Assembly: GCA_905182275.1 (NCBI GenBank)
Contig: CAJJAU010000010.1
Span: forward strand, 1 to 62,236
Origin: a gamma proteobacterium HTCC2207
GTDB taxonomy: Bacteria; Pseudomonadota; Gammaproteobacteria; Pseudomonadales; Porticoccaceae
Reading direction: 5' to 3'
DNA length: 62,236 nucleotides
Shown: piece by piece, positions 1 to 62,236 of the stretch
Numbering within the stretch: the stretch's first letter is position 1
Layout of the letters: each line of letters begins with the position of its first letter
Translations under genes and position numbers: made by a program
The notes under the pieces: generated by a model
Database searches by the model: none
What the model saw: the letters and a program-made list of their open reading frames with translations, nothing else
What the model was told of the DNA's origin: nothing

Positions 1-106
1 AGGTGAAGACGAATAGGCCCTTAATAGCAATCAATATGATGGTGATGCCATTTTAGAGGGTTAATTAAAAGCTACTGAAGGTTAGTTTTGAGCTAAATGA
101 ACAGCG
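1..106. other. Left-edge segment with no recognised gene
   Basis: This short segment lies downstream of the CoA-transferase stop codon. It has stop codons in several frames and no clear ribosome binding site or hairpin terminator. It may contain the end of a gene that lies outside the window, but nothing in it can be assigned. Confidence 0.3.
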
Positions 107-1336
107 CTAGATTATACCTTTAGTATGTAATTCAGTTAGTTGGCATTCGGAGTATTCTAAATAGTCCTGCAGAACATCATTAGTCTGACCACCTAGCTGG
201 GGTGGGCTAGCAGGGTATTCAATTTTAGTGCGGCTGTATTTAATCGGATTGCCCACCATCTTCAGGCTACCACTGCGACTCTCGATAACATTAATGAGCA
301 TTTCTCGAGCAATAATTTGAGGGTCATCAAACACTTGATCAATAGAATTGATGGGGCCACAGGGAACATCATTGGCTTCAAAAGCCGCTAGCCAGTGCCG
401 ACTGTCTTTTTGGCTCAGGCTCAAGCTAATAGTCTCGCACAGTAACTGGCGGTTATTTACACGATTGGCGTTAGTGGCATAAAGAGGATCTTTTGCCATG
501 AGCGGAATTTCTATCACTTGGCAAAAACGCTTGAACTGCTGATCGTTACCCACAGCTACAATGATATGACTGTCAGCGGTAGCAAAGGCTTGATAGGGAA
601 CTATATTGGGATGTGCATTGCCAAGCCGTTGGGGGACTGTGCCACCAATAAGATAGTTGCTAGCTTGATTAGCCAATACCGCCGCCTGCACATCCAATAA
701 CGCCAGATCGATATATTGACCTTGTCCAGATTGGTGACGTTCTAGCAGAGCACCCTGAATTGCATTTGCCGCATAGAGTCCAGTAAATAGGTCGGTCACG
801 GCAACGCCAACTTTCACCGGGCCGGCAGCCTTATTATCGAGGTTATCGGGCTCGCCAGTAACACTCATTAAGCCGCCCATACCCTGAATAAGAAAGTCAT
901 AACCAGGTCGATTCGCGTAGGGCCCTGTTTGGCCAAACCCGGTGATCGAGCAGTAAATCAGTTTTGGATTAATCTTTTTCAGTGCAGGGTAGTCCAGGCC
1001 GTATTTGGCTAACCCCCCAACTTTGTAGTTTTCAATTAGCACATCGGATTGCAAGGCCAGCTGGCGAATAATCTCTTGTCCTTCGCTGTGAGTAATATCG
1101 ACAGTAACGGATTTCTTACCTCGGTTTGCACAAAAGAAGTACGCAGCATCTTCAGTGTCATTGCCATCCTGATCTTTAAGGTAGGGAGGGCCCCAATGGC
1201 GAGTATCATCACCGCTATTGGGGCGTTCAATCTTGACCACTTCAGCGCCAAGATCAGCCAATAGTTGTCCTGCCCAAGGACCCGCCAAAATCCGGCTCAT
1301 GTCGAGTACGCGATAACCTTTGAGTGGGCCTGCCAT
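107..1336 (-). CDS. Family III CoA-transferase (CaiB/BaiF), probably glutarate-linked
   Basis: This 409-residue protein is full length for the CaiB/BaiF family, which moves CoA between carboxylic acids through an aspartyl-CoA thioester. The N-terminus carries the family's GYRVLDMSRILAGPWAGQ segment and an AEVVKIE strand, and the YDFLIQGMGG stretch carries the Asp at the position of the catalytic residue. The start ATG has an AAGGA ribosome binding site about 8 bases upstream. It follows the glutaryl-CoA dehydrogenase gene on the same strand after about 20 bases, so the two are very likely one operon. That context suggests it activates glutarate with succinyl-CoA as CoA donor, as in bacterial lysine/glutarate catabolism. 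The substrate is inferred from the neighbour only; other dicarboxylates remain possible. Confidence 0.85.
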   Translation of the reverse strand: MAGPLKGYRVLDMSRILAGPWAGQLLADLGAEVVKIERPNSGDDTRHWGPPYLKDQDGNDTEDAAYFFCANRGKKSVTVDITHSEGQEIIRQLALQSDVLIENYKVGGLAKYGLDYPALKKINPKLIYCSITGFGQTGPYANRPGYDFLIQGMGGLMSVTGEPDNLDNKAAGPVKVGVAVTDLFTGLYAANAIQGALLERHQSGQGQYIDLALLDVQAAVLANQASNYLIGGTVPQRLGNAHPNIVPYQAFATADSHIIVAVGNDQQFKRFCQVIEIPLMAKDPLYATNANRVNNRQLLCETISLSLSQKDSRHWLAAFEANDVPCGPINSIDQVFDDPQIIAREMLINVIESRSGSLKMVGNPIKYSRTKIEYPASPPQLGGQTNDVLQDYLEYSECQLTELHTKGII

Positions 1337-1357
1337 AGGGGTCCTTTTTGGTCGCTA

Positions 1358-2539
1358 TTAGCTAAACGCTTGGATGCCAGTTTGTGCTCTTCCTAGAATA
1401 AGAGCGTGCACATCTGCTGTACCCTCATAGGTATTAACCACTTCTAGATTGAGCATATGCCGCATTACCGGATATTCGTCAGAAATACCATTGCCGCCAT
1501 GCATGTCGCGAGCGTGACGAGCAATTTCGAGTGCTTTAGAGCAGTTATTGCGCTTAAGCAGAGAGATCAATTCAGGTGCAAGGTTGCCTTGCTCTTTTAA
1601 CCGACCCGCGCGCAACGAACCCTGTAGCCCGAGGCTAATATCGGTTTGCATATTGGCCAGTTTCAATTGAATTAGCTGATTCGCCGCTAGTGGACGATTG
1701 AACTGAATTCTGTCGAGAGTATATTGTCGAGCGGCATGCCAGCAGCTTTCAGCGGCTCCTAAAGCACCCCAACTAATGCCATAACGGGCCGAGTTAAGAC
1801 AGCCAAAAGGCCCCTTGAGACCTTGGACGTTGGGCATTAACTGCTCTTCGCTAACAAACACCTCATCCATAACAATTTCACCGGTGATGGATGCACGCAG
1901 CGCGAGCTTGCCTTCGATTTTTGGCGCGGACAGGCCTTTCATCCCTTTATCGAGAATAAAGCCACGGATAATGCCATCATCAGTTTTAGCCCAAACCACA
2001 AAGACGTCGGCGATTGGTGAATTACTAATCCACATTTTACTGCCGGAGATAAGATAACCACCGTCGACACTTTTGGCACGGGTTTTCATACCGCCAGGGT
2101 CAGAGCCAGCGTCAGGTTCGGTCAGACCAAAGCAACCCACCCACTCGCCTGTTGCCAATTTAGGTAAATATTTTGCTCTCTGTTGTTCAGTACCATAGGT
2201 ATAGATGGGATACATGACCAAGCTCGATTGGACGCTCATCATTGAACGATAGCCTGAGTCAACCCGCTCAACTTCACGTGCAATTAGCCCATAGCTGACA
2301 TAACCGACACCGGAACAGCCGTAGCCATCAATGGTTGCGCCCAATAATCCAAGTTCGCCCATCTCATTAAAAATCTCACGATCGGTGTGCTCATTGCGGA
2401 AGGCATTAGTGACTCTGGGCGCCAATTTTTCTTCAGCAAAGCTTGCCGCAGATGCTCTTATTAGCCGCTCTTCTTCAGTCAGCTGGTCATCCATATTGAA
2501 TGGGTCTTCCCAGTTAAATTTTCCCCAATCACTTGCCAT
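1358..2539 (-). CDS. gcdH: Glutaryl-CoA dehydrogenase
   Basis: An FAD-dependent acyl-CoA dehydrogenase-fold enzyme of 393 residues that oxidatively decarboxylates glutaryl-CoA to crotonyl-CoA in lysine, tryptophan and glutarate breakdown. Typical GcdH features are the N-terminal [21 protein letters not shown] region, the FAD/substrate motif [11 protein letters not shown] near residue 140, the [10 protein letters not shown] segment, and [20 protein letters not shown] near the C-terminus, which contains the conserved YEGT with the catalytic glutamate. An AGGA ribosome binding site precedes the ATG. It is the first gene of a two-gene unit with the CoA-transferase. Electrons would pass to electron-transfer flavoprotein, which is not encoded here. 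The assignment is firm because the residues separating GcdH from other acyl-CoA dehydrogenases are present throughout. Confidence 0.95.
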
Positions 2540-2620
2540 TACAATATCCTATTTTTACTATTAATGGGTCTCTAGCCTGACGACCGTACTTAGTGTACGC
2601 CAGACTTTAGCTACTGTATC

Positions 2621-3985
2621 TTAAACCGAGTAGTATTCTGCGGTTTGGTCCAGGGATTTGGTTGCGCGAGCGATTAACAAATCGATTTCTGCATGGCTAC
2701 TGACAAAGGGTGGAGAGATAATCATTGAGTCACCCACCGCTCGCATAATAAGTCCATTAGCGACGCAGAATTCTCGGCAAATACCACCTGATTTTTGATC
2801 GCCCTCAAGACGCTCTCTGCTTTCTTTATTGCGCACTAACTCGATTGAACCAAGCATACCAACCCCACGAACATGACCGACAATAGGGTGATCGCCAAGT
2901 GCTGACCACTGTTTTTGTAAGTAGGGCCCAACATCATTGGCGACATGATCGACAAACTTATCACGTTCCATAATATTTAGCGTTGCCAGTGCGGCGGCGC
3001 AGGTAATTGGGTGGCCAGAATAGGTAAAGCCATGTCCAAATTCGCCACCATCAGCGGTAATAACTTCTGCCACCTTGTCACTGACCATAACTCCGCCCAG
3101 CGGTTGAAAGCCGTTAGTCACTGCTTTAGCAAAAGTCAGTAGATCGGGTTCCATACCATAGGTCTCACAACCGAACATATTGCCAGTGCGCCCAAAGCCA
3201 CAGATGACCTCGTCACTGACAAATAGAATGTCGCGTTCATTTAAAATGCGACGAACTTCGGGCCAGTAAGTATCTGGCGGCACAATGACACCACCTGCAC
3301 CCTGAATGGGTTCAGCAATAAAAGCCGCAATATTTTCTTCGCCCAGCAGGTCAATTCTCTTTTCTAATTCACGCGCTGCATGCAGGCCAAACTCGTCAGA
3401 GGTTAAGTCACCACCATTGTGATACCAGTTCGGATCAGTGATATGTTGGACGTAGGGGAGCGTTTCAAATTGATTGTGCACAAATTCAAAACCACCAAGG
3501 CTCGCTGACGCGATGGTACTGCCGTGGTAGGCATTGGTACGCGCTAAAATTATACGTTTTTTAGGCTGCTTTTTAGTATCCCAATAGCGGCGGATCAATC
3601 GAATATTAGTGTCATTTGCCTCAGAACCAGAATTAGTAAAAAACACATGTGTGAATTGTTTTGGGGTCATCTGGACTAGTTTTTCAGCCAATTCGACGGC
3701 AGGTGTATTACTGCATTGGAAGAAATTATTATAGTAGGGCAGTTTTTGAAACTGAGCATGCACCGCCTCGGCAATTTCAGGTTGACTGTAGCCTAGGCTG
3801 CAACACCAAAGACCAGACATCGCATCGAGCATCTGCTTACCATCGGTATCGTAAATATAAATATGCTCAGCGCGCTCTATAATTCTGCCATGGTTATTTT
3901 GATAATCATTAAAATCGGTAAACGGATGCAGGTGATGATTTGCATCTAACTGTTTCCATTCTGCGGTTGTTCTAAAAGTGCCCAT
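2621..3985 (-). CDS. spuC: Polyamine (putrescine):pyruvate aminotransferase, SpuC-like
   Basis: A class III PLP-dependent transaminase of 454 residues from the chosen start. The sequence follows Pseudomonas SpuC closely: HHLHPFTDF near the N-terminus, MSGLWCCSLGY, FFTNSGSEANDTN, AFIAEPIQGAGGV, the PLP-contacting FVSDEVICGFGRTG, the PLP lysine in LTFAKAVTNG, and GLIMRAVGDSMIISPP at the end. SpuC-type enzymes transfer the amino group of putrescine or related diamines to pyruvate. I chose the ATG at 3985 because GAGA lies about 7 bases upstream; an in-frame ATG at 3997 has no ribosome binding site. It is divergent from the PuuD-type hydrolase and near the PuuA-type ligase, which supports polyamine use. 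Putrescine as the real substrate is inferred from similarity and context. Confidence 0.88.
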   Translation of the reverse strand: MGTFRTTAEWKQLDANHHLHPFTDFNDYQNNHGRIIERAEHIYIYDTDGKQMLDAMSGLWCCSLGYSQPEIAEAVHAQFQKLPYYNNFFQCSNTPAVELAEKLVQMTPKQFTHVFFTNSGSEANDTNIRLIRRYWDTKKQPKKRIILARTNAYHGSTIASASLGGFEFVHNQFETLPYVQHITDPNWYHNGGDLTSDEFGLHAARELEKRIDLLGEENIAAFIAEPIQGAGGVIVPPDTYWPEVRRILNERDILFVSDEVICGFGRTGNMFGCETYGMEPDLLTFAKAVTNGFQPLGGVMVSDKVAEVITADGGEFGHGFTYSGHPITCAAALATLNIMERDKFVDHVANDVGPYLQKQWSALGDHPIVGHVRGVGMLGSIELVRNKESRERLEGDQKSGGICREFCVANGLIMRAVGDSMIISPPFVSSHAEIDLLIARATKSLDQTAEYYSV

Positions 3986-4121
3986 AATTAATCTCATTAT
4001 CGCTGGTTATTTGCTGGTTGATTAAAGCACCTGGATTGGTGGCTCGACTCGAATGGCAAGAGTGCGGTTTTAACAACACTATAAAGGCGGTATTTGATCA
4101 CATTCTTGATCCGTGGTCATT

Positions 4122-4135
4122 CACCCAAAGGGGTG
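4122..4135. promoter_or_regulatory. ACCC-N4-GGGT dyad in the spuC/puuD divergent region
   Basis: A short inverted repeat, CACCC then AAAG then GGGTG, lies about 75 bases upstream of the PuuD-type start codon. A closely similar dyad sits at the equivalent distance in front of the PuuA-type gene. Both lie in divergent intergenic regions of the polyamine block, so a shared operator is possible. A weak promoter candidate (TTGCTT, 17 bases, AATACT) follows at 4147-4175. No regulator gene is adjacent. Confidence 0.3.
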
Positions 4136-4209
4136 GGAAAATAGGCTTGCTTATGATCGCTCAGAACGAAATACTAGTGACATAAATTGCTATAAAGTTG
4201 AGAGTCGGT

Positions 4210-5010
4210 ATGTCTAAGAATTTACCCATTGTTGGTATCGCGTGTGATGTCATTAAAAATGGCCTTCATCAATTTCATGGTGCGGGAGAGAAATATATCA
4301 ACGCCGTGGCGCATGGCGCTGGTGCTATGCCGGTATTGTTGCCTGCATTTGGGGAAGGCACAGATATGCGAGATCTTAATGCGTTATATAACGTGCAAGA
4401 TATTGTCAGTGGGTTAGATGGTTTGTTCTTAACCGGCAGTCCTTCCAATATCCAGCCTCACCATTTTAGTGGACCTAAACACGAGAAGGGTACGCTGGAA
4501 GATCCTCAGCGAGATAGTCTTACACTCGCGTTAATTAATGAATGTGTTGCTCAGTCAGTGCCAATATTGGCTGTATGCCGCGGATTTCAAGAGCTCAATG
4601 TTGCTTTGGGCGGTACGTTGCATGCAAACGTTCATCGCATCGATGGATACCAGGACCATCGCGAGGATAAAACTAAAGATCGAGATGGCCAGTACGGATC
4701 TTCACATTCAGTAAATTTTAGCGATGCAGGTCGACTACACGGACTGACGGGTGAAAATCGTTGGCCAGTGAACTCACTGCATAGTCAGGGTATTGATGTT
4801 TTGTCCGAGCATCTAGTCGTCGAAGCGGTGGCCGATGATGGATTGATCGAAGCGGTATCGTCGCGCTCCGGTTCTGGTGATAGTGACTGCTGGATTCTGG
4901 GTGTGCAGTGGCACCCAGAATGGCAATTTGAGTCGAACAAAGTCTCTAAAGCTATCTTTTATGAATTTGGTCAGCAGGTGAGAGCGAACATGGTCGCCAA
5001 ATCACAGTAG
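4210..5010 (+). CDS. puuD: Gamma-glutamyl-gamma-aminobutyrate hydrolase (class I glutamine amidotransferase-like)
   Basis: A 266-residue PuuD/SpuA-type hydrolase that cleaves gamma-glutamyl-GABA to glutamate and GABA, the last step of the gamma-glutamylated putrescine route. The nucleophile is Cys123 in ILAVCRGFQELNVALGG. The oxyanion region is FLTGSPSNIQP and the catalytic His is in GVQWHPEWQF near the C-terminus, so the Cys-His-Glu set is intact. The ATG at 4210 has GAG about 7 bases upstream; a TTG at 4198 in frame lacks a good site. It is divergent from the SpuC-like transaminase and lies 2 kb from the PuuA-like ligase, matching the SpuA/SpuB/SpuC set of pseudomonads. Length and motifs fit the family well. 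Confidence 0.9.
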   Translation: MSKNLPIVGIACDVIKNGLHQFHGAGEKYINAVAHGAGAMPVLLPAFGEGTDMRDLNALYNVQDIVSGLDGLFLTGSPSNIQPHHFSGPKHEKGTLEDPQRDSLTLALINECVAQSVPILAVCRGFQELNVALGGTLHANVHRIDGYQDHREDKTKDRDGQYGSSHSVNFSDAGRLHGLTGENRWPVNSLHSQGIDVLSEHLVVEAVADDGLIEAVSSRSGSGDSDCWILGVQWHPEWQFESNKVSKAIFYEFGQQVRANMVAKSQ

Positions 5011-5067
5011 CTACAGAATATTGCATTTTTAATGTATCTTGCGATAGTTTAAGTCACTAAAAAGGCG

Positions 5068-7089
5068 CTATTTTTTTTCATCAGGCATAGAGTATATTTC
5101 TCGGCCATCAAACCAAGTAGACAGTATTTTAGTGTCAGAAATTCTATGGCTGTTACCCCCGGCCTCTAATGCCAGCAAGTCTTGGTCAAGAATAACAAAG
5201 TCGGCTTTTTTGCCCACTTCTAATGAGCCGGTAATATCGGCTTGCTCGAGCATTTGAGCGCCGTTAATAGTGTAGGCATCTAAGGTGTCGCGAACCGAAA
5301 CACGCTCATCGACGTTAAAGATGCGGCCTGTCGTGTCATTTGTCCGGGTAACCGCTTTTTCGATATTCAGCATTGGGCGTGGGTCGCGTTCTTCAACTGG
5401 GGCATCACTCCCGGCGACTAGTATTCCACCAGCCTTGAGTACAGAGGCCGCAGGGTAAGTATTTTTGTAGACATAACCCAGAGGATCATAAAGATCTTCT
5501 TCGCTAAAAGTGGGTTCAATAAACGGTGTTACATACATTTGATATTCTGTCGTGGGCTCGATCCATGAGTAGGTAAAGGCTATTGCTACATTTAGATCAG
5601 CAATACGTGAAATATCATCGGGATGAATGATTTGCGCGTGAGCAATAGAAAATTTAGCGTCAGAATCTGGGCTGGCCTCTCTGGCGGCTTCAAAGGTATC
5701 CAGAGCAACACGAACCGCGCGGTCGCCAATAGCGTGACTGTGAACATTGATGCCGGCAGCATACAAGGCCAACGTGTAGTCGTGTATGAATGCATACTCC
5801 TTTTCAAGAATACCGTTACTTTCAAAGCACTGGGACGCCAAAAAGCCATGTTCAGATAGAAAACTCTGCTCGAAGGATCCCGAGACGCTCTGCGCGCCTT
5901 TTTCTCGCACTGCCACACAGGTGTCAGAATTTGTATCTACATAGCCGATCACGTTAAGGACGTCACTATCTTCATCAATCGCGAATATTGGTTGAAGGTA
6001 GTTGTTTAATGAGGCGGCATTGGGGAGCATGGGTGGAAACGAATAGGGATCGCCTTCGATAACGCCATCTACAAAAATTTTGGCAGTATCAATTTTTAGA
6101 TTGAGGATGTCCTCATGACGCTTTTGTATTCGGGTTAAGTCGGCCATTAATGCATCAACGCTAATCGGTTGGTCTGCGCTTGGCCTGTAATTGTCGAAGT
6201 CCGCATAAAAAGCGGCAGTCATACGATAGGTCAGTGGTGACTGCTCTGCCCATTTAGCAAAATTAGCAATTTCATCTGCCCGTAGAGCCGCATCCATCGC
6301 AGAGGTAATACCCGCCGCTGCCAGTCGCTGTGCGATCTTGGTATAAACATTGAGATCAATTTCAGGATACCCCCAAAGATTGGGAAGGTTGACAATCTTG
6401 CGCGCATCTTCATTGATTACTCCATTGGGCTCGCCAGTATTATCAACACCAATCAACGCTTGTAGGTGGGCGAACTCATTGTTCAATGTGGTTTTACTGA
6501 GACCAATATTGAGACCGTTTTTATCCGTGGCAAGGCTCATGGCAACACTGTTGACTGCACCATGATGGCCATCATCAGCGAGTAAAACGATAGGGTGTGT
6601 CTGCGACACTTTATCAAGTGCAGAGCGTATCGTAGGAAAAGTCTCGGAAGGCTCATTACCGGAATAATAGGGCCATTGAGCAACGGTCAACCATTCACCG
6701 TCGGGAAGATTTAAGCGATTAATGCATTGCTTTAAGCGGGGCACCATGTCGGTTAAAGAAAAAGGCTGGCCGGCAAGATCACAATTATCAGTCTCGACAA
6801 TGCCTGGTAAATGGATGTGCACATCATGTAGGCCGGGGATAATCATTTTGCCGTCGAGATCGACAATCTGGGTATCAGCAGAGGTGACTGCCTTCGCACC
6901 CTGAGCATCACCAACGTAGACTAATCGATCGTTAGTGATGCCGATAGAAGTAACCACTTGTTGGGTCGGATTGGCAGTGTAAACAACCCCATTAGTAAAT
7001 AGTTTTTCGATAGGTACAGATGGTTCTTTTGCACAGGCAGTGAGCAATATACTGAATAAAAGCATGATTACACTACGTTTTTTAAACAT
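5068..7089 (-). CDS. Lipoprotein amidohydrolase of the YtcJ / Amidohydrolase_3 type
   Basis: A 673-residue exported metal-dependent hydrolase. The N-terminus is a lipoprotein signal peptide ending in LLTAC with the lipidated Cys at residue 19; the next residue is Ala, which fits outer membrane sorting. The metal-binding HDVHIHLPG motif is near residue 93, and later His-rich motifs (HSHAIGDRAV, AHAQIIHPDD, AGSDAPVEERDPR) complete the YtcJ-type TIM-barrel site. GGGAG lies upstream of the start. It sits inside the polyamine block between puuD and the PuuA-like gene but on the opposite strand. YtcJ relatives act on amides and N-substituted compounds, often with unknown substrates. A link to polyamine amides is possible from position alone and should not be treated as a function. 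Confidence 0.85.
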   Translation of the reverse strand: MFKKRSVIMLLFSILLTACAKEPSVPIEKLFTNGVVYTANPTQQVVTSIGITNDRLVYVGDAQGAKAVTSADTQIVDLDGKMIIPGLHDVHIHLPGIVETDNCDLAGQPFSLTDMVPRLKQCINRLNLPDGEWLTVAQWPYYSGNEPSETFPTIRSALDKVSQTHPIVLLADDGHHGAVNSVAMSLATDKNGLNIGLSKTTLNNEFAHLQALIGVDNTGEPNGVINEDARKIVNLPNLWGYPEIDLNVYTKIAQRLAAAGITSAMDAALRADEIANFAKWAEQSPLTYRMTAAFYADFDNYRPSADQPISVDALMADLTRIQKRHEDILNLKIDTAKIFVDGVIEGDPYSFPPMLPNAASLNNYLQPIFAIDEDSDVLNVIGYVDTNSDTCVAVREKGAQSVSGSFEQSFLSEHGFLASQCFESNGILEKEYAFIHDYTLALYAAGINVHSHAIGDRAVRVALDTFEAAREASPDSDAKFSIAHAQIIHPDDISRIADLNVAIAFTYSWIEPTTEYQMYVTPFIEPTFSEEDLYDPLGYVYKNTYPAASVLKAGGILVAGSDAPVEERDPRPMLNIEKAVTRTNDTTGRIFNVDERVSVRDTLDAYTINGAQMLEQADITGSLEVGKKADFVILDQDLLALEAGGNSHRISDTKILSTWFDGREIYSMPDEKK

Positions 7090-7146
7090 TATAAATCACT
7101 CCCATTCTTAGGTTAATAATCTAATTTGCTCTGTATAAGCCGTGAA

Positions 7147-7161
7147 TACCCTCTAAGGGTA
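7147..7161. promoter_or_regulatory. TACCCT-N3-AGGGTA dyad upstream of the PuuA-like gene
   Basis: A perfect 6-3-6 inverted repeat lies in the divergent region between the lipoprotein amidohydrolase and the PuuA-like ligase, about 82 bases before the ligase start. It resembles the ACCC/GGGT dyad upstream of puuD in sequence and distance. It could be an operator for a polyamine-responsive regulator; no such regulator is in the window. Confidence 0.3.
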
Positions 7162-7242
7162 GCTATGAACCTGCTGAACGACTCGCGGTTATCGGATACT
7201 ATGCCTTACTGATTCTAGTAATGATTATAGAGAACCTAACTT

Positions 7243-8589
7243 ATGACACCACTTTTAATGCTTGAGCAATTTCTGCAGGATAACCCAGACATAGAAATGT
7301 TCGAAGTTCTTCTTCACGATTTAAATGGCGTGCAGCGAGGGAAATGGTTGCCCAGAGACAAAATACACAAGGTGTTTACTGGTGGCTATAAGATGCCATT
7401 GAGTAGTTGCTCTTTAGATTGCTGGGGTCGTGATCAAGAAGAATTGATTGCAGCAACCGGTGATGCAGACGGTATTTGTGTGCCACATCCTGAAACGTTG
7501 GCGCGCGTGCCCTGGGCAGATAAGACTACCGCGCAAATAATTGTCTCAATGGCTAATGAAACCGGTGATTTACCCTATGCAGGGGATTGCCGCTCAGTAT
7601 TGCAGAGTGTAGTCGACCGATTTGCTGAGTTAGGGCTGACTCCAGTGGTTGCGAGTGAAATGGAGTTCCATCTGTTGAGCTTAGAGCGAGATAAGTTTGG
7701 TGTTCCACAGCACACTCAAACGGCGCTTGATGGGAGTCCAGCGATTGGAGGGCATACCTATGGTATCGATACTATGCGTGATAGTGCACCTTTGATGGAT
7801 GCCATTATCGATGCGACTAAACAGCAAAATTTGCCAGTGGACACGCTAATTACGGAGTTTGGTCCCTCTCAGTTTGAGATCAATTTATACCATCAAGATT
7901 CTGCTGTCAGAGCTTGCGATCAAGGCAGTATGTTAAAAAGAGCAATACGCAGTGTCGCTCGTCAGCATCAGAAGTTAGCTTCGTTTATGGCAAAACCCTT
8001 TGCCGAACAAGTGGGTAATGGCATGCATATCCACTTTAGCGTGTTAGATCAGCAAGGTAATAATGTGTTTGATAACGGCACACCAGAAGGCAGTGATCTG
8101 TTGAATCATGCCGTTGCCGGATGTTTGACGACCATGGCCGATAGTATGGCAATCTTTGCGCCGAACATTAATTCCTTTCGCCGAATGGTGCCCGGGTGTT
8201 ATGCGCCCTTGACCGCCAACTGGGGTTATGAAAATCGTACTACTGCTGTCCGCATTCCTGGGGGTGATCATCGTGCTATGCGTATTGAGCACAGAGTTGC
8301 AGGTGCTGATACAAACCCTTATCTAACCGTCGCGGCTATGTTGGCAGGTGCGTTGTACGGCATAGAGAATAAATTACAGGCGCCATCCGCGGTTGTGGGT
8401 GATGCTGGTGATGTAAAGCCAACGTTACCGCACTTTTGGAATGATGCGATTGGCGTATTTGAAAATTCGAGCTTCATTAAAGAGTATTTGAGCGAAGAGT
8501 TACAAACCAATTACGCGCGCTGTAAGCGTCAAGAGAAGCATGAATTTGATAGCCGTGTGACGCTCATGGAGTACGATGCCTATCTCTAA
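7243..8589 (+). CDS. puuA: Gamma-glutamylpolyamine synthetase-like glutamine synthetase family protein
   Basis: A 448-residue glutamine synthetase-fold ligase of the PuuA/SpuB branch, which uses ATP to join glutamate to putrescine or another amine. The beta-grasp N-terminus contains DLNGVQRGKWLP. The catalytic domain has ASEMEFHLLSLE (metal-binding Glu), GNGMHIHFSVLD (metal-binding His), NRTTAVRIPGGDHRAMRIEHR and AGADTNPYLTVAAMLAG, all expected in the PuuA branch. It lacks the adenylylation-loop region of housekeeping GlnA. Together with the PuuD- and SpuC-like genes nearby it supports a polyamine route. The exact amine cannot be told from sequence; ethanolamine-type relatives exist in this family. 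Confidence 0.85.
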   Translation: MTPLLMLEQFLQDNPDIEMFEVLLHDLNGVQRGKWLPRDKIHKVFTGGYKMPLSSCSLDCWGRDQEELIAATGDADGICVPHPETLARVPWADKTTAQIIVSMANETGDLPYAGDCRSVLQSVVDRFAELGLTPVVASEMEFHLLSLERDKFGVPQHTQTALDGSPAIGGHTYGIDTMRDSAPLMDAIIDATKQQNLPVDTLITEFGPSQFEINLYHQDSAVRACDQGSMLKRAIRSVARQHQKLASFMAKPFAEQVGNGMHIHFSVLDQQGNNVFDNGTPEGSDLLNHAVAGCLTTMADSMAIFAPNINSFRRMVPGCYAPLTANWGYENRTTAVRIPGGDHRAMRIEHRVAGADTNPYLTVAAMLAGALYGIENKLQAPSAVVGDAGDVKPTLPHFWNDAIGVFENSSFIKEYLSEELQTNYARCKRQEKHEFDSRVTLMEYDAYL

Positions 8590-8727
8590 GCCTATAAATA
8601 GTTTTTAGCATATTCCTATTTGATCTAAATATTCTATTTTTTATTCCTAAAATTAATATATCATCATCGAATCGTCATTTGGTCCTATTGCCGCGATTTA
8701 AAATAAAGAGCTAAAACGGAAGTCAAA

Positions 8728-8761
8728 CTCCTAGGATTTAACATTAATTAAGTTTTAGGAG
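8728..8761 (+). promoter_or_regulatory. Hairpin sequestering the alkB-like Shine-Dalgarno sequence
   Basis: The 34 bases from 8728 to 8761 fold end to end into a 14-pair stem (three G-U pairs) with a six-base CATTAA loop. The 3' arm contains TAGGAG, so the strong AGGAGG ribosome binding site at 8757-8762 is almost wholly paired with CTCCTA at 8728-8733. The hairpin ends six bases before the ATG. This arrangement can act as translational control (temperature, protein or antisense). It is read directly from sequence; in vivo folding is not known. Confidence 0.6.
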
Positions 8762-8766
8762 GAAGA

Positions 8767-9885
8767 ATGAAATTTTACGTCAACGCACGGTATCTCATCG
8801 TGCCATTTATGTCTCTCATCGCAATCGCAGGCATCTTAATTGGAGGTTCTTTTGCGTGGGTGGGTGTAGCCTTATTTGGTCTCAATACCATCATTGATAC
8901 CCTTACCAAGAATATTCATTTACCAGCTGACTTTGATGAGACTGGTGAGTCTTATGGAATCAAAGGTTTTCAGTACGCAGTCATGTTTCTGATGCTGCCT
9001 GTATTTATAGTCTTGCAGTTAGTACTTGCCTACCGAATTTTCCAATACACCAGTTTGACGCCCATCGAAACGGCAGCCTTTTTAGGGGTGAGTTATGAAG
9101 TGGGTACCAGCGGATTGAATTTAATTGGCGCGACCCTCTCCAGTGGCCTGTGGGCTGGCCTTGGCATTATTTATGGGCATGAATTATCTCACAACAAAAA
9201 AGAGGGGTTTTTTGTCTCTCGGTTAATCATGGCGTTAAGTGGAGCGTCGCATTTCACTTATGCCCATGTATACAACCATCATTTGGACCTTGGACATGAG
9301 GATGACGCAGCCACTGCACCTAGGGGTCGCAATATCTATGCTCATGCATGGCTGTCTCACATGGGGCAATCTCGATTTTCTTACAATCTCGAAAAAGAGC
9401 GATTAAGTAAGCGAGGGTCATCAGCGCTCCATTTCGATAATCGCTGGATTCTAGGTTACCTGTATAGCTTACCTTCGATTGTCCTTTTTGTGTGGGCCGG
9501 CGGACTGATTGGCGTGGCTGCATTATTTTCAGTGTGGGTTATTGCAAACTTCTTGTTAGAGGCACTTAACTTCATGGGCCATTATGGCTTGATACGCACC
9601 GAGGGGGCTGTCGAACACCGCCACTCATGGGATAACGATTCAGTTTTTACTAGCTGGTTTTTCATCGAAATTGGTAGGCAGTGTGATCATCATGTGAGAG
9701 GTGAAACCTATTTTTGGGAATTGGATGATGTAGAGGGGCCGAATTATGGCATTGGGTATTTCTCGTTGTTTGTACTCACCCTGATACCGCCATTGTTCAA
9801 AGCTTACGTCCAAAAACATCTTGATAATTGGGATGAAAAATATGCCTCTAGTGAGGAAAAAGTGATCGCCGCCCAGTTTTCATAG
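8767..9885 (+). CDS. AlkB/XylM-like membrane di-iron hydroxylase
   Basis: A 372-residue integral membrane non-haem di-iron oxygenase, close in length to xylene monooxygenase XylM. Histidine boxes are H138-E-L-S-H142, H167-V-Y-N-H171-H172, the HYG-type motif FMGHYGL with His272, the HSWDN motif at about 286-290, and the last box GRQCDHH with His308 and His309. In classical AlkB the last box is QRHSDHH; here its first His is Gln305. Hydrophobic stretches near residues 10-40, 68-92, 105-135 and 225-265 fit transmembrane helices. It is followed by a [2Fe-2S] ferredoxin, a small membrane protein and an OmpW/AlkL-like porin, so it probably hydroxylates a hydrophobic alkyl compound. The substrate (alkane, terpene or aromatic side chain) is unknown. 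Confidence 0.82.
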   Translation: MKFYVNARYLIVPFMSLIAIAGILIGGSFAWVGVALFGLNTIIDTLTKNIHLPADFDETGESYGIKGFQYAVMFLMLPVFIVLQLVLAYRIFQYTSLTPIETAAFLGVSYEVGTSGLNLIGATLSSGLWAGLGIIYGHELSHNKKEGFFVSRLIMALSGASHFTYAHVYNHHLDLGHEDDAATAPRGRNIYAHAWLSHMGQSRFSYNLEKERLSKRGSSALHFDNRWILGYLYSLPSIVLFVWAGGLIGVAALFSVWVIANFLLEALNFMGHYGLIRTEGAVEHRHSWDNDSVFTSWFFIEIGRQCDHHVRGETYFWELDDVEGPNYGIGYFSLFVLTLIPPLFKAYVQKHLDNWDEKYASSEEKVIAAQFS

Positions 9886-9945
9886 CGGTGAATGCCTAGG
9901 ACATTGATAGACCCTGATCTTGGATTAATTAGAGAGTGGCATAAC

Positions 9946-10254
9946 ATGTTGAATTTATTTAAACCCCGACCCACTAGTTATGCGGACCGTTTGTCGGATA
10001 CTGAAACCACTTTTACCGTTAAGCGAGGGGAGTCTTTACTAAGTTCTGCATTGTCTGCGGGGATAAAGTGGCCCTTCAAATGCAAAGTGGGTAGCTGCGG
10101 TACCTGTAAGTGCAAATTGATTGATGGAAAAATAAAAGCGCAACTGGATTTTGGTTATGTTTTGGATATGTCTGAAATACAAGATGGGTACATCCTTGCC
10201 TGCCAGAGCATCCTTAAATCCGATATTCAAGTGAGCGTTAACCTAACAAAGTAA
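9946..10254 (+). CDS. Plant-type [2Fe-2S] ferredoxin, electron donor candidate for the hydroxylase
   Basis: A small ferredoxin of 102 residues from this start. The cluster ligands are C-K-V-G-S-C-G-T-C (C-x4-C-x2-C) and a fourth Cys 31 residues later in ILACQS, the plant-type/XylA-N-terminal spacing. There is no reductase domain. I prefer the ATG at 9946, which has AGAGAG nine bases upstream. An earlier in-frame ATG at 9892, right after the hydroxylase stop, would add 18 residues but has its GGTGA only one base away. Its position directly after the hydroxylase strongly suggests that it delivers electrons to it, in place of the rubredoxin used by most AlkB enzymes. No ferredoxin reductase gene is adjacent. 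Confidence 0.88.
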   Translation: MLNLFKPRPTSYADRLSDTETTFTVKRGESLLSSALSAGIKWPFKCKVGSCGTCKCKLIDGKIKAQLDFGYVLDMSEIQDGYILACQSILKSDIQVSVNLTK

Positions 10255-10267
10255 CAGGAGTAAAAAA

Positions 10268-10471
10268 ATGAACACATTAAAGGCAATTTTATTGATGGCT
10301 ATTTGGACATCAATTCTAGGCGCAACATTATATTTTTTCGATGCCCATGAGCATTATCGGAATATTTTGTGGGCGACGGTAATAGGGCTTACCTTATTAG
10401 TGACACATATGGTCAACATGTTTATTTACTTTAAAGTCGCCGGCGATAAACCCTACAAATGGTTTGACTAA
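10268..10471 (+). CDS. Small membrane protein of unknown function in the hydroxylase operon
   Basis: A 67-residue protein with two predicted transmembrane helices, at about residues 5-23 and 33-53, and a short charged C-terminus ending KPYKWFD. A strong AGGAG lies eight bases before the ATG, and the gene begins 13 bases after the ferredoxin stop, so it is very likely translated and cotranscribed with the hydroxylase. I do not recognise the family. The size, membrane nature and position suggest an accessory subunit or stabiliser of the hydroxylase, but this is inference. Confidence 0.7.
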   Translation: MNTLKAILLMAIWTSILGATLYFFDAHEHYRNILWATVIGLTLLVTHMVNMFIYFKVAGDKPYKWFD

Positions 10472-10605
10472 GAACGGGTCTCAACAGGTAATGAGCGCCT
10501 TTGATAAACACTTATAACTTAAGTTTAGCTCGCTAAAGAGCTGGGTATTTGATTTTCAGATTGTGCGCCCTAGATTCCCTAAAAGCACTAAAGAGAGACA
10601 AAAAA

Positions 10606-11286
10606 ATGAAAAACTATCGTTCAAAGAAAATATCAACATCAGCATATTCATTGGCCTCGGCCTTCATTGTAGCGGCCGCGATTCTGCCTATATCTGATGT
10701 CAAATCAGAGGAAAATAGTAACTTTAAATACCAGGGAGCCTGGCTTGTTGGTTTAAAAGTTCTTAATTTAAATCCAGATGTAAAATCCGTAACATCGATA
10801 GGCGGTGAAGCACAAGTCGCCGCTGACACCGTACCGGAATTAGATATACGCTATTTTCTAACCGACAATATTGCCATAGAAACAATACTTGGATATACAG
10901 AGCACAGAGTTTCAGCAACGGGTACTCAACTCGGTGATGTTAACCTTGGTTCGACAAAGGTGTTGCCGCCCACCATTACTCTTCAATACCATTTTACTGG
11001 TGGACGTCGGTTTTTACCCTATGTTGGAGCCGGCTTAAACTATACCGTCTACTTTGATAGTGATCCTGGAGATACCGTAGACGTAAGCTATAAAGATGAT
11101 TTTGGTTTTGCTTTAAATCTTGGTTTTGATTATGTTATTAATGAAAGATCCTATTTTAACGTTGATCTTAAAAAATATAAGCTCTCCACTGACACTGTTA
11201 TTGATGCTGGAGACGCAGGAATAGCAACGGCGTCAGTGGACCTAGATCCACTTGCTATTAGTGTTGGTTTTGGGTGGAAATTTTAA
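10606..11286 (+). CDS. OmpW/AlkL family outer membrane protein
   Basis: An eight-stranded OmpW-type beta-barrel of 226 residues. The N-terminal signal peptide (SAYSLASAFIVAAAILPISDVKSEE) is followed by FKYQGAWLVGLKVLNLNPD, the IETILGYTEH strand, PPTITLQYHF, FLPYVGAGLNYTVYFD, and a C-terminal GFGWKF ending in Phe as outer membrane barrels do. All of these are typical of OmpW. AGAGAGA upstream supports the ATG at 10606; an earlier in-frame ATG at 10549 would spoil the signal peptide. OmpW relatives such as AlkL move hydrophobic compounds across the outer membrane through a lateral opening. Its place after the hydroxylase genes supports uptake of the hydrocarbon substrate. Confidence 0.88.
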   Translation: MKNYRSKKISTSAYSLASAFIVAAAILPISDVKSEENSNFKYQGAWLVGLKVLNLNPDVKSVTSIGGEAQVAADTVPELDIRYFLTDNIAIETILGYTEHRVSATGTQLGDVNLGSTKVLPPTITLQYHFTGGRRFLPYVGAGLNYTVYFDSDPGDTVDVSYKDDFGFALNLGFDYVINERSYFNVDLKKYKLSTDTVIDAGDAGIATASVDLDPLAISVGFGWKF

Positions 11287-11348
11287 CTTTGTTTTAACGG
11301 CAATGGATTGCAAGATTTGCACAAATTGGATGTGCTACAAAAACCTTC

Positions 11349-11380
11349 CATGCACCTTGTCATACCTTGGCAGGTGCATG
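11349..11380 (-). terminator. Probable terminator of the priA-SPOR unit
   Basis: A nine-pair inverted repeat (CATGCACCT / AGGTGCATG, 14-base loop) lies 54 bases past the SPOR gene stop. On the minus strand it is followed by GAAGG and then TTTTT. The T run is offset from the stem, so termination strength is uncertain. It also lies about 60 bases past the OmpW-like stop and may serve both convergent units. Confidence 0.4.
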
Positions 11381-11433
11381 ATCCTAACATTTGAAATGAG
11401 GCTTTGTTGATGGTTGCGGGGTCTATTATTAAC

Positions 11434-11970
11434 TCACTTAGGGCGTTTAAGTACCAGGCTATCAATATCATTTTGGGCCAGTTTAGCTCTGGCTGAGGCC
11501 ATTTTTGAGGTGTTAGCAAAAGGCCCTACTGATACACGATGCCAGATCTCGCCATCCTCATTTTTCACGCGTTCATTTTTCGCGGGTAAGTTTAACAGTA
11601 GTAATTCAACCTTGAAGTTTTCAGCATCCTGAGTCTTCTTAAAAGAACCGACCTGCAATGTATATTGAGAGTCTATCTCACTTTTAACTAGGCTCGATTG
11701 TGCGTTTTGATTATCTGGAATCAGGATTTCGTTGTCTTTGAGTAAGGTATAAAAATCGAACTTTAATTCTTGAATATTTGCCTTATCAACTAGGTCATCA
11801 ATTGCAGAAGGAGTGACCTGCTTTGTGTTATCAAGCATCGGCGGTACAAAATACATAACCGCGGCTCCAATCAGTAAACCGGCAATAAAAGCCGGGCGGG
11901 ATGACTTTTCCTGAGCCGCCGGGCGGCGATTGGTTCGGCCTGAGTTATTGTTTGAGGCGGTTCGAGTCAT
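11434..11970 (-). CDS. SPOR-domain cell division protein, FtsN-like
   Basis: A 178-residue bitopic inner membrane protein. A basic, low-complexity cytoplasmic tail rich in Asn, Arg and Ala (residues 1-26) is followed by one transmembrane helix (about 27-45) and a periplasmic part. The C-terminal SPOR domain (about 100-175) shows YTLQVGSFKKTQDAENFKVELLLL and WHRVSVGPF, the repeats that bind denuded septal peptidoglycan. In many Gammaproteobacteria ftsN lies just after priA, and this gene is 95 bases downstream of priA on the same strand, so FtsN is the likely identity. The linker is shorter than in E. coli FtsN, and other SPOR proteins cannot be excluded. Confidence 0.82.
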   Translation of the reverse strand: MTRTASNNNSGRTNRRPAAQEKSSRPAFIAGLLIGAAVMYFVPPMLDNTKQVTPSAIDDLVDKANIQELKFDFYTLLKDNEILIPDNQNAQSSLVKSEIDSQYTLQVGSFKKTQDAENFKVELLLLNLPAKNERVKNEDGEIWHRVSVGPFANTSKMASARAKLAQNDIDSLVLKRPK

Positions 11971-12065
11971 AAAAGTGCGCGCTTCTGAATGAGAGTGAAT
12001 TGTAGGTGAAATGGTGCGTTGTTGGCAAAATAAACCTCACCTTATATGAGTAATCCTTTGATGCG

Positions 12066-14285
12066 CTATATTTCTTGAGGATCAACATCAACAGACCAAC
12101 GCACTTGTCGCGCATTTTTATGTTGAGCAAGTTCTAATATTAAGGCGTCTAACACCACTTGTAGGAGTGATCGTTTATGAGCGTCAATTTGTAAAACAAA
12201 TCTGTAGCGGCCAGCACGTCGTTCTAACATTGCCGGCAAGGGCCCAAGGTAGCCGATTAAAGGGCTAGGAGGATTGATCCTCTCAGCTATACTGCGAGCG
12301 GTGCGTAAGAACGTCTCAGCCTCATTGGCACGGTCTGATTCAGCACGGATAAGCGCCATATGTCTAAAAGGAGGCAGTTGTGTTATTCGCCGTTCATCCA
12401 TTATTTGTTGAGCAAAAAAACTATAGCCTCTGCCTATTAGGACTTCGAGTAGAGGGTGCTGTGGCTGGTGGGTTTGAATAATGACTCTTCCCGGCGTGTC
12501 TCCTCGGCCACTACGCCCGGCAACCTGAGTCAATAACTGCCCTAGACGCTCATGGCTACGAAAATCGGGGCTGAATAAACCGCTATCGGCATCGAGCACT
12601 GCAACGAGTGTCACATTCGGAAAGTGATGGCCCTTGGCGAGCATTTGCGTACCAATTAATATGCAGGGTTCGCCACTGGAGCCAATCTCAAAAACCTCTT
12701 GCATCGCGCCTTTTTTTCGTGTGCTATCTCGATCAACACGCATCACTTTGGTTTGTGGAAAACATTTCTCTAAATATTCTTCACTTCGCTCCGTGCCTTC
12801 ACCTACGGCGATGAGCTCTTGGCCTTGGCAGCCAGGACAGAGATGGGGGACACGTTGTTGATAGTCACAGTGATGGCATATAAGACGGTTTCGAGCGCGG
12901 TGTACCGTGAGCCGAGAGTCACAGTTGTGGCATTCAGCGGACCAACCACAATGGTGACAGATGATGGCCGGAGCAAATCCGCGGCGATTGAGAAATACCA
13001 ATACCTGATGACCATTTTCAACAGTCTGCCTAATGGCTGTAAGAGTAGACATGGCAATGCCGGCGATACTCTGCTCACTTTTGAGATCAACCAATGACCA
13101 GTTTGGCTGCTTTGCGCTGCCGGCTCTATCAGGCAATACAAGATGCTGATAGCGACCAGTAACACAGTTGTTTAGCGACTCTATGGACGGTGTTGCCGAG
13201 CCAAGAATTACCGATATTCCTTCTTTATGCGCTCTTGAGACCGCCAAATCTCTGGCTGAATAACGAAATCCCTCCTGTTGTTTATAGGACTGGTCATGCT
13301 CCTCATCAACAATAATTAGTCCGGGTCGGGCAAGTGGGGTAAATACCGCAGATCGCGTACCTAAAACAATGTGAGCGCTTCCCCTTTTTGCACTAGTCCA
13401 TGCAGCAAGTCGTTGTTTGTCGGTCAACCCAGAGTGCAGAGTGACTATGGGCACATTAAATCGATCACGAAATCGCTTTTCGGTCTGCGGTGTCAGACTA
13501 ATTTCTGGAATAAGGACTAACGCCTGTCGATCATAACGCAAGGTTTGCTCAATTGCCTGTAGATAGATTTCAGTCTTACCGCTTCCGGTCACGCCATCCA
13601 GTAAGTAACAATTAAAGCGATGTTGGTCGATTTTTTCTAACGCCAGCCGTTGAGATTCATGCAGTGTGAGGGCGTCTTGCTTGAGGATATTCGCTACTGA
13701 GATTTCAGAATCAGTTTTCTGGAAAGATTCGATGAGTTGCCTATCCTCAAGGGTTGCCAGAATTGCGCGCGAAAAATCCCTCGACAGTGTTGAATCTGCT
13801 AAGGAATCATTAGCGAGCAGTCGCTCGATGAGTTCTTTTTGGCTTGGAGCTCGCTTGAGCGAGTCACTTCCTAGCCCTTTTCCTTTGTTGGTCAGCTGCC
13901 AATATCGAGTGCCCAATGTGGGAAGTGGGTCTCCTTTTCTCAGTAATACTGGCAGCATGCCAAAGAGGGCATCGCCAATTGGGTGTTGATAGTAATTTGC
14001 GGCCCAAATAAATAATTCTAGTAATTCATGGGGTAACAGAGGCCCTGAATCCAGTAGACGATTGACTGGTTTTAGTTTATCCAGGTCGAACGCACTAGTG
14101 TTGGTATGTTCGACAATTAGACCGACGACTTCACGCCGACCAAAAGGAACCATAACCCTGCAGCCAACCTCGGACTGAAAATCTGGCCACTCCTCAATAA
14201 CATTCTTGGGAATGAGGTAGTCAAATAGCCGGCGCAAAGGGGACAGTACCGCGACGCGAACAATGAGAGGCTTATCTTCAGCCAT
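12066..14285 (-). CDS. priA: Primosomal protein N', replication restart helicase PriA
   Basis: A 739-residue superfamily 2 DNA helicase that reloads the replisome at stalled forks. Visible parts in order: the N-terminal 3'-DNA-binding domain (VRVAVLSPLRRLFDYLIP), Walker A GVTGSGKTEIYLQA, the DEEH box in IVDEEHDQSYKQQEGFRYSARD, GSATPSIES, a zinc-binding region with eight Cys in four CxxC pairs (CHHC, CHNC, CHHC, CPGC) and the late helicase motif QVAGRSGRGDTPGRV. Length and motif order match the family. It is divergent from rpmE and upstream of the SPOR gene, a common gammaproteobacterial order; argS, which lies between priA and the SPOR gene in pseudomonads, is absent. Confidence 0.97.
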   Translation of the reverse strand: MAEDKPLIVRVAVLSPLRRLFDYLIPKNVIEEWPDFQSEVGCRVMVPFGRREVVGLIVEHTNTSAFDLDKLKPVNRLLDSGPLLPHELLELFIWAANYYQHPIGDALFGMLPVLLRKGDPLPTLGTRYWQLTNKGKGLGSDSLKRAPSQKELIERLLANDSLADSTLSRDFSRAILATLEDRQLIESFQKTDSEISVANILKQDALTLHESQRLALEKIDQHRFNCYLLDGVTGSGKTEIYLQAIEQTLRYDRQALVLIPEISLTPQTEKRFRDRFNVPIVTLHSGLTDKQRLAAWTSAKRGSAHIVLGTRSAVFTPLARPGLIIVDEEHDQSYKQQEGFRYSARDLAVSRAHKEGISVILGSATPSIESLNNCVTGRYQHLVLPDRAGSAKQPNWSLVDLKSEQSIAGIAMSTLTAIRQTVENGHQVLVFLNRRGFAPAIICHHCGWSAECHNCDSRLTVHRARNRLICHHCDYQQRVPHLCPGCQGQELIAVGEGTERSEEYLEKCFPQTKVMRVDRDSTRKKGAMQEVFEIGSSGEPCILIGTQMLAKGHHFPNVTLVAVLDADSGLFSPDFRSHERLGQLLTQVAGRSGRGDTPGRVIIQTHQPQHPLLEVLIGRGYSFFAQQIMDERRITQLPPFRHMALIRAESDRANEAETFLRTARSIAERINPPSPLIGYLGPLPAMLERRAGRYRFVLQIDAHKRSLLQVVLDALILELAQHKNARQVRWSVDVDPQEI

Positions 14286-14304
14286 AAATAATCAATAATT
14301 CCTG

Positions 14305-14332
14305 TTGTAACTAAATTAGTTTCTGCTAAAAT
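14305..14332 (+). promoter_or_regulatory. Sigma70-type promoter for rpmE
   Basis: TTGTAA and TAAAAT are separated by 16 bases and followed by the GC-rich stretch CCGCGC, typical of growth-rate-controlled translation genes. It would give a leader of roughly 100 bases before rpmE, long enough for an L31-type autoregulatory leader, although I cannot confirm such a fold by eye. Confidence 0.6.
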
Positions 14333-14440
14333 CCGCGCTCATTAGAAATGGCCTACCGTGCCTTGCACAAACTGGACAGCTTAGCGGCATGATTTTACCA
14401 GTTTAAAGATGAGGTGGCGGTTCGTAACTTGGAGTATAAG

Positions 14441-14656
14441 ATGAAAAATGATATTCACCCAAACTATAACGAATTAGTTGCAACATGCAGTTGTGGTAAT
14501 GTTATAAAAGTAGGTTCAACTCGCGCTAATGCCATCTATCTAGATGTGTGTTCCGCCTGTCACCCGTTTTACACAGGCAAGCAGAAAACTGTTGATGCTG
14601 GTGGTCGAATTGATCGCTTCAACAAGCGTTTTGGTGCTGCTAAGAAAAGCGCTTAA
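14441..14656 (+). CDS. rpmE: 50S ribosomal protein L31, zinc-binding type
   Basis: A 71-residue L31. It begins [12 protein letters not shown], and the four zinc ligands are Cys16, Cys18, Cys37 and Cys40, so this is the zinc-containing (C+) form, not the zinc-free YkgM type. GGAG lies six bases before the ATG at 14441; a longer in-frame reading from 14414 has no support. L31 bridges the subunits of the 70S ribosome. The gene has its own promoter and ends at a strong hairpin terminator, so it is probably a single-gene transcript divergent from priA. Confidence 0.97.
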
Positions 14657-14687
14657 TCGCTTTTTGCAAGTCATACCAGTTTAAAAG

Positions 14688-14723
14688 ATGCGGCATAGTT
14701 ATCCACTATGCCGCATTTTTTTT
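14688..14723 (+). terminator. Rho-independent terminator after rpmE
   Basis: A perfect 12-pair stem (ATGCGGCATAGT with its complement), a five-base loop and then seven T residues. It ends the rpmE transcript. The stem can also stop the convergent SIMPL gene transcript, though the T run is better placed for the plus strand. Confidence 0.93.
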
Positions 14724-14728
14724 GCCGA

Positions 14729-15445
14729 TCATTCCTTTACTAATAACTCAAAAATAACACTGATGCGGTCGTTAAATTTAATAGTGTCATGGAGGTAAAC
14801 GCCGATATCAGCGTCCGCCATCATCATTTCTGACCTTTGATGCTTCATACGGGGCTGTGGATATTGGATATCTGACCCCTGATAGTTAATTTGTACAATT
14901 GACCCCAAGCGCGCGCCATAGGCCATGGCAAGCTCTTTGGCGATTACCTTTGATTGATCTATTGCCTGTTGGCGCGCTTGTTTCTGGTGGCTAGTTTCAT
15001 CGGCAACCTTTAAATTAACTCTGCCTAGTTGGTCAATTCCGGTACCCAAAGCGGTGTCCATTACTTGGTTTAACTGCTCAAGTTCATTTATTGTTATTGT
15101 TATTTTTCGCACTGCTCGATAGCCGACGAATTCACGCGTTTTAGTCGCATAATCATATTGTGGCGTTAACTGCAGACTAGAGGCGATTATTGCCTTCTTT
15201 TGAATGTTGAGCAGTGCGAGTTCGTCCAATAGTTGATTAAACTGTTTATCGAGTTCTCGTTTAGCCTTGTTGCTATCTTTATTAATGGCTCGCAGTTCCA
15301 TATTGAGTTCCGCCATGTCTGGAACGACAGAGACCTCGCCTTGTCCTGATGTGACAATGGTGCGCTGGAGAGACTCGGCACTGGCGGTCATCGAAAAAAA
15401 TGTGAGCAAACTGATAAAGTAGAGGGTGGAGATCGGTAATTTCAT
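14729..15445 (-). CDS. Exported SIMPL-domain protein (DUF541)
   Basis: A 238-residue periplasmic protein. The signal peptide MKLPISTLYFISLLTFFSMTASA is cleaved before ESLQRT. The mature part is one SIMPL domain: RTIVTSGQGEVSVVPDMAELNMELRA at the start, then a helix with KAKRELDKQFNQL, the FVGYRAVRKITITI strand, and ARQQAIDQSKVIAKELAMAYGARLG near the end. I chose the ATG at 15445 because AAGGA lies nine bases upstream; the longer reading from 15505 would bury the signal peptide. Family members (E. coli YggE) are linked to oxidative stress tolerance, but no biochemical role is established. It stands alone and converges on rpmE. Confidence 0.88.
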   Translation of the reverse strand: MKLPISTLYFISLLTFFSMTASAESLQRTIVTSGQGEVSVVPDMAELNMELRAINKDSNKAKRELDKQFNQLLDELALLNIQKKAIIASSLQLTPQYDYATKTREFVGYRAVRKITITINELEQLNQVMDTALGTGIDQLGRVNLKVADETSHQKQARQQAIDQSKVIAKELAMAYGARLGSIVQINYQGSDIQYPQPRMKHQRSEMMMADADIGVYLHDTIKFNDRISVIFELLVKE

Positions 15446-15601
15446 AAGATAACGTCCTTTTATATCGATTGAAGAAATGGTCCCTAGTGCTTTAAAACCT
15501 AGCACTCTCTACATAATATCAAAAAACTTAATTGAATTTTTGTCGGCTAGATAGGCAAAGGTTACAATAGGTTCATACGGTGTTTGATTTGGGAGAGTAC
15601 C

Positions 15602-15850
15602 TTGCGCGGAATTTGGCTGTTTCTAAAGTTTTTGATGATCATTAGTCTGGCAATTTTAGGTGCTTTTTTTGCTATGGAAAATAGCCAGATATTAGATGTT
15701 AGCTTTATTTTGATTGACGGGCCTAGCTTAAGCGCCGGCGTTTGGATGTTGATTTTCCTAACAGTGGGTTCTTTTCTGGGGATGTTTGCTAGTTCCGCGC
15801 TTATCATTTCTTACCGCCGCAAATTAGCGCGCGCAACCAAAGAGGGTTAG
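15602..15850 (+). CDS. lapA: LapA-domain inner membrane protein
   Basis: An 82-residue protein with two transmembrane helices (about residues 5-25 and 42-65), separated by the conserved [14 protein letters not shown] segment and followed by a basic YRRKLAR cytoplasmic tail. This is the LapA/DUF1049 pattern. I chose the TTG at 15602 because GGGAGAG lies five bases upstream; a TTG at 15584 is possible. In E. coli LapA works with LapB in lipopolysaccharide assembly and LpxC control. Here the gene is followed after seven bases by pyrF, with no lapB between them, unlike the usual lapA-lapB-pyrF order. No ihfB precedes it either. Confidence 0.85.
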
Positions 15851-15857
15851 GTCAAAA

Positions 15858-16565
15858 ATGACGACTGTAAAATCTAATGTAATTGTGGCTCTTGATTATG
15901 ATAATAAGCACTCGGCTTTAACCCTCGCTGACCGGTTGGATCCTAAATACTGCCGTGTAAAGGTGGGTAAGGAACTATTCACCGCCGCAGGGCCGTCAGT
16001 CGTTAAGGAATTGTCCGATCGTGGTTTTGATGTATTCTTAGATTTAAAGTTTCATGATATTCCGAACACTGTTGCTAAGGCACTTAGTGCAGCCGCAGAT
16101 TTGGGTGTGTGGATGGCCAATGTACATGCCTCAGGGGGCAGCCGAATGATGAGCGCTGCAAAGCAAGCCTTGGGTAACAGCGGTAGCGACATGCTGTTAA
16201 TAGGCGTCACAGTACTGACTAGTATGGATACTTCAGATCTTGAGGAAGTCGGCATAAAGCGCACACTCAGTGATCAGGTTTTGCATCTGGCGAGCATGAC
16301 TAAAGATTCTGGCCTCGATGGTGTCGTTTGCTCCGCGCAAGAAGCTAGAACGTTAAAAGAGTCCTTAGGGAAAGATTTTAAATTAGTGACACCAGGTATT
16401 CGCTTGGCTAATAGTGCGGCAGATGACCAACGTAGAATTGTAACGCCAGCTGATGCGATGGCGTTGGGCAGTGATTATCTGGTGATTGGTAGGCCTATCA
16501 CTCAGTCGGCAGACCCCCTCGCAACGCTTTTAGAGATTAATCGTTCTCTACCGTTGGACGTTTAA
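15858..16565 (+). CDS. pyrF: Orotidine 5'-phosphate decarboxylase
   Basis: A 235-residue TIM-barrel enzyme that decarboxylates OMP to UMP, the last step of de novo pyrimidine synthesis. The catalytic Asp-Lys-Asp array is in [13 protein letters not shown], preceded by VALDYDN and [10 protein letters not shown]. The phosphate-binding end is TPGIRL and LVIGRPIT. Length is normal. It is translationally close to lapA (seven-base gap), so both are probably one transcript. The stop codon overlaps the stop of the convergent GH16 gene by four bases. Confidence 0.97.
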
Positions 16566-17398
16566 TTAAATTCGTCGGTAAAAATAGCAGCGCCGTCGTC
16601 ATCGTAGATACGCACATAGTCAATATCAAAAGTAGCTTCGGTAAAGTCAGGCTCAATTACCTTTTCAACAGCAAAATTAAGTAGGACATATTGTGGGCTG
16701 TCAAAGGGCCAAGTGGCTTGATTTTTGACGGTGGGGCTGTAGGTGTAGTGATGTTTTCCATCAACGCTAAATACTAACTTTTCAGCAGTCCAGTCTAGGG
16801 CATAAACATGAAATTCAGAGGATATTGTCGGTATTACCTGGCCGCCTAGATTTACGGTATTACCATGGCTTGATCGCGTATGTATGGCGCTTTGAGCATG
16901 GTTTTGGTCTTTACCCCAGTGCTCTAAAATATCAATTTCGCCGCAGTCTGGCCAAGATTGATTGCCAAAACCTTGCGTTTCAAAGTACGCACCTGCTTCG
17001 GAGATATTTTTAGGCAACATCCATATAGCCGGCCATGTTCCATGACCCTTGGGTAGCTTAGCCCGTACCTCGACTCGACCATAGGTGAACGCGAATTTAG
17101 AATTTAGTCGAGCAGAGGTGTATTGTTTAACCACATCTTGGTCTTTAAAAGACTCTTTTTTGGCTTTTATTTTTAATAGACCATTGCTGACATAGGCGTT
17201 TTCTAATCGATTCGTATAATGTTGCTGTTCCTGATTATGCCAACTTTGGCCATCGGGTAGTCTAGTTTGATGAAACCATTTATTTTCATCAATAGGAGAG
17301 CGTGTGTTATTAAGAGTTTCTGCGTGGCCAATTTCCATAAGTGAACATAATAATAATGCGCCGAAAACATTTTTTAAAAAAAATTCAAACTGATGCAT
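16562..17398 (-). CDS. Secreted GH16 beta-glucanase (laminarinase-like)
   Basis: A 278-residue exported enzyme. A hydrophobic signal peptide (residues 8-26, ending IGHA) precedes a single GH16 jelly-roll domain. The catalytic ExDxxE motif is [10 protein letters not shown] with Glu154, Asp156 and Glu159. [28 protein letters not shown] and the C-terminal FDIDYVRIY are also typical of beta-1,3-glucanases. GAGGG lies nine bases before the ATG. It is single-domain, with no binding module, unlike its large neighbour on the same strand 52 bases upstream. The pair probably acts on laminarin or a related algal beta-glucan; the exact linkage is inferred from family resemblance. Confidence 0.9.
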
Positions 17399-17450
17399 CG
17401 TTAAAGACCCTCATGTATATTTTATTTTCTAAAAAGGGCGGCCAGACCTG

Positions 17451-19820
17451 TTATTGAGCAGTAAATTTTATCCAATTTAAATTCCATTCACTGCCAACAG
17501 CGTCTAGACGCAGGGTTTGCTCGCCTGCACTTAGATTAACTGTTGCTGAGTTGGTTATCCAGGACTGCCAACCCCCGGTATTCGGAACACTTTGTGCATC
17601 TATTTGAATACCATCAATTAGCGTCTGAAAGCCATCACTTCCATTCTGACTAGCTAGCCGGTATTCAATTAGATAATTGCCTGCATTGGCCACATCTAAG
17701 GAGTATTCAACCCAGTCACCTTCGTCAATATAACCTACATTAAATCCAATACCTGTATCTGTGGTCGTCTCTATTTGCACTCCTAACATATCGTTATAGT
17801 CTTCAGCTTCAATTAATCCCGGGACAGGATGCGTAGAGCCAGATTGGCCACCTGTACTTCCATTCTCATCTTGGAAGACCCGAATGTAATCAACCACCAT
17901 GCGCTGAGGGAATACAGTGTATGAGTCAGGACTCCCTGGCCAGTCGCCTCCCACTGCAACATTAAAGATCATGAAAAACTGTTTTTGAAATGCAGCGAGA
18001 GATGCTGAATTATCTATCGCCATAACGTGATATTGCACATCGTCTACATACCATGTAATTCTGTAACTCGTCCAAACAATACTGTAAACATGAAAGTTTG
18101 CAGACAGATTTTCAGGTAATATTTCTTCACTACCAAAGTTTGCCGGTGAATAAGACGCATCTAGTCCGCCCGCGTTCCAGTGAGCAGTACCAACCGTACG
18201 GTTATCTTTACCGTTACCACCGCCAACCATTTCCATGACATCAAGTTCACCGCAATAAGGCCAGCTAACTTGATTAATGTTTTCACCCAACATCCAAAGG
18301 GCAGGCCATATCCCCTGACCCTCAGGCATTCGGGCTCGAATATCAATACGCCCATACTGGAAGTTTTGTTTGCCTTGCGTTTTTATGCGAGATGAAGTGT
18401 AGGAGCGACCACCAAAGGACTCCTCGTCCGCTCTAATGACCAACATCCCATCTTTTAGATATAAATTACGGTCGGTGTAGTATTGAAGTTCGTTGTTTCC
18501 CCAGCCGCCCTCGAAGCCAGTGCCGATCTCAAAGCTCCAGTCCGAGCTATCTAGCTGACTACCGTCAAACTCATCAGACCAAACTAAATCATAACCATTG
18601 TATGAGTTTGGCGACTGGTATCCAGAAAATGAAGGAATGACCCAGCCGTCGTCACCGCCCATAGGTGTTCCGCCTGCAGGTGTTCCGCCTGTACCATCAT
18701 CGATGCCTTCCCAGCGCACATTGTCGAGTTGAAAAATAGTGCTTGTATAGGCACTTGCCCAAATGACAATACCAGTATCCACTGAAACCAGCTGTAAACC
18801 GGCAGAGACTAATTCAGCGACGGGCACTGTGACAGTTTCCCAGCCTGATGCGCCGTGACTACCAATGGCTTTATCCCCTGAAGTACAGGGATAAACACAG
18901 TCAACTTTCATGGTGTAGTTACTATCACCAGTGACGGTTTTTATATCAAAAATAATGTTACCAGTGGAATAGGCGCTCAGATCCATTGGGGAATTTGTTT
19001 TAACGAAGAAGATAGCCTGCTGGCCTGCGGCACTATGCGCTATCTGCATTACATTTCCTCGGTCAACGTCCGCAACAATCTGCCAGCTTAAATTAGGACA
19101 GGCGGCGCCTCCATCTTGTGAACATGAGGTTCCCCAATTATTGGTAGAATCTTGGCCATTAAGTCCAGCGTCAAAAGCAGAATCGGCTTCGCCATTGTCC
19201 AATACCGACAAACTAATCGCTTGAGGTGTGTCAGAAGAGACTACAGTGACTAGTCTTGTTTGTGTAGCAGAGTTATCCGCTGCATCAGTAGCTGTGAACG
19301 TCACAGTATATTCACCTACCTCGTCGTCAACGTCACCTGAGATCAAGACCTCGACATCACCATCGACCAGATCAGACGCTGAAGCACCTGCATCAATATA
19401 GTTGGCACCTTGTTCGTGCGAGACCTCGGAGTCTCCGATCAAGCTAATAACCGGTGGCTGAGTATCGGCGACAGTAATTGTTCGTGTGGCAGTTGCGGTA
19501 TTTCCAGCAGCGTCAGATGCACTGTAGGTAATAGTATAAACGCCGGCAGTGTTGCCTACTTCGCCTGAGCTGGATACAGAAACAGCGCCATCAACGCTAT
19601 CAGATGCTGAGGCACCCTGATCATCATAGGCAGTGCCTTGTTCATGGTTGATCGCCTCGGCTCCCACCATAGTAATTGTCGGTGGTGTAGTATCAGATAC
19701 CGGAGGGTTTACCGGTGCAGAGCTGCTGCTCCCGCCACCACCACAAGCAATAAGTACCAAAGATAGAATCCCTATACTGCCCAATTTTGACAGTCTCGCT
19801 AAACCATTAAATGGATACAT
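17451..19820 (-). CDS. Multidomain lipoprotein GH16 beta-glucanase with two DUF5011 domains and CBM6
   Basis: A 789-residue surface lipoprotein. The signal peptide ends LVLIAC with lipidated Cys26, followed by a Gly/Ser linker. Two Ig-like DUF5011 repeats span about 45-117 and 121-193 (each with HEQG...Y.D.GASASD..DG and a closing TRxxTV). A galactose-binding-like beta-sandwich spans about 203-371, with three Cys in two short clusters. A GGTPAGGTP linker leads to the GH16 domain (about 405-650), whose catalytic motif GELDVMEMVG gives Glu525, Asp527 and Glu530. The C-terminus (about 667-789) is a CBM6-like module (GLIEAEDYNDM, WNLNWIKF). It is probably anchored in the outer membrane to degrade laminarin-like beta-glucans. 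The domain stack is typical of marine polysaccharide degraders. Confidence 0.92.
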   Translation of the reverse strand: MYPFNGLARLSKLGSIGILSLVLIACGGGGSSSSAPVNPPVSDTTPPTITMVGAEAINHEQGTAYDDQGASASDSVDGAVSVSSSGEVGNTAGVYTITYSASDAAGNTATATRTITVADTQPPVISLIGDSEVSHEQGANYIDAGASASDLVDGDVEVLISGDVDDEVGEYTVTFTATDAADNSATQTRLVTVVSSDTPQAISLSVLDNGEADSAFDAGLNGQDSTNNWGTSCSQDGGAACPNLSWQIVADVDRGNVMQIAHSAAGQQAIFFVKTNSPMDLSAYSTGNIIFDIKTVTGDSNYTMKVDCVYPCTSGDKAIGSHGASGWETVTVPVAELVSAGLQLVSVDTGIVIWASAYTSTIFQLDNVRWEGIDDGTGGTPAGGTPMGGDDGWVIPSFSGYQSPNSYNGYDLVWSDEFDGSQLDSSDWSFEIGTGFEGGWGNNELQYYTDRNLYLKDGMLVIRADEESFGGRSYTSSRIKTQGKQNFQYGRIDIRARMPEGQGIWPALWMLGENINQVSWPYCGELDVMEMVGGGNGKDNRTVGTAHWNAGGLDASYSPANFGSEEILPENLSANFHVYSIVWTSYRITWYVDDVQYHVMAIDNSASLAAFQKQFFMIFNVAVGGDWPGSPDSYTVFPQRMVVDYIRVFQDENGSTGGQSGSTHPVPGLIEAEDYNDMLGVQIETTTDTGIGFNVGYIDEGDWVEYSLDVANAGNYLIEYRLASQNGSDGFQTLIDGIQIDAQSVPNTGGWQSWITNSATVNLSAGEQTLRLDAVGSEWNLNWIKFTAQ

Positions 19821-20093
19821 AAATTGCCCTAAAATTGCCGTTAAAATTTTTATTACATCGTGCCCTCGACTTTACCGAATTTCAAGATGAAATGGGCACA
19901 GGACATCTCAAAATAGATAGAAAATAAGGCGAGTAGCTTCTGGGTTGCGTTAAGTGGGTAAAAGAGAATACTTGTGCGGGCCTTAAGTCTCCTAAAACGC
20001 TATGGGATGCCGTATCTTTGGGGATTTGCTATAGTTCGCCATAAACCGAAGCAATACGTCTAATTAATCAAAATTTGCCTATTGGGACAATTA

Positions 20094-21068
20094 ATGTCAG
20101 ATAAGTACCTCACTTGTGCGCTCTATAAATTTGTGACACTACCGGATTTTGCAGGACTTCAGGAGCCGCTCCAAAAAGCCATGTCTGACAATAATGTTTT
20201 TGGTACATTGCTACTGGCAACAGAGGGCGTTAATGGCACTATTGCTGGCTTGCCATCGGATGTGCAAGCAGTACTCGCTTGGTTGGAGCAGCAACCATTA
20301 TTGTCGGGAATTGACCAAAAAAATTCATATCATAGTGAAATCCCTTTTTACCGATCCAAGGTTAAGCTCAAGAAAGAGATTGTCACCATGGGTGTTGAGG
20401 GTATCGATCCTAAACACGTGGTGGGTACTTACGTTAAGCCCCATGATTGGAATGCGCTAATTTCTGATCCTGATGTAGTGGTTGTGGATACGCGTAATGA
20501 TTATGAGGTGGAAATAGGTACCTTTAAAAATGCCATTGACCCACAGACCAAAACCTTTCGAGACTTCCCTGCGTGGGCCGAGAAAAACCTCAATAAAGAA
20601 AAACATAAAAAGGTCGCCATGTTTTGTACCGGCGGTATTCGTTGTGAAAAGTCCACGGCGTACATGAAAGAGCAAGGCTTTGATGAGGTTTATCATCTTG
20701 AAGGCGGGATTCTTAAATATTTGGAGGAAGTCCCTAAAGATCAGACCTTGTGGGAAGGAGAATGTTTTGTGTTCGATAATCGAGTTGCGGTTGGCCATGA
20801 CCTGAAGCGTGGCTCCTATGATCAGTGCCATGCTTGCCGAATGCCGATTACCGAGCAAGAAAAACAATCTGAATTCTATCAGCAGGGCCTTGCTTGTCAT
20901 CATTGTCATGATGTGGTGGCAGATGATCGCAAAGAGCGTTTTGCCGAGCGGCAAAAGCAGGTAGAACTTGCCAAGCAGAGGGGAGAGGAGCACATTGGTA
21001 ATGCAGCATTTGAGGCTACTGAACGTCGCCGAGCGGCTAAAAAATACCGTAAGCAGCAACAAAAATAG
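20094..21068 (+). CDS. trhO: tRNA uridine(34) hydroxylase TrhO (rhodanese-domain protein)
   Basis: A 324-residue TrhO/YceA-family protein that makes 5-hydroxyuridine at the wobble position of some tRNAs using oxygen. It has the N-terminal acylphosphatase-like domain ([16 protein letters not shown]), the family's [17 protein letters not shown], and a rhodanese domain with [21 protein letters not shown] and the active-site Cys178 in [14 protein letters not shown]-terminal Cys-rich segment (CHACRMP and CHHCHD) and a basic tail follow. The ATG at 20094 has GGGA upstream; an in-frame TTG at 20082 is weaker. It stands alone, about 270 bases from the divergent GH16 gene. Confidence 0.93.
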
Positions 21069-21119
21069 CGTTCCGTCTGATCGCGTTAGCTTTAGATAGG
21101 GCTTGACTGAGGTAATTTG

Positions 21120-22118
21120 ATGAAAGAGCTTGATATTTGGCACGCTCAGGTGAGCGAGGAAGCGTTGGAGCCAGAACGGCCGATTATAGATGCGCATCAC
21201 CACCTTTGGCGAGCAGGGACTCCTTATGAGATCGATGATCTGTGGGCAGATACGCGATCTGGCCACAATATTGTTGGCACCGTTTTTATTGAATGCGGCT
21301 CAGAGTATCGGCTTGATGGGCCCATTTCATTAAGACCCGTTGGTGAAACTGAGTACGTTCGACGTCAAGTTGAATACTCGCAGCGCCATAAGATGATGGG
21401 GCAACCTCCCGTTCTTGGTATGGTCAGCCATGCTGACCTAACCTTGGGCACAGCCGTCAAAGATGTACTTGAGGCCCATGCAGAGTCAGCAGGGGGGCTG
21501 CTTCGCGGTATCCGTCATGCCACCGCTTACTATCCCGATCCGCCAGCGGTTGATCGCTACACCGGGCGTATTGCTGAATTGATGATGCAGCCTCAGTTCC
21601 GTGAAGGCTTTGCGCAATTGGCTCCGGTAGGGCTAAGTTATGATGCCTGGCTTTTGCACACCCAAATTAAAGAATTAACAGCGTTAGCCAATGAGTTTCC
21701 TGAAACGACTATTATCTTCGATCACTTTGGCGGTCCTTTAGGTATCGGCCCCTATGCGGGCAAACAAAAAGAGTTGTTTCCACAATGGAAAGCCGATGTT
21801 GCAGAGTTGGCTCGTTGTAAGAATGTGGTGGCTAAGTTAGGAGGGTTGGCCATGGTCATTAATGGTTGGGGGTGGGATGGGCGCGATAAGCCCGCCAGTT
21901 CCGACGAAATTGTGGCCGCTCATGGAGACTATTATCGACATACCATTGACTATTTCGGGCCTGATCGATGTATGTTTGAGAGTAATTTCCCCGTGGATAA
22001 ATTATCGGTGTCTTACGGTGTACTTTGGAACGCATTTAAAAAAATGGCAAAGGGGTTTAGCGAGTCTGAAAAAGACGCTATGTTTCGAGGGACTGCAGCG
22101 CGCATTTACAAGCTTTAG
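21120..22118 (+). CDS. Amidohydrolase_2 family metal-dependent hydrolase
   Basis: A 332-residue cytoplasmic TIM-barrel hydrolase. The metal-binding HxH is in PIIDAHHHLWR near residue 24. Later family signatures are VSHADLTLG, GIRHATAYYPDP, TIIFDHFGGPLG and the C-terminal metal Asp region MFESNFPVDK. This pattern belongs to the group that includes lactonases and 2-pyrone-4,6-dicarboxylate hydrolase-like enzymes. GAGG lies before the ATG at 21120. It follows trhO after about 50 bases on the same strand, perhaps cotranscribed, but the functions are not obviously connected. The substrate is unknown. Confidence 0.82.
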   Translation: MKELDIWHAQVSEEALEPERPIIDAHHHLWRAGTPYEIDDLWADTRSGHNIVGTVFIECGSEYRLDGPISLRPVGETEYVRRQVEYSQRHKMMGQPPVLGMVSHADLTLGTAVKDVLEAHAESAGGLLRGIRHATAYYPDPPAVDRYTGRIAELMMQPQFREGFAQLAPVGLSYDAWLLHTQIKELTALANEFPETTIIFDHFGGPLGIGPYAGKQKELFPQWKADVAELARCKNVVAKLGGLAMVINGWGWDGRDKPASSDEIVAAHGDYYRHTIDYFGPDRCMFESNFPVDKLSVSYGVLWNAFKKMAKGFSESEKDAMFRGTAARIYKL

Positions 22119-22128
22119 ACGTTTAAAA

Positions 22129-22148
22129 AATGAGCCTTACGGCTCATT
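22129..22148. terminator. Short perfect hairpin after the amidohydrolase
   Basis: An eight-pair stem (AATGAGCC / GGCTCATT) with a four-base loop starts 10 bases after the stop. On the plus strand it is followed by AAAAGG, on the minus strand by TTTT. It looks like an intrinsic terminator better suited to minus-strand transcripts, although no minus-strand gene precedes it. Confidence 0.45.
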
Positions 22149-22313
22149 AAAAGGTAGGACTACTTTGACGTAGAGGGATATGATGGCACCGATACAGCGA
22201 ACACATTAAAAGTGAATGTATGGTTGCGGTACAACGCATCACGGGGTGAAAATTTCATCAATTCTTCATACTTGGCTGCATAAACAGCGCGGGTTATGAA
22301 GCAATTGAATCAA

Positions 22314-22346
22314 TAATGCGAATGATAATGGATATCGTTCGCATTA
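22314..22346. promoter_or_regulatory. Large near-perfect palindrome, Fur/Zur-like operator candidate
   Basis: A 33-bp dyad centred on 22330. The outer nine bases on each side (TAATGCGAA / TTCGCATTA) match perfectly and an inner GATA/TATC pair also matches. The 19 bases from 22324 match the classical Fur consensus at 13 positions by my count. It lies about 175 bases upstream of the homocysteine methyltransferase start. A metal-responsive repressor site is plausible because that enzyme family is zinc-dependent, but it could be another dimeric regulator. Confidence 0.45.
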
Positions 22347-22404
22347 ACCAGTAAAAATGTTCTTATTTTTAAATACTCACTGATATTGCTCTAATATCCA
22401 TGAG

Positions 22405-22420
22405 ATAATCTATAGATTAT
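22405..22420. promoter_or_regulatory. Perfect 16-bp AT-rich palindrome
   Basis: ATAATCTATAGATTAT is a perfect palindrome lying about 100 bases before the homocysteine methyltransferase start. It is close to where a promoter would be expected and may be a second operator. Apart from this, the 33-bp dyad and the hairpin, I see nothing definite in the 400-base gap from 22119 to 22521. Confidence 0.35.
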
Positions 22421-22521
22421 TAAAACAGCATGCCTGAATTCGGAGTTGATGCAGTCTTGTAATTAAACCTTAGGCTTACACTGTGTGTGGGCGTTATCTA
22501 TTAATATTTAGTGGAAATTTA

Positions 22522-23400
22522 ATGAAAATTTTGGACGGTGGAATTGGGCGTTATTTAAAAGAAATTGGCGCGCCATTTGAACAACCCGAATGGTCCGCTT
22601 TAGCGCTGATGGAAAAGCCCTCAGCGGTGACAGTTGCTCATCAGGCCTTTGTCAATGCAGGCTCTCAAGTTATTTCCACTAACTCTTATGCGGTAGTTCC
22701 TTTTCATATTGGCGAGGAGAGATTTTCTGCGCGCGGTCCTGAGTTAATTCGACTATCCGGCCAGTTAGCACAGCAGGTTAAACACGCTTCGACTGAGAAT
22801 ATATTGGTAGCCGCGAGTATTCCTCCGGTATTTGGCTCCTATAAGCCGGAAGAATTCGTCCATGATGACGCCGTGGCGATGCTAGAGATTTTTAAGCAGC
22901 ACCTCTTGCCATACACCGATATTGTACTAGCTGAAACAATATCGAGTATTGCTGAAGTCACGGCTATTCAATCGGTGTTCAGAGATTGTGGCCAGCCACT
23001 TTGGATTAGTATGACTCTTGAAGATGAACCTCTATCGAGTAAACAGTCGCGCTTAAGATCAGGTGAACCACTCAGGGATGCTATAGAAAGTATTGATTTT
23101 CAGTGTGTAGAGGCGGTTTTATTTAACTGTAGCCAACCTGAGGTGATGGCTGAAGCCATTAAGTTAGCGGTTGAGATGCTGCCTGCTGGGAAGGAGGTTG
23201 GGGTTTATGCGAATGGATTCAGGCCCATCACCAATAACATCGAAGCTAATGACGGCTACTCCACACTGCGGGATGATTTAACCCCACAAGACTACCTAGA
23301 ATTTGCTCAACACTGGCAGCTATTAGGTGCCACTATGGTCGGTGGCTGTTGTGGGATTGGGCCCGATCATATCGCGCGGCTCAAGAGTTTAAATGATTAA
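22522..23400 (+). CDS. Homocysteine S-methyltransferase family protein (MmuM-like)
   Basis: A 292-residue zinc-dependent methyltransferase. The zinc ligands are Cys203 in LFNCSQPEV and Cys276/Cys277 in MVGGCCGIGP, the exact pattern of the homocysteine S-methyltransferase domain. The N-terminus (MKILDGGIGRYLKEIG) and the STNSYAVVP substrate loop also fit. The ATG at 22522 has GTGGA six bases upstream; an earlier in-frame GTG at 22483 adds a non-conserved extension. Such enzymes move a methyl group from S-methylmethionine, betaine or another donor to homocysteine. The donor is not evident. It is a single gene with a long, dyad-rich leader and a hairpin terminator just after it. A place in the window's C1 metabolism is possible but it is 24 kb from that cluster. 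Confidence 0.87.
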   Translation: MKILDGGIGRYLKEIGAPFEQPEWSALALMEKPSAVTVAHQAFVNAGSQVISTNSYAVVPFHIGEERFSARGPELIRLSGQLAQQVKHASTENILVAASIPPVFGSYKPEEFVHDDAVAMLEIFKQHLLPYTDIVLAETISSIAEVTAIQSVFRDCGQPLWISMTLEDEPLSSKQSRLRSGEPLRDAIESIDFQCVEAVLFNCSQPEVMAEAIKLAVEMLPAGKEVGVYANGFRPITNNIEANDGYSTLRDDLTPQDYLEFAQHWQLLGATMVGGCCGIGPDHIARLKSLND

Positions 23401-23414
23401 ACGCAAAAACAATT

Positions 23415-23437
23415 AAGGCCGCTTTTAGAGCGGCCTT
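23415..23437. terminator. Bidirectional terminator between convergent genes
   Basis: A nine-pair GC-rich stem (AAGGCCGCT / AGCGGCCTT) with a five-base loop between the homocysteine methyltransferase and the convergent lipoprotein gene. On the minus strand it is followed by AATTGTTTTT, on the plus strand by AAACTC, so it suits the minus-strand gene best. Confidence 0.7.
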
Positions 23438-23443
23438 AAACTC

Positions 23444-24208
23444 TTAAAGGCGAGTGTAAATTTCAGTGACTTTAACACCATTAACTGTCAATGTTTGACT
23501 GAAATGATCCTGATCAATCAACACTAATTGCAGTGATTGTTGAGTTTCAGCATAGCCTTCTAAAGAGCTGGTCATAACGGTTTCAATAGCTTGACCTGCT
23601 GTAGTAATGTCAATCGGGCCAAACCAAAAATCGCTACTGCTTTGATTGTCTTGGCTCTCTATCGAAGCAGTGCGCTGGAGAGAGATAAAGTGTCCGCCAC
23701 CAATCATCTTGGTGGTAAAAACGTTGTCTTTTACATTATGCCAAAGGCCATCATAGGGAGATGTTGCGATAGAAGCCGTATTCCACGTCTCGACCATATC
23801 TAATGAACGGCCATCATCATATTTCATCCCCATTATAGTTTGCACAAAGCCGCTATCAGTCTCCTCAATAGCCACATCAAAGCTATAACCCTCAACAGAG
23901 CCATTATGGTTGACCGTGGGCACCTCAACCATCACGCCGTTGTCCCAGGTCGCAATACCGGCGCCAACATCGATACCAATTTCTTTGTTCATAAAGGCAA
24001 ACATAAATCGGTTGTTGGTATAAATTTTAATTTGATCACGCAGTAAAACAGTCACCTCACCGCTCTCTGTAACCTCTACATCTTTAAGTAAATACGCACC
24101 ATCAGGTAGCGCCGGTATTTCAAGAGCTGTGACAACAGGTGTTTTCTCATTACTGCAAGCCGCTAGCAGTAGGACAATAAAGCTCAGCACTAAATGTTTT
24201 AAATTCAT
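23444..24208 (-). CDS. Lipoprotein of unknown function
   Basis: A 254-residue protein with a lipoprotein signal peptide, MNLKHLVLSFIVLLLAAC, lipidated at Cys18 and followed by Ser (outer membrane sorting expected). GAGGG precedes the start. The mature part is predicted mostly beta from its alternating hydrophobic pattern, with no catalytic motif that I recognise. It contains segments such as GVMVEVPTVNHNGSVEGYSFDV and MVETWNTAS that suggest a lipocalin- or DUF-type barrel, but this is only an impression. It stands alone between convergent and divergent neighbours. Confidence 0.75.
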   Translation of the reverse strand: MNLKHLVLSFIVLLLAACSNEKTPVVTALEIPALPDGAYLLKDVEVTESGEVTVLLRDQIKIYTNNRFMFAFMNKEIGIDVGAGIATWDNGVMVEVPTVNHNGSVEGYSFDVAIEETDSGFVQTIMGMKYDDGRSLDMVETWNTASIATSPYDGLWHNVKDNVFTTKMIGGGHFISLQRTASIESQDNQSSSDFWFGPIDITTAGQAIETVMTSSLEGYAETQQSLQLVLIDQDHFSQTLTVNGVKVTEIYTRL

Positions 24209-24502
24209 GATTGACCCTCTGGATATAAAGACTATTTCAATTGATGATTTTTACGGTAACACAACGCAGGCTTCACTAATAAAGATGTTGGAGCCATTGA
24301 GCGCAAAAATAACAGTTTTTGTCGAATTAATGGTAATTGTTGAGGTGCGAATTTACTGTCTCTAGAGAAAAATATTATAGACAGCGAAGGGCGGGTTATT
24401 CTGGTAAAATACAAAGTGATCGATACCCTTGCCAATATACTTGCCTGATAGCTGCGCACGTCTCAATGCAGACGGGTTTGATCGCTGCTCCCAAAACAAA
24501 AC
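24209..24502. other. Divergent intergenic region, lipoprotein / dbpA
   Basis: About 290 bases separate the divergent lipoprotein and dbpA genes. I found no strong promoter hexamers, terminators or small gene with a ribosome binding site. Both promoters are expected here. Confidence 0.4.
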
Positions 24503-25903
24503 ATGAGAATCCCCTTGTCACAATATAATTTTTCCAGTTTAGATCTAAACGCCGCCTTAGTTGATAACCTTGCAAGCCTTGGTTACAGAGAGATGACGCC
24601 GATTCAGGCGCAAGCTTTACCTCCTATTTTGGCTAATAAAGACGTTATTGCTAGGGCCAAAACGGGCTCCGGTAAAACCGCAACCTTTGCTTTAGGGTTG
24701 TTGAACAAGCTTGATGTGAAGCGTTTTCGGGTACAAACGTTAGTGTTATGCCCAACCCGCGAGTTGGCAGACCAGGTGGCGGTAGAAATACGCAAACTGG
24801 CCCGTGGTATTCATAACATTAAGGTGCTCACTTTGTGTGGAGGTATGGCCTTTGGACCTCAAGTAGGCTCTTTGGAGCATGGAGCGCACATTATTGTGGG
24901 CACGCCTGGGAGGATTGAAGAACACTTACGTAAAGCGAATCTCAACCTAGATAACCTAACGACGTTGGTGCTAGATGAAGCTGATAGAATGTTAGACATG
25001 GGTTTTCAGCAAGCCTTAGATGATATCGTTAGTTATATGCCTGAACAGCGGCAAACCATGTTGTTTAGTGCCACTTATCCTGCAAAAATCGAAAAAACTG
25101 CGCAACGAATTATGCAATCTCCGGTGACTATAGAAGTCCAGGATAGTCATAACAAAGAAAGTATTCTACAAACCCTTTACCAAGTAGAAAATAATCAGTC
25201 GCGCGTAGAGGCGATTAGGCTCTTATTACAAGCACATCAACCTGAGACCACGCTCATTTTTTGTAACACTAAGATCGATACTGACCGAGTGGCTAATGAG
25301 TTACGTGCAGTGGGTTACGCAGCGTTGGCCTTACATGGCGATTTAGAACAAAAACAGAGGGATCAAACTTTAGTGTGTTTTGCTAATCGCAGTGCGTCGG
25401 TGCTGGTCGCTACCGATGTGGCAGCACGAGGTTTAGACATCGAGTCTCTAGATTTGGTGATCAATTATCAAATTGCGAGTGAGCTAGAAGTCCATACTCA
25501 TCGCATTGGCCGCACTGGTCGTGCGGGGGCCCAAGGTATTGCCTGCAGCTTATATACGCACAGAGAAAATCATAAAGTTGGCTTGTTAGAAGATTATTTA
25601 GACGAAAAATTTGAGCGTAATAATTTACCGGACACAGCCTTATTAGACCAACCGGTTTTTTATCCTCCCATGGTGACCCTTCATATCGGTGGAGGCAAAA
25701 AGCAGAAGCTTAGAGCAGGGGATATTGTAGGCGCCCTAACGGGTGTTGATGGTATTCCAGGTGCAGCGATAGGCAGAATACAGGTGGGCGATAATTGGTC
25801 CTACGTTGCTGTGGCTAATGAACATGGAAAAACTGCGTTTAATAAACTCAATGAAGGCAAGCTTAAGGGGCGCAGTTTTAAAGTCAGACGTTTGCGAGGC
25901 TAG
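24503..25903 (+). CDS. dbpA: ATP-dependent RNA helicase DbpA
   Basis: A 466-residue DEAD-box helicase that acts on 23S rRNA hairpin 92 in 50S subunit assembly. Motifs in order: the Q motif region (YREMTPIQAQALPP), Walker A RAKTGSGKTATF, PTRELADQV, GTPGRIEEHL, DEAD in LVLDEADRMLDMGF, SAT, ATDVAARGLDIESL and HRIGRTGRAGAQG. The C-terminal DbpA RNA-recognition domain is present (MVTLHIGGGKKQKLRAGDIVGAL, ending FKVRRLRG), which separates it from RhlE and SrmB types. The start has a poor ribosome binding site. It is transcribed toward the tRNA gene, which lies on the other strand. Confidence 0.95.
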   Translation: MRIPLSQYNFSSLDLNAALVDNLASLGYREMTPIQAQALPPILANKDVIARAKTGSGKTATFALGLLNKLDVKRFRVQTLVLCPTRELADQVAVEIRKLARGIHNIKVLTLCGGMAFGPQVGSLEHGAHIIVGTPGRIEEHLRKANLNLDNLTTLVLDEADRMLDMGFQQALDDIVSYMPEQRQTMLFSATYPAKIEKTAQRIMQSPVTIEVQDSHNKESILQTLYQVENNQSRVEAIRLLLQAHQPETTLIFCNTKIDTDRVANELRAVGYAALALHGDLEQKQRDQTLVCFANRSASVLVATDVAARGLDIESLDLVINYQIASELEVHTHRIGRTGRAGAQGIACSLYTHRENHKVGLLEDYLDEKFERNNLPDTALLDQPVFYPPMVTLHIGGGKKQKLRAGDIVGALTGVDGIPGAAIGRIQVGDNWSYVAVANEHGKTAFNKLNEGKLKGRSFKVRRLRG

Positions 25904-26011
25904 TGTGCATGATGAATTAAGGACTGTTATTACAGCAGACAGCACCAAAGGCTATGCAGTTCGAATCCTTCCCTAAAGTACCTACGCGGATACAGTAACA
26001 ATCACATGAAC

Positions 26012-26047
26012 AAAAAAGCCCCTGCAGTCTAATGATCACAGGGGCTT
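26012..26047 (-). terminator. Terminator of the tRNA-Leu transcript
   Basis: A nine-pair stem (AAGCCCCTG / CAGGGGCTT) starts 11 bases past the tRNA 3' end and is followed on the minus strand by six T residues. The plus strand has a shorter T run, so it mainly ends the tRNA transcript; it may also stop readthrough from dbpA. Confidence 0.88.
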
Positions 26048-26058
26048 AAGAGTATGCT

Positions 26059-26143
26059 TGGTACCAGTGGCCGGACTCGAACCGGCACTCCCGAAGAAAC
26101 CAGATTTTGAATCTAGCGTGTCTACCAATTCCACCACACTGGC
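26059..26143 (-). tRNA. tRNA-Leu (anticodon CAA)
   Basis: An 85-nucleotide class II tRNA read on the minus strand. It starts GCCAGTG, has the D-arm GTGGAATTGGTAGACAC typical of leucine tRNAs, the anticodon loop TTCAAAA (anticodon CAA, codon UUG), a long variable arm with a TTCG tip, and the T-arm GCCGGTTCGAGTCCGGC. The acceptor end is CACTGGT, discriminator A, with CCA encoded. The first acceptor pair is G-U, as also seen in E. coli tRNA-Leu(UAA). It has its own promoter and terminator. Confidence 0.96.
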
Positions 26144-26173
26144 ATTTTCCCGCACAGTTTCGTGCAGGGCGCG

Positions 26174-26201
26174 ATTATAGCAGTGATCAATAGAGGGTCA
26201 A
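26174..26201 (-). promoter_or_regulatory. Sigma70 promoter of tRNA-Leu
   Basis: On the minus strand TTGACC and a perfect TATAAT are separated by 16 bases. The following CGCGCCC stretch is a GC-rich discriminator of the kind found at stringently controlled stable RNA promoters. The tRNA begins about 30 bases downstream of the -10 element. Confidence 0.85.
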
Positions 26202-26257
26202 CCGATTTAACCCTGTCAGTTAATGAAATAAGTAGTGTATTTTTTGGTATGAATTAT

Positions 26258-26285
26258 TTGGCGCTTTTGCGTTAATTTCTATACC
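26258..26285 (+). promoter_or_regulatory. Weak promoter candidate for queA-tgt-secDF
   Basis: TTGGCG and TATACC are separated by 16 bases and lie about 38 bases before the queA ATG. The hexamers are partial matches, so this is a candidate only. Confidence 0.3.
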
Positions 26286-26322
26286 CTTGCTGACCCATAA
26301 CCAAACGCTATAGCTAATTGAC

Positions 26323-28505
<2,183 letters not shown>

Positions 28506-28570
28506 ATCTGCCCCTATTTAATAGGGATGTCGTTATAATGCGCGCTAAGAATAAAAGGATCGATTGACCC

Positions 28571-30418
28571 ATGTTAAACAAGTTTCCTCTATGGAAGAAT
28601 CTAATGATTCTTCTGGTGATTACTTTCGGCTTTGTCTATGCCGCGCCAAATTTCTATCCTGCTGATGCCGCGGTGCAGCTGTCGGGTCAAAGTGGTGCTA
28701 TGGTGATCGATGAGAGCGTCCTTGCAAAGGTTGAGGGTGCTCTTAATGAAGGTGGCATAGAGTATTTCGGCAGTGAGGCTGATGGCGAGAGTGCCCTGGT
28801 ACGTATTGCGGATAAAAATCTTCAATTGCGTGCCAAAGAAGTTATCCAAGCCGAGATGGGCGGCGACTACATTGTTGCTCTTAATTTAGCGCCAACTACC
28901 CCGCAATGGTTGAGTAATTTGGGTGGCACACCCATGAAGCTTGGTCTTGATCTTAGTGGTGGCGTGCATTTTTTACTTGAAGTTGATCTTGATTCGGCCC
29001 TGGCAGTGCGACTGGAAGGGGACTTGGATGACATTAAGGAGTCATTACGCGAAGAGCGTGTTCGCTATCGTAGTTTTGAATTGCGCGGTCGGCAGATTAT
29101 TGGTCAATTTCGCGATGCAGAGCAGGTAGAAAGAGCCAACACCATCATCCGCACTAACTATAGAGACATGCAACCGCTTAATTCACCTGGGCAAAATCCA
29201 TTGTCGATTGTGCTCAATTTGAGTGAGGCGGCCACCAGTCTTCTTGAAGATAATGCCATCAAACAAAACCTGACGTCATTGCGTAACCGAGTGAACGAGC
29301 TGGGTGTGTCTGAGCCACTGGTGTCTCGTCAGGGTAAAAACCGTATTGTTGTTGAGTTGCCCGGTGTACAAGACACCGCCGAGGCCAAACGAATTATCGG
29401 TAAGACAGCGAATCTTGAATTTCGGTTAGAGTCAGATGGCCGAGGGGGTGAACGCTTTGACTTTCGTAATCCCGCTGGTCAAGGGCCGGATGCAATGCTT
29501 GAGAAAAAAGCAGTTATCACTGGCGAAAATGTAACAGATGCGCGTGCCAGTTTTGATGAAAACGGTCGGCCTCAGGTTAGCATAACGCTTGACTCAAAAG
29601 GCGGTTGGCAGATGGGCCACTCCACTCGCGATAATATTGGCCGACGTCTGGGTGTACTGTTTATTGAGTATAAAACCAAGTTGGAGAAATCGATTGATGA
29701 TGCGGGCGAGCTAGTCATTACCTCGGTACCCTTTGTTGAGAAAAACATTATCAGTTTGGCGACGGTTCAATCACAGTTGGGTAAGCAGTTCCGTATTACT
29801 GGTCTTGATGGTCAGCGTGAATCCTCCGAATTAGCTCTTTTGTTACGCGCCGGTGCTTTGGCTGCGCCAATGTATATTGTTGAAGAGCGCACCATTGGAC
29901 CTTCTCTGGGTGCAGACAATATCGAGATGGGGGTGAAGTCAGTGACCGTAGGTATGGCGATGGTGCTGTTATTTATGGTGGTTATCTACCGGGCATTTGG
30001 CTTGGCGGCAAATGTTGCTCTAACAATGAACCTACTGTTGTTGGTGGCGTTTATGTCACTATTGGGAGCAACCTTAACCTTACCGGGTATTGCCGGAATC
30101 GTCTTAACAGTAGGTATGGCGGTTGATGCCAATGTATTGATCTTTTCGAGAATTCGTGAGGAACGTAAAGCAGGTGCCACAGTGCAGGGCGCAATCAGCG
30201 CCGGTTATGACCGTGCCTTTGTGTCAATTTTAGATGCCAACATCACCACATTGATTGTAGCGCTGATTTTATTCTTGATAGGGTCTGGCCCGGTACAGGG
30301 TTTCGCGGTCACTCTATCAATTGGTATTCTAACGTCAATGTTTACCTCCATTGTGATGACACGCGGATTGGTCAACCTGGTGGTCGGTGGCCGCAAAATC
30401 GACAAGCTTTGGATTTAG
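28571..30418 (+). CDS. secD: Protein translocase subunit SecD
   Basis: A 615-residue RND-type subunit of the SecDF complex, which uses the proton gradient to pull exported proteins through SecYEG. An N-terminal helix (KNLMILLVITFGFVYAAP) leads to the large periplasmic P1 domain with the D1 signature GLDLSGGVHFLLEV. A C-terminal five-helix block contains GMAVDANVLIFSRIREE and FIGSGPVQGFAVTLSIG-type segments. AAAGGA lies before the ATG. In most Gammaproteobacteria yajC sits between tgt and secD; here only 65 bases separate them and there is no room for it. It is followed by secF after 10 bases. Confidence 0.97.
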   Translation: MLNKFPLWKNLMILLVITFGFVYAAPNFYPADAAVQLSGQSGAMVIDESVLAKVEGALNEGGIEYFGSEADGESALVRIADKNLQLRAKEVIQAEMGGDYIVALNLAPTTPQWLSNLGGTPMKLGLDLSGGVHFLLEVDLDSALAVRLEGDLDDIKESLREERVRYRSFELRGRQIIGQFRDAEQVERANTIIRTNYRDMQPLNSPGQNPLSIVLNLSEAATSLLEDNAIKQNLTSLRNRVNELGVSEPLVSRQGKNRIVVELPGVQDTAEAKRIIGKTANLEFRLESDGRGGERFDFRNPAGQGPDAMLEKKAVITGENVTDARASFDENGRPQVSITLDSKGGWQMGHSTRDNIGRRLGVLFIEYKTKLEKSIDDAGELVITSVPFVEKNIISLATVQSQLGKQFRITGLDGQRESSELALLLRAGALAAPMYIVEERTIGPSLGADNIEMGVKSVTVGMAMVLLFMVVIYRAFGLAANVALTMNLLLLVAFMSLLGATLTLPGIAGIVLTVGMAVDANVLIFSRIREERKAGATVQGAISAGYDRAFVSILDANITTLIVALILFLIGSGPVQGFAVTLSIGILTSMFTSIVMTRGLVNLVVGGRKIDKLWI

Positions 30419-30428
30419 GGAGAAGATT

Positions 30429-31343
30429 ATGACAGCGTTAAAAGTTTATAACTTTATGGGCATTCGCAAGTATGCGGTTATCTTTTCAGCGATTTTGTTG
30501 ACGGTATCGGCGTGGTCGCTATACAGCCAGGGTCTGGTGTTAGGTTTGGACTTCTCTGGAGGGACTCAGATTGAGGTTGGTTATGACAGCCCTGCAGATG
30601 TCAGTGCGCTTCGTCAAAAGTTGGAAAATGCCGGCTTTAAAAACCCTGTCGTCGTGCATTTTGGTTCAGAAACCGATGTCTTGATCCGTTTGCAGGGCGA
30701 GCCCGATCAAAAGCTTGCGGAACAAATGGTTGAGGTTCTGAAAACCGATGGTCAAGAGATTGATCTGCGCCGTGTTGACTTTGTAGGCCCGCAAATTGGT
30801 GAGGAACTACGTGAGGACGGCGGTCTCGGTATGCTCGCTGCATTGGCCGTGGTTATGCTTTATGTAGCTGTGCGGTTTCAATTGAAATTTTCGGTGGGTG
30901 CGGTTTTAGCGCTTGCTCATGATGTCATTATTACTCTGGGTATTTTCTCAATGGCCAGATTTGAGTTTGACCTTACGGTGCTAGCGGCTATTTTAGCGGT
31001 GGTGGGTTATTCGCTGAATGACACTATTGTTGTGTCTGATCGAATTCGTGAGAATTTCCGCAAGATTCGTAAGGCCTCGCCCATTGAGGTTATAAACGAG
31101 TCCCTGTCACAAACACTGTGGCGAACCATCAATACATCGGCAACGACCATGCTGGTATTGTTAGCGTTGTTCTTTATCGGTGGTGAGTTGATTCATAACT
31201 TTGCTATCGCACTAATGATCGGCGTAGGTATCGGAACTTATTCATCTATTTATGTCGCCGCTACAGTAATGTTGGCGCTCAATGTCGACCGCGAAGACCT
31301 GCTCGAGACGGTTGAAGGCGAGTTAGTCGACGATCTACCGTAG
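30429..31343 (+). CDS. secF: Protein translocase subunit SecF
   Basis: A 304-residue partner of SecD. Typical motifs are LGLDFSGGTQIEVGY near residue 48 and VGYSLNDTIVVSDRIRENFRK in the membrane block, plus the C-terminal LVDDLP tail. Six transmembrane helices can be seen. GGGAGA precedes the ATG at 30429; an in-frame upstream ATG inside secD (30387) would add a non-conserved, charged extension. It is the last gene of the unit and is followed within 22 bases by a strong terminator. Confidence 0.97.
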   Translation: MTALKVYNFMGIRKYAVIFSAILLTVSAWSLYSQGLVLGLDFSGGTQIEVGYDSPADVSALRQKLENAGFKNPVVVHFGSETDVLIRLQGEPDQKLAEQMVEVLKTDGQEIDLRRVDFVGPQIGEELREDGGLGMLAALAVVMLYVAVRFQLKFSVGAVLALAHDVIITLGIFSMARFEFDLTVLAAILAVVGYSLNDTIVVSDRIRENFRKIRKASPIEVINESLSQTLWRTINTSATTMLVLLALFFIGGELIHNFAIALMIGVGIGTYSSIYVAATVMLALNVDREDLLETVEGELVDDLP

Positions 31344-31364
31344 ATTGCATAAGACAGCATAAAG

Positions 31365-31400
31365 AAGGCTCTCACTATGCCAGTGAGGGCCTTTTTTTTT
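31365..31400 (+). terminator. Rho-independent terminator after secF
   Basis: A 12-pair stem with one G-U pair (AAGGCTCTCACT / AGTGAGGGCCTT), a five-base loop, and a T run at 31392-31400. It closes the queA-tgt-secD-secF transcript. Confidence 0.93.
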
Positions 31401-31404
31401 GCAG

Positions 31405-31854
31405 TTATTTTTTAAAGCTCTGAAAATACTCAAAAATATCTTGAGGGTCGCTCTGCCGAGCTGATCGCCACTGGTCATTAGTCGCTAAATTTATCGACTC
31501 ACCGTCTAAACCCAGAATAACTATCCTCGGAATGCCTTCTTGAGATGCAAGACCTAAGGGCTCCATCAGCGACATGTTGCGAGTGTATTCGCCCACGTCA
31601 ATTCGCATGATTGCAAAGTGTTGGTCTAGAAAGCCCTCAAGGGTAGGTAGCTGCATTACTGCATCGAGACATCGAGCATCAGGACACCAGTTGGCACCAA
31701 AAATTAACAGCGGCTGCTTTCCCTTGTTCAGGGTGTCGGTTACAAATGTATCTAATTCAGCCCGGCTCACGTTTATGCCGTCGTAGAGACTTGGCATTAT
31801 TGATGGCATTTGATCGTTGCCGCCTAATTGAAGCATAGTCATTACTTCCACCAA
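31405..31854 (-). CDS. Thioredoxin-fold protein with a CX4C motif
   Basis: A 149-residue cytoplasmic protein with a thioredoxin-like core: LLIFGANWCPDARCLDAVMQLP, a later FAIMRIDVGEYTRNM strand, and the cis-Pro loop GIPRIVILGLDG. Most relatives have CxxC after the GANW; here the pair is Cys57 and Cys62 with four residues between, so a normal CXXC dithiol site is missing. It overlaps the crotonase gene upstream by 13 bases, so the two are cotranscribed and perhaps coupled. The role is unknown; a non-redox or single-Cys function is possible. Confidence 0.8.
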   Translation of the reverse strand: MVEVMTMLQLGGNDQMPSIMPSLYDGINVSRAELDTFVTDTLNKGKQPLLIFGANWCPDARCLDAVMQLPTLEGFLDQHFAIMRIDVGEYTRNMSLMEPLGLASQEGIPRIVILGLDGESINLATNDQWRSARQSDPQDIFEYFQSFKK

Positions 31855-32717
31855 GGGTAAAAAGAAGGCATATCGGTAGATGCTTTTTGAGTAAATGTGG
31901 GGGAGCGTTTTTCTAAGAAAGCATTAACGCCCTCTTTGCCACTATTTAAGCTGGCATAGTAAATCGCAAGCGAGTCGACTTCATGGGCTTTAATCGGATG
32001 GTCTTGCGCCGAGTTCCGATAGATCATTTGTCGGGTTAGTGCCATCGACACTTGGCTGAAGTTCACCATTCTAGCGGCTAGTGCATAGGCTTCATTGAGG
32101 AGCTCTTCAGGGGCATACACCGCTTTGACGAAACGTTCTTTAAGTAGTGTTTCTGCACTCAATATTTCAGCGGTATAACACCACTCTAGGGCTGTTTGAA
32201 TTCCGACTAGGCGGGGTAAGAACCAGCTAGAACAAGCTTCTGGTGTAATCCCTATTTTGTTAAAGACGAAACCCACTCTAGCTTTTTCAGACGCAAGACG
32301 GATATCCATTGCGCAGGCCATAGTGGCCCCAATACCCACTGCAGCACCGTTGATAGCACCGATAATAGGCTTCTTGCAGTCGTACATTGCCAACACCACA
32401 CGCCCACCAGAATCGCGTACGCCATGTTCAATTTCCGCTTCGTGAGAGCGCTCACGCATATCTTGTAATGTGGGCTTTAACGACTCGTTTAAACCAAAAA
32501 CATTTCCTGCACTATTTAAATCCATGCCTGCACAAAAAGCTTTACCGGCTCCTGTTACCACGATCGCCCCCACGGCGTCATCGTCACTGGCGCGGTTAAA
32601 TGCATCGATGAGTTCGTGACTCATTTCTGTGGTGAAAGCATTCAGATGATCTGGACGCGACAACGTCAGCGTTAGTATAGAATCTGCGGTAGTGTAATCG
32701 ATTGTTTTATAGGTCAT
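31842..32717 (-). CDS. Enoyl-CoA hydratase/isomerase family protein (crotonase)
   Basis: A 291-residue crotonase-fold enzyme. The oxyanion-hole segments are GAGKAFCAGMDLNSAG and INGAAVGIGATMACAMD. A Glu in KIGITPEACSSWFLPRLVG sits at a usual catalytic position. AAGGGAA precedes the ATG. Most members hydrate or isomerise enoyl-CoA esters in beta-oxidation. It heads a two-gene unit with the thioredoxin-like protein and is divergent from a beta-alanine:pyruvate transaminase. Substrate specificity cannot be read from the sequence. Confidence 0.9.
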   Translation of the reverse strand: MTYKTIDYTTADSILTLTLSRPDHLNAFTTEMSHELIDAFNRASDDDAVGAIVVTGAGKAFCAGMDLNSAGNVFGLNESLKPTLQDMRERSHEAEIEHGVRDSGGRVVLAMYDCKKPIIGAINGAAVGIGATMACAMDIRLASEKARVGFVFNKIGITPEACSSWFLPRLVGIQTALEWCYTAEILSAETLLKERFVKAVYAPEELLNEAYALAARMVNFSQVSMALTRQMIYRNSAQDHPIKAHEVDSLAIYYASLNSGKEGVNAFLEKRSPTFTQKASTDMPSFYPWWK

Positions 32718-32880
32718 GGTGCGGTATTCCCTTGTTTAACGGTCACTAAGTACCTACAGTATATCTATCAAATGGAACAAATTTAAGGTGTATCTGTAGG
32801 CATTGCATATATGCCGATAGGGCTCAACTTTTTTTTCAATATAGCCCCGCTAGGGTATGCGTTGAAAAGCATTGCTGATC

Positions 32881-32886
32881 TATAAT
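32881..32886 (+). promoter_or_regulatory. Perfect -10 element before the transaminase
   Basis: TATAAT lies 37 bases before the chosen transaminase start. The -35 region (TGCGTT at 17 bases) is poor, though a TTGAAA lies closer at 13 bases. An activator-dependent promoter is possible. Confidence 0.4.
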
Positions 32887-32922
32887 TGCCGACTTAAGAA
32901 AATTTACAGAGTAGATGTCACG

Positions 32923-34299
32923 ATGTTAAAAAAGTTGTTTAAACGCCATGATGGTGTAAAGCACCAGGAATTCTATAACCGTGCGGGCGTGACAAAAGAG
33001 CAGTTTGATGCTCATTGGATGCCTTTTTCCGGTAATCGTGAGTTTAAAAAGAATCCGCGAATGATTGTTTCTGCTGAGGGTAGTTACATCACCGCTGCCG
33101 ATGGACGAAAAGTATTCGATGGTTTGTCTGGCCTCTGGACCACAGGATTGGGCCATTGCCGTCCGGAAATTAGTAAAGCTATTGCCGAGCAGACATCCAC
33201 CCTTGATTTTTTTAGTGGCTTTCAATACGGACACCCAAAGTCCTTTGAGTTGGCCGAGCGTATTACCCAATTTATGCCGAAAGGCCTCAATCGAGTTTTC
33301 TATACTGGGTCAGGCTCTGAGAGTGCAGATACCTCTCTTAAGATGGCTAGGGCGTACTGGCGCAAGAAAGGAATGGCGTCTAAAACACGCTTGATTGGCC
33401 GAGCTAAAGGCTATCATGGGGTAAATTTCGGTGGTATTAGTGTCGGAGGGATTGTTGGCAATCGTGCTACCTTTGGACAAACCCTCGAGTCTGATCATCT
33501 AGCTCATACCATGCTTCCAGAGAACGTATTTAGTAAAGGTATGCCTGAAAAGGGCGCTCATCTGGCCGATGAGCTACTAGCGATGATCGCTCTGCATGAT
33601 GCCAGCAATATTGCAGCGGTTATTGTTGAGCCAATGGCCGGCTCTGCTGGAGTAATACCGCCACCGGTGGGTTACTTAAAAAGACTCAGAGAGATCTGTG
33701 ATCAGAATCAAATATTATTAATTTTCGATGAGGTTATTACTGCCTTTGGTCGAGTGGGCTCTGCTACAGGTGCTGAAGAGTACGGGGTCGTACCAGACAT
33801 GATCAACATAGCGAAACAGATTACCAATGGCTCAGTGCCAATGGGAGCCGTCATTGCTAAACAAGAAATTCATGACACGTTCATGGATGGTGGCGGTGCT
33901 GACTATATGATTGAATTCCCTCATGGATATACTTATTCAGGGCATCCATTGGCCTGTGCAGCGGGTTTGGCGACTTTAGATCTACTTGAGAAAGAGCATA
34001 GCTTTGAGCAGGTGGCTACTATGGCGCCAATATTGGAGAAGGCAATACACAGTTTACGCGGTACTAAGCATGTCGTTGATATTCGCAATTATGGTGCAGC
34101 GGCAGGCATTACTTTAGCATCACTTCCCGGTGAGCCAGCCAGACGTCCTTTTGAAGCGGCGATGAAGTGTTGGGAGAAAGGGTTTTATGTGCGCTATGGT
34201 GCTGACACTCTTCAGTTGGGCTTACCCTTCGCTACTACATCAACTGAAATAGATTCGGTGGTCAATGCGATGGGAGAGGCTATTAGCGAGATCGATTAA
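32923..34299 (+). CDS. Omega-amino acid (beta-alanine):pyruvate aminotransferase
   Basis: A 458-residue class III PLP transaminase. The opening HWMPFSGNREFKKNPRMIVSAEG and GLSGLWTTGLGHCRPEI are characteristic of beta-alanine:pyruvate transaminases, followed by VFYTGSGSESADTSLKMA, GRAKGYHGVNFGGISVGGI, the PLP contact LLIFDEVITAFGRVG, the PLP Lys in NIAKQITNGS, and PHGYTYSGHPLACAAG. I chose the ATG at 32923; a longer reading from 32872 adds a basic, non-conserved extension. It converts beta-alanine and similar omega-amino acids to semialdehydes. The partner methylmalonate-semialdehyde dehydrogenase is not in the window. Confidence 0.88.
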   Translation: MLKKLFKRHDGVKHQEFYNRAGVTKEQFDAHWMPFSGNREFKKNPRMIVSAEGSYITAADGRKVFDGLSGLWTTGLGHCRPEISKAIAEQTSTLDFFSGFQYGHPKSFELAERITQFMPKGLNRVFYTGSGSESADTSLKMARAYWRKKGMASKTRLIGRAKGYHGVNFGGISVGGIVGNRATFGQTLESDHLAHTMLPENVFSKGMPEKGAHLADELLAMIALHDASNIAAVIVEPMAGSAGVIPPPVGYLKRLREICDQNQILLIFDEVITAFGRVGSATGAEEYGVVPDMINIAKQITNGSVPMGAVIAKQEIHDTFMDGGGADYMIEFPHGYTYSGHPLACAAGLATLDLLEKEHSFEQVATMAPILEKAIHSLRGTKHVVDIRNYGAAAGITLASLPGEPARRPFEAAMKCWEKGFYVRYGADTLQLGLPFATTSTEIDSVVNAMGEAISEID

Positions 34300-34309
34300 G
34301 GATCTCGCT
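34285..34309. other. Stem-loop over the transaminase stop codon
   Basis: A perfect nine-pair stem (AGCGAGATC / GATCTCGCT) with a seven-base loop that includes the stop codon. No T run follows on either strand, so it may be an RNA-stabilising 3' end or a Rho-dependent site rather than an intrinsic terminator. Confidence 0.4.
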
Positions 34310-34337
34310 CCGCTCTTACCGAGTCTCGCTTATATAT

Positions 34338-34772
34338 TTACTTAGATTCCTCCGGCTCTAAGGAGTCTGCAGATTCCTCAGATTCCTCAAGCAAACTAGA
34401 ATCCCACTGGTAAATTCTCTTTATAAAACAACGATCAACGCCCGAAAAACCATCGGTAACAATAATTTCGTCACCACGTGTTAAGCAGGAAGAGCCTCGC
34501 GTTCGGGTAGCAATATTCATCATGGCGTTGGAGACATCACAGACACCTGATAGATCGAGTTTGTACTCATCCCTGACGCCCTTAGTTAAAATAACCGAAT
34601 GTCGCTGACCTTCCACCTCGCGCCAACCGTTGATTGAGCTAGCAAAACAAATTTGTTTAACTTGTTCTCCCTGCCTTACATCGACAAGTTCAGGTTCAGA
34701 GTCTGTTACCACCGTTGATGCGCAGGAGGCAATCAAGAGTAGGATTGAAAGGGGTATTAGTTTGCTAATCAT
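34338..34772 (-). CDS. DUF6491-type lipoprotein
   Basis: A 144-residue lipoprotein. The signal peptide MISKLIPLSILLLIASC gives lipidated Cys17. The mature domain has CFASSINGWREVEGQRHSVILT, YKLDLSGVCDVSNA, GSSCLTRGDEIIV and a final RCFIKRIY, the paired-Cys arrangement that I associate with DUF6491. The tail (about 128-144) is very acidic with repeated Glu-Ser. GGAG precedes the start. No function is known for the family. Confidence 0.75.
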   Translation of the reverse strand: MISKLIPLSILLLIASCASTVVTDSEPELVDVRQGEQVKQICFASSINGWREVEGQRHSVILTKGVRDEYKLDLSGVCDVSNAMMNIATRTRGSSCLTRGDEIIVTDGFSGVDRCFIKRIYQWDSSLLEESEESADSLEPEESK

Positions 34773-34864
34773 TTTGATCTCCGCTGATCATATAAAAATT
34801 TCAACGTTAGTTAAGCATATATTTCATTTAAACAGTGAGACTCAGCTCACGTTTTTCAGAGTAA

Positions 34865-35353
34865 TTATTTTTTGCCTGTTAGATGGCCAAGAGGCAGTTC
34901 AGTTTTATAGCATACAGGCTTGAGAGAAAAACTACTTTTGACATGACTAATACCCTCGAACTGAGTTAATCGTTGATCAAGAAATTCTTGATAGCTCTGC
35001 AGGTCAGGGCTGATAACCCTAATTAGATAGTCAAACTCACCTGTCATTAGGTAGCATTCCATAACCTCTGGCCACGACGCCACCTGTTTAGCAAAGTCAT
35101 CCAGTTCTTTCTTAACTTGATGGTCAAGGGTTACCTGCACAAATACAGTCACCGGTAGACCGACCTTTATGGGATCGAGAAGACTGACACGCTTGCTGAT
35201 GTAGCCTTTTTCTTCGAGACTTTTTACTCTTCGCGAACAGGGGGATGGAGACAAAAACACCATTTCGGCAAGCTCAATATTGGGTATTGCTGCATTGCTT
35301 TGCAGAATAGATAAAATTTTCCAGTCGGTTGAGTCTAATGTTTCATTGGCCAT
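34865..35353 (-). CDS. bkdR: Lrp/AsnC family regulator, BkdR-like
   Basis: A 162-residue Lrp-type regulator. The N-terminal winged helix-turn-helix (DSTDWKILSILQSNAAIPNIELAEMVFLSPSPCSRRVKSLEEKGYI) is followed by the ligand-sensing RAM domain (VFVQVTLDH, VMECYLMTGEFDYLIRVIS). It is divergent from the branched-chain ketoacid dehydrogenase genes with 278 bases between. Pseudomonas putida bkdR has the same arrangement and activates the bkd operon in response to branched-chain amino acids. The regulatory role is therefore a strong inference from position and family. Binding sites in the intergenic region could not be pinpointed by eye. Confidence 0.88.
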   Translation of the reverse strand: MANETLDSTDWKILSILQSNAAIPNIELAEMVFLSPSPCSRRVKSLEEKGYISKRVSLLDPIKVGLPVTVFVQVTLDHQVKKELDDFAKQVASWPEVMECYLMTGEFDYLIRVISPDLQSYQEFLDQRLTQFEGISHVKSSFSLKPVCYKTELPLGHLTGKK

Positions 35354-35631
35354 TATTTATACCTTCCCTTATCAAGTAGCAACGGCAAATTTCGCGTTAG
35401 ATATGATTTAAACCGAAAACTTCACAGATTGCTAATACTTGTCAGTTTTAAACACCGGGATCATTATTACTTAGCATCTAAGCAATTAGTCGCTAATCAA
35501 TGACATATTTCAGCAATAAATAGTGCATTAGGGCAAAACTCAGTGCCCATTTTGGTAGGATTTTCTGTCTTTCAGCATGCTACTTTAAACACCATAGAAA
35601 ATAATAAATAGCGCACTCAGAGGGTATTTTT

Positions 35632-36831
35632 ATGACGGCTAAATCTAAACAAACAGACGTTTTAAGATTCACCGAAACCACAGACTTAACGATCCCCACT
35701 CTGAGAATTTTGGATGCTGACGGTAAGCTTCGTAAAAACGCTCATGAACCTGTCATTGATAAGGCCACAGCGCTCAAAATTTACGAAAATATGGCCTATA
35801 TCCGGGTCCTTGACGAGCGTATGCTAGCTGCTCAGCGACAAGGAAGACTCAGCTTTTATCTTACTTGTACTGGCGAGGAAGCCTCTGTCGTCGGTTCAAT
35901 TGCTGGCTTCAAAAGCCACGACATGGTGATGAGTCAATATCGAGAACAGGCGGCATTGCGCTATCGTGGTTTTAGTTCTGAGCAGTTTATGAATCAACTG
36001 TTAAGTAACGACCTTGATTTTGGCAAGGGTCGCCAAATGCCCATTCACTATGGGAGCCATGAGCTTAACTATATGACTATAAGCTCTCCATTGGCGACCC
36101 AAATTCCACAGGCAGCCGGTTACGCCTATGGTCAAAAGTTGGCAGGTAAGGATGCCTGTACGATCTGCTATTTTGGTGATGGGGCTGCTTCTGAAGGAGA
36201 CTTTCATGCTGGGCTCAATATGGCAGCTGTCTCTAATTGTCCGGTAGTGTTTGTAGTGCGAAACAATGGATACGCCATCTCAACACCTACCTCAGAGCAA
36301 TTTGCTGGCGATGGCATTGCACCGAGAGGCATAGGCTATGGGATTAGTAGTATCAGAGTCGATGGTAATGACATCTTGGCAGTTTATGCCGCATCAGTTG
36401 AGGCTCGCAGGTTAGCATTGCAGACCAATGCACCGGTCATTATAGAGACCATGAGTTACCGACTTGGCGCCCATTCCACCTCGGATGATCCCAGCAGTTA
36501 TCGAAATGCTGATGAGGAAGAAATTTGGCGTCAGAAAGATCCTATTCTGCGAATGAAAAAATGGCTATTGGATAAAGGCTGGTGGAGTGACCAACAAGAT
36601 CATCAATTAAAGACCCAGTATAAAAAAGAAATTCTTGATGCTCTTAAGAGCCAAGAGAAGCGCCCCTCGCCACCGTTAAGTGACTTGATCACTGATGTTT
36701 ATAAAACACCGCCACTGCATCTACGTCAGCAATATACAGAGTTGTTAAATCATATTGCTAAGTATCCAGATCACTACTTACCAAACCCTAACAATAGTGG
36801 TCATCAATCTGCTTTAACGCAGGTTAACTAG
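35632..36831 (+). CDS. bkdA1: Branched-chain 2-oxoacid dehydrogenase E1 alpha subunit
   Basis: A 399-residue thiamine diphosphate-dependent E1 alpha subunit that decarboxylates the 2-oxoacids of valine, leucine and isoleucine. The ThDP motif begins [17 protein letters not shown] and ends [11 protein letters not shown]. The phosphorylation-loop region [16 protein letters not shown] and the [15 protein letters not shown] segment identify the BCKDH type. GAGGG lies eight bases before the ATG. It is the first gene of bkdA1-bkdA2-bkdB, 10 bases before bkdA2, and is probably activated by the divergent Lrp-type regulator. Confidence 0.95.
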
Positions 36832-36841
36832 GTTTTTAACC

Positions 36842-37819
36842 ATGCCCCAAATTAATCTTCTTCAAGCGGTAAACAGTGCGCTTGATACAGCTATGGCACA
36901 CGATCCGCGAGTAATCTGTCTAGGGCAGGATATTGGCCAGTTTGGTGGGGTCTTTCGCGCGACCAGTAAACTTCAAGAGAAGTACGGCAAGCAGCGTTGC
37001 TTTAATACACCAATCACAGAGCAGGGTATTGTTGGTTTCTCTATTGGGCTGGCTGCCCAGGGGTCTATTGCTGTTGCTGAAATACAGTTTGCAGATTACA
37101 TTTTTCCCGCTTTCGATCAAATCGTTAATGAGGCCGCGAAGTTTCGTTACCGCAGCGGGGACCAGTTTAACTGTGGTGGTCTGACCATTCGCACGCCCTA
37201 CGGTGGCGGTATCGCCGGCGGACTTTACCATTCGCAGTCACCAGAGGCCTATTTTTGCCATACTCCAGGATTAAAGGTGGTTATTCCCAGTACGGCCTAT
37301 CAAGCTAAAGGACTGCTTCTTTCAGCAATACGAGATCCTGACCCGGTGATATTTTTTGAGCCCAAAGCAATCTATCGTGCTGAAGTTGGCGAAGTGCCCG
37401 ATGATGACTATGAGATACCTCTTGGTGTCGCTGAGGTGGTAACTGAGGGCGCTGACATTACATTAGTAGGATGGGGCGCCCAAATGCATCAACTACATCG
37501 TGCGGCAAAGATGGCCCTTCAGGATGGTATTTCTTGCGAGGTGATTGATCTGCGGACTCTATTACCATGGGATCTTGAGACTGTAGCCGCATCCGTCAAT
37601 AAGACGGGTCGACTCATTATTAGTCACGAAGCACCGCGCACCGGCGGCTTTGCAGGAGAGATTTCCGCCGCTGTTCAAGAGCAGTGCTTTTTATCGCTAG
37701 AGTCGCCAATTATGCGCGTAGCAGGAATGGATACGCCTTTTCCACTGGTGTTTGAAAAAGAGTATTTACCCGATTATCTAAAGGTCTATGAAGCCATCAA
37801 ACAAAGTGTCAACTTTTAG
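36842..37819 (+). CDS. bkdA2: Branched-chain 2-oxoacid dehydrogenase E1 beta subunit
   Basis: A 325-residue E1 beta subunit. Typical features are [81 protein letters not shown], and [18 protein letters not shown] near the C-terminus. It forms the E1 heterotetramer with the upstream gene product. The gap to bkdA1 is 10 bases and to bkdB about 34. Only a weak TAGG lies before its ATG, so coupling to bkdA1 is likely. Confidence 0.95.
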
Positions 37820-37853
37820 TCATTATGGCTACTGTGACAAAGGGGAATGAGTG

Positions 37854-39077
37854 ATGAAAAGAGAATTTATTTTACCAGATATCGGAGAGGGCATCGTTGA
37901 ATGTGAAGTCCTTGAGTGGAAAGTCAAAGAAGGGGACATGATCAGTGAAGATCAAGTGATCGCGGATGTTAGTACCGACAAAGCCGTCGTTGAAATACCC
38001 TCCATGTATTCGGGTCGGATAACCAAGCTTTACTATGCCGATGGCGATATTGCTAAGGTGCACTCGCCTTTATTTGCCATTGATACCGATGAGGAAGTTC
38101 TTGATAGCAGTGAGTCAGTGCCAGAAAATCCCGAGGTCAATGAGACTGCCGAATTGAAATTAGAGCTGGTAAGACAGCCATCTCAGGATACTAGAGAAAA
38201 TCAAAGTAGCAAAGTGTTGACCACACCAGCAGTACGAAAGTTAGCGCGTGAATACGAGCTCGATTTGTCGATGATTTCAGGTACCGGCAAAAATGGGCGT
38301 GTTCTCAAAGAGGATGTTCACTTATATCTGAAGACCCTGGAGCAAGCGTCGGCCCAACAAATAACTGCACCCAATAAAGATCGCACTGAAGCTATTGTTG
38401 GCGTTCGGAAAATTATGGCTCAGCATATGTCTGAGTCAGTTTCCACGATCCCTCATTTTACCTTTGTGGATGAAATCGATGTTACTGAGCTAATACAGCT
38501 AAGAGCGACACTAAAAAGTACCTATGCCGATCAGGTGAAGATTACTTTAATGCCCCTGTTGATCAAATCATTATCATTATCCCTCAGCCAGTTCCCTATT
38601 ATGAATAGCCGCGTTGACAATGAGTTTACTGAACTTACCTATCTGGGTAGTCACAATATTGGCATGGCTGTAGATGGAAAAAATGGGCTGCTGGTGCCTA
38701 ATGTTAAGGATGTTCAAAAGCGCTCTATATTAGAGATAGCCGCTGAGGTGTCGAGACTAACCGACGCTGCCCGTTCGGGAATTATTAATATTGCGGAGCT
38801 TAGAGGCGGCACTATTACTATTTCCAACATAGGTGCGATTGGCGGCATTTCCGCTTCACCCATTATCAATAGTCCGGAGGTTGCTATAGTCGCCTTAGGT
38901 AAAATTCAGGATTTGCCGCGTTTTAATAGTGACAACCAAATTATATCGCGCAAGATCATGTCAGTCAGCTGGTCAGGAGATCATCGGGTTATTGATGGTG
39001 CTACCATCGCGCGGTTCAATAATTGTTGGAAGGCCTATCTGGAAAACCCCAACACCATGTTGGCAACTATGGTTTAA
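37854..39077 (+). CDS. bkdB: Branched-chain 2-oxoacid dehydrogenase E2 (dihydrolipoamide acyltransferase)
   Basis: A 407-residue E2 core protein. One lipoyl domain (residues 1-80, lipoylated Lys43 in DVSTDKAVVEIPS) is followed by an acidic linker, a peripheral subunit-binding domain (about 123-160, TPAVRKLAREYELDLSMISGTGKNGRVLKEDV), a second linker and the catalytic domain ending in SWSGDHRVIDGATIARF with the active-site His. The ATG at 37854 has AGGGG eight bases upstream; a GTG at 37851 is possible. No E3 (lipoamide dehydrogenase) gene follows, so E3 must come from elsewhere in the genome. Confidence 0.95.
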   Translation: MKREFILPDIGEGIVECEVLEWKVKEGDMISEDQVIADVSTDKAVVEIPSMYSGRITKLYYADGDIAKVHSPLFAIDTDEEVLDSSESVPENPEVNETAELKLELVRQPSQDTRENQSSKVLTTPAVRKLAREYELDLSMISGTGKNGRVLKEDVHLYLKTLEQASAQQITAPNKDRTEAIVGVRKIMAQHMSESVSTIPHFTFVDEIDVTELIQLRATLKSTYADQVKITLMPLLIKSLSLSLSQFPIMNSRVDNEFTELTYLGSHNIGMAVDGKNGLLVPNVKDVQKRSILEIAAEVSRLTDAARSGIINIAELRGGTITISNIGAIGGISASPIINSPEVAIVALGKIQDLPRFNSDNQIISRKIMSVSWSGDHRVIDGATIARFNNCWKAYLENPNTMLATMV

Positions 39078-39085
39078 CCAGGGTT

Positions 39086-40402
39086 CTAATGATTAAAAGC
39101 AGAGTAGTTTTCCACGTCATTGAGGATAATCACACCATCTTTCATAACAAACACTGGGTTCTCTAGGGCGCTTATATCTTCTAGCGGGTTTCCAGAAACA
39201 GCAATAATATCTGCCAATTTGTCAGTCTCAATACTGCCGAGCCTATCATCCCATTGTAGTAATTCCGCCCCGACAATAGTGCCGGCTTTGATCGCATCCA
39301 TAGGGCTTAAACCCGCTTCAATCAAGGTAGCAAATTCTCGAGCACATACATGTGATGGTATTGCCGAGCCACATAGGTCTGAACCCACTGCAATCTTTAC
39401 TCCAGCTTTGTAGGCCTTGCCAATCATCTGCAGCCATTCATCTCTAAATGAGGTGTAAAAATTATCGTTTTTACTTTGCGCGAGCAGCTTGCCACTGTTA
39501 GCGTAATAATCTCCGATATAAATAGTCGGTACATAATAGGTCTGGTGTTTAACCATCAGTGCTATAGATTCTTCGTTAAGATAACTGCCATGCTCTATAG
39601 ATCGTGCCCCGGCAATAATGGCTTGGTTAATACCGTCTGTTGCATGAGCATGGGCGGCCACCGGCACATTGTGGCGTGAAGCCTCTTCCATGGCCGCTGA
39701 TAATTCTTCGGGGCTAAAGGAAACATTTTTCGGGTCATCACCGACAGACATAAATGCGCCAGTAACCATGATTTTTATCCAATCTGAGCCGTACTTAATT
39801 TCTTTCCGAATCGCTTTTCGAATTTCATCAGGCCCATCGGCGATTAAGCCATCAGCGATAACATTTTGTTCCGGAGAAAAATAGTTAACATCGCCACCAC
39901 CACCGGTAATTGAAATATAGTGCGCAGCTCCGGTAAGGCGAGGTCCAAGGAATACGCCACTGTCAATTACCTTGCGAATATCTTGATTAGCATAATAAAC
40001 ATCGCCATCACCCATCACTCTGATGGTTGTCCATCCGGCGCTAAGTAGGCTTTGCAGGTTCTTTAGACCCAATAGTGCTTTGTAGGCCGAGGATGCCTGT
40101 AAATGCGCATTTTGGTAGTCGCTTTTGTACAACAGGGGGTGCTCGTGGGCATTAATCATTCCTGGCATCAAGGTTGTGCCTGGGAGGTCAATTTTAATCG
40201 CGCCTTTTGGGATATGGTCAATATTTATAATGGCCGTAATTTGATTTCCGGTAACTATCACCGCTTTGTCTTGCAAAACATTATTCGCTTTGCCGTCGAT
40301 GAGCCCGTCAGCAACAAGGGCATAGGTCTTTGCTTCTGATGTTGAAAGATAACCAACTGTTATCACTAAAAGTATGAACTGTCGGAAGATTAGAGAGTGC
40401 AT
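39086..40402 (-). CDS. Exported amidohydrolase (imidazolonepropionase/prolidase-like)
   Basis: A 438-residue metal-dependent hydrolase with an N-terminal signal peptide (SLIFRQFILLVITVGYLSTSEA). Motifs are MPGMINAHEHPLL (HxH), the WIKIMVTGAF carboxylated-Lys region, PVAAHAHATDGI, ARSIEHGSYL and VGSDLCGSA. The last part returns to a beta-sandwich (ADIIAVSGNPLEDISAL). I chose the ATG at 40402 with GGAAA upstream; two more in-frame ATGs lie at 40417 and 40429. Its stop is nine bases from the convergent bkdB stop. Periplasmic members of this family act on Xaa-Pro dipeptides or amidated compounds; the substrate here is unknown. Confidence 0.85.
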   Translation of the reverse strand: MHSLIFRQFILLVITVGYLSTSEAKTYALVADGLIDGKANNVLQDKAVIVTGNQITAIINIDHIPKGAIKIDLPGTTLMPGMINAHEHPLLYKSDYQNAHLQASSAYKALLGLKNLQSLLSAGWTTIRVMGDGDVYYANQDIRKVIDSGVFLGPRLTGAAHYISITGGGGDVNYFSPEQNVIADGLIADGPDEIRKAIRKEIKYGSDWIKIMVTGAFMSVGDDPKNVSFSPEELSAAMEEASRHNVPVAAHAHATDGINQAIIAGARSIEHGSYLNEESIALMVKHQTYYVPTIYIGDYYANSGKLLAQSKNDNFYTSFRDEWLQMIGKAYKAGVKIAVGSDLCGSAIPSHVCAREFATLIEAGLSPMDAIKAGTIVGAELLQWDDRLGSIETDKLADIIAVSGNPLEDISALENPVFVMKDGVIILNDVENYSAFNH

Positions 40403-40589
40403 AGTCACGTTTTCCATTGAGTTATGCACCGATTATAAACTCTTTTTTCAGAGTCGGCTAAACCGATAATTCCAATGGCTTTTAGAGATCGCAAGACACG
40501 CTCTTAAGTCTGCTTTTGTGGACATTGTTAGCAGTCCATGAGGTATACTTTAGGCTGATTAAAAGTAAGAAAAATCTGGGAAATTACCT

Positions 40590-41522
40590 ATGGCAATTAA
40601 ACTACCGACGCTTATTGCGACATCTGTAGTTCGAGGTAGCCAGCAGGGCGAAAGCCATGGTGGCGTTTATACCATTGATTTTGAGAAACAAAAGCTTGAG
40701 CAGCATGTTGACTGGAATACCAGTGAAATTGATTTCGCGGGTCGAGGTGCGGACCGAGGTTTGCGTGGCATTAATGTTGATAAAGACGACATCTGGATCG
40801 CCGCCTCAGATGAACTTTTTTGTTATGACAAAGAGTTTGCTGTTCAAACCTCATGGCGCAACCGCTATCTCAATCACTGCCATGAAATATGCCGTGTCGA
40901 TCGAATCTTGTTTTTAACATCCACTGGGCATGATGCTCTTCTGGCTTTTGACTTGGACAAAAAGGCATTTGTGTGGGGCTTTCATGTGCAAAAGCAGTTA
41001 GGCCAATGGGGTGGTTTCGCCTTCGACCCTCAGACTCCAAATGGTCCTAGAGCCTTTAATGATTTGCATATTAACATGGTGCATGTTGACTCTACCGGAA
41101 TCTATCTCAGTGGTTTGAAGACCGAAGCTCTGTTGCATATTGATGATCAGAACAAAGTGACTGAGGTGTGCAGTTTACCTTTAGGAACGCACAACGCACG
41201 TCCGTTTAACGGCGGCATTATTTTCAACGACACCGCGAGTGATTGTTTGCGCGTTGTTCCGCGTGAAGGCGCAGGACAGGCCTTTAAAATTCGCGACTAT
41301 GATCCGGCTGATATTCAGTTTGCGGGTGTCGATGACTCTAAAATTGCCCGTCAAGCGTTTGGACGTGGTCTTTGTGTCATTGATGACCGCTTTATTGCGG
41401 GTGGCTCATCACCGTCAACGGTGACCTTGTATGATTTACAAAGTAAGCAAATGGTGGCGTCGGTGAATGTGACTATGGACATACGTAACGCTATTCATGG
41501 GCTAGCTGTTTGGCCCGATTAA
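40590..41522 (+). CDS. Conserved protein of unknown function, beta-propeller-like
   Basis: A 310-residue soluble protein with no signal peptide. It has repeated short strands with DxDK/xWxxxSDEL-type blade endings (VDKDDIWIAASDELFCYD, VDSTGIYLSGLKTEALLHID, IDDRFIAGGSSPSTVTLYD), which suggests a beta-propeller. Conserved-looking HNARPFNGGIIFNDTASD and a central HEICRVDRILFLTSTGHDALLAFD may be functional. GGGAA lies eight bases before the ATG. I cannot name its function. It converges on the TonB receptor gene with a shared terminator. Confidence 0.7.
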   Translation: MAIKLPTLIATSVVRGSQQGESHGGVYTIDFEKQKLEQHVDWNTSEIDFAGRGADRGLRGINVDKDDIWIAASDELFCYDKEFAVQTSWRNRYLNHCHEICRVDRILFLTSTGHDALLAFDLDKKAFVWGFHVQKQLGQWGGFAFDPQTPNGPRAFNDLHINMVHVDSTGIYLSGLKTEALLHIDDQNKVTEVCSLPLGTHNARPFNGGIIFNDTASDCLRVVPREGAGQAFKIRDYDPADIQFAGVDDSKIARQAFGRGLCVIDDRFIAGGSSPSTVTLYDLQSKQMVASVNVTMDIRNAIHGLAVWPD

Positions 41523-41545
41523 TTCGATTATAAGTTGCCAAAAAA

Positions 41546-41571
41546 AAGGCTGGTTTTAACCAGCCTTTTTT
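41546..41571. terminator. Bidirectional terminator
   Basis: GGCTGGT pairs with ACCAGCC and is flanked by A and T runs (AAAAAAA before, TTTTTT after), so both the plus-strand propeller-like gene and the minus-strand TonB receptor gene can be ended here. Confidence 0.9.
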
Positions 41572-41585
41572 GTTTTAACTATATT

Positions 41586-44177
41586 CTAACCGCCACCAAA
41601 TTTCCTAATAAAGCGAATGCCATATTCCCTAGGTCGGTTGGTATACAGTGTTTGAACGTGCATTCTGCCTTCGTCCACATTTTGCTGTGTATAACCGCCC
41701 TGATTTGTTTGAGCGTATATTGCTCTCTCATCTGTAATGTTATTAAGAAATAGCGATATTTCCCAGACATCCCCTTGCACGCCAACACTGAAATCACCTA
41801 TATCGTAAGAGGGGTTAGTCCATGAAGGATTTGGGTTTGTTGATCCATCCTCATACATGCGCGGAGTCATCTGTAGAGATGATAAGCGTTCACCACTATA
41901 TGACCACTGTAGTCGAGCATATGCGTTTGCATTCAACGACGGGACAGTCCAGTTGTAGGTAGCCCATATACCACCGGTAAACTCTGGTGTTAATGGGAGT
42001 CGCGTGCCTGAATCAACGTAGAGATCGCCCAATTCTAAGACAGTGTCAGTTTCAGCCTCCAACCACTCCATATTCATGCCTAGAGAGATATTATCAGTAG
42101 GATTCCAATCAAACTCTGCGTTGACACCATTGATGTGTGCATCACCGGCATTAAAGACACCCACTTGATAAGGTTGTCCGCAAATACCTGGAATCTTGTC
42201 GACAGACTCATCATCACAAGGGCCAAAGGAGGGGTCAATCAATTCATACTGGTAATCGTCCCATTGCATGGCAAAAGCGGTTAAAGACAAGGTTGCGGTG
42301 TCTTCAGCAAAAGAGCCCTTATAACCTGCCTCATAGTTAATCATTTTGTCCGCTTCATACTGCTGCGGGAAAGCAGCATCGCCACGTTGGCGGTTGGTGC
42401 CGCCAGGTCGATATCCAACGGTCCAAAGTGCGTAAATCATGCTGTCATCATCTAGGTTATAAGATACCGAGACTTTGGGAACAAATTCTTTTGTGGCACC
42501 AATCATTCTGGTAATGCCGTTTGCAAAATTTGGATCCGCATCCAGATTTCCTGTTGGATGCTCTTCATAGTAATCGACAACATCTTCTCTATCGAAATAC
42601 CTAGCGCCAACGGTTATGTCTGTTGCGTCATTAAGATGCCAGGTTAACTCGCCAAAAATTGCTGATTGTTCAGCATTGGAAATACTCTTAGAGTACCAAG
42701 TTTCTGTTGCATCAGGATAAGACTCTCCGCTTGCCCATTCATAATAAGCTAATGCGATTGAGTCTTGGTATAGACTTCCTGCAACCCCAGGAGTAGTTTG
42801 TCGACCATTTTCATTAGCGGTCACGTAGCCAAAGTGCTCTACCCATCCGTAGGAACTATCCTCGTAAAAGGCGCCAACTAACCAATCATAAGTCTCACCT
42901 TGGTTTGACAGTCGAACTTCCTGACTAAACCGATCTGCGGTCTCCACTTCATAAAATGCGGCTAAGTAGTCACCTTCAACGGTGGGGGCATGGCAATAGT
43001 TACCCGCCGCATACATGAATCCTTGACCACCACTGGTTGCTAAGTAGTAGGGTGCATAATAGGCCGCATCTCCTGCGTACTCTATGCAGTAATAAGCTGA
43101 GTAGGATTTATGGTAGTTAGTAATATCTTGATTAAACGACAGATCTTGATCGTAATATGAGGTCGCAGAAACCAGCTGTGCAAAACCAAGATCAGCCTCA
43201 ATTACTAAAGAACTCATGTTGTAGTCAGTTTTATAAAATTCTTCGTTATATCGAATATCTTGCAGATCGCCCACATTAGGATCAAAACCGCTATAGGAAC
43301 CGGAATCTGTTTTTTGTTGAATATGAGTCAAATCAGCAGACCACTGGTCGTTAATTTCCCAGCGAAGCGCTGCACGCCAACCGGTCACTTTATGATCATT
43401 GATATCGTCTTCTACAACATCGGCATTATCAAGTGTCCCCCACCCGGAAGGTGAGCGGCCATATAATGCATCAGCCTTTAGATCATTGGTGATGGTTTTG
43501 CCGTAAACGTTGTCTATAAAGCCTCCGTCTTTGGCATTAAATACAACGAATCGCGCTGCCAGCTTATCTTCAATCAGAGGCACGTTGACAACAATAGAAC
43601 CATCATGACTGCCTGCACTTTCTGCTCCGGCGCGAACGCCGATATCCAGTATTACCTCAGACACATTCATTTCTGGTTTGTTGGTGATAATTTTTAGTGT
43701 GCCAGCTTGAGAGTCCGCACCATAAAGAGTTCCTTGGGGGCCAGCTAAGGCTTCGATTCGTGCAATATCTACCATTCTCACTGAGGGCTGTTGCCCCGTG
43801 GTAGTGATCGCTAATTCATCAAGGTATACAGAGGAAGTGGATTGACCGACGTAACCTGAACTCGTCGTAGCACCCCGAAACACCACTGTGGAGGAGCCAG
43901 CGCCATAATCTACTACAGTGACAGCCGGCATAAACCGTACATAGTCAGCCATGCCACGAGCGCCCATTTCTTTCAAGTCATCACCTGACAAGGCTTGGAT
44001 GCTCGAAGGAATTTCAAGTGCTGATTCTGACCGTTTTCGTGCGGTAACTAAGACTTCTTCGATAGCTCGCGATGAAACTTCATCATCCTGAGCATATGCC
44101 AAAGGTGTCAGTCCTAATGCAGCTGTGATAGCTGCTGCCAACGGCGCCATCTTAATGCGTGAGTGTGGTTTGATCAT
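41586..44177 (-). CDS. TonB-dependent outer membrane receptor
   Basis: An 863-residue receptor. The signal peptide (PLAAAITAALGLTPLAYAQ) is followed by a short TonB-box-like stretch (AIEEVLVTARKR), the plug domain (about 45-165, with SIQALSGDDLKEMGARGMADYVRFMPAVTV) and a 22-strand barrel with aromatic-rich strands. It ends REYGIRFIRKF plus three Gly, so the last residue is not the usual aromatic one. It probably takes up a large organic substrate rather than a siderophore, to judge from resemblance to marine SAR92/OM60-type receptors and the neighbouring catabolic genes; the ligand is unknown. A TPR-sulfotransferase gene lies upstream on the same strand. Confidence 0.92.
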   Translation of the reverse strand: MIKPHSRIKMAPLAAAITAALGLTPLAYAQDDEVSSRAIEEVLVTARKRSESALEIPSSIQALSGDDLKEMGARGMADYVRFMPAVTVVDYGAGSSTVVFRGATTSSGYVGQSTSSVYLDELAITTTGQQPSVRMVDIARIEALAGPQGTLYGADSQAGTLKIITNKPEMNVSEVILDIGVRAGAESAGSHDGSIVVNVPLIEDKLAARFVVFNAKDGGFIDNVYGKTITNDLKADALYGRSPSGWGTLDNADVVEDDINDHKVTGWRAALRWEINDQWSADLTHIQQKTDSGSYSGFDPNVGDLQDIRYNEEFYKTDYNMSSLVIEADLGFAQLVSATSYYDQDLSFNQDITNYHKSYSAYYCIEYAGDAAYYAPYYLATSGGQGFMYAAGNYCHAPTVEGDYLAAFYEVETADRFSQEVRLSNQGETYDWLVGAFYEDSSYGWVEHFGYVTANENGRQTTPGVAGSLYQDSIALAYYEWASGESYPDATETWYSKSISNAEQSAIFGELTWHLNDATDITVGARYFDREDVVDYYEEHPTGNLDADPNFANGITRMIGATKEFVPKVSVSYNLDDDSMIYALWTVGYRPGGTNRQRGDAAFPQQYEADKMINYEAGYKGSFAEDTATLSLTAFAMQWDDYQYELIDPSFGPCDDESVDKIPGICGQPYQVGVFNAGDAHINGVNAEFDWNPTDNISLGMNMEWLEAETDTVLELGDLYVDSGTRLPLTPEFTGGIWATYNWTVPSLNANAYARLQWSYSGERLSSLQMTPRMYEDGSTNPNPSWTNPSYDIGDFSVGVQGDVWEISLFLNNITDERAIYAQTNQGGYTQQNVDEGRMHVQTLYTNRPREYGIRFIRKFGGG

Positions 44178-44408
44178 GAATCATTACTCCCCAGAGCTAG
44201 CCAAAGTTCTAAAATTTTTATTGTTATACACTGAATGTAAAACATTTTTCCAATCATTGCCACAAAACAACTCAATCTCCTTACTTTTTTACTAACTCCC
44301 TCGGTACCGAGCCTATGACAAATTTTTGCTATATCCAACACCCCAAAAGAGGTAGCTTCCCATTTTTTTGCATCTAATTGGCAAAAAGCATTTAGTGTGC
44401 CTAAGTGT

Positions 44409-46421
44409 TTATTGGGTCATATTAATGATTGATATGGGTTGTTGGTCAGCGGGTAACTTTTGCAGTAGAGGCTCCAAAATTTCAATTAACTCATCAATAT
44501 AAGGTTCATAGTTTTTCCATAAATTTACTGAACTTGCGTAGATAGGCTTGCGAACCTGCTCTGAACTGGCGGTTTTGACCGCTCGATCTGTCTCATGAAA
44601 GCGCAGGCATGCCTCTTCAAAAGGCAGCTCACAATAATCTAATATCCGCTTCACCTGAGTATCAAGGTCAGCCACCACATCTTCATAGTTCACATCTAAT
44701 ACCTTTCCTGGTATCACCGCATGCCAGTGGTCCATTAAACGTTGGTACTCTATGTAGTATTCTCCTAATTCGCAGAGGTCATAGCTAAAGGGCTGGCCAC
44801 TGGCGAACAATTGTTTATAACTACCAAAACTGCTGTCTAAAGGATGGCGACGAGCATTGATAATTTTTGCGTTGGGCAAAATAATTTGAAGTAGGCCGCA
44901 ATAGATAAAGTTATTCGGGTTTTTATCAATAAAGTGTACGGTGCCGCTGCGATATTTGTCGGTTCTTTGCAGATACTGGCCACCAATGTCGTGCCATGAC
45001 TGTACCTTTTTTTCGCGCATGTTCTCAGGAAAGTGCGTACCGCGAGGACTCTTTCTTTTTAAATCTTGTACCATTTGAGCAAGATCACTCAATTCGTGCG
45101 TGCCTTCCACTTGGCTATGGCTAGCCAAAATTTGCTCAATTAGGGTTGAACCCGATCGCGGAAGTCCCACCACTAATATCGGAGAGCTATCAAGATTACC
45201 CAGCCCTTTATGTTCTTGGAAAAAATCAGCGTTAAACACATCGATAATTTGATTAATGAGCACTTCATGTCCCACCGGATCGTATTTTTCTAATTGTCGA
45301 CGGGTCTGATTGCAGCGCTCAAAATAATGAAAGGCCCGCTCATAGTCTTTGCGACCCTCATACTCAAGACCCAGTGCGTTACAAAGCTGCACAACAGAGA
45401 GATCTTCAAGTGACTTATCTTCAAGTAACTGCTCCATTGTGTCGACTTCGGAGGCCTCAAAACGAAACGTCTTTAGATTAGCTAGGCTCCAATAGGACTC
45501 GGTATTGCTGGGGTTTACTTTAATGTTCTGCCTATGGGCTGCAACCGCTTCATCTTGCCGACCCACGGTCTTTAGCTGGTGAGCCAAACCTGAGAAAGCG
45601 GATTGATGAGCCGGAGACAAGTCTATGGCTCGACGGTAGGTTTCTATGGCTAATTCAGTAAAATTAGATTGCGCCTGAGTATTGCCCAAGGCAACCAGTG
45701 ACTCGGCAATATCCGGGTTCAGTTCAACGAGTCGTTCGGCACTTTTTAGTGCATCAGGATATTTGCCGAGTTCTACTTGCATTTTCGACAGATCTAGCCA
45801 GGCTCGGGAAAAGTTAGGAGACTTTTCCACCGACCGAAGTAATAACATTTCTGCATCACTATAATTATTGTGCGCTGCGGCAACGCCGGCTAGCAAAAGC
45901 ATTGCCTCTGAGTGGTTCGGGTTCTTTCTTAATACTGTACGATAAATTTCTTCTGCCTTTTTAGGTTCACCATCCTGCTTAAATTGCTGTGCTTGCTTAA
46001 GCTCTTCAGTGAATGCAAAATCTTGCCGCTGAGGTGATGCGCCGGCAACGAGTGAATTGATTAATTCATTGGCGCGCTGAATCTTTGCAGTGACATGGGT
46101 TCTGTTTGGCTGTGCCTGTTGCACATATTGATAAGCTTCAATAGATTTCTCAAATTGACCCTCAAGCAACAACAGGTCGCCATGCATCTCATGGGCATTG
46201 GCAAAATCCGGAAATTTATGCAACGCAGCATTGATATGCCCTCGAGCATCCTCAAAGCGCTTCAGGGTTATCAAAGACTGACCCGCCAAACAAAAAATAT
46301 TAGCGTCGTTGGGAAATGCGTCGATTCCGCGCATGCATGCGTCCAAGGCGCGTTCAGGAGTTCCGGCTTTTAGGTGTCCAAATGCCTCATCAAACAAGGC
46401 TTTTTGTGGGTTAGATGACAA
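44409..46421 (-). CDS. TPR-repeat sulfotransferase family protein
   Basis: A 670-residue two-part protein. Residues 1-330 are about nine tetratricopeptide repeats (for example PERALDACMRGIDAFPNDANIF and LAIETYRRAIDLSPAHQSAFSGLA). The C-terminal half is a sulfotransferase domain with the 5'-phosphosulfate-binding loop VGLPRSGSTLIEQILASH and the 3'-phosphate-binding region INARRHPLDSSFGSYKQLFA. It starts with TTG at 46421, supported by GGGAA nine bases upstream; a nearby ATG is out of frame. Proteins with this layout often sit beside TonB receptors in marine bacteria. The acceptor is unknown, and sulfation has not been shown for most bacterial members. Confidence 0.88.
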   Translation of the reverse strand: MSSNPQKALFDEAFGHLKAGTPERALDACMRGIDAFPNDANIFCLAGQSLITLKRFEDARGHINAALHKFPDFANAHEMHGDLLLLEGQFEKSIEAYQYVQQAQPNRTHVTAKIQRANELINSLVAGASPQRQDFAFTEELKQAQQFKQDGEPKKAEEIYRTVLRKNPNHSEAMLLLAGVAAAHNNYSDAEMLLLRSVEKSPNFSRAWLDLSKMQVELGKYPDALKSAERLVELNPDIAESLVALGNTQAQSNFTELAIETYRRAIDLSPAHQSAFSGLAHQLKTVGRQDEAVAAHRQNIKVNPSNTESYWSLANLKTFRFEASEVDTMEQLLEDKSLEDLSVVQLCNALGLEYEGRKDYERAFHYFERCNQTRRQLEKYDPVGHEVLINQIIDVFNADFFQEHKGLGNLDSSPILVVGLPRSGSTLIEQILASHSQVEGTHELSDLAQMVQDLKRKSPRGTHFPENMREKKVQSWHDIGGQYLQRTDKYRSGTVHFIDKNPNNFIYCGLLQIILPNAKIINARRHPLDSSFGSYKQLFASGQPFSYDLCELGEYYIEYQRLMDHWHAVIPGKVLDVNYEDVVADLDTQVKRILDYCELPFEEACLRFHETDRAVKTASSEQVRKPIYASSVNLWKNYEPYIDELIEILEPLLQKLPADQQPISIINMTQ

Positions 46422-46540
46422 AGTGAATTCCCATTAGCTATTTTCAGTATGCCAAAATATTAACTCACCGCATGCTTAGAAAGCTACCATCGGATACTAA
46501 ATGATTTTTTGAGAGCTTTGCATTAGTTCAAGCAATTCCT

Positions 46541-46551
46541 AACCTATAGGC
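46541..46551. promoter_or_regulatory. AACCTATAGGC element upstream of the DAO/GcvT unit
   Basis: An 11-base word with a CCTATAGG palindromic core lies 62 bases before the DAO-type gene. The identical word lies 72 bases before the first PYROXD2-like gene. The shared position suggests a common regulator, but an 11-base match could be chance. Confidence 0.25.
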
Positions 46552-46613
46552 AAAATAGGGAGCAAAAAAATCCATGGTAGACTCTGTTTAAACAACATAA
46601 CTTTAATACTCCA

Positions 46614-47822
46614 ATGAAACTAGTCGTCAAACAATGTGTCTGCCTGTTTATGTTTTCTTTGTTAAGCGAGGCTGTTTTAGCTAAAGAAAAGGTATTAGTC
46701 GTTGGCGCAGGAATAGTAGGCGCCTCGATTGGCTATCATCTCTCTTTGGAAGAGGTTGAAGTCACTATTATTGACATGCAATCACCAGCTTCTCATGCAT
46801 CATTGGCCACCTTTGCATGGATCAATGCGTCTTGGGCAAAACAACCGCAGGCTTATCATGCTCTAAATCAACAAAGTGTCGGCTATTGGCACGAATTGTC
46901 AAAGCAGATTGGTGTCCCTGTTAAGTGGGGCGGTTCTCTTGAGTGGTTTGAAAGTTCTGACCGTCAGGAAAAACTTGGCCTACAGGTTGCAGAGCAAATA
47001 GATTGGGGCGAGGCCGCCGAAATACTGCCTGTAGTCAGCGCTAAAATGTTGGAGCCTAATGTTACATTTATGGGTGCGGATAACGTAGCGTACTCTGCTA
47101 ACGATGGGGCAGTTGATCCCTCACAGGCTACAAAAAAGCTTCTCTCCGCCGCACAAACTAATGGTGCAAAAGTAATCTATCCATGTAAGTTAAACGGTAT
47201 CGCCAAAACCTTGAAAGGTGAAATCGCTGACACAACCTGCGGCCCTATGCCTTTTGATCAAATTGTACTTGCTGTGGGTGCGGCCTCTAAGACCATCGCT
47301 AACATCGCCAAACTGAATATCCCCCAGCGTTCAACGCCTGGCATTATTGTGGTGACAGAGCCCACTGAGCCTTTGTTGAATAGAATTATAGTCGCTCCTG
47401 GTGTGCATATTCATCAGCGTTTTGATGGGCGTATTGTAGTTGGTGAACAGGCCGGCGCACCAAAGACATCCGCTCATAATTTGAGGTTAAAGGGCAGACC
47501 TAATCGATATCCAAGCCAAGTCCTAGCTCAGGATCATGCTCAAAGAGTATTAGATTTGGCGGTGAAATATGTCCCACGATTAACAAATGTTAAGGCAGAT
47601 GAGATTTTGATTGGCTGGCGACCTCTGCCACTAGACGGTCATCCAGTGTTGGGCTATTCCAGTGAAGAACCCAGCGTCTATATTGCTGTTAGTCACAGCG
47701 GCATAACACTAGCCCCGATTATTGGCCGCTTGGTGGCAAAGGAGTTGATTGAGAAGCGACCGCTTGAGGTTTTAAATGCTTATCGACCGAACAGAGAATT
47801 TATAACAGTAGTGAGGTATTAA
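46614..47822 (+). CDS. DAO-family FAD-dependent oxidoreductase with a signal-like N-terminus
   Basis: A 402-residue flavoprotein of the D-amino acid oxidase/glycine oxidase/sarcosine dehydrogenase fold. The dinucleotide motif VLVVGAGIVGASIGYHLS, with the acidic TIIDM strand end, starts at about residue 27. The substrate domain contains ATFAWINASWAKQPQAYHALNQQS, and the C-terminal FAD contact is DEILIGWRPLPLDGHPVLGYS. Residues 1-23 form a Lys-start hydrophobic stretch ending SEAVLA, which looks like a Sec signal peptide. Related enzymes oxidise N-methyl or amino groups of amino acids. It is followed after nine bases by a GcvT-fold gene, so the pair probably passes a one-carbon unit from an N-methyl substrate to tetrahydrofolate. 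Confidence 0.85.
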   Translation: MKLVVKQCVCLFMFSLLSEAVLAKEKVLVVGAGIVGASIGYHLSLEEVEVTIIDMQSPASHASLATFAWINASWAKQPQAYHALNQQSVGYWHELSKQIGVPVKWGGSLEWFESSDRQEKLGLQVAEQIDWGEAAEILPVVSAKMLEPNVTFMGADNVAYSANDGAVDPSQATKKLLSAAQTNGAKVIYPCKLNGIAKTLKGEIADTTCGPMPFDQIVLAVGAASKTIANIAKLNIPQRSTPGIIVVTEPTEPLLNRIIVAPGVHIHQRFDGRIVVGEQAGAPKTSAHNLRLKGRPNRYPSQVLAQDHAQRVLDLAVKYVPRLTNVKADEILIGWRPLPLDGHPVLGYSSEEPSVYIAVSHSGITLAPIIGRLVAKELIEKRPLEVLNAYRPNREFITVVRY

Positions 47823-47831
47823 AATAATCTT

Positions 47832-49037
47832 ATGAAAAAAAGCGCCTTCTTTGATTTCTTTAATGACACGGATGCCGCCCAGTTTGAGCAGATTTTACAA
47901 ATAGGCGTTGAAGATCAAGATTATATTAATTGGAATGGGTTCTTGTTACCCAAAGATTACGGTAATGCTGAGCAAGAGTATTGGGCAATCCGTAAAAGTT
48001 GCGCCTTGTTTGATGTCTCCCCGATCCGAAAGATTAGAATTACTGGATCAGCTGCAGGACGATTATTAGATTATGTACTGACAAGACCTGTCAGTAATAC
48101 CCAGAGTATGCGAGGTATTTATGTTGCTTATTGTCATGAAGACGGCAGCATGAAAGATGATTCTATTCTCTACAAGTTTGCTCATGATGACTATCTATTG
48201 ATGCCTTCTGATATAGACCATTCAGCGTATCTTGATTCTTTCCGAGAACACTTAGATATTAGTCCTAAAGACCTAAGTATTACCGACTGTACTGACCATT
48301 GGCATGGTGTCGCTGTTCAAGGTCCGCAGTCAGCATCGATACTGGCATCAATGGGGTTTAATCAGGTAAATGAACTAAAGCCTTTTGAGGTTCGACAATA
48401 TGCCATTTTAGGCGCTAATGTGGTCGTTGCTCGAATGGGCTTCACCGCCGACCTGGGTTATGAGGTTTGGTTTCAGTCTGACTTTACGCCGACATTTCAA
48501 ACGTTAATTCAAGGCGCCAGAGACGCTAAAAAGCTAGCGATTCCAGCTTATGGGTTAACTGCACTAGAAGCATGTCGTTTGGAGGGCGCTTTTATTGTTG
48601 CTGGCTGGGATTTTTCCACGGAAGCTGATCCCGACCCTGACTTTGTGCGATCACCCTTTGAGGTTGGTTTGGGATGGTTAGTTAATCTAAAAGGAAAAGA
48701 CTTCGTTGGTCGTGATGCTCTCATTGATCAGAATGCCGGCGGGCAAAGATTCGTGCTGCGACAGTTTGAAATTAGCCAGCGTTGTGATGTCGAAGACGGT
48801 CTTGCCGTTTATGCGATGGTCAATGGTGGTCAACAGGAAGTTGGCTCCGTCAACTGCTCAGCGTGGTCGTGGGGGCTAGGTAGCCTTATTGGTAATCTGT
48901 CTCTTTATCAGCAGCACTCAGATTGTGCAGAGGCATGGATTCTTCTTAAGGGGGAGCGTTTTGATATGACGCTTAGCCGTGGACCATTTTTCAAGGATCC
49001 TCGACGGACCCAGACTCCAGTCTCTTTACTAGGTTAG
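47832..49037 (+). CDS. GcvT-fold aminomethyltransferase family protein 1, lacking the usual Asp
   Basis: A 401-residue protein of the folate-binding GcvT/YgfZ/DmdA superfamily. It shows the N-terminal WNGF...EYWAIRKSCALFDVSPIRKIRITG, the VAVQGPQS central motif, MGFTADLGYEVWF, and the C-terminal beta-barrel after FVGRDALI. In T-protein an Asp follows the TxND/TRD loop; the aligned sequence here is VLTRPVSNT, with Pro86 at that place. The second GcvT protein in the window has Asp there. It lies nine bases after the DAO-type oxidoreductase. Its stop overlaps the convergent flavoprotein gene by nine bases. Tetrahydrofolate binding is likely; the reaction may differ from aminomethyl transfer. Confidence 0.87.
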   Translation: MKKSAFFDFFNDTDAAQFEQILQIGVEDQDYINWNGFLLPKDYGNAEQEYWAIRKSCALFDVSPIRKIRITGSAAGRLLDYVLTRPVSNTQSMRGIYVAYCHEDGSMKDDSILYKFAHDDYLLMPSDIDHSAYLDSFREHLDISPKDLSITDCTDHWHGVAVQGPQSASILASMGFNQVNELKPFEVRQYAILGANVVVARMGFTADLGYEVWFQSDFTPTFQTLIQGARDAKKLAIPAYGLTALEACRLEGAFIVAGWDFSTEADPDPDFVRSPFEVGLGWLVNLKGKDFVGRDALIDQNAGGQRFVLRQFEISQRCDVEDGLAVYAMVNGGQQEVGSVNCSAWSWGLGSLIGNLSLYQQHSDCAEAWILLKGERFDMTLSRGPFFKDPRRTQTPVSLLG

Positions 49038-50330
49038 CGACGCTTCCCCGAGCCCATTCACGCCCTGTCTTGAGAGCTCATTAACCAGAGACTGTATATC
49101 AATAGCCTGAACGGTAGTCTTGGTTTTCAGAGCAAGAGCAGCAGCGGTACCGGTTGCCTGACCCATGGTCATGCATTGCGGCATTCCGCGGACCGAGGCA
49201 AACGCAGTGGGGTCTGCGCAGACAATACGTCCGGCAAACATAAGGTTTGTTACATTGGCTGGAATTAATGATCGAAATGGAATGGTGTAATAGCTTCCCT
49301 CATCTACGATAGCCTCATGAGTCATGCTTGAGTCTGAGCGCATAACGTCATCAATTGGATTGTCACAACAAACAATACCATCGAAAAACTTTGTGCCCTT
49401 GGCAAGATCTTCGCCGGTAATTTTATACACGGCCTCCAGTTTTCGTGTTTCACGCACGCCCACTGTGGGCGACAGTAGGGTCATGTAAGCATTGGTAAAA
49501 CCGGGAATATCCGAGCGCAAAAACTGTGCTAATTGGTGACAGCGCCGCCGACCTTCCTGAGTTGCCTGACCAACTGCGACCGGGTTGGTGCCATCAACAC
49601 CGCGAACATGAACCGAGTTGCAAAAAACACTACCACGATGAAATCCTTTCATTAAATAGAGCTTAGCAAGATCAGGATGCAGTCTATTCTCGCTGATTCC
49701 TTTGGCGGCAAATTCACTAAAGTAGGGGTCTGGCTCCGAAAATGTTTCCTCCCAGTTAACGCCCACCATGTGAAAAGAGCAGGTTACCCCCATAGTGTTT
49801 CCCTTAAGGTCGCCAACACTATAAGGCACGCCAGCCTTGGCAGAGAGGTCGCCATCTCCAGAACAATCAATGACGATTGATGCTGCCACCGTGAACGAAC
49901 CATTGCGGTCAAAACAGCAGACCTTCTTGATGAGCGAGCCCTCCATCGTAGGCTCAATAGCCGATGCGTTGAGACGAACATTGACGCCGGCATCTTCGAG
50001 CATTTCGAACATGGTCAATGTGGCAATGTCATGATCATAGATAATTTCGGGGCCAAAATTAGCTAAGGTACAGGGACGTTTTTCAGCCGCCGGAGGATTC
50101 ATCTTTTCCAGCCGCTCAGTAAGTTCGCCCATTAGGCCACCAATAATTTTGTCAGCGGGGTAAGCGGCTCCCCAGGGCATCCCAGGGCAAAATGCCATCA
50201 CGCCGCCGACTTTGCTGGTGGCTTCTAAAAGAATCACCTTTAGACCTTGCCGACCTGCGGCCACCGCCGCACCAAAGCCCGCTGTGCCGCCGCCGACTAC
50301 TAAAACATCTGCTTGTTCTTGACGCTGCAC
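49029..50330 (-). CDS. FAD-dependent oxidoreductase (FAD_oxidored family)
   Basis: A 433-residue flavoprotein starting ADVLVVGGGTAGFGAAVAAGRQGLKVILLEATSKVGG, the FAD_oxidored (PF12831-like) pattern. Other parts are VIDCSGDGDLSAKAGVPYSVGD, VGVRETRKLEAVYKITGEDL, FRSLIPANVTNLMFAGRIVCADPTAFASVRGMPQCMTMGQATGTAAALAL. The start is GTG at 50330 with a strong AAGGAG about seven bases upstream. It is divergent from the first PYROXD2-like gene and convergent with GcvT-fold gene 1, so it belongs to the same locus though on its own transcript. Substrate and reaction are unknown. Confidence 0.85.
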   Translation of the reverse strand: MQRQEQADVLVVGGGTAGFGAAVAAGRQGLKVILLEATSKVGGVMAFCPGMPWGAAYPADKIIGGLMGELTERLEKMNPPAAEKRPCTLANFGPEIIYDHDIATLTMFEMLEDAGVNVRLNASAIEPTMEGSLIKKVCCFDRNGSFTVAASIVIDCSGDGDLSAKAGVPYSVGDLKGNTMGVTCSFHMVGVNWEETFSEPDPYFSEFAAKGISENRLHPDLAKLYLMKGFHRGSVFCNSVHVRGVDGTNPVAVGQATQEGRRRCHQLAQFLRSDIPGFTNAYMTLLSPTVGVRETRKLEAVYKITGEDLAKGTKFFDGIVCCDNPIDDVMRSDSSMTHEAIVDEGSYYTIPFRSLIPANVTNLMFAGRIVCADPTAFASVRGMPQCMTMGQATGTAAALALKTKTTVQAIDIQSLVNELSRQGVNGLGEASLT

Positions 50331-50602
50331 AATTAGTCTCCTTTTGACGATGGTTAATATTTTTGGCTACAAGATCTGTCAATACAATATTTGCCATTCG
50401 ACAAGTTACAAATTTGAATCCTTTAGTCTTGGAAGTCAATTCCCTATTTAGAAGAGGCGAGTTTGTAGCTTGTTGAACTGGGTCTGCATTCTGCTAGACT
50501 CAAAAAAGGACTTTATCTCAACCTATAGGCCACGAATGCAGGTTGCTTTGGTATAGTTATACTCAAATGGTTTTTAACGCATCGAGAGATCGCCAAATCA
50601 GA
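50331..50602. promoter_or_regulatory. Divergent intergenic region with AACCTATAGGC element
   Basis: About 270 bases between the FAD_oxidored gene and the first PYROXD2-like gene. It must hold both promoters. The only notable word is AACCTATAGGC at 50520-50530, shared with the region before the DAO-type gene. No clear -35/-10 pair was found. Confidence 0.3.
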
Positions 50603-52216
50603 ATGAAAAACTACGACGCAATCATCATTGGAGCGGGCCACAATGGTCTTACCAACGCCGCTTTTCTAGCCAAGGCCGGCCTTGATGTTGTTGTTTTAGA
50701 AAAGAATGATTATATCGGTGGTGCCACCGCTAGTCTTGAGTTGCATCAGGACTGGAAATATTCAAACTGTTCCTACGTGTGTAGCCTGTTTAGACCTGAA
50801 ATCTACCAATCCCTTGATCTAGGGCGGCATGGTTTAGAGGTTGTGCCATTGCAGGGCAGTGTAACCTTTAAACAAGATGGTGATTATTTGGGCAGTTATC
50901 ACCAGCCCACTGTTTGGCGGCGAGAAGTTGCTAGGCATTCCAAACGTGATGCTGATGCAGCGATTAGGTTTGATGCTGACCTGATGAAATGGTGTCGCTT
51001 GATTCGTGGATTTTTACTGCGTACACCACCTGATCCTGCGTCTTTCAAAATACGTGATGCTATGGAATTCGCCTACTTGCTGAAGCGTTTTTATAGCCTC
51101 AGTGAAAGTCAGATTTACGAGTTCATCCGTTTCTTTACCATGTCGATTGCTGAGTATCTCGAACAGTACTTCGAGAGTGATGTCATTTTGGCGCATTTTT
51201 CTGGTGGTAGCATTATAGGGACTGGACTCGGTGTTTATTCTCCAGGAACAGCTTATGTCTTACTGCATCATGCAATGGGTGATGTTGATGGCAATGTAGG
51301 TTCTTGGGGGTTTGCTCGTGGTGGCATGGGTTCTGTCTCAGCAGCTATTGGGTCCGCTTTTAAATCTTATGGGGGTAACATACGCACCAATGCTGAGGTA
51401 CAAAATATTATTGTTAAGGGTCGCAAAGCAACCGGTGTAATGCTGGCCTCTGGCGAGCAAATCTATGCCAAGGCGGTAGTCTCCAACCTTGATGCGAAGC
51501 GTACTTTCCTGAGTCTGATGGATGCCAATGATATTCCAGCGGATTTGGTTAAACGTGCTGAAAACTTTAAGATTAGGGGCTCCTCTGGCAAGGTCAATAT
51601 TGCCCTTGATGGCATGCCTGAATTTCCGGCACTGCCCAAAGGGTCCCCGTTAACTCTGGGTCATATGCACTTTACCGATACATTGGAGAGACTTGAGCGA
51701 GCCTATGATGATTGGAAGGATGATCGATGGTCTCAGGACCCCTATGTCGACATGGTCATTCCAACGCAGTATGACCCAACCATGGCGCCTCCGGGTAAGC
51801 ACATGATGTCGGTATTTGTGCAGTATTGCCCGGTTGAAGCAGACGGGGGATGGACCGACGCTAAACGTGACGCCTTCGGCGCTGCAGTGATCGACCAAAT
51901 AGCCGATTACAGCCCTAATTTTAAAGATCTTATACTGCATGCCGAAATACGCACACCGCGTGAGCTTGAAGCCGAGGTGGGGTTGACGGAAGGTAATATA
52001 TTCCAAGGCGAGTTAACTCTGGACCAGCTGATGTTTAATCGTCCATTTCCAGGTTATGCTCAGTATAGGGGCCCGGTAAAAAACATGTATATGTGCAGTT
52101 CCTCTAATCATCCTGGCGGCGGTGTGATGGGTGCGCCAGGCGCAAATTCAGCGCGGGAAATTCTTCGAGATCTCGGTAAACCTAATACCACTCCGGAGGA
52201 CTTTGGCGATGACTAA
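50603..52216 (+). CDS. PYROXD2/phytoene-desaturase-like flavoprotein, type A (copy 1)
   Basis: A 537-residue FAD protein of the COG1233-like family. It begins MKNYDAIIIGAGHNGLTNAA with the GxGxxG dinucleotide motif and the acidic VVLEKN strand end. Type A marks are NCSYVCSL, FKIRGSSGKVNIAL, EGNIFQGEL, FNRPFPGYAQYRGP and the C-terminal FAD contact MYMCSSSNHPGGGVMGAPGANSAREIL. The first 40 residues match the gene at 60536 at 35 positions. I chose the ATG at 50603, since the longer reading from 50543 precedes the Rossmann strand with unrelated sequence. Its stop overlaps the next gene by eight bases. A desaturase, oxidase or dehydrogenase role is expected from the fold; a carotenoid role is unlikely since no crt genes are nearby. 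Confidence 0.88.
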   Translation: MKNYDAIIIGAGHNGLTNAAFLAKAGLDVVVLEKNDYIGGATASLELHQDWKYSNCSYVCSLFRPEIYQSLDLGRHGLEVVPLQGSVTFKQDGDYLGSYHQPTVWRREVARHSKRDADAAIRFDADLMKWCRLIRGFLLRTPPDPASFKIRDAMEFAYLLKRFYSLSESQIYEFIRFFTMSIAEYLEQYFESDVILAHFSGGSIIGTGLGVYSPGTAYVLLHHAMGDVDGNVGSWGFARGGMGSVSAAIGSAFKSYGGNIRTNAEVQNIIVKGRKATGVMLASGEQIYAKAVVSNLDAKRTFLSLMDANDIPADLVKRAENFKIRGSSGKVNIALDGMPEFPALPKGSPLTLGHMHFTDTLERLERAYDDWKDDRWSQDPYVDMVIPTQYDPTMAPPGKHMMSVFVQYCPVEADGGWTDAKRDAFGAAVIDQIADYSPNFKDLILHAEIRTPRELEAEVGLTEGNIFQGELTLDQLMFNRPFPGYAQYRGPVKNMYMCSSSNHPGGGVMGAPGANSAREILRDLGKPNTTPEDFGDD

Positions 52217-53768
52217 GTCTAACTCAGTGGTGATTATAGGTGGTGGCCACAACGGCTTAATCTGTGCGAGCTATCTTGCCAAAGCGGGCCACTCAGTTGA
52301 GGTATTGGAAGCCAGAGACACAGTCGGTGGCGGTGCATCTACAGCGGCTTTTGCCGAGGGCTATAGAACCTCCGGCCTGGCACATGTCCTTTATGGGCTT
52401 AATGCCAAAGTCTGTAAAGATCTTAAGTTAAATATCGTTAATCCCTCGTTCACCCAACCCGTTGACACTATTTCACTGCAACGCGATGGCGATCATCTCA
52501 CCCTAGGTCGGGATGAGGTTTCAGCAAACAGCCTGTCGGCAAAAGACCTTGAGGCCTATCGGGGATTTAAAAAAGAATTTCGAGGCTATGCCAAGGCGCT
52601 ACAACCGCTGATGATGAATACGCCTCCACGTCTAAAGGACATGGACAAAAAAGATAAATTAACCCTGGCGAAACTCGGCTGGAGCCTGCGCTTTGGTCTT
52701 GGTACTAATTCTATGCGTGAGTTTCTTCGTGTGGGCGGTATTAATATTTATGACGTTCTCAATGAGGTATTCGACAGCCCTGCGCTAAAGGGAGCAATCT
52801 CCGTGGATGCCGTTTTGGGTCAGCATATGGGCCCGCGCACACCCAATACAGTGTTGACCTACTTGCAGCGGCTATGGGGCGAGACGCAGACAGTGCAGAG
52901 TATTCCCATAGGTGGCATGGGCAAGGTCTCAGCGATGTTAGAAACCACCGCGGTCGAGGCTGGTGTGACCATAAGAATCGGAGCTAAAGTCGCTAAGATC
53001 TTAGTCGAAAACGGACGCACACAGGGTGTTCTCTTGCAGTCTGGTGAACGGGTCGATGCCGACATCGTTGTATCTAATGCCGATGCTAAAACCACCTTCA
53101 TCGATTTGGTGGGCGCGCCGCAGTTAGATGCAATGTTCTGTCACCGGGTTAACTCGGTGCGCCAGAATGGTGATGTTGCCAAATTACACTTTGCTCTAAA
53201 TGAATTGCCTGCTTTCACTGGACTGCCCACTCAGCAGTTAGCACAGCGGCTAATTATTGCCCCCGATATGCGCTATGTGGAGCATGCTTTCAATCATTCT
53301 AAATATGGTGAGTTTTCAGAGAACCCGGTATTGGAAATGACTATTCCCAGCGTGAGTGATTCTTCACTAGCACCAGCGGGTCATCATGTAATGTCGGTAT
53401 CGGCGACTTTTGCGCCCTATCATTTAAAAGAAGACTGGCAGCAGGACAGTCGAGATGCTTTTGTGCAAAGAGTAACGGAGACAATTGAGCAGTATGCACC
53501 AGGATTTTCGGCCTCCCTGGTCGCCTTCCAACTGCTCACCCCGGTGGACATTGAAGATCAATATAATATTACTGGTGGTCATTGGCACCATGGTGAATTA
53601 AGTATTGATCAATCGTTTATGATGCGCCCAGTGCATGGGGCGGCGCAATATCAAACGCCTATTGATGGACTCTACCTGTGTGGTGCTGCGGCCCATCCTG
53701 GCGGCGGCATTACAGGTGTTCCCGGTCACAATGCGGCTCAGCGAATATTGGCGATGGGAGACATGTAA
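52209..53768 (+). CDS. PYROXD2-like flavoprotein, type B (copy 1)
   Basis: A 519-residue FAD protein of the same family as its upstream neighbour but of a different subtype. It begins MTKSNSVVIIGGGHNGLICASYLAKAG. Type B marks are APRT/GPRTPNTVLTYLQRLWG, GGMGKVSAML, DVAKLHFALNELPAFTG, NITGGHWHHGEL, and LYLCGAAAHPGGGITGVPGHNAAQRIL. GGAGGA lies eight bases before the ATG, which is inside the upstream gene. The stop shares one base with the start of the GcvT-fold gene (TAATG), so the three are translationally linked. It resembles the gene at 58980 most closely. A heterodimer of types A and B is a reasonable inference. Confidence 0.88.
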   Translation: MTKSNSVVIIGGGHNGLICASYLAKAGHSVEVLEARDTVGGGASTAAFAEGYRTSGLAHVLYGLNAKVCKDLKLNIVNPSFTQPVDTISLQRDGDHLTLGRDEVSANSLSAKDLEAYRGFKKEFRGYAKALQPLMMNTPPRLKDMDKKDKLTLAKLGWSLRFGLGTNSMREFLRVGGINIYDVLNEVFDSPALKGAISVDAVLGQHMGPRTPNTVLTYLQRLWGETQTVQSIPIGGMGKVSAMLETTAVEAGVTIRIGAKVAKILVENGRTQGVLLQSGERVDADIVVSNADAKTTFIDLVGAPQLDAMFCHRVNSVRQNGDVAKLHFALNELPAFTGLPTQQLAQRLIIAPDMRYVEHAFNHSKYGEFSENPVLEMTIPSVSDSSLAPAGHHVMSVSATFAPYHLKEDWQQDSRDAFVQRVTETIEQYAPGFSASLVAFQLLTPVDIEDQYNITGGHWHHGELSIDQSFMMRPVHGAAQYQTPIDGLYLCGAAAHPGGGITGVPGHNAAQRILAMGDM

Positions 53769-54985
53769 TGCCGACTCAAACGGATAGCCACCCAGCGACT
53801 AATTTTAGAGAAGTTCTACAACCAAGTCCCTTTCAGACTCGCATTGATGAGCAATGCTTGGTGCAAGAGTGGATGTCCTGGAATGGGTATAAGACCGCCC
53901 GAGTGTTCGATACGCTGGCGTCTGAGTACTTTGCCGTTCGCAGTACTTGCAGTGTTATGGATCTAACTCCGATGGAGAAATACCGGATCACCGGTCCCGA
54001 TGCAATGGCGTTTTTGAATCGCCTGGTTACGCGCGACATTTCTGCGCTCAAGCCTCGGCGAGTCACCTATGTCATTTGGTGTAATGATGAGGGCAAAGTG
54101 CTTGATGATGGGACTATTTTTCACCTCAGTGAAGGTGACTATAGGCTCTGTTCTCAGCACCATCAATTGGACTGGTTACTGCTGTCTAGTCTGGGGTTTG
54201 ACGTTAATATAGAGCAGGAAACACACAATATAGCGGCCTTAGCGGTTCAAGGCCCAACGTCCTGTTCTGTGTTGACCGCGGCAGGTGTTACAGGTGTGGA
54301 ACGACTTAAACCGTTTGATATCGGTTACAGCACACTCAACGGAATCGATGTAATGGTCTCCCGGACAGGGTTTACCGGTGACCTAGGTTATGAAGTATGG
54401 GCTGATCCAACCAAGGCTCTTGCTGTCTGGGATGCTATTTTCGCGGTTAAAGAACAGGGTTTGTTTGATATACGGCCAATTGGTCTTGGTGCCTTAGATA
54501 TGGTGCGTATCGAAGCTGGTTTTATTATGCCTGGCGATGACTTTAACACCGCTGAAACCGCAGTAAGGGCAGATCGAGACCGATCACCCTTCGAGCTGGG
54601 TCTGGCTTGGTTGGTTAGTTTTAAAAAGCCCTATTTCACCGGTAAAAAGGCCCTCCTAGCGGAATCAAAAATGCTTACAGGCCGCCGCTTAGTGAGGCTC
54701 TCAGTAGAGGGCAATAAAACGCCCACAGATGCCTTCCTTTATGACAGTAAGGGCGGGTCACGTATAGGTACCATTAAATCTTGTGTATGGTCGCCTATAC
54801 TGAAGATGAACGTGTCCTTGGCGGATGTCGAATTCGTAAAGGGTAAGCCGCCTGAAAATATCTGGGCAGAGATCTATTACCAAAAAGAGCTTGAGTGGCG
54901 AGCTACCTGGGCTAAGTGTACTATGTCAACAAAACCATTTTGGAGTCATCCTCGAAGTTCGATTACTCCACCCAATAAGTTTTAG
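53768..54985 (+). CDS. GcvT-fold aminomethyltransferase family protein 2
   Basis: A 405-residue protein of the folate-binding GcvT superfamily. The start overlaps the previous stop as TAATG. Key parts are QEWMSWNGYKTARVFDTLASEYFAVRSTCSVMDLTPMEKYRITG, the loop LVTRDISAL with Asp90 at the place of the catalytic Asp of T-protein, ALAVQGPTSCSVL, VMVSRTGFTGDLGYEVW, and the barrel after FTGKKALLAESK. It is not the glycine cleavage T-protein: gcvH and gcvP are absent and the sequence is closer to the dimethylglycine/sarcosine and DMSP-demethylase-like branches by general pattern. It probably takes a methylene or methyl group released by the flavoproteins onto tetrahydrofolate. Confidence 0.87.
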   Translation: MPTQTDSHPATNFREVLQPSPFQTRIDEQCLVQEWMSWNGYKTARVFDTLASEYFAVRSTCSVMDLTPMEKYRITGPDAMAFLNRLVTRDISALKPRRVTYVIWCNDEGKVLDDGTIFHLSEGDYRLCSQHHQLDWLLLSSLGFDVNIEQETHNIAALAVQGPTSCSVLTAAGVTGVERLKPFDIGYSTLNGIDVMVSRTGFTGDLGYEVWADPTKALAVWDAIFAVKEQGLFDIRPIGLGALDMVRIEAGFIMPGDDFNTAETAVRADRDRSPFELGLAWLVSFKKPYFTGKKALLAESKMLTGRRLVRLSVEGNKTPTDAFLYDSKGGSRIGTIKSCVWSPILKMNVSLADVEFVKGKPPENIWAEIYYQKELEWRATWAKCTMSTKPFWSHPRSSITPPNKF

Positions 54986-55011
54986 GCGGTCGATTTAGCA
55001 GGAGTCTTAGG

Positions 55012-55413
55012 ATGATAACTGGACGATGTGAATGCCAAAAAGTGCGGTTTCAGGTCGATGGCGAAATAAACGATTACAGTCACTGCCACTGCAGCCAGTG
55101 CAGACGCCTGCATGGCGCGGCCTTTGCTTCATATGCTGGAGTCGAGCGCACTGCTTTGAGATACCTTTCCGGTAAGTCAGAAATATCTTCTTATGCTTCT
55201 TCAGATAGTCATCAGAGACTGTTCTGTAAAAACTGTGGTTCTAATATTTTGGTGGCAACGACAGAGGAGCCTAATGCACTCTATCTTGCCATGGGGGTGA
55301 TCGACGGCAATCCAAAATTGCCACCTGCCTACCATATCTTCATGGGCTCCAAGGCGCCCTGGTATGAATTCGATAATAGGGGAGAACAGCACGATACATT
55401 CCCCGATGAGTAA
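55012..55413 (+). CDS. GFA/CENP-V family zinc protein
   Basis: A 133-residue protein with the GFA zinc pattern: GRCECQKVRF, SHCHCSQCRR and LFCKNCGSNIL give the seven Cys that bind two zinc ions in this fold. AGGAG precedes the ATG. The family was named for glutathione-dependent formaldehyde activation, but that activity is doubtful for most members. It is nevertheless notable next to genes that may release one-carbon units. It follows the GcvT-fold gene by 26 bases and is probably in the same operon. Confidence 0.88.
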   Translation: MITGRCECQKVRFQVDGEINDYSHCHCSQCRRLHGAAFASYAGVERTALRYLSGKSEISSYASSDSHQRLFCKNCGSNILVATTEEPNALYLAMGVIDGNPKLPPAYHIFMGSKAPWYEFDNRGEQHDTFPDE

Positions 55414-55444
55414 GTAATGCAGCAGTCTACAAAGGGTTTTAGCC

Positions 55445-55975
55445 ATGATACAAAACATAAAGTTAGCAATTTTTAACCACGTCAGGCTACTAAAGATCCT
55501 CGCGTTTTTTAGTTGGAGTATGCTCATGCTGATGGTTGGCGTTGTCAGTCAGGATCATATCGGTATTACTAATGTCTATGCTGATGGCCATGCCAGTACT
55601 AATCTATCCATTGTCCGTTTGGATCGGCAGCGATTGGAAGGTGAAAATCTGGGTGATTTTGCACCCTATGAACCGGATGCTGGCAATCTTGTTGCGCGTG
55701 GCCATGATTATTTTTACAGTGCCGATGAAAATTTTGGGATTGGTGTGTGGGAGAGTAAGCCGGGTCAAATGAGCTATGATGATCTTGAATATGATGAATT
55801 AATGTTGGTCCTTGAGGGTAGTTTAATCATGACGAACAACTATGGAGAGAAGGAGGTGTATAAGGCCGGAGAGGGCTTAGTGTTACCGCAAGGCTGGAGC
55901 GGGACATTGACTGTGGCTGAGTCGGGCGTAAGAAAAATATGGGTGTCTTACATGGGTGGCATCAAAGGGAAGTGA
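55445..55975 (+). CDS. Exported or membrane-anchored cupin-domain protein
   Basis: A 176-residue protein. A hydrophobic segment (residues 19-36, LAFFSWSMLMLMVGVV) is a signal anchor or signal peptide, followed at a distance by a single cupin barrel (about 90-170) with EYDELMLVLEGSLIMTNNYGEKEVYKAGEGLVLPQGWSGTL. The usual first motif histidines are replaced by Glu/Asp, as in the EutQ/DUF861 group. AAAGGG precedes the ATG. It lies 31 bases after the GFA gene. The substrate and metal are unknown. Confidence 0.8.
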   Translation: MIQNIKLAIFNHVRLLKILAFFSWSMLMLMVGVVSQDHIGITNVYADGHASTNLSIVRLDRQRLEGENLGDFAPYEPDAGNLVARGHDYFYSADENFGIGVWESKPGQMSYDDLEYDELMLVLEGSLIMTNNYGEKEVYKAGEGLVLPQGWSGTLTVAESGVRKIWVSYMGGIKGK

Positions 55976-56037
55976 TTTCCAAAATACAGTAAAACTGAGA
56001 TTCCTAATCAAATAAAATATAAAAATAAGGAATGGCA

Positions 56038-58002
56038 ATGTTTCATAAAACTAATAGATCTGTTTTGGCGGTGTCTTTTTTACTCACCGCATGCAGTGCT
56101 CCAGACTCAACCACAGAGGTCGCTGTCAGCGAGGCTAGCAACAGTCATCTCGGTGAGCAATCCGAGACTCACAGTTGTGATAATGCCAACCAAAACGGCA
56201 CAGCACTGTTTGGGGATCTGCACATACATACTCGCTACTCATTTGATGCCGCGGCTAACAGTACTGGGGCAACTCCTGAAGATGCCCATCGCTATGCTCG
56301 CGGAGAAGAGATTCCTATTTTTCCCATTAACGATCAAGGGGTTGCTGTTGGCCGCACCAAAATAGATCGTCCGTTAGACTTTTTGGCAGTGACTGACCAT
56401 GGCGAATTTCTCGGTGAGCGAGCGCTGTGCCGAACGGCGTCTTCGCCGGTATACAGCACAGCGTTTTGTGTTGGCTATAGATCTGATGAACGTCTGGGTA
56501 TGGTGATGTTGTCTAGCGTCATTACTACTGAGACACCAACAAGAATCCCCGAGATCTGTGGTCAGGATGGCAGTCTCTGTCGCGATTATGCCAAGTCTCC
56601 TTGGGAAGATATTCAAGCAGTCTCCAATCGCGCCAATACACCCTGTGAATTTACTAGTTTTGTCGCCTATGAATATACCGGAACCCCCGGGGTCTCTAAC
56701 TATCACCGCAATGTTATTTTTAGAAATGACGTGGTACCAGCTTTGCCTGTCAGTTATATCGACGCACCTATTGATAGCAAATTGTGGGCCGCGCTGGATG
56801 ATGCTTGTGACCCCCAACAAGGTTGTGATTATCTGACTATTCCACACAACACTAATCTATCTAACGGGCGCATGGCGCCCTACATGCAGCTTGAAAATAC
56901 CACTGAAGTAAAACGAGCCTATGCGCAGAAACGTCTGCAACGCGAGCCTATCATGGAGATTTTCCAACACAAAGGTGGCTCAGAATGCATTAACGGCTTG
57001 AGCAGTATTTTTGGTGCGCCTGATGAATTGTGTAATGTGGAAGCCGTTAGGCGAATCGGTGAGAAAAAAACCTACAGTGTTCGTGATTATGAAGCCGAGG
57101 GGATTGCCATGATGGAAACGTCGTCGGTAACTAAAGAATGTGACTCTAATGAGATTGGTGAGAACGGCATGGTGGGTGCCGGATGCGTTCATCCCACGGA
57201 CTTCCAGCGATCAGCTTTATTGGTGGGTTTGAGGGAGGAGCAGACTATTGGTTTAAATCCCATTAAGTTAGGCATTATTGCCGCCACCGATACGCATTCG
57301 GCAAACGCCGGTGGTGTAAAAGAATCAGCTTGGGTGGGTGCTGTAAGTGGTGAAGGTTCAGCAATAGAGCGTTTGCAGCCAGGGCTTTTGACTAGCGGTA
57401 TCGATGGAAATCCGGGTGGTTTGGCGGGCGTATGGGCCAAAGAAAACACCCGTGATGCAATTTTCGATGCGATGCTGAGAAAAGAAGTATTTGGCACCTC
57501 TGGCCCTAGAATTAGACCCCGGTTATTTGCCGGTTGGTCATTGGATCAAGGACTTTGTGAGCGCAGCGATATGATTGCTCAAGCTTACACAAATGGGGTT
57601 CCTATGGGTGGTGATCTAATGCCATCAGCGTCTGCGGTTAAACCATCATTCTTAGCTTATGCAGTGAAGGACCCAGATGGGCAAAAGTTACATGCTCTAG
57701 AGCTGATTAAAGGCTGGATCGACGACCAAGGCAAGATGACCGCAGAGGTAATTCCTGTTGCTAGTAATGAGAAAGGCGCAGACAGTCTTTGTGCGGTGTA
57801 TGTCGACAACAACTTTGAAGCGTCTCAGTCGGCTTATTATTACCTGCGCGCTGTTGAGCCCGAGACAGCTCGTTGGCATACCTATGACTGCGCTTCTATT
57901 GATGAGGGACAGCGCCCACCGGTGTGCACTGATGGAAGCTACCCAGAAACTATCGTAGAAATGGCTTGGACATCACCAATCTGGTACCAGGGAAAGGATT
58001 AA
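56038..58002 (+). CDS. DUF3604-domain lipoprotein, PHP-like hydrolase candidate
   Basis: A 654-residue lipoprotein whose signal peptide ends FLLTAC with lipidated Cys19. DUF3604 marks run through the protein: LFGDLHIHTRYSFDA (HxH), FLAVTDHGEFLGE, FVAYEYTGTPG, NYHRNVIFRN, LTIPHNTNLSNG, MEIFQHKGGSEC, GIIAATDTHSANAGG and EVFGTSGPRIRPRLFAG. The spaced His/Asp motifs look like a PHP-type metal site. The ATG at 56038 has AAGGA six bases upstream; the ATG at 56032 would be too close to it. Family function is not established. Outer membrane or periplasmic location and its place between the two flavoprotein modules suggest a part in handling the same substrate before uptake. Confidence 0.88.
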   Translation: MFHKTNRSVLAVSFLLTACSAPDSTTEVAVSEASNSHLGEQSETHSCDNANQNGTALFGDLHIHTRYSFDAAANSTGATPEDAHRYARGEEIPIFPINDQGVAVGRTKIDRPLDFLAVTDHGEFLGERALCRTASSPVYSTAFCVGYRSDERLGMVMLSSVITTETPTRIPEICGQDGSLCRDYAKSPWEDIQAVSNRANTPCEFTSFVAYEYTGTPGVSNYHRNVIFRNDVVPALPVSYIDAPIDSKLWAALDDACDPQQGCDYLTIPHNTNLSNGRMAPYMQLENTTEVKRAYAQKRLQREPIMEIFQHKGGSECINGLSSIFGAPDELCNVEAVRRIGEKKTYSVRDYEAEGIAMMETSSVTKECDSNEIGENGMVGAGCVHPTDFQRSALLVGLREEQTIGLNPIKLGIIAATDTHSANAGGVKESAWVGAVSGEGSAIERLQPGLLTSGIDGNPGGLAGVWAKENTRDAIFDAMLRKEVFGTSGPRIRPRLFAGWSLDQGLCERSDMIAQAYTNGVPMGGDLMPSASAVKPSFLAYAVKDPDGQKLHALELIKGWIDDQGKMTAEVIPVASNEKGADSLCAVYVDNNFEASQSAYYYLRAVEPETARWHTYDCASIDEGQRPPVCTDGSYPETIVEMAWTSPIWYQGKD

Positions 58003-58047
58003 AATAATTATATAGGGACATATTATGGATAGGTCGGAGTCTGCATT

Positions 58048-58896
58048 ATGAATGCCAAAGTGATCACTATTGGACAACAATCATTTGAGATTCGCCAAAC
58101 TATTAAGTGGCTCGTTTATACTTTAGTCATTATTAATTTTGGCTTCTATATCAGGAATGACTTGGTCATTGCCGGCCATACTCTGTATAGCGGAAGCTCT
58201 CTTCTAGAGATCTCTCGAGCCTTTGCGACCACCATTGATGAAAGTGCTTGGATTATCTTGCTACTGCTGTTCGAGCTAGAGACCTACCTTTTGTCGGACG
58301 ACCCCCTATCTCGTGCTAAAACGCTATTAATGCAAGGCATAAGACTGGTCTGCTATATATCATTGGCGCACACCCTTTATGCTTATGGGGTTTATCTGGC
58401 TGAAATCTATGCTGCAGTCCCTGTTGAAGAAGTTACTAACCTTTGTCAGTTGATCGGCAAAGATCTCTCCTATGCGTCTAACTTAGTGTATTCCGAAATC
58501 AACAGTAGTAATTGCGCCAGTTTATCCTCAGCCAATCAGTTCTTTTATGTGGATCCTCCCACCTTCTTTATTGTTGAAGACGCAGCGGGGTTAGCGATCG
58601 AAAAACAATTAGCGTGGATTGATATTTTTGAAGCCATCATTTGGTTGCTCATACTGCTTAGTATTGAGGTTGCAGTTTGGCTACAGGACAGAAATATTGG
58701 CCAAGGGCTAATTTTCAAGACTTTAAGCATCACAAAATGGTGTCTCTACTCTTTGCTTTGGGCCGCTGCGGGGTATTGGATCTATCGAGGCCACTACATG
58801 TTTGCCTGGGATGAGTTTGTCTGGATTGCGGGCTTTGTCGCTATCGAGATGAACATTGTTGAATGGCGTAATGAAATTAATGACGCTGAAGTTTAG
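58048..58896 (+). CDS. Integral membrane protein of unknown function
   Basis: A 282-residue protein with about six transmembrane segments (near residues 22-42, 65-85, 98-118, 202-222, 230-250 and 256-272) and a polar loop of about 75 residues (125-200) that contains two Cys. Acidic residues lie close to or within several helices (FELETYLL, LSIEVAVWL, FVAIEMNIVEW), as seen in ion or small-solute carriers. GGAG lies before the ATG. I do not recognise the family. It lies 45 bases after the DUF3604 gene and before the second flavoprotein module, so it may be a transporter or electron-transfer partner. Confidence 0.7.
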   Translation: MNAKVITIGQQSFEIRQTIKWLVYTLVIINFGFYIRNDLVIAGHTLYSGSSLLEISRAFATTIDESAWIILLLLFELETYLLSDDPLSRAKTLLMQGIRLVCYISLAHTLYAYGVYLAEIYAAVPVEEVTNLCQLIGKDLSYASNLVYSEINSSNCASLSSANQFFYVDPPTFFIVEDAAGLAIEKQLAWIDIFEAIIWLLILLSIEVAVWLQDRNIGQGLIFKTLSITKWCLYSLLWAAAGYWIYRGHYMFAWDEFVWIAGFVAIEMNIVEWRNEINDAEV

Positions 58897-58979
58897 TGAT
58901 CAATGCGTATAGGCGCGGTGGTGAGAGGAGGGGGCTAATACTAGTCTCCCTATAACGTTCAACTTCAAGAGAGTCTCTG

Positions 58980-60533
58980 TTGCAAGCATACGACAATATA
59001 ATCATTGGCGGTGGCCATAACGGTCTTATCTGTGCCACCTATCTGGCTCAAAAAGGCCAGTCAGTGTTACTGCTAGAAGCCACTGATACCCTGGGTGGTT
59101 TAGCGAGCACGCGTGAATTTCACCCGGGTTTTAGGGTTCCTGTCGCCCACAGCTTAAGTCATTTCTCCGAGACGATAGTCAAGCAATTAAATCTACTCGA
59201 TCATGGCTATAAGCCTAGCAAAGACACGCTCGACACTATTGGTTTGAACCTGGACGGTGAGCATGTAGTTGTTTCTGGGGAGCAGGTCACGGGCGTAAGT
59301 AGTTCAGACCAAAAAACCTATGCGGATTATCTCGCGCTGCTGAAGCGTTTTGCCAAGATGCTCAAGCCATTTTGGCTAAAAACCATGCCACGTATTGGCG
59401 ACAACAGTTTCCCTGACCTGATGACATTTGGGCAACTCGGTCTTAAATTACGCCTCTTGGGCAAAAAAGATATGGGTGAGTTTATGCGCGTTGCGACGCT
59501 GCCCGCACGCGATTTGATGGATGAGAATTTTGATAATGAAATATTAAAAGCGATGCTTAGTTGGGATGGTCTTATTGGCTCCAAGATGGCTCCGCGCTCT
59601 CCCAATGCGACTGTGTTAAATATGTTGTATCGCATGAGTGGCCAGCATCATGGCGCCCATTCACTGCCCGAAGGCGGCATAGAAAACTTAGTTAATGCGC
59701 TGCATAATGCAGCCCTGGACGCCGGTGTTACTGTGCAGACGAGGGCTTTAGTTAAGCGTATTGTCATTGAAGGTGATACCACTGGATTGGCAGCCACTGG
59801 CGTTGAGCTTGCCGATGGAACGCTAATCAATGGTGCTCGGGTGGTTTCCTCGGCAGATCCCAAGCAGACCTTCCTTAACTTGGTGGGAGCGAAAAATCTT
59901 GAAATTGGTTTTACTAATCGAATTAATCGATTGCGCTGCGACGGGTATGTCGCCAAGTTGCATTTGGCATTGGACGGAGCGCCAAAATTCACGGGTATAG
60001 AAACACCCAATGGTCGCATGATTATTGCCCCAAAATTAGATGCCATTGAGTTTGCCTTTGACGATGCAAAATACGGGCAATACTCTCAATCACCGGTTAT
60101 GGAAATTATTGTTCCCAGCGTAAAAGATCAATCATTGGCGCCAGCCGGTAAACAGGTGCTGTCTGCCCATGTTATGTATGTTCCTCACACACTTAAAGGT
60201 GGCTGGACAGAAGAGGCGCACCAACATTTATATCAGCGCTTGATTGAGACTCTCGAGTCCTATGCTCCCGGCATTGGACAACAAATTATTCATGGCGAAC
60301 TTCTAACACCGGCAGATTTAGAGCAAACCTACCACCTTACTGGCGGCCATTGGCATCATGCAGAATTGTCTATGGACCAAATGTTGATGATGCGGCCCAC
60401 CTATGAAGCCGCTCAATATAGCACCCCAATTCCTGGGCTTTATCTGTGTGGCGCCGGAAGTCATCCTGGCGGAGGATTGATGGGTGGCCCAGGCCATAAC
60501 GCCGCCAAAGAAATTATCGGGGCGAAGAAATAG
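58980..60533 (+). CDS. PYROXD2-like flavoprotein, type B (copy 2)
   Basis: A 517-residue FAD protein beginning QAYDNIIIGGGHNGLICATYLA. It starts with TTG at 58980, supported by AAGAGAG six bases upstream; there is no in-frame ATG before the Rossmann strand. Type B marks shared with the gene at 52209 are APRSPNATVLNMLYR, GYVAKLHLALDGAPKFTG, HLTGGHWHHAEL and LYLCGAGSHPGGGLMGGPGHNAAKEII. It is followed after two bases by the type A copy, so gene order is reversed relative to the first module. The long HWHH motif, absent in type A, may be catalytic or cofactor-related. Confidence 0.88.
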   Translation: MQAYDNIIIGGGHNGLICATYLAQKGQSVLLLEATDTLGGLASTREFHPGFRVPVAHSLSHFSETIVKQLNLLDHGYKPSKDTLDTIGLNLDGEHVVVSGEQVTGVSSSDQKTYADYLALLKRFAKMLKPFWLKTMPRIGDNSFPDLMTFGQLGLKLRLLGKKDMGEFMRVATLPARDLMDENFDNEILKAMLSWDGLIGSKMAPRSPNATVLNMLYRMSGQHHGAHSLPEGGIENLVNALHNAALDAGVTVQTRALVKRIVIEGDTTGLAATGVELADGTLINGARVVSSADPKQTFLNLVGAKNLEIGFTNRINRLRCDGYVAKLHLALDGAPKFTGIETPNGRMIIAPKLDAIEFAFDDAKYGQYSQSPVMEIIVPSVKDQSLAPAGKQVLSAHVMYVPHTLKGGWTEEAHQHLYQRLIETLESYAPGIGQQIIHGELLTPADLEQTYHLTGGHWHHAELSMDQMLMMRPTYEAAQYSTPIPGLYLCGAGSHPGGGLMGGPGHNAAKEIIGAKK

Positions 60534-60535
60534 CA

Positions 60536-62155
60536 ATGAAAAAGTATGATGCCATTATTATCGGTGCCGGCCACAATGGATTAACCAATGCAGCCTACTT
60601 GGCTAAAGCAGGTCTGGATGTGCTGGTTGTTGAGAAAAACGAGTACATTGGTGGTGCTGCGGTGACCCGTGAAATGCATGACGGCTGGTTTTACTCAAGC
60701 TGCTCCTATGTGTGCAGCATGATGCGACAGACTATTCATCGCGATCTTAATCTAACCAAGCATGGTCTGGTTTTAGTACCGTATCTTGGCACGGTAGTAT
60801 TCGCCGATAACGGTGACACCATGACTAGTTATCACTCTGAAGAGGCCGAATATAATCAACTGCGGCGTCGCTCGCCCCATGATGCAGATGCAATGTTTCG
60901 CTTCCAGACCGACCTTGGCCGCTATGCCCAACTTATTCGTAAAACACTGCTGCGAACCCCGCCAAATCCAACCTCCTTTAGGCCGAGAGATATAAGGGAG
61001 CTGCTGTGGTTGGCGAAAGAATTTTGGTCGCTCGGGGAAAAAGAGCTCTACGAGTACATCCGCTTTTTCACCATGAGCGCCGCTGATTTTCTAGATGACT
61101 ATTTTGAAGATGACCTAATAAAAGCTGCCATGGCCAGCCCAGGAGTGATTGGTACTGCCTTGGGGGTGTACTCACCTGGATCGGCTTATATTTTACTGCA
61201 TCATGTGATGGGTGATGTGGATGGTAATGTGGGTGCCTGGGGTCTGGCAAGAGGTGGCATGGGCGCTATTTCTAACGCTATAGCAGGGGCTTTGCAGGAG
61301 CATGGAGGCGAGATTCGCACCAATGCTGGGGTTGATAAAATTGTGGTTAAAAACGGCAAGGCAACGGGCGTTGTGCTGGATAATGGTGATGAACTACATG
61401 CTAAGATCGTGGTGTCTAATATGGATGCCAAACGCACCTTTACCCAATGCATGGACAAAAATGATTTGCCGGCGGGAATTTACGAAAAAGCCAAAAACTT
61501 CAAAATTAGAGGCTCCTCCGGCAAGGTCAATATTGCACTATCGGGCTTACCCAAATTCAATAATGTGGCTGATAACCGATACATTAACCGAGGTGGACAG
61601 GGTTTTGTGGGTTCAATGGAAACTATGGAACGCGCCTATGACTGCTGGAAGCACGGTCGCTGGTCTGAAGACCCCTTTATAGAATCAGTTATCCCGTCAG
61701 CTTGGGACCCAACCGTGGCGCCGCCAGGGCAACACTGGATGTCAAACTTTGTCCAATATTGTCCGCCGCAGCTGGCCGATGGGCCCTGGACAGCGGAAAA
61801 ACGCGATGCCTTTGGCCAGACGGTCATCAACAAAATTGAACGCTACAGTCCCGGCTTTAAAGATTTGATTGTGCATATGGAGGTACGTACTCCCCATGAC
61901 ATAGAAGCTGAAGTTGGACTTACCGAAGGAAATATTTTTCAGGGTGAATTGACCATAGATCAGTTGCTGTTTAATCGACCCTTTCCTGGTTATGCCCAAT
62001 ACCGCATGCCGATTAAAAACATGTATATGTGTGGCTCATCTACGCATCCAGGGGGTGGCGTCTCATCAGCCTGCGGTGCCAATGCAGCACGAGAAATCCT
62101 TATGGATCTAAAACGTCCCAACACTGTACCAGAGGATGATTTTTACGATGAATAG
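60536..62155 (+). CDS. PYROXD2-like flavoprotein, type A (copy 2)
   Basis: A 539-residue FAD protein beginning MKKYDAIIIGAGHNGLTNAA. It shares with the gene at 50603 the segments SSCSYVCSM, YEYIRFFTMS, LGVYSPGSAYILLHHVMGDVDGN-type sequence, FKIRGSSGKVNIAL, EGNIFQGEL, FNRPFPGYAQYR and CGANAAREIL. Conservation between the two is high over the whole length by eye. Its stop overlaps the next, truncated gene by eight bases, exactly as in the first type A gene. With the preceding type B gene and the following GcvT-fold gene it forms the second module. Confidence 0.88.
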   Translation: MKKYDAIIIGAGHNGLTNAAYLAKAGLDVLVVEKNEYIGGAAVTREMHDGWFYSSCSYVCSMMRQTIHRDLNLTKHGLVLVPYLGTVVFADNGDTMTSYHSEEAEYNQLRRRSPHDADAMFRFQTDLGRYAQLIRKTLLRTPPNPTSFRPRDIRELLWLAKEFWSLGEKELYEYIRFFTMSAADFLDDYFEDDLIKAAMASPGVIGTALGVYSPGSAYILLHHVMGDVDGNVGAWGLARGGMGAISNAIAGALQEHGGEIRTNAGVDKIVVKNGKATGVVLDNGDELHAKIVVSNMDAKRTFTQCMDKNDLPAGIYEKAKNFKIRGSSGKVNIALSGLPKFNNVADNRYINRGGQGFVGSMETMERAYDCWKHGRWSEDPFIESVIPSAWDPTVAPPGQHWMSNFVQYCPPQLADGPWTAEKRDAFGQTVINKIERYSPGFKDLIVHMEVRTPHDIEAEVGLTEGNIFQGELTIDQLLFNRPFPGYAQYRMPIKNMYMCGSSTHPGGGVSSACGANAAREILMDLKRPNTVPEDDFYDE

Positions 62156-62236
62156 CATGCCAAAAGTCACCGATCCTTTTGCTGGTGAGCGATTAAAGGA
62201 AAGTCCTTTTCATCCTCGTCAGGCAGCATTGAACCT
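62148..62236 (+). CDS. GcvT-fold aminomethyltransferase family protein 3 (cut by window end)
   Basis: Only the first 29 codons are in the window. The translation starts MNSMPKVTDPFAGERL and continues KESPFHPRQAALN, which matches the start pattern of GcvT-fold protein 2 (LQPSPFQTRIDEQC) and related dimethylglycine-type aminomethyltransferases. The ATG overlaps the stop of the type A flavoprotein by eight bases. The assignment rests on this short match and on position, so it is likely but not certain. An alternative start is the ATG at 62157. Confidence 0.65.
   Translation, partial: MNSMPKVTDPFAGERLKESPFHPRQAALN

Follow-up and report, generated by a model that had tools for sequence, protein, structure and literature searches.

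To our knowledge, all known folate-coupled oxidative N-demethylases use flavoproteins of the DAO type. Other GcvT-fold proteins, DmdA and LigM, transfer a methyl group directly to tetrahydrofolate (THF), and the GbcA and Stc2 Rieske routes of amine demethylation use flavoenzymes other than those described below. A literature search, whose scope took in only a minority of subscription papers, returned among the matches listed no demethylation system combining a CrtO/PYROXD2-type flavoprotein with a GcvT-fold protein. Within the same scope, PYROXD2 and GcvT, or phytoene and GcvT, occurred together in no paper, the three papers matched there all pairing PYROXD2 with phytoene, and the homarine pathway gave no lead among the matches listed.

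Modules in the window and their relatives

The window, the whole 62,236-nucleotide stretch of HTCC2207 DNA that was analysed, carries two modules, each comprising a type-A and a type-B flavoprotein gene and a GcvT-fold gene (T):

50603..52216, + strand: A1, type-A CrtO/PYROXD2-like FAD oxidoreductase of module 1, 537 aa (Pfam Amino_oxidase/DAO; A clade in the tree)
52209..53768, + strand: B1, type-B FAD oxidoreductase of module 1, 519 aa (Pfam Amino_oxidase, E=4.7e-17; B clade)
53768..54985, + strand: T1, GcvT-fold protein of module 1 (GCV_T, E=1.2e-56; best NCBIfam model, the GcvT part of TMAO demethylase)
58980..60533, + strand: B2, type-B flavoprotein of module 2, 517 aa (Pfam; tree)
60536..62155, + strand: A2, type-A flavoprotein of module 2, 539 aa (Pfam; 62% identity to A1)
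62148..62236, + strand: start of T2, the GcvT-fold gene of module 2, which runs off the contig end (remainder on contig C75, L021 10712-11941, - strand)

Module 1 (A1-B1-T1) spans positions 50603-54985 and module 2 (B2-A2-T2, with T2 incomplete) positions 58980-62236. Coordinates and Pfam matches bear out the two sets of adjacent genes reported in the earlier note, and the junctions it gave (overlaps of one and eight bases, a gap of two) agree with the gene coordinates: A1 and B1 overlap by 8 bases, B1 and T1 by 1, and A2 and T2 by 8 (T2 ATG at 62148), while 2 bases separate B2 from A2. The gene order A-B-T applies to module 1; in module 2 the flavoproteins are reversed. About 29 codons of T2 lie within the window. 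The right end of C75 shares 127 identical bases with the end of the window's contig (C10), and the T2 open frame completed on C75 encodes 405 aa from the ATG at 62148, or 409 aa with an earlier in-frame ATG. A third module, A3-B3-T3, is found on contig C83 of the same genome, where A3 is cut at the contig start.

The A-B-T unit is real and old, and not a chance adjacency. B and T lie within 5 kb of 113 of 120 type-A genes (at least 55% identity), and six of the remaining seven belong to loci cut by contig ends; at locus L142 a type-A gene has no adjoining B or T. Four of the 120 (L194-L197) were found by searching with T, and they bear on the linkage of A, not of T; identical A proteins were counted separately in the 120 and once in the tree, the distances and the context lists. 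When searched from the T side, A adjoins T in 5 of 5 other genomes. The same seven plasmids were matched by the A search (at least 57% identity) and by the T search; five of them were inspected (H1, H3, H5, H6 and H7), one being without annotation. The co-occurrence check proposed in the earlier note therefore came out in its favour, A and B being nearly always accompanied by a GcvT-fold partner.

One search for relatives kept the top 80 of at least 585 matches, more distant relatives being covered by other searches; in the phylum sample, the neighbourhoods of 8 of 10 strong and 7 of 10 weak matches were inspected. Among these 80 matches and the plasmid search results, modules are carried by genomes of marine gammaproteobacteria and by plasmids of Rhizobium, Shinella (such as the cultured Shinella zoogloeoides ATCC 19623), Ensifer, Fuscovulum and Parasedimentitalea. 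On the phylogenetic tree A and B form distinct clades (support of the B clade 100/99). Pairwise distances over 105 units correlate at 0.91 for A-T, 0.88 for B-T and 0.84 for A-B, values that include the effect of kinship and come from non-independent loci; the B protein of L124 was omitted from the B set, and the T protein of L134, cut by a contig end, from the T set. No A-B, B-T or other fusion of the three genes was found in 79 loci, and fusions were dropped as proof of interaction.

Each module was typed by the B query that it matched best. Types 1 and 2 form well-supported separate clades on the tree, and type 3 is a grade around both; L185, of type 1 by its B query and included in the type-1 context counts, is placed among type 3. 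A recent duplication is ruled out by the 62% identity of A1 and A2 and by the age of the type 1 and type 2 clades, so that the word "duplicated" in the earlier note misleads: these are paralogous types of long standing, with differing regulators and neighbours. For this reason different substrates, one of the two explanations offered for the paired modules, are favoured over one substrate handled twice.

Protein families and gene neighbourhoods

The A and B proteins have Pfam matches to Amino_oxidase, DAO and NAD_binding_8, of which the DAO match is limited to the N-terminal dinucleotide stretch. Their best NCBIfam models are CrtO and then CrtI, all under cut-off: A1, B1, B2 and A2 reach 227-275 bits against 1000 for CrtO and 112-129 bits against 238 for CrtI, and thus fall outside both curated families. 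They also fall outside the DMGDH/SDH/sarcosine oxidase families, since the DAO match is only N-terminal, T1 scores 133 bits with soxA (cut-off 1164), and the 79 loci contain no fusions. The predicted models of A1 (pLDDT 82.6) and B1 (pLDDT 90.1) have the carotenoid desaturase 4rep as their nearest PDB entry (TM 0.75-0.76), followed by amine oxidases; for A1 the second entry is 4dgk, with NicA2, putrescine oxidase and MAO lower in the ranking, and NicA2 and putrescine oxidase are among the matches of both A and B. The motif S-S-[GA]-K-[LV]-N is present in 105 of 105 A proteins, and the position of its lysine presumably resembles that of the monoamine-oxidase lysine. An argument from a catalytic lysine was set aside because the amine-oxidase alignment spans the N-terminus only and the CrtI-like alignment is gapped at this site.

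T1 matches GCV_T with 192 bits (gathering score 25.6) and thus belongs to the broad GcvT fold. Equivalents of the Thermotoga maritima residues D96 and E195 are found in 104 and 105 of 105 T proteins, respectively, the Asp being residue 114 in T1 and Glu replacing it in L186; an Arg equivalent to T. maritima R227 is found in 0 of 105 and is present in the GcvT of the host. With 150.7, 158.2 and 189.1 bits against a cut-off of 235.85 in the curated GcvT model, T1, T2 and T3 are not GcvT proper. Their best NCBIfam model is TMAO demethylase (Tdm; E=4.6e-71 for T1, under cut-off), to which they align with 240-260 bits against 1100 and only over its C-terminal half (382-761 of 763), so they are not Tdm either. 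Direct demethylase models exclude T1 as well (DmdA 119 bits against a cut-off of 410, LigM 52 against 580, DesA 55 against 800), with DmdA model matches of the T proteins at E 1.8e-34 to 9.8e-44. The solved structures nearest to a T1-T3 profile are T. maritima GcvT (E=9.4e-62) and TMAO demethylase (3.9e-61); further off are 3tfh (2.2e-36), which we take to be DmdA, and LigM (4.1e-21).

Genes near the two modules in the window include:

46614..47822, + strand: DAO-type flavoprotein (PF01266, E=6.5e-53)
47832..49037, + strand: T4, GcvT-fold protein paired with the DAO gene (PF01571, E=1.5e-47)
55012..55413, + strand: GFA-domain protein, glutathione-dependent formaldehyde-activating enzyme-like (PF04828, E=1.2e-28; homologue in 6 other searched loci)
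55445..55975, + strand: EutQ-like cupin protein (PF05899, E=6.5e-12; homologue in one other locus, L070)
58048..58896, + strand: membrane-like protein upstream of module 2 (no Pfam family; homologue in 16 of 32 type-2 loci)

The DAO gene and T4 are a different kind of pair, probably outside the A-B-T unit. The window modules, of types 1 and 2, adjoin the GFA protein, an AraC-type regulator, a PuuB-like oxidase and the membrane protein. Elsewhere in the host genome there are genes for PurU, FolD, FTHFS and glutathione-dependent formaldehyde dehydrogenase, a separate GcvT gene, and large GcvT-domain open frames of 840, 978 and 1023 aa. In one genome PurU, hydroxymethylglutathione dehydrogenase and S-formylglutathione hydrolase genes adjoin a module; PurU and formaldehyde genes stand beside modules in 1-2 loci only.

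The 58 loci of type 3 contain BetI (41), Rieske (34), PotG (27), PotF (21), ACD (21), GSAT aminotransferase (21), ACAD (19) and GS (19) genes, and at the same threshold BetI, Rieske, PotF, ACAD, GSAT and GS score zero in 12 loci of generic homologues. The Rieske gene is present in 0 of 13 type-1 and 2 of 32 type-2 loci, BetI in 3 of 13 and 0 of 32, and PotF in 1 of 13 and 0 of 32. The best NCBIfam model of the type-3 Rieske protein is GbcA (271 bits against a cut-off of 670), and the PDB chains it matches most closely, 3vca and 4qup ("Monoxygenase; demethylase"), we take to be stachydrine demethylase. Type-3 modules also stand beside amine-catabolism genes, polyamine-type transporters and BetI-like regulators, and these neighbours, judged by sequence, point to N-methylated amines. 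The context is not exclusive to A-B-T, since two generic homologues keep similar company: L065 with a KshA-type Rieske gene, and L187 with a weak Rieske-like match and Pot genes.

Proposed reaction and its alternatives

A-B-T is likely to be a folate-coupled oxidative N-demethylase of separate subunits, with CrtO/PYROXD2-type flavoproteins in place of those of the DMGDH/sarcosine-oxidase type. A and B, two FAD-dependent paralogues from the CrtO/PYROXD2 branch within the amine-oxidase/CrtI fold, would oxidise N-methyl groups of amines to a methylene iminium or carbinolamine, and T would pass the released carbon to THF, giving 5,10-methylene-THF. In type 3, to which the third module of this genome and those of many relatives belong, a Pot-type ABC transporter would import the substrate under the control of a BetI-like repressor, a GbcA-like Rieske oxygenase would take off the first methyl of a trimethylammonium group, and A and B with T the second and third. 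The carbon chain may then be finished by an aminotransferase or gamma-glutamylation, an aldehyde dehydrogenase, an acyl-CoA ligase and an acyl-CoA dehydrogenase. This scheme does not cover types 1 and 2, where the Rieske gene is absent or rare and BetI and PotF are rare; they probably serve other methylated amines. The earlier note had proposed that the flavoproteins oxidise a methylated compound and that the GcvT-fold protein takes the carbon to folate. Linkage, the N-methylamine neighbours of type 3 and the low carotenoid scores lend it partial support. The gene unit with its linkage, families, GcvT-type residues and context is observed; the chemistry, step order and substrate class are inferred.

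The top NCBIfam models and the nearest fold of A and B would also suit carotenoid-type desaturases or ketolases, with T an accidental neighbour or a repair or regulatory GcvT-like protein. This is very improbable given their scores against both carotenoid models and the conservation of A, B and T together across many genera; no carotenoid gene was recognised among the annotated neighbour clusters, a subset of all clusters. In the excerpt of PMC12010460, bird PYROXD2, about 35% identical to Synechocystis CrtO, showed no detectable carotenoid activity when expressed in cells. The carotenoid reading was dismissed on low model scores, the GcvT-fold partner gene and gene context.

It is also unlikely that T moves an intact methyl straight to THF in an O- or S-demethylation yielding 5-methyl-THF, while A and B serve a different step, for example the oxidation of the product once demethylated. 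GcvT-fold relatives, DmdA and LigM, do act in this way and the T proteins match the DmdA model, but T is far nearer to GcvT and TMAO demethylase than to either, and the type-3 context is one of N-methyl, not S- or O-methyl, compounds. NicA2 and putrescine oxidase among the fold matches, together with Rieske genes being common beside type 3, would fit A and B oxidising C-N or C-C bonds of the amine backbone while T only scavenges formaldehyde released by the Rieske enzyme. This is quite unlikely: types 1 and 2 nearly always have A, B and T without a Rieske gene nearby, so that T there needs another carbon source, and A-T shows the strongest of the three distance correlations.

If oxidative N-demethylation by A-B-T is true, a CrtO/PYROXD2-type pair with a GcvT partner would be a second solution to this folate-coupled reaction, and methylated nitrogen of the sea and the rhizosphere would have a new sink. 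More tentatively, the whole CrtO/PYROXD2-type group, human PYROXD2 included, might be N-methylamine dehydrogenases. The Pseudomonadota pair would then have been recruited with a dedicated GcvT-fold partner into an undescribed folate-coupled N-demethylation, in several operon types suited to different amines (betaines, methylated polyamines, methyl-lysines), and the human enzyme might perform the same chemistry on methyl-lysines and methylamines. As far as excerpts of the sources go, human PYROXD2 is a disease gene of unclear function (PMC8777681), and its variants are associated with N6-methyl- and dimethyllysine, N-methylpipecolate, TMA and DMA (PMC8109053, PMC3169529, PMC13355647, PMC4564198). 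In one plasma metabolome study it is the site of the strongest genetic association, a missense variant that explains 50% of N6-methyllysine variance (PMC8109053, in excerpt), so that A-B-T operons could render this orphan human enzyme testable. They offer a testable function for its flavoprotein family.

Comparison with known systems

DMGDH, sarcosine dehydrogenase and heterotetrameric sarcosine oxidase resemble A-B-T in combining a flavoprotein with a GcvT-fold folate domain, in N-demethylation feeding THF as proposed here. They differ in that the A-B-T flavoproteins are of the CrtO/PYROXD2 type and form two separate, paralogous subunits, with T encoded by a gene of its own. Tdm is the top NCBIfam match of T1, T2 and T3, but T corresponds to only the C-terminal half of that model, at scores well under its cut-off. 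T shares with GcvT the fold and the conserved Asp and Glu; unlike T. maritima and host GcvT, it lacks the Arg (105 of 105), and it scores under the curated cut-offs. A and B probably belong with human PYROXD2, for which we know of no GcvT partner, among the CrtO-like flavoproteins; CrtO is the model on which both reach their top scores, and the likeness is drawn through shared CrtO similarity. The GbcA and Stc2 routes parallel the course proposed for type 3, Rieske N-demethylation of a quaternary amine followed by flavin-dependent demethylation, except that the flavin step would here be carried out by A, B and T.

Modules in the host genome

The genome of gamma proteobacterium HTCC2207 (2.0 Mb, 91% complete) includes the window as the whole of one contig, C10. 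By the type-A protein, its closest named relatives among the 80 top-scoring of at least 585 matches are MAGs of the Porticoccaceae, at 96% and 92% identity. Two modules, each comprising two paralogous CrtO/PYROXD2-like FAD oxidoreductases (A and B) and a GcvT-fold protein (T), are located on this contig:

50603-54985, module 1, two FAD oxidoreductases and a GcvT-fold gene
58980-62236, module 2, two FAD oxidoreductases and a GcvT-fold gene

The gene overlaps and gap described in the earlier note are correct for both modules; the gene order of module 2 is B-A-T. The T gene of module 2 is interrupted by the contig end, and its remainder is found on contig C75, the right end of which is identical to the end of C10 over 127 bases. 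A third module is present on contig C83, with its A gene truncated at the contig start.

Just upstream of module 1, a DAO-type flavoprotein and a separate GcvT-fold gene (46614-49037) form a second, different split pair. A DUF3604 protein (56032-58002) is encoded between the modules. The gene at 58048-58896 codes for a membrane-like protein without a Pfam family, a possible electron acceptor or transporter.

Twelve GCV_T matches were found in the host genome, which is therefore rich in one-carbon enzymes. Since it also contains genes for PurU, glutathione-dependent formaldehyde dehydrogenase, FolD and FTHFS, methylene-tetrahydrofolate and formaldehyde would have outlets.

Conservation and evolution of the three-gene unit

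A scan of named genomes for type A, limited to the 80 top-scoring of at least 585 matches, gave 79 loci; B adjoins A in 78 of them and T is present too in 74. Four of the five loci without T end inside or just past B, the other being L142. Across all loci read, the co-occurrence for which the earlier note proposed a genome search was observed: both B and T lie within 5 kb of 113 of the 120 type-A genes (at least 55% identity), and six of the remaining seven, including A2 of the window, are truncated by contig ends. Four of the 120 (L194-L197) were found via T, and thus test A, not T. No B match was detected near the 18 relatives with less than 45% identity; a T-like match lies within 5 kb of six: L079 and L132, in loci that also contain a full module, the flavoprotein pair of L065, L188 and L202.

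Searches from independent directions agree on this unit. Among 369 genomes of the class, the T profile matched this genome and five others, of which four carry A-B-T; in the fifth, an A-like gene (46%) comes after T at a contig end. The type-A profile matched 20 other genomes among 398 of the phylum, falling into two groups: ten at 790-947 bits, with A-B-T in all eight read, and ten at 503-547 bits, with B in none of the seven read. Nine plasmid records match A, seven of them at 57-61% identity, and the records matching T are exactly these seven.

On the phylogenetic tree, A and B form two clades separate from generic homologues, the more distant PYROXD2/CrtO-like relatives (support 100/99 for B and 100/99 for A including L142). 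Distance-matrix correlations, uncorrected for species relatedness, are 0.91 for A-T, 0.88 for B-T and 0.84 for A-B. L142 looks like a loss of B and T, since its lone A falls inside clade A. At this locus (4905-10267) the A gene is followed by genes for a class III aminotransferase, an MFS transporter and an APH-type kinase.

Loci partly overlap between collections; collapsing identical A proteins to single entries leaves 105 complete units. Three module types were assigned by the best-matching B; on the tree, types 1 and 2 are clades and type 3 is a grade. Of 104 located units, 78 have the order A-B-T and 26 B-A-T, every one of the latter being type 2. In this genome, as at L071, L089, L094, L110 and L116, types 1 and 2 occur near each other on one strand; L071 shares a contig with the type-3 locus L129. 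L065 (6074-11749) is a deep-branching T-A-B'-Rieske cluster, with B' placed beside clade B with weak support (94/94, long branch). On a Shinella sumterensis plasmid (L202, 7995-10746), one generic PYROXD2/CrtO-like gene directly adjoins a GcvT gene, next to carnitine 3-dehydrogenase-like and 3-keto-5-aminohexanoate-cleavage-like genes; this may be a simpler, one-flavoprotein version.

Gene neighbourhoods of the module types

Many loci are short, so the neighbour counts are lower bounds. The 58 type-3 loci contain a BetI-like regulator (41), GbcA-like Rieske oxygenase (34), PotG (27), PotF (21), acyl-CoA ligase (21), GSA-like aminotransferase (21), acyl-CoA dehydrogenase (19), gamma-glutamylputrescine synthetase-like protein (19) and aldehyde dehydrogenase (13). 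At the same threshold, BetI, Rieske, PotF, acyl-CoA dehydrogenase, GSA-like aminotransferase and the synthetase were found in none of 12 generic-homologue loci, where PotG (1), acyl-CoA ligase (1), class III aminotransferase (2) and aldehyde dehydrogenase (4) occur. The exceptions among generic homologues are L065, with a Rieske protein of another type (KshA_C domain, not GbcA type), and L187, with a weak Rieske-like match and Pot genes. Each of four annotated plasmid modules (Rhizobium sp. SL42, Shinella zoogloeoides, Fuscovulum ytuae and Parasedimentitalea marina) is accompanied, in the stretch read, by genes for a regulator of the TetR type, an aminotransferase, a ring-hydroxylating oxygenase, and an ABC transporter together with its solute-binding protein.

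The neighbours of the other types differ. Type 2 (32 loci) has a homologue of the 58048-58896 membrane protein (16), PuuB-like oxidase (14), AraC-type regulator (14), MOSC (9), GFA (4), Rieske (2) and BetI (0); type 1 (13 loci) has AraC (5), PuuB (4), BetI (3), GFA (2) and Rieske (0). Simple duplication of the type-3 pathway therefore does not describe the window's own units, which are of types 1 and 2. S-formylglutathione hydrolase, hydroxymethylglutathione dehydrogenase and PurU genes adjoin the unit in one type-2 locus and are rare across loci. An Asp/Asn beta-hydroxylase-like gene recurs by modules in 10 of 79 loci (e.g. L129, 2202-2765), and a gene on C75 (2846-3412) resembles it, as judged by eye only.

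Protein families and predicted function

The closest solved structures to the profile of T1-T3 are Thermotoga maritima GcvT (E 9e-62) and trimethylamine N-oxide demethylase (E 4e-61), well ahead of LigM and 3tfh, which we take to be DmdA. In GcvT, equivalents of T. maritima D96, E195 and Arg 227 serve folate binding and catalysis. Among the 105 units, the first is Asp in 104 and Glu in L186, the second is Glu in all, and the third is Leu in 77, Thr in 27 and Tyr in one; the host's own GcvT keeps the Arg.

Both A and B keep the N-terminal dinucleotide-binding motif. Their nearest NCBIfam model is CrtO, with scores far under its cut-off. The top fold match of the predicted models (pLDDT 82.6 for A and 90.1 for B) is gamma-carotenoid desaturase (TM 0.75 and 0.76), followed at lower scores by phytoene desaturases, Rab-GDI, nicotine oxidoreductase NicA2, putrescine oxidase and monoamine oxidases. 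Since these lists mix carotenoid and amine enzymes, the modelled fold selects neither chemistry.

For human PYROXD2, a missense variant is reported to account for 50% of N6-methyllysine, 48% of dimethyllysine and 21% of N-methylpipecolate variance (PMC8109053). The locus is associated with urinary trimethylamine and plasma dimethylamine, which are higher with lower PYROXD2 expression (PMC3169529); the trimethylamine link was repeated (PMC4564198), and PYROXD2-associated compounds are described as having methylated amino groups (PMC13355647). Bird PYROXD2, about 35% identical to Synechocystis CrtO, is reported to be without carotenoid activity in cell culture (PMC12010460). We infer a tie between A/B and animal PYROXD2.

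The predicted core function of A-B-T, which we consider likely, is oxidative N-demethylation with the carbon passed to tetrahydrofolate. A more tentative three-step scheme may be drawn for type 3, in which the Rieske oxygenase would take the first methyl off a trimethylammonium group; the second and third would fall to A and B together with T, with A and B acting in one step each or joined as one enzyme. Glycine betaine breakdown offers a parallel to this scheme. Like known flavoprotein-plus-GcvT demethylation, A-B-T combines a flavoprotein with a GcvT-fold protein, but the flavoprotein family differs.
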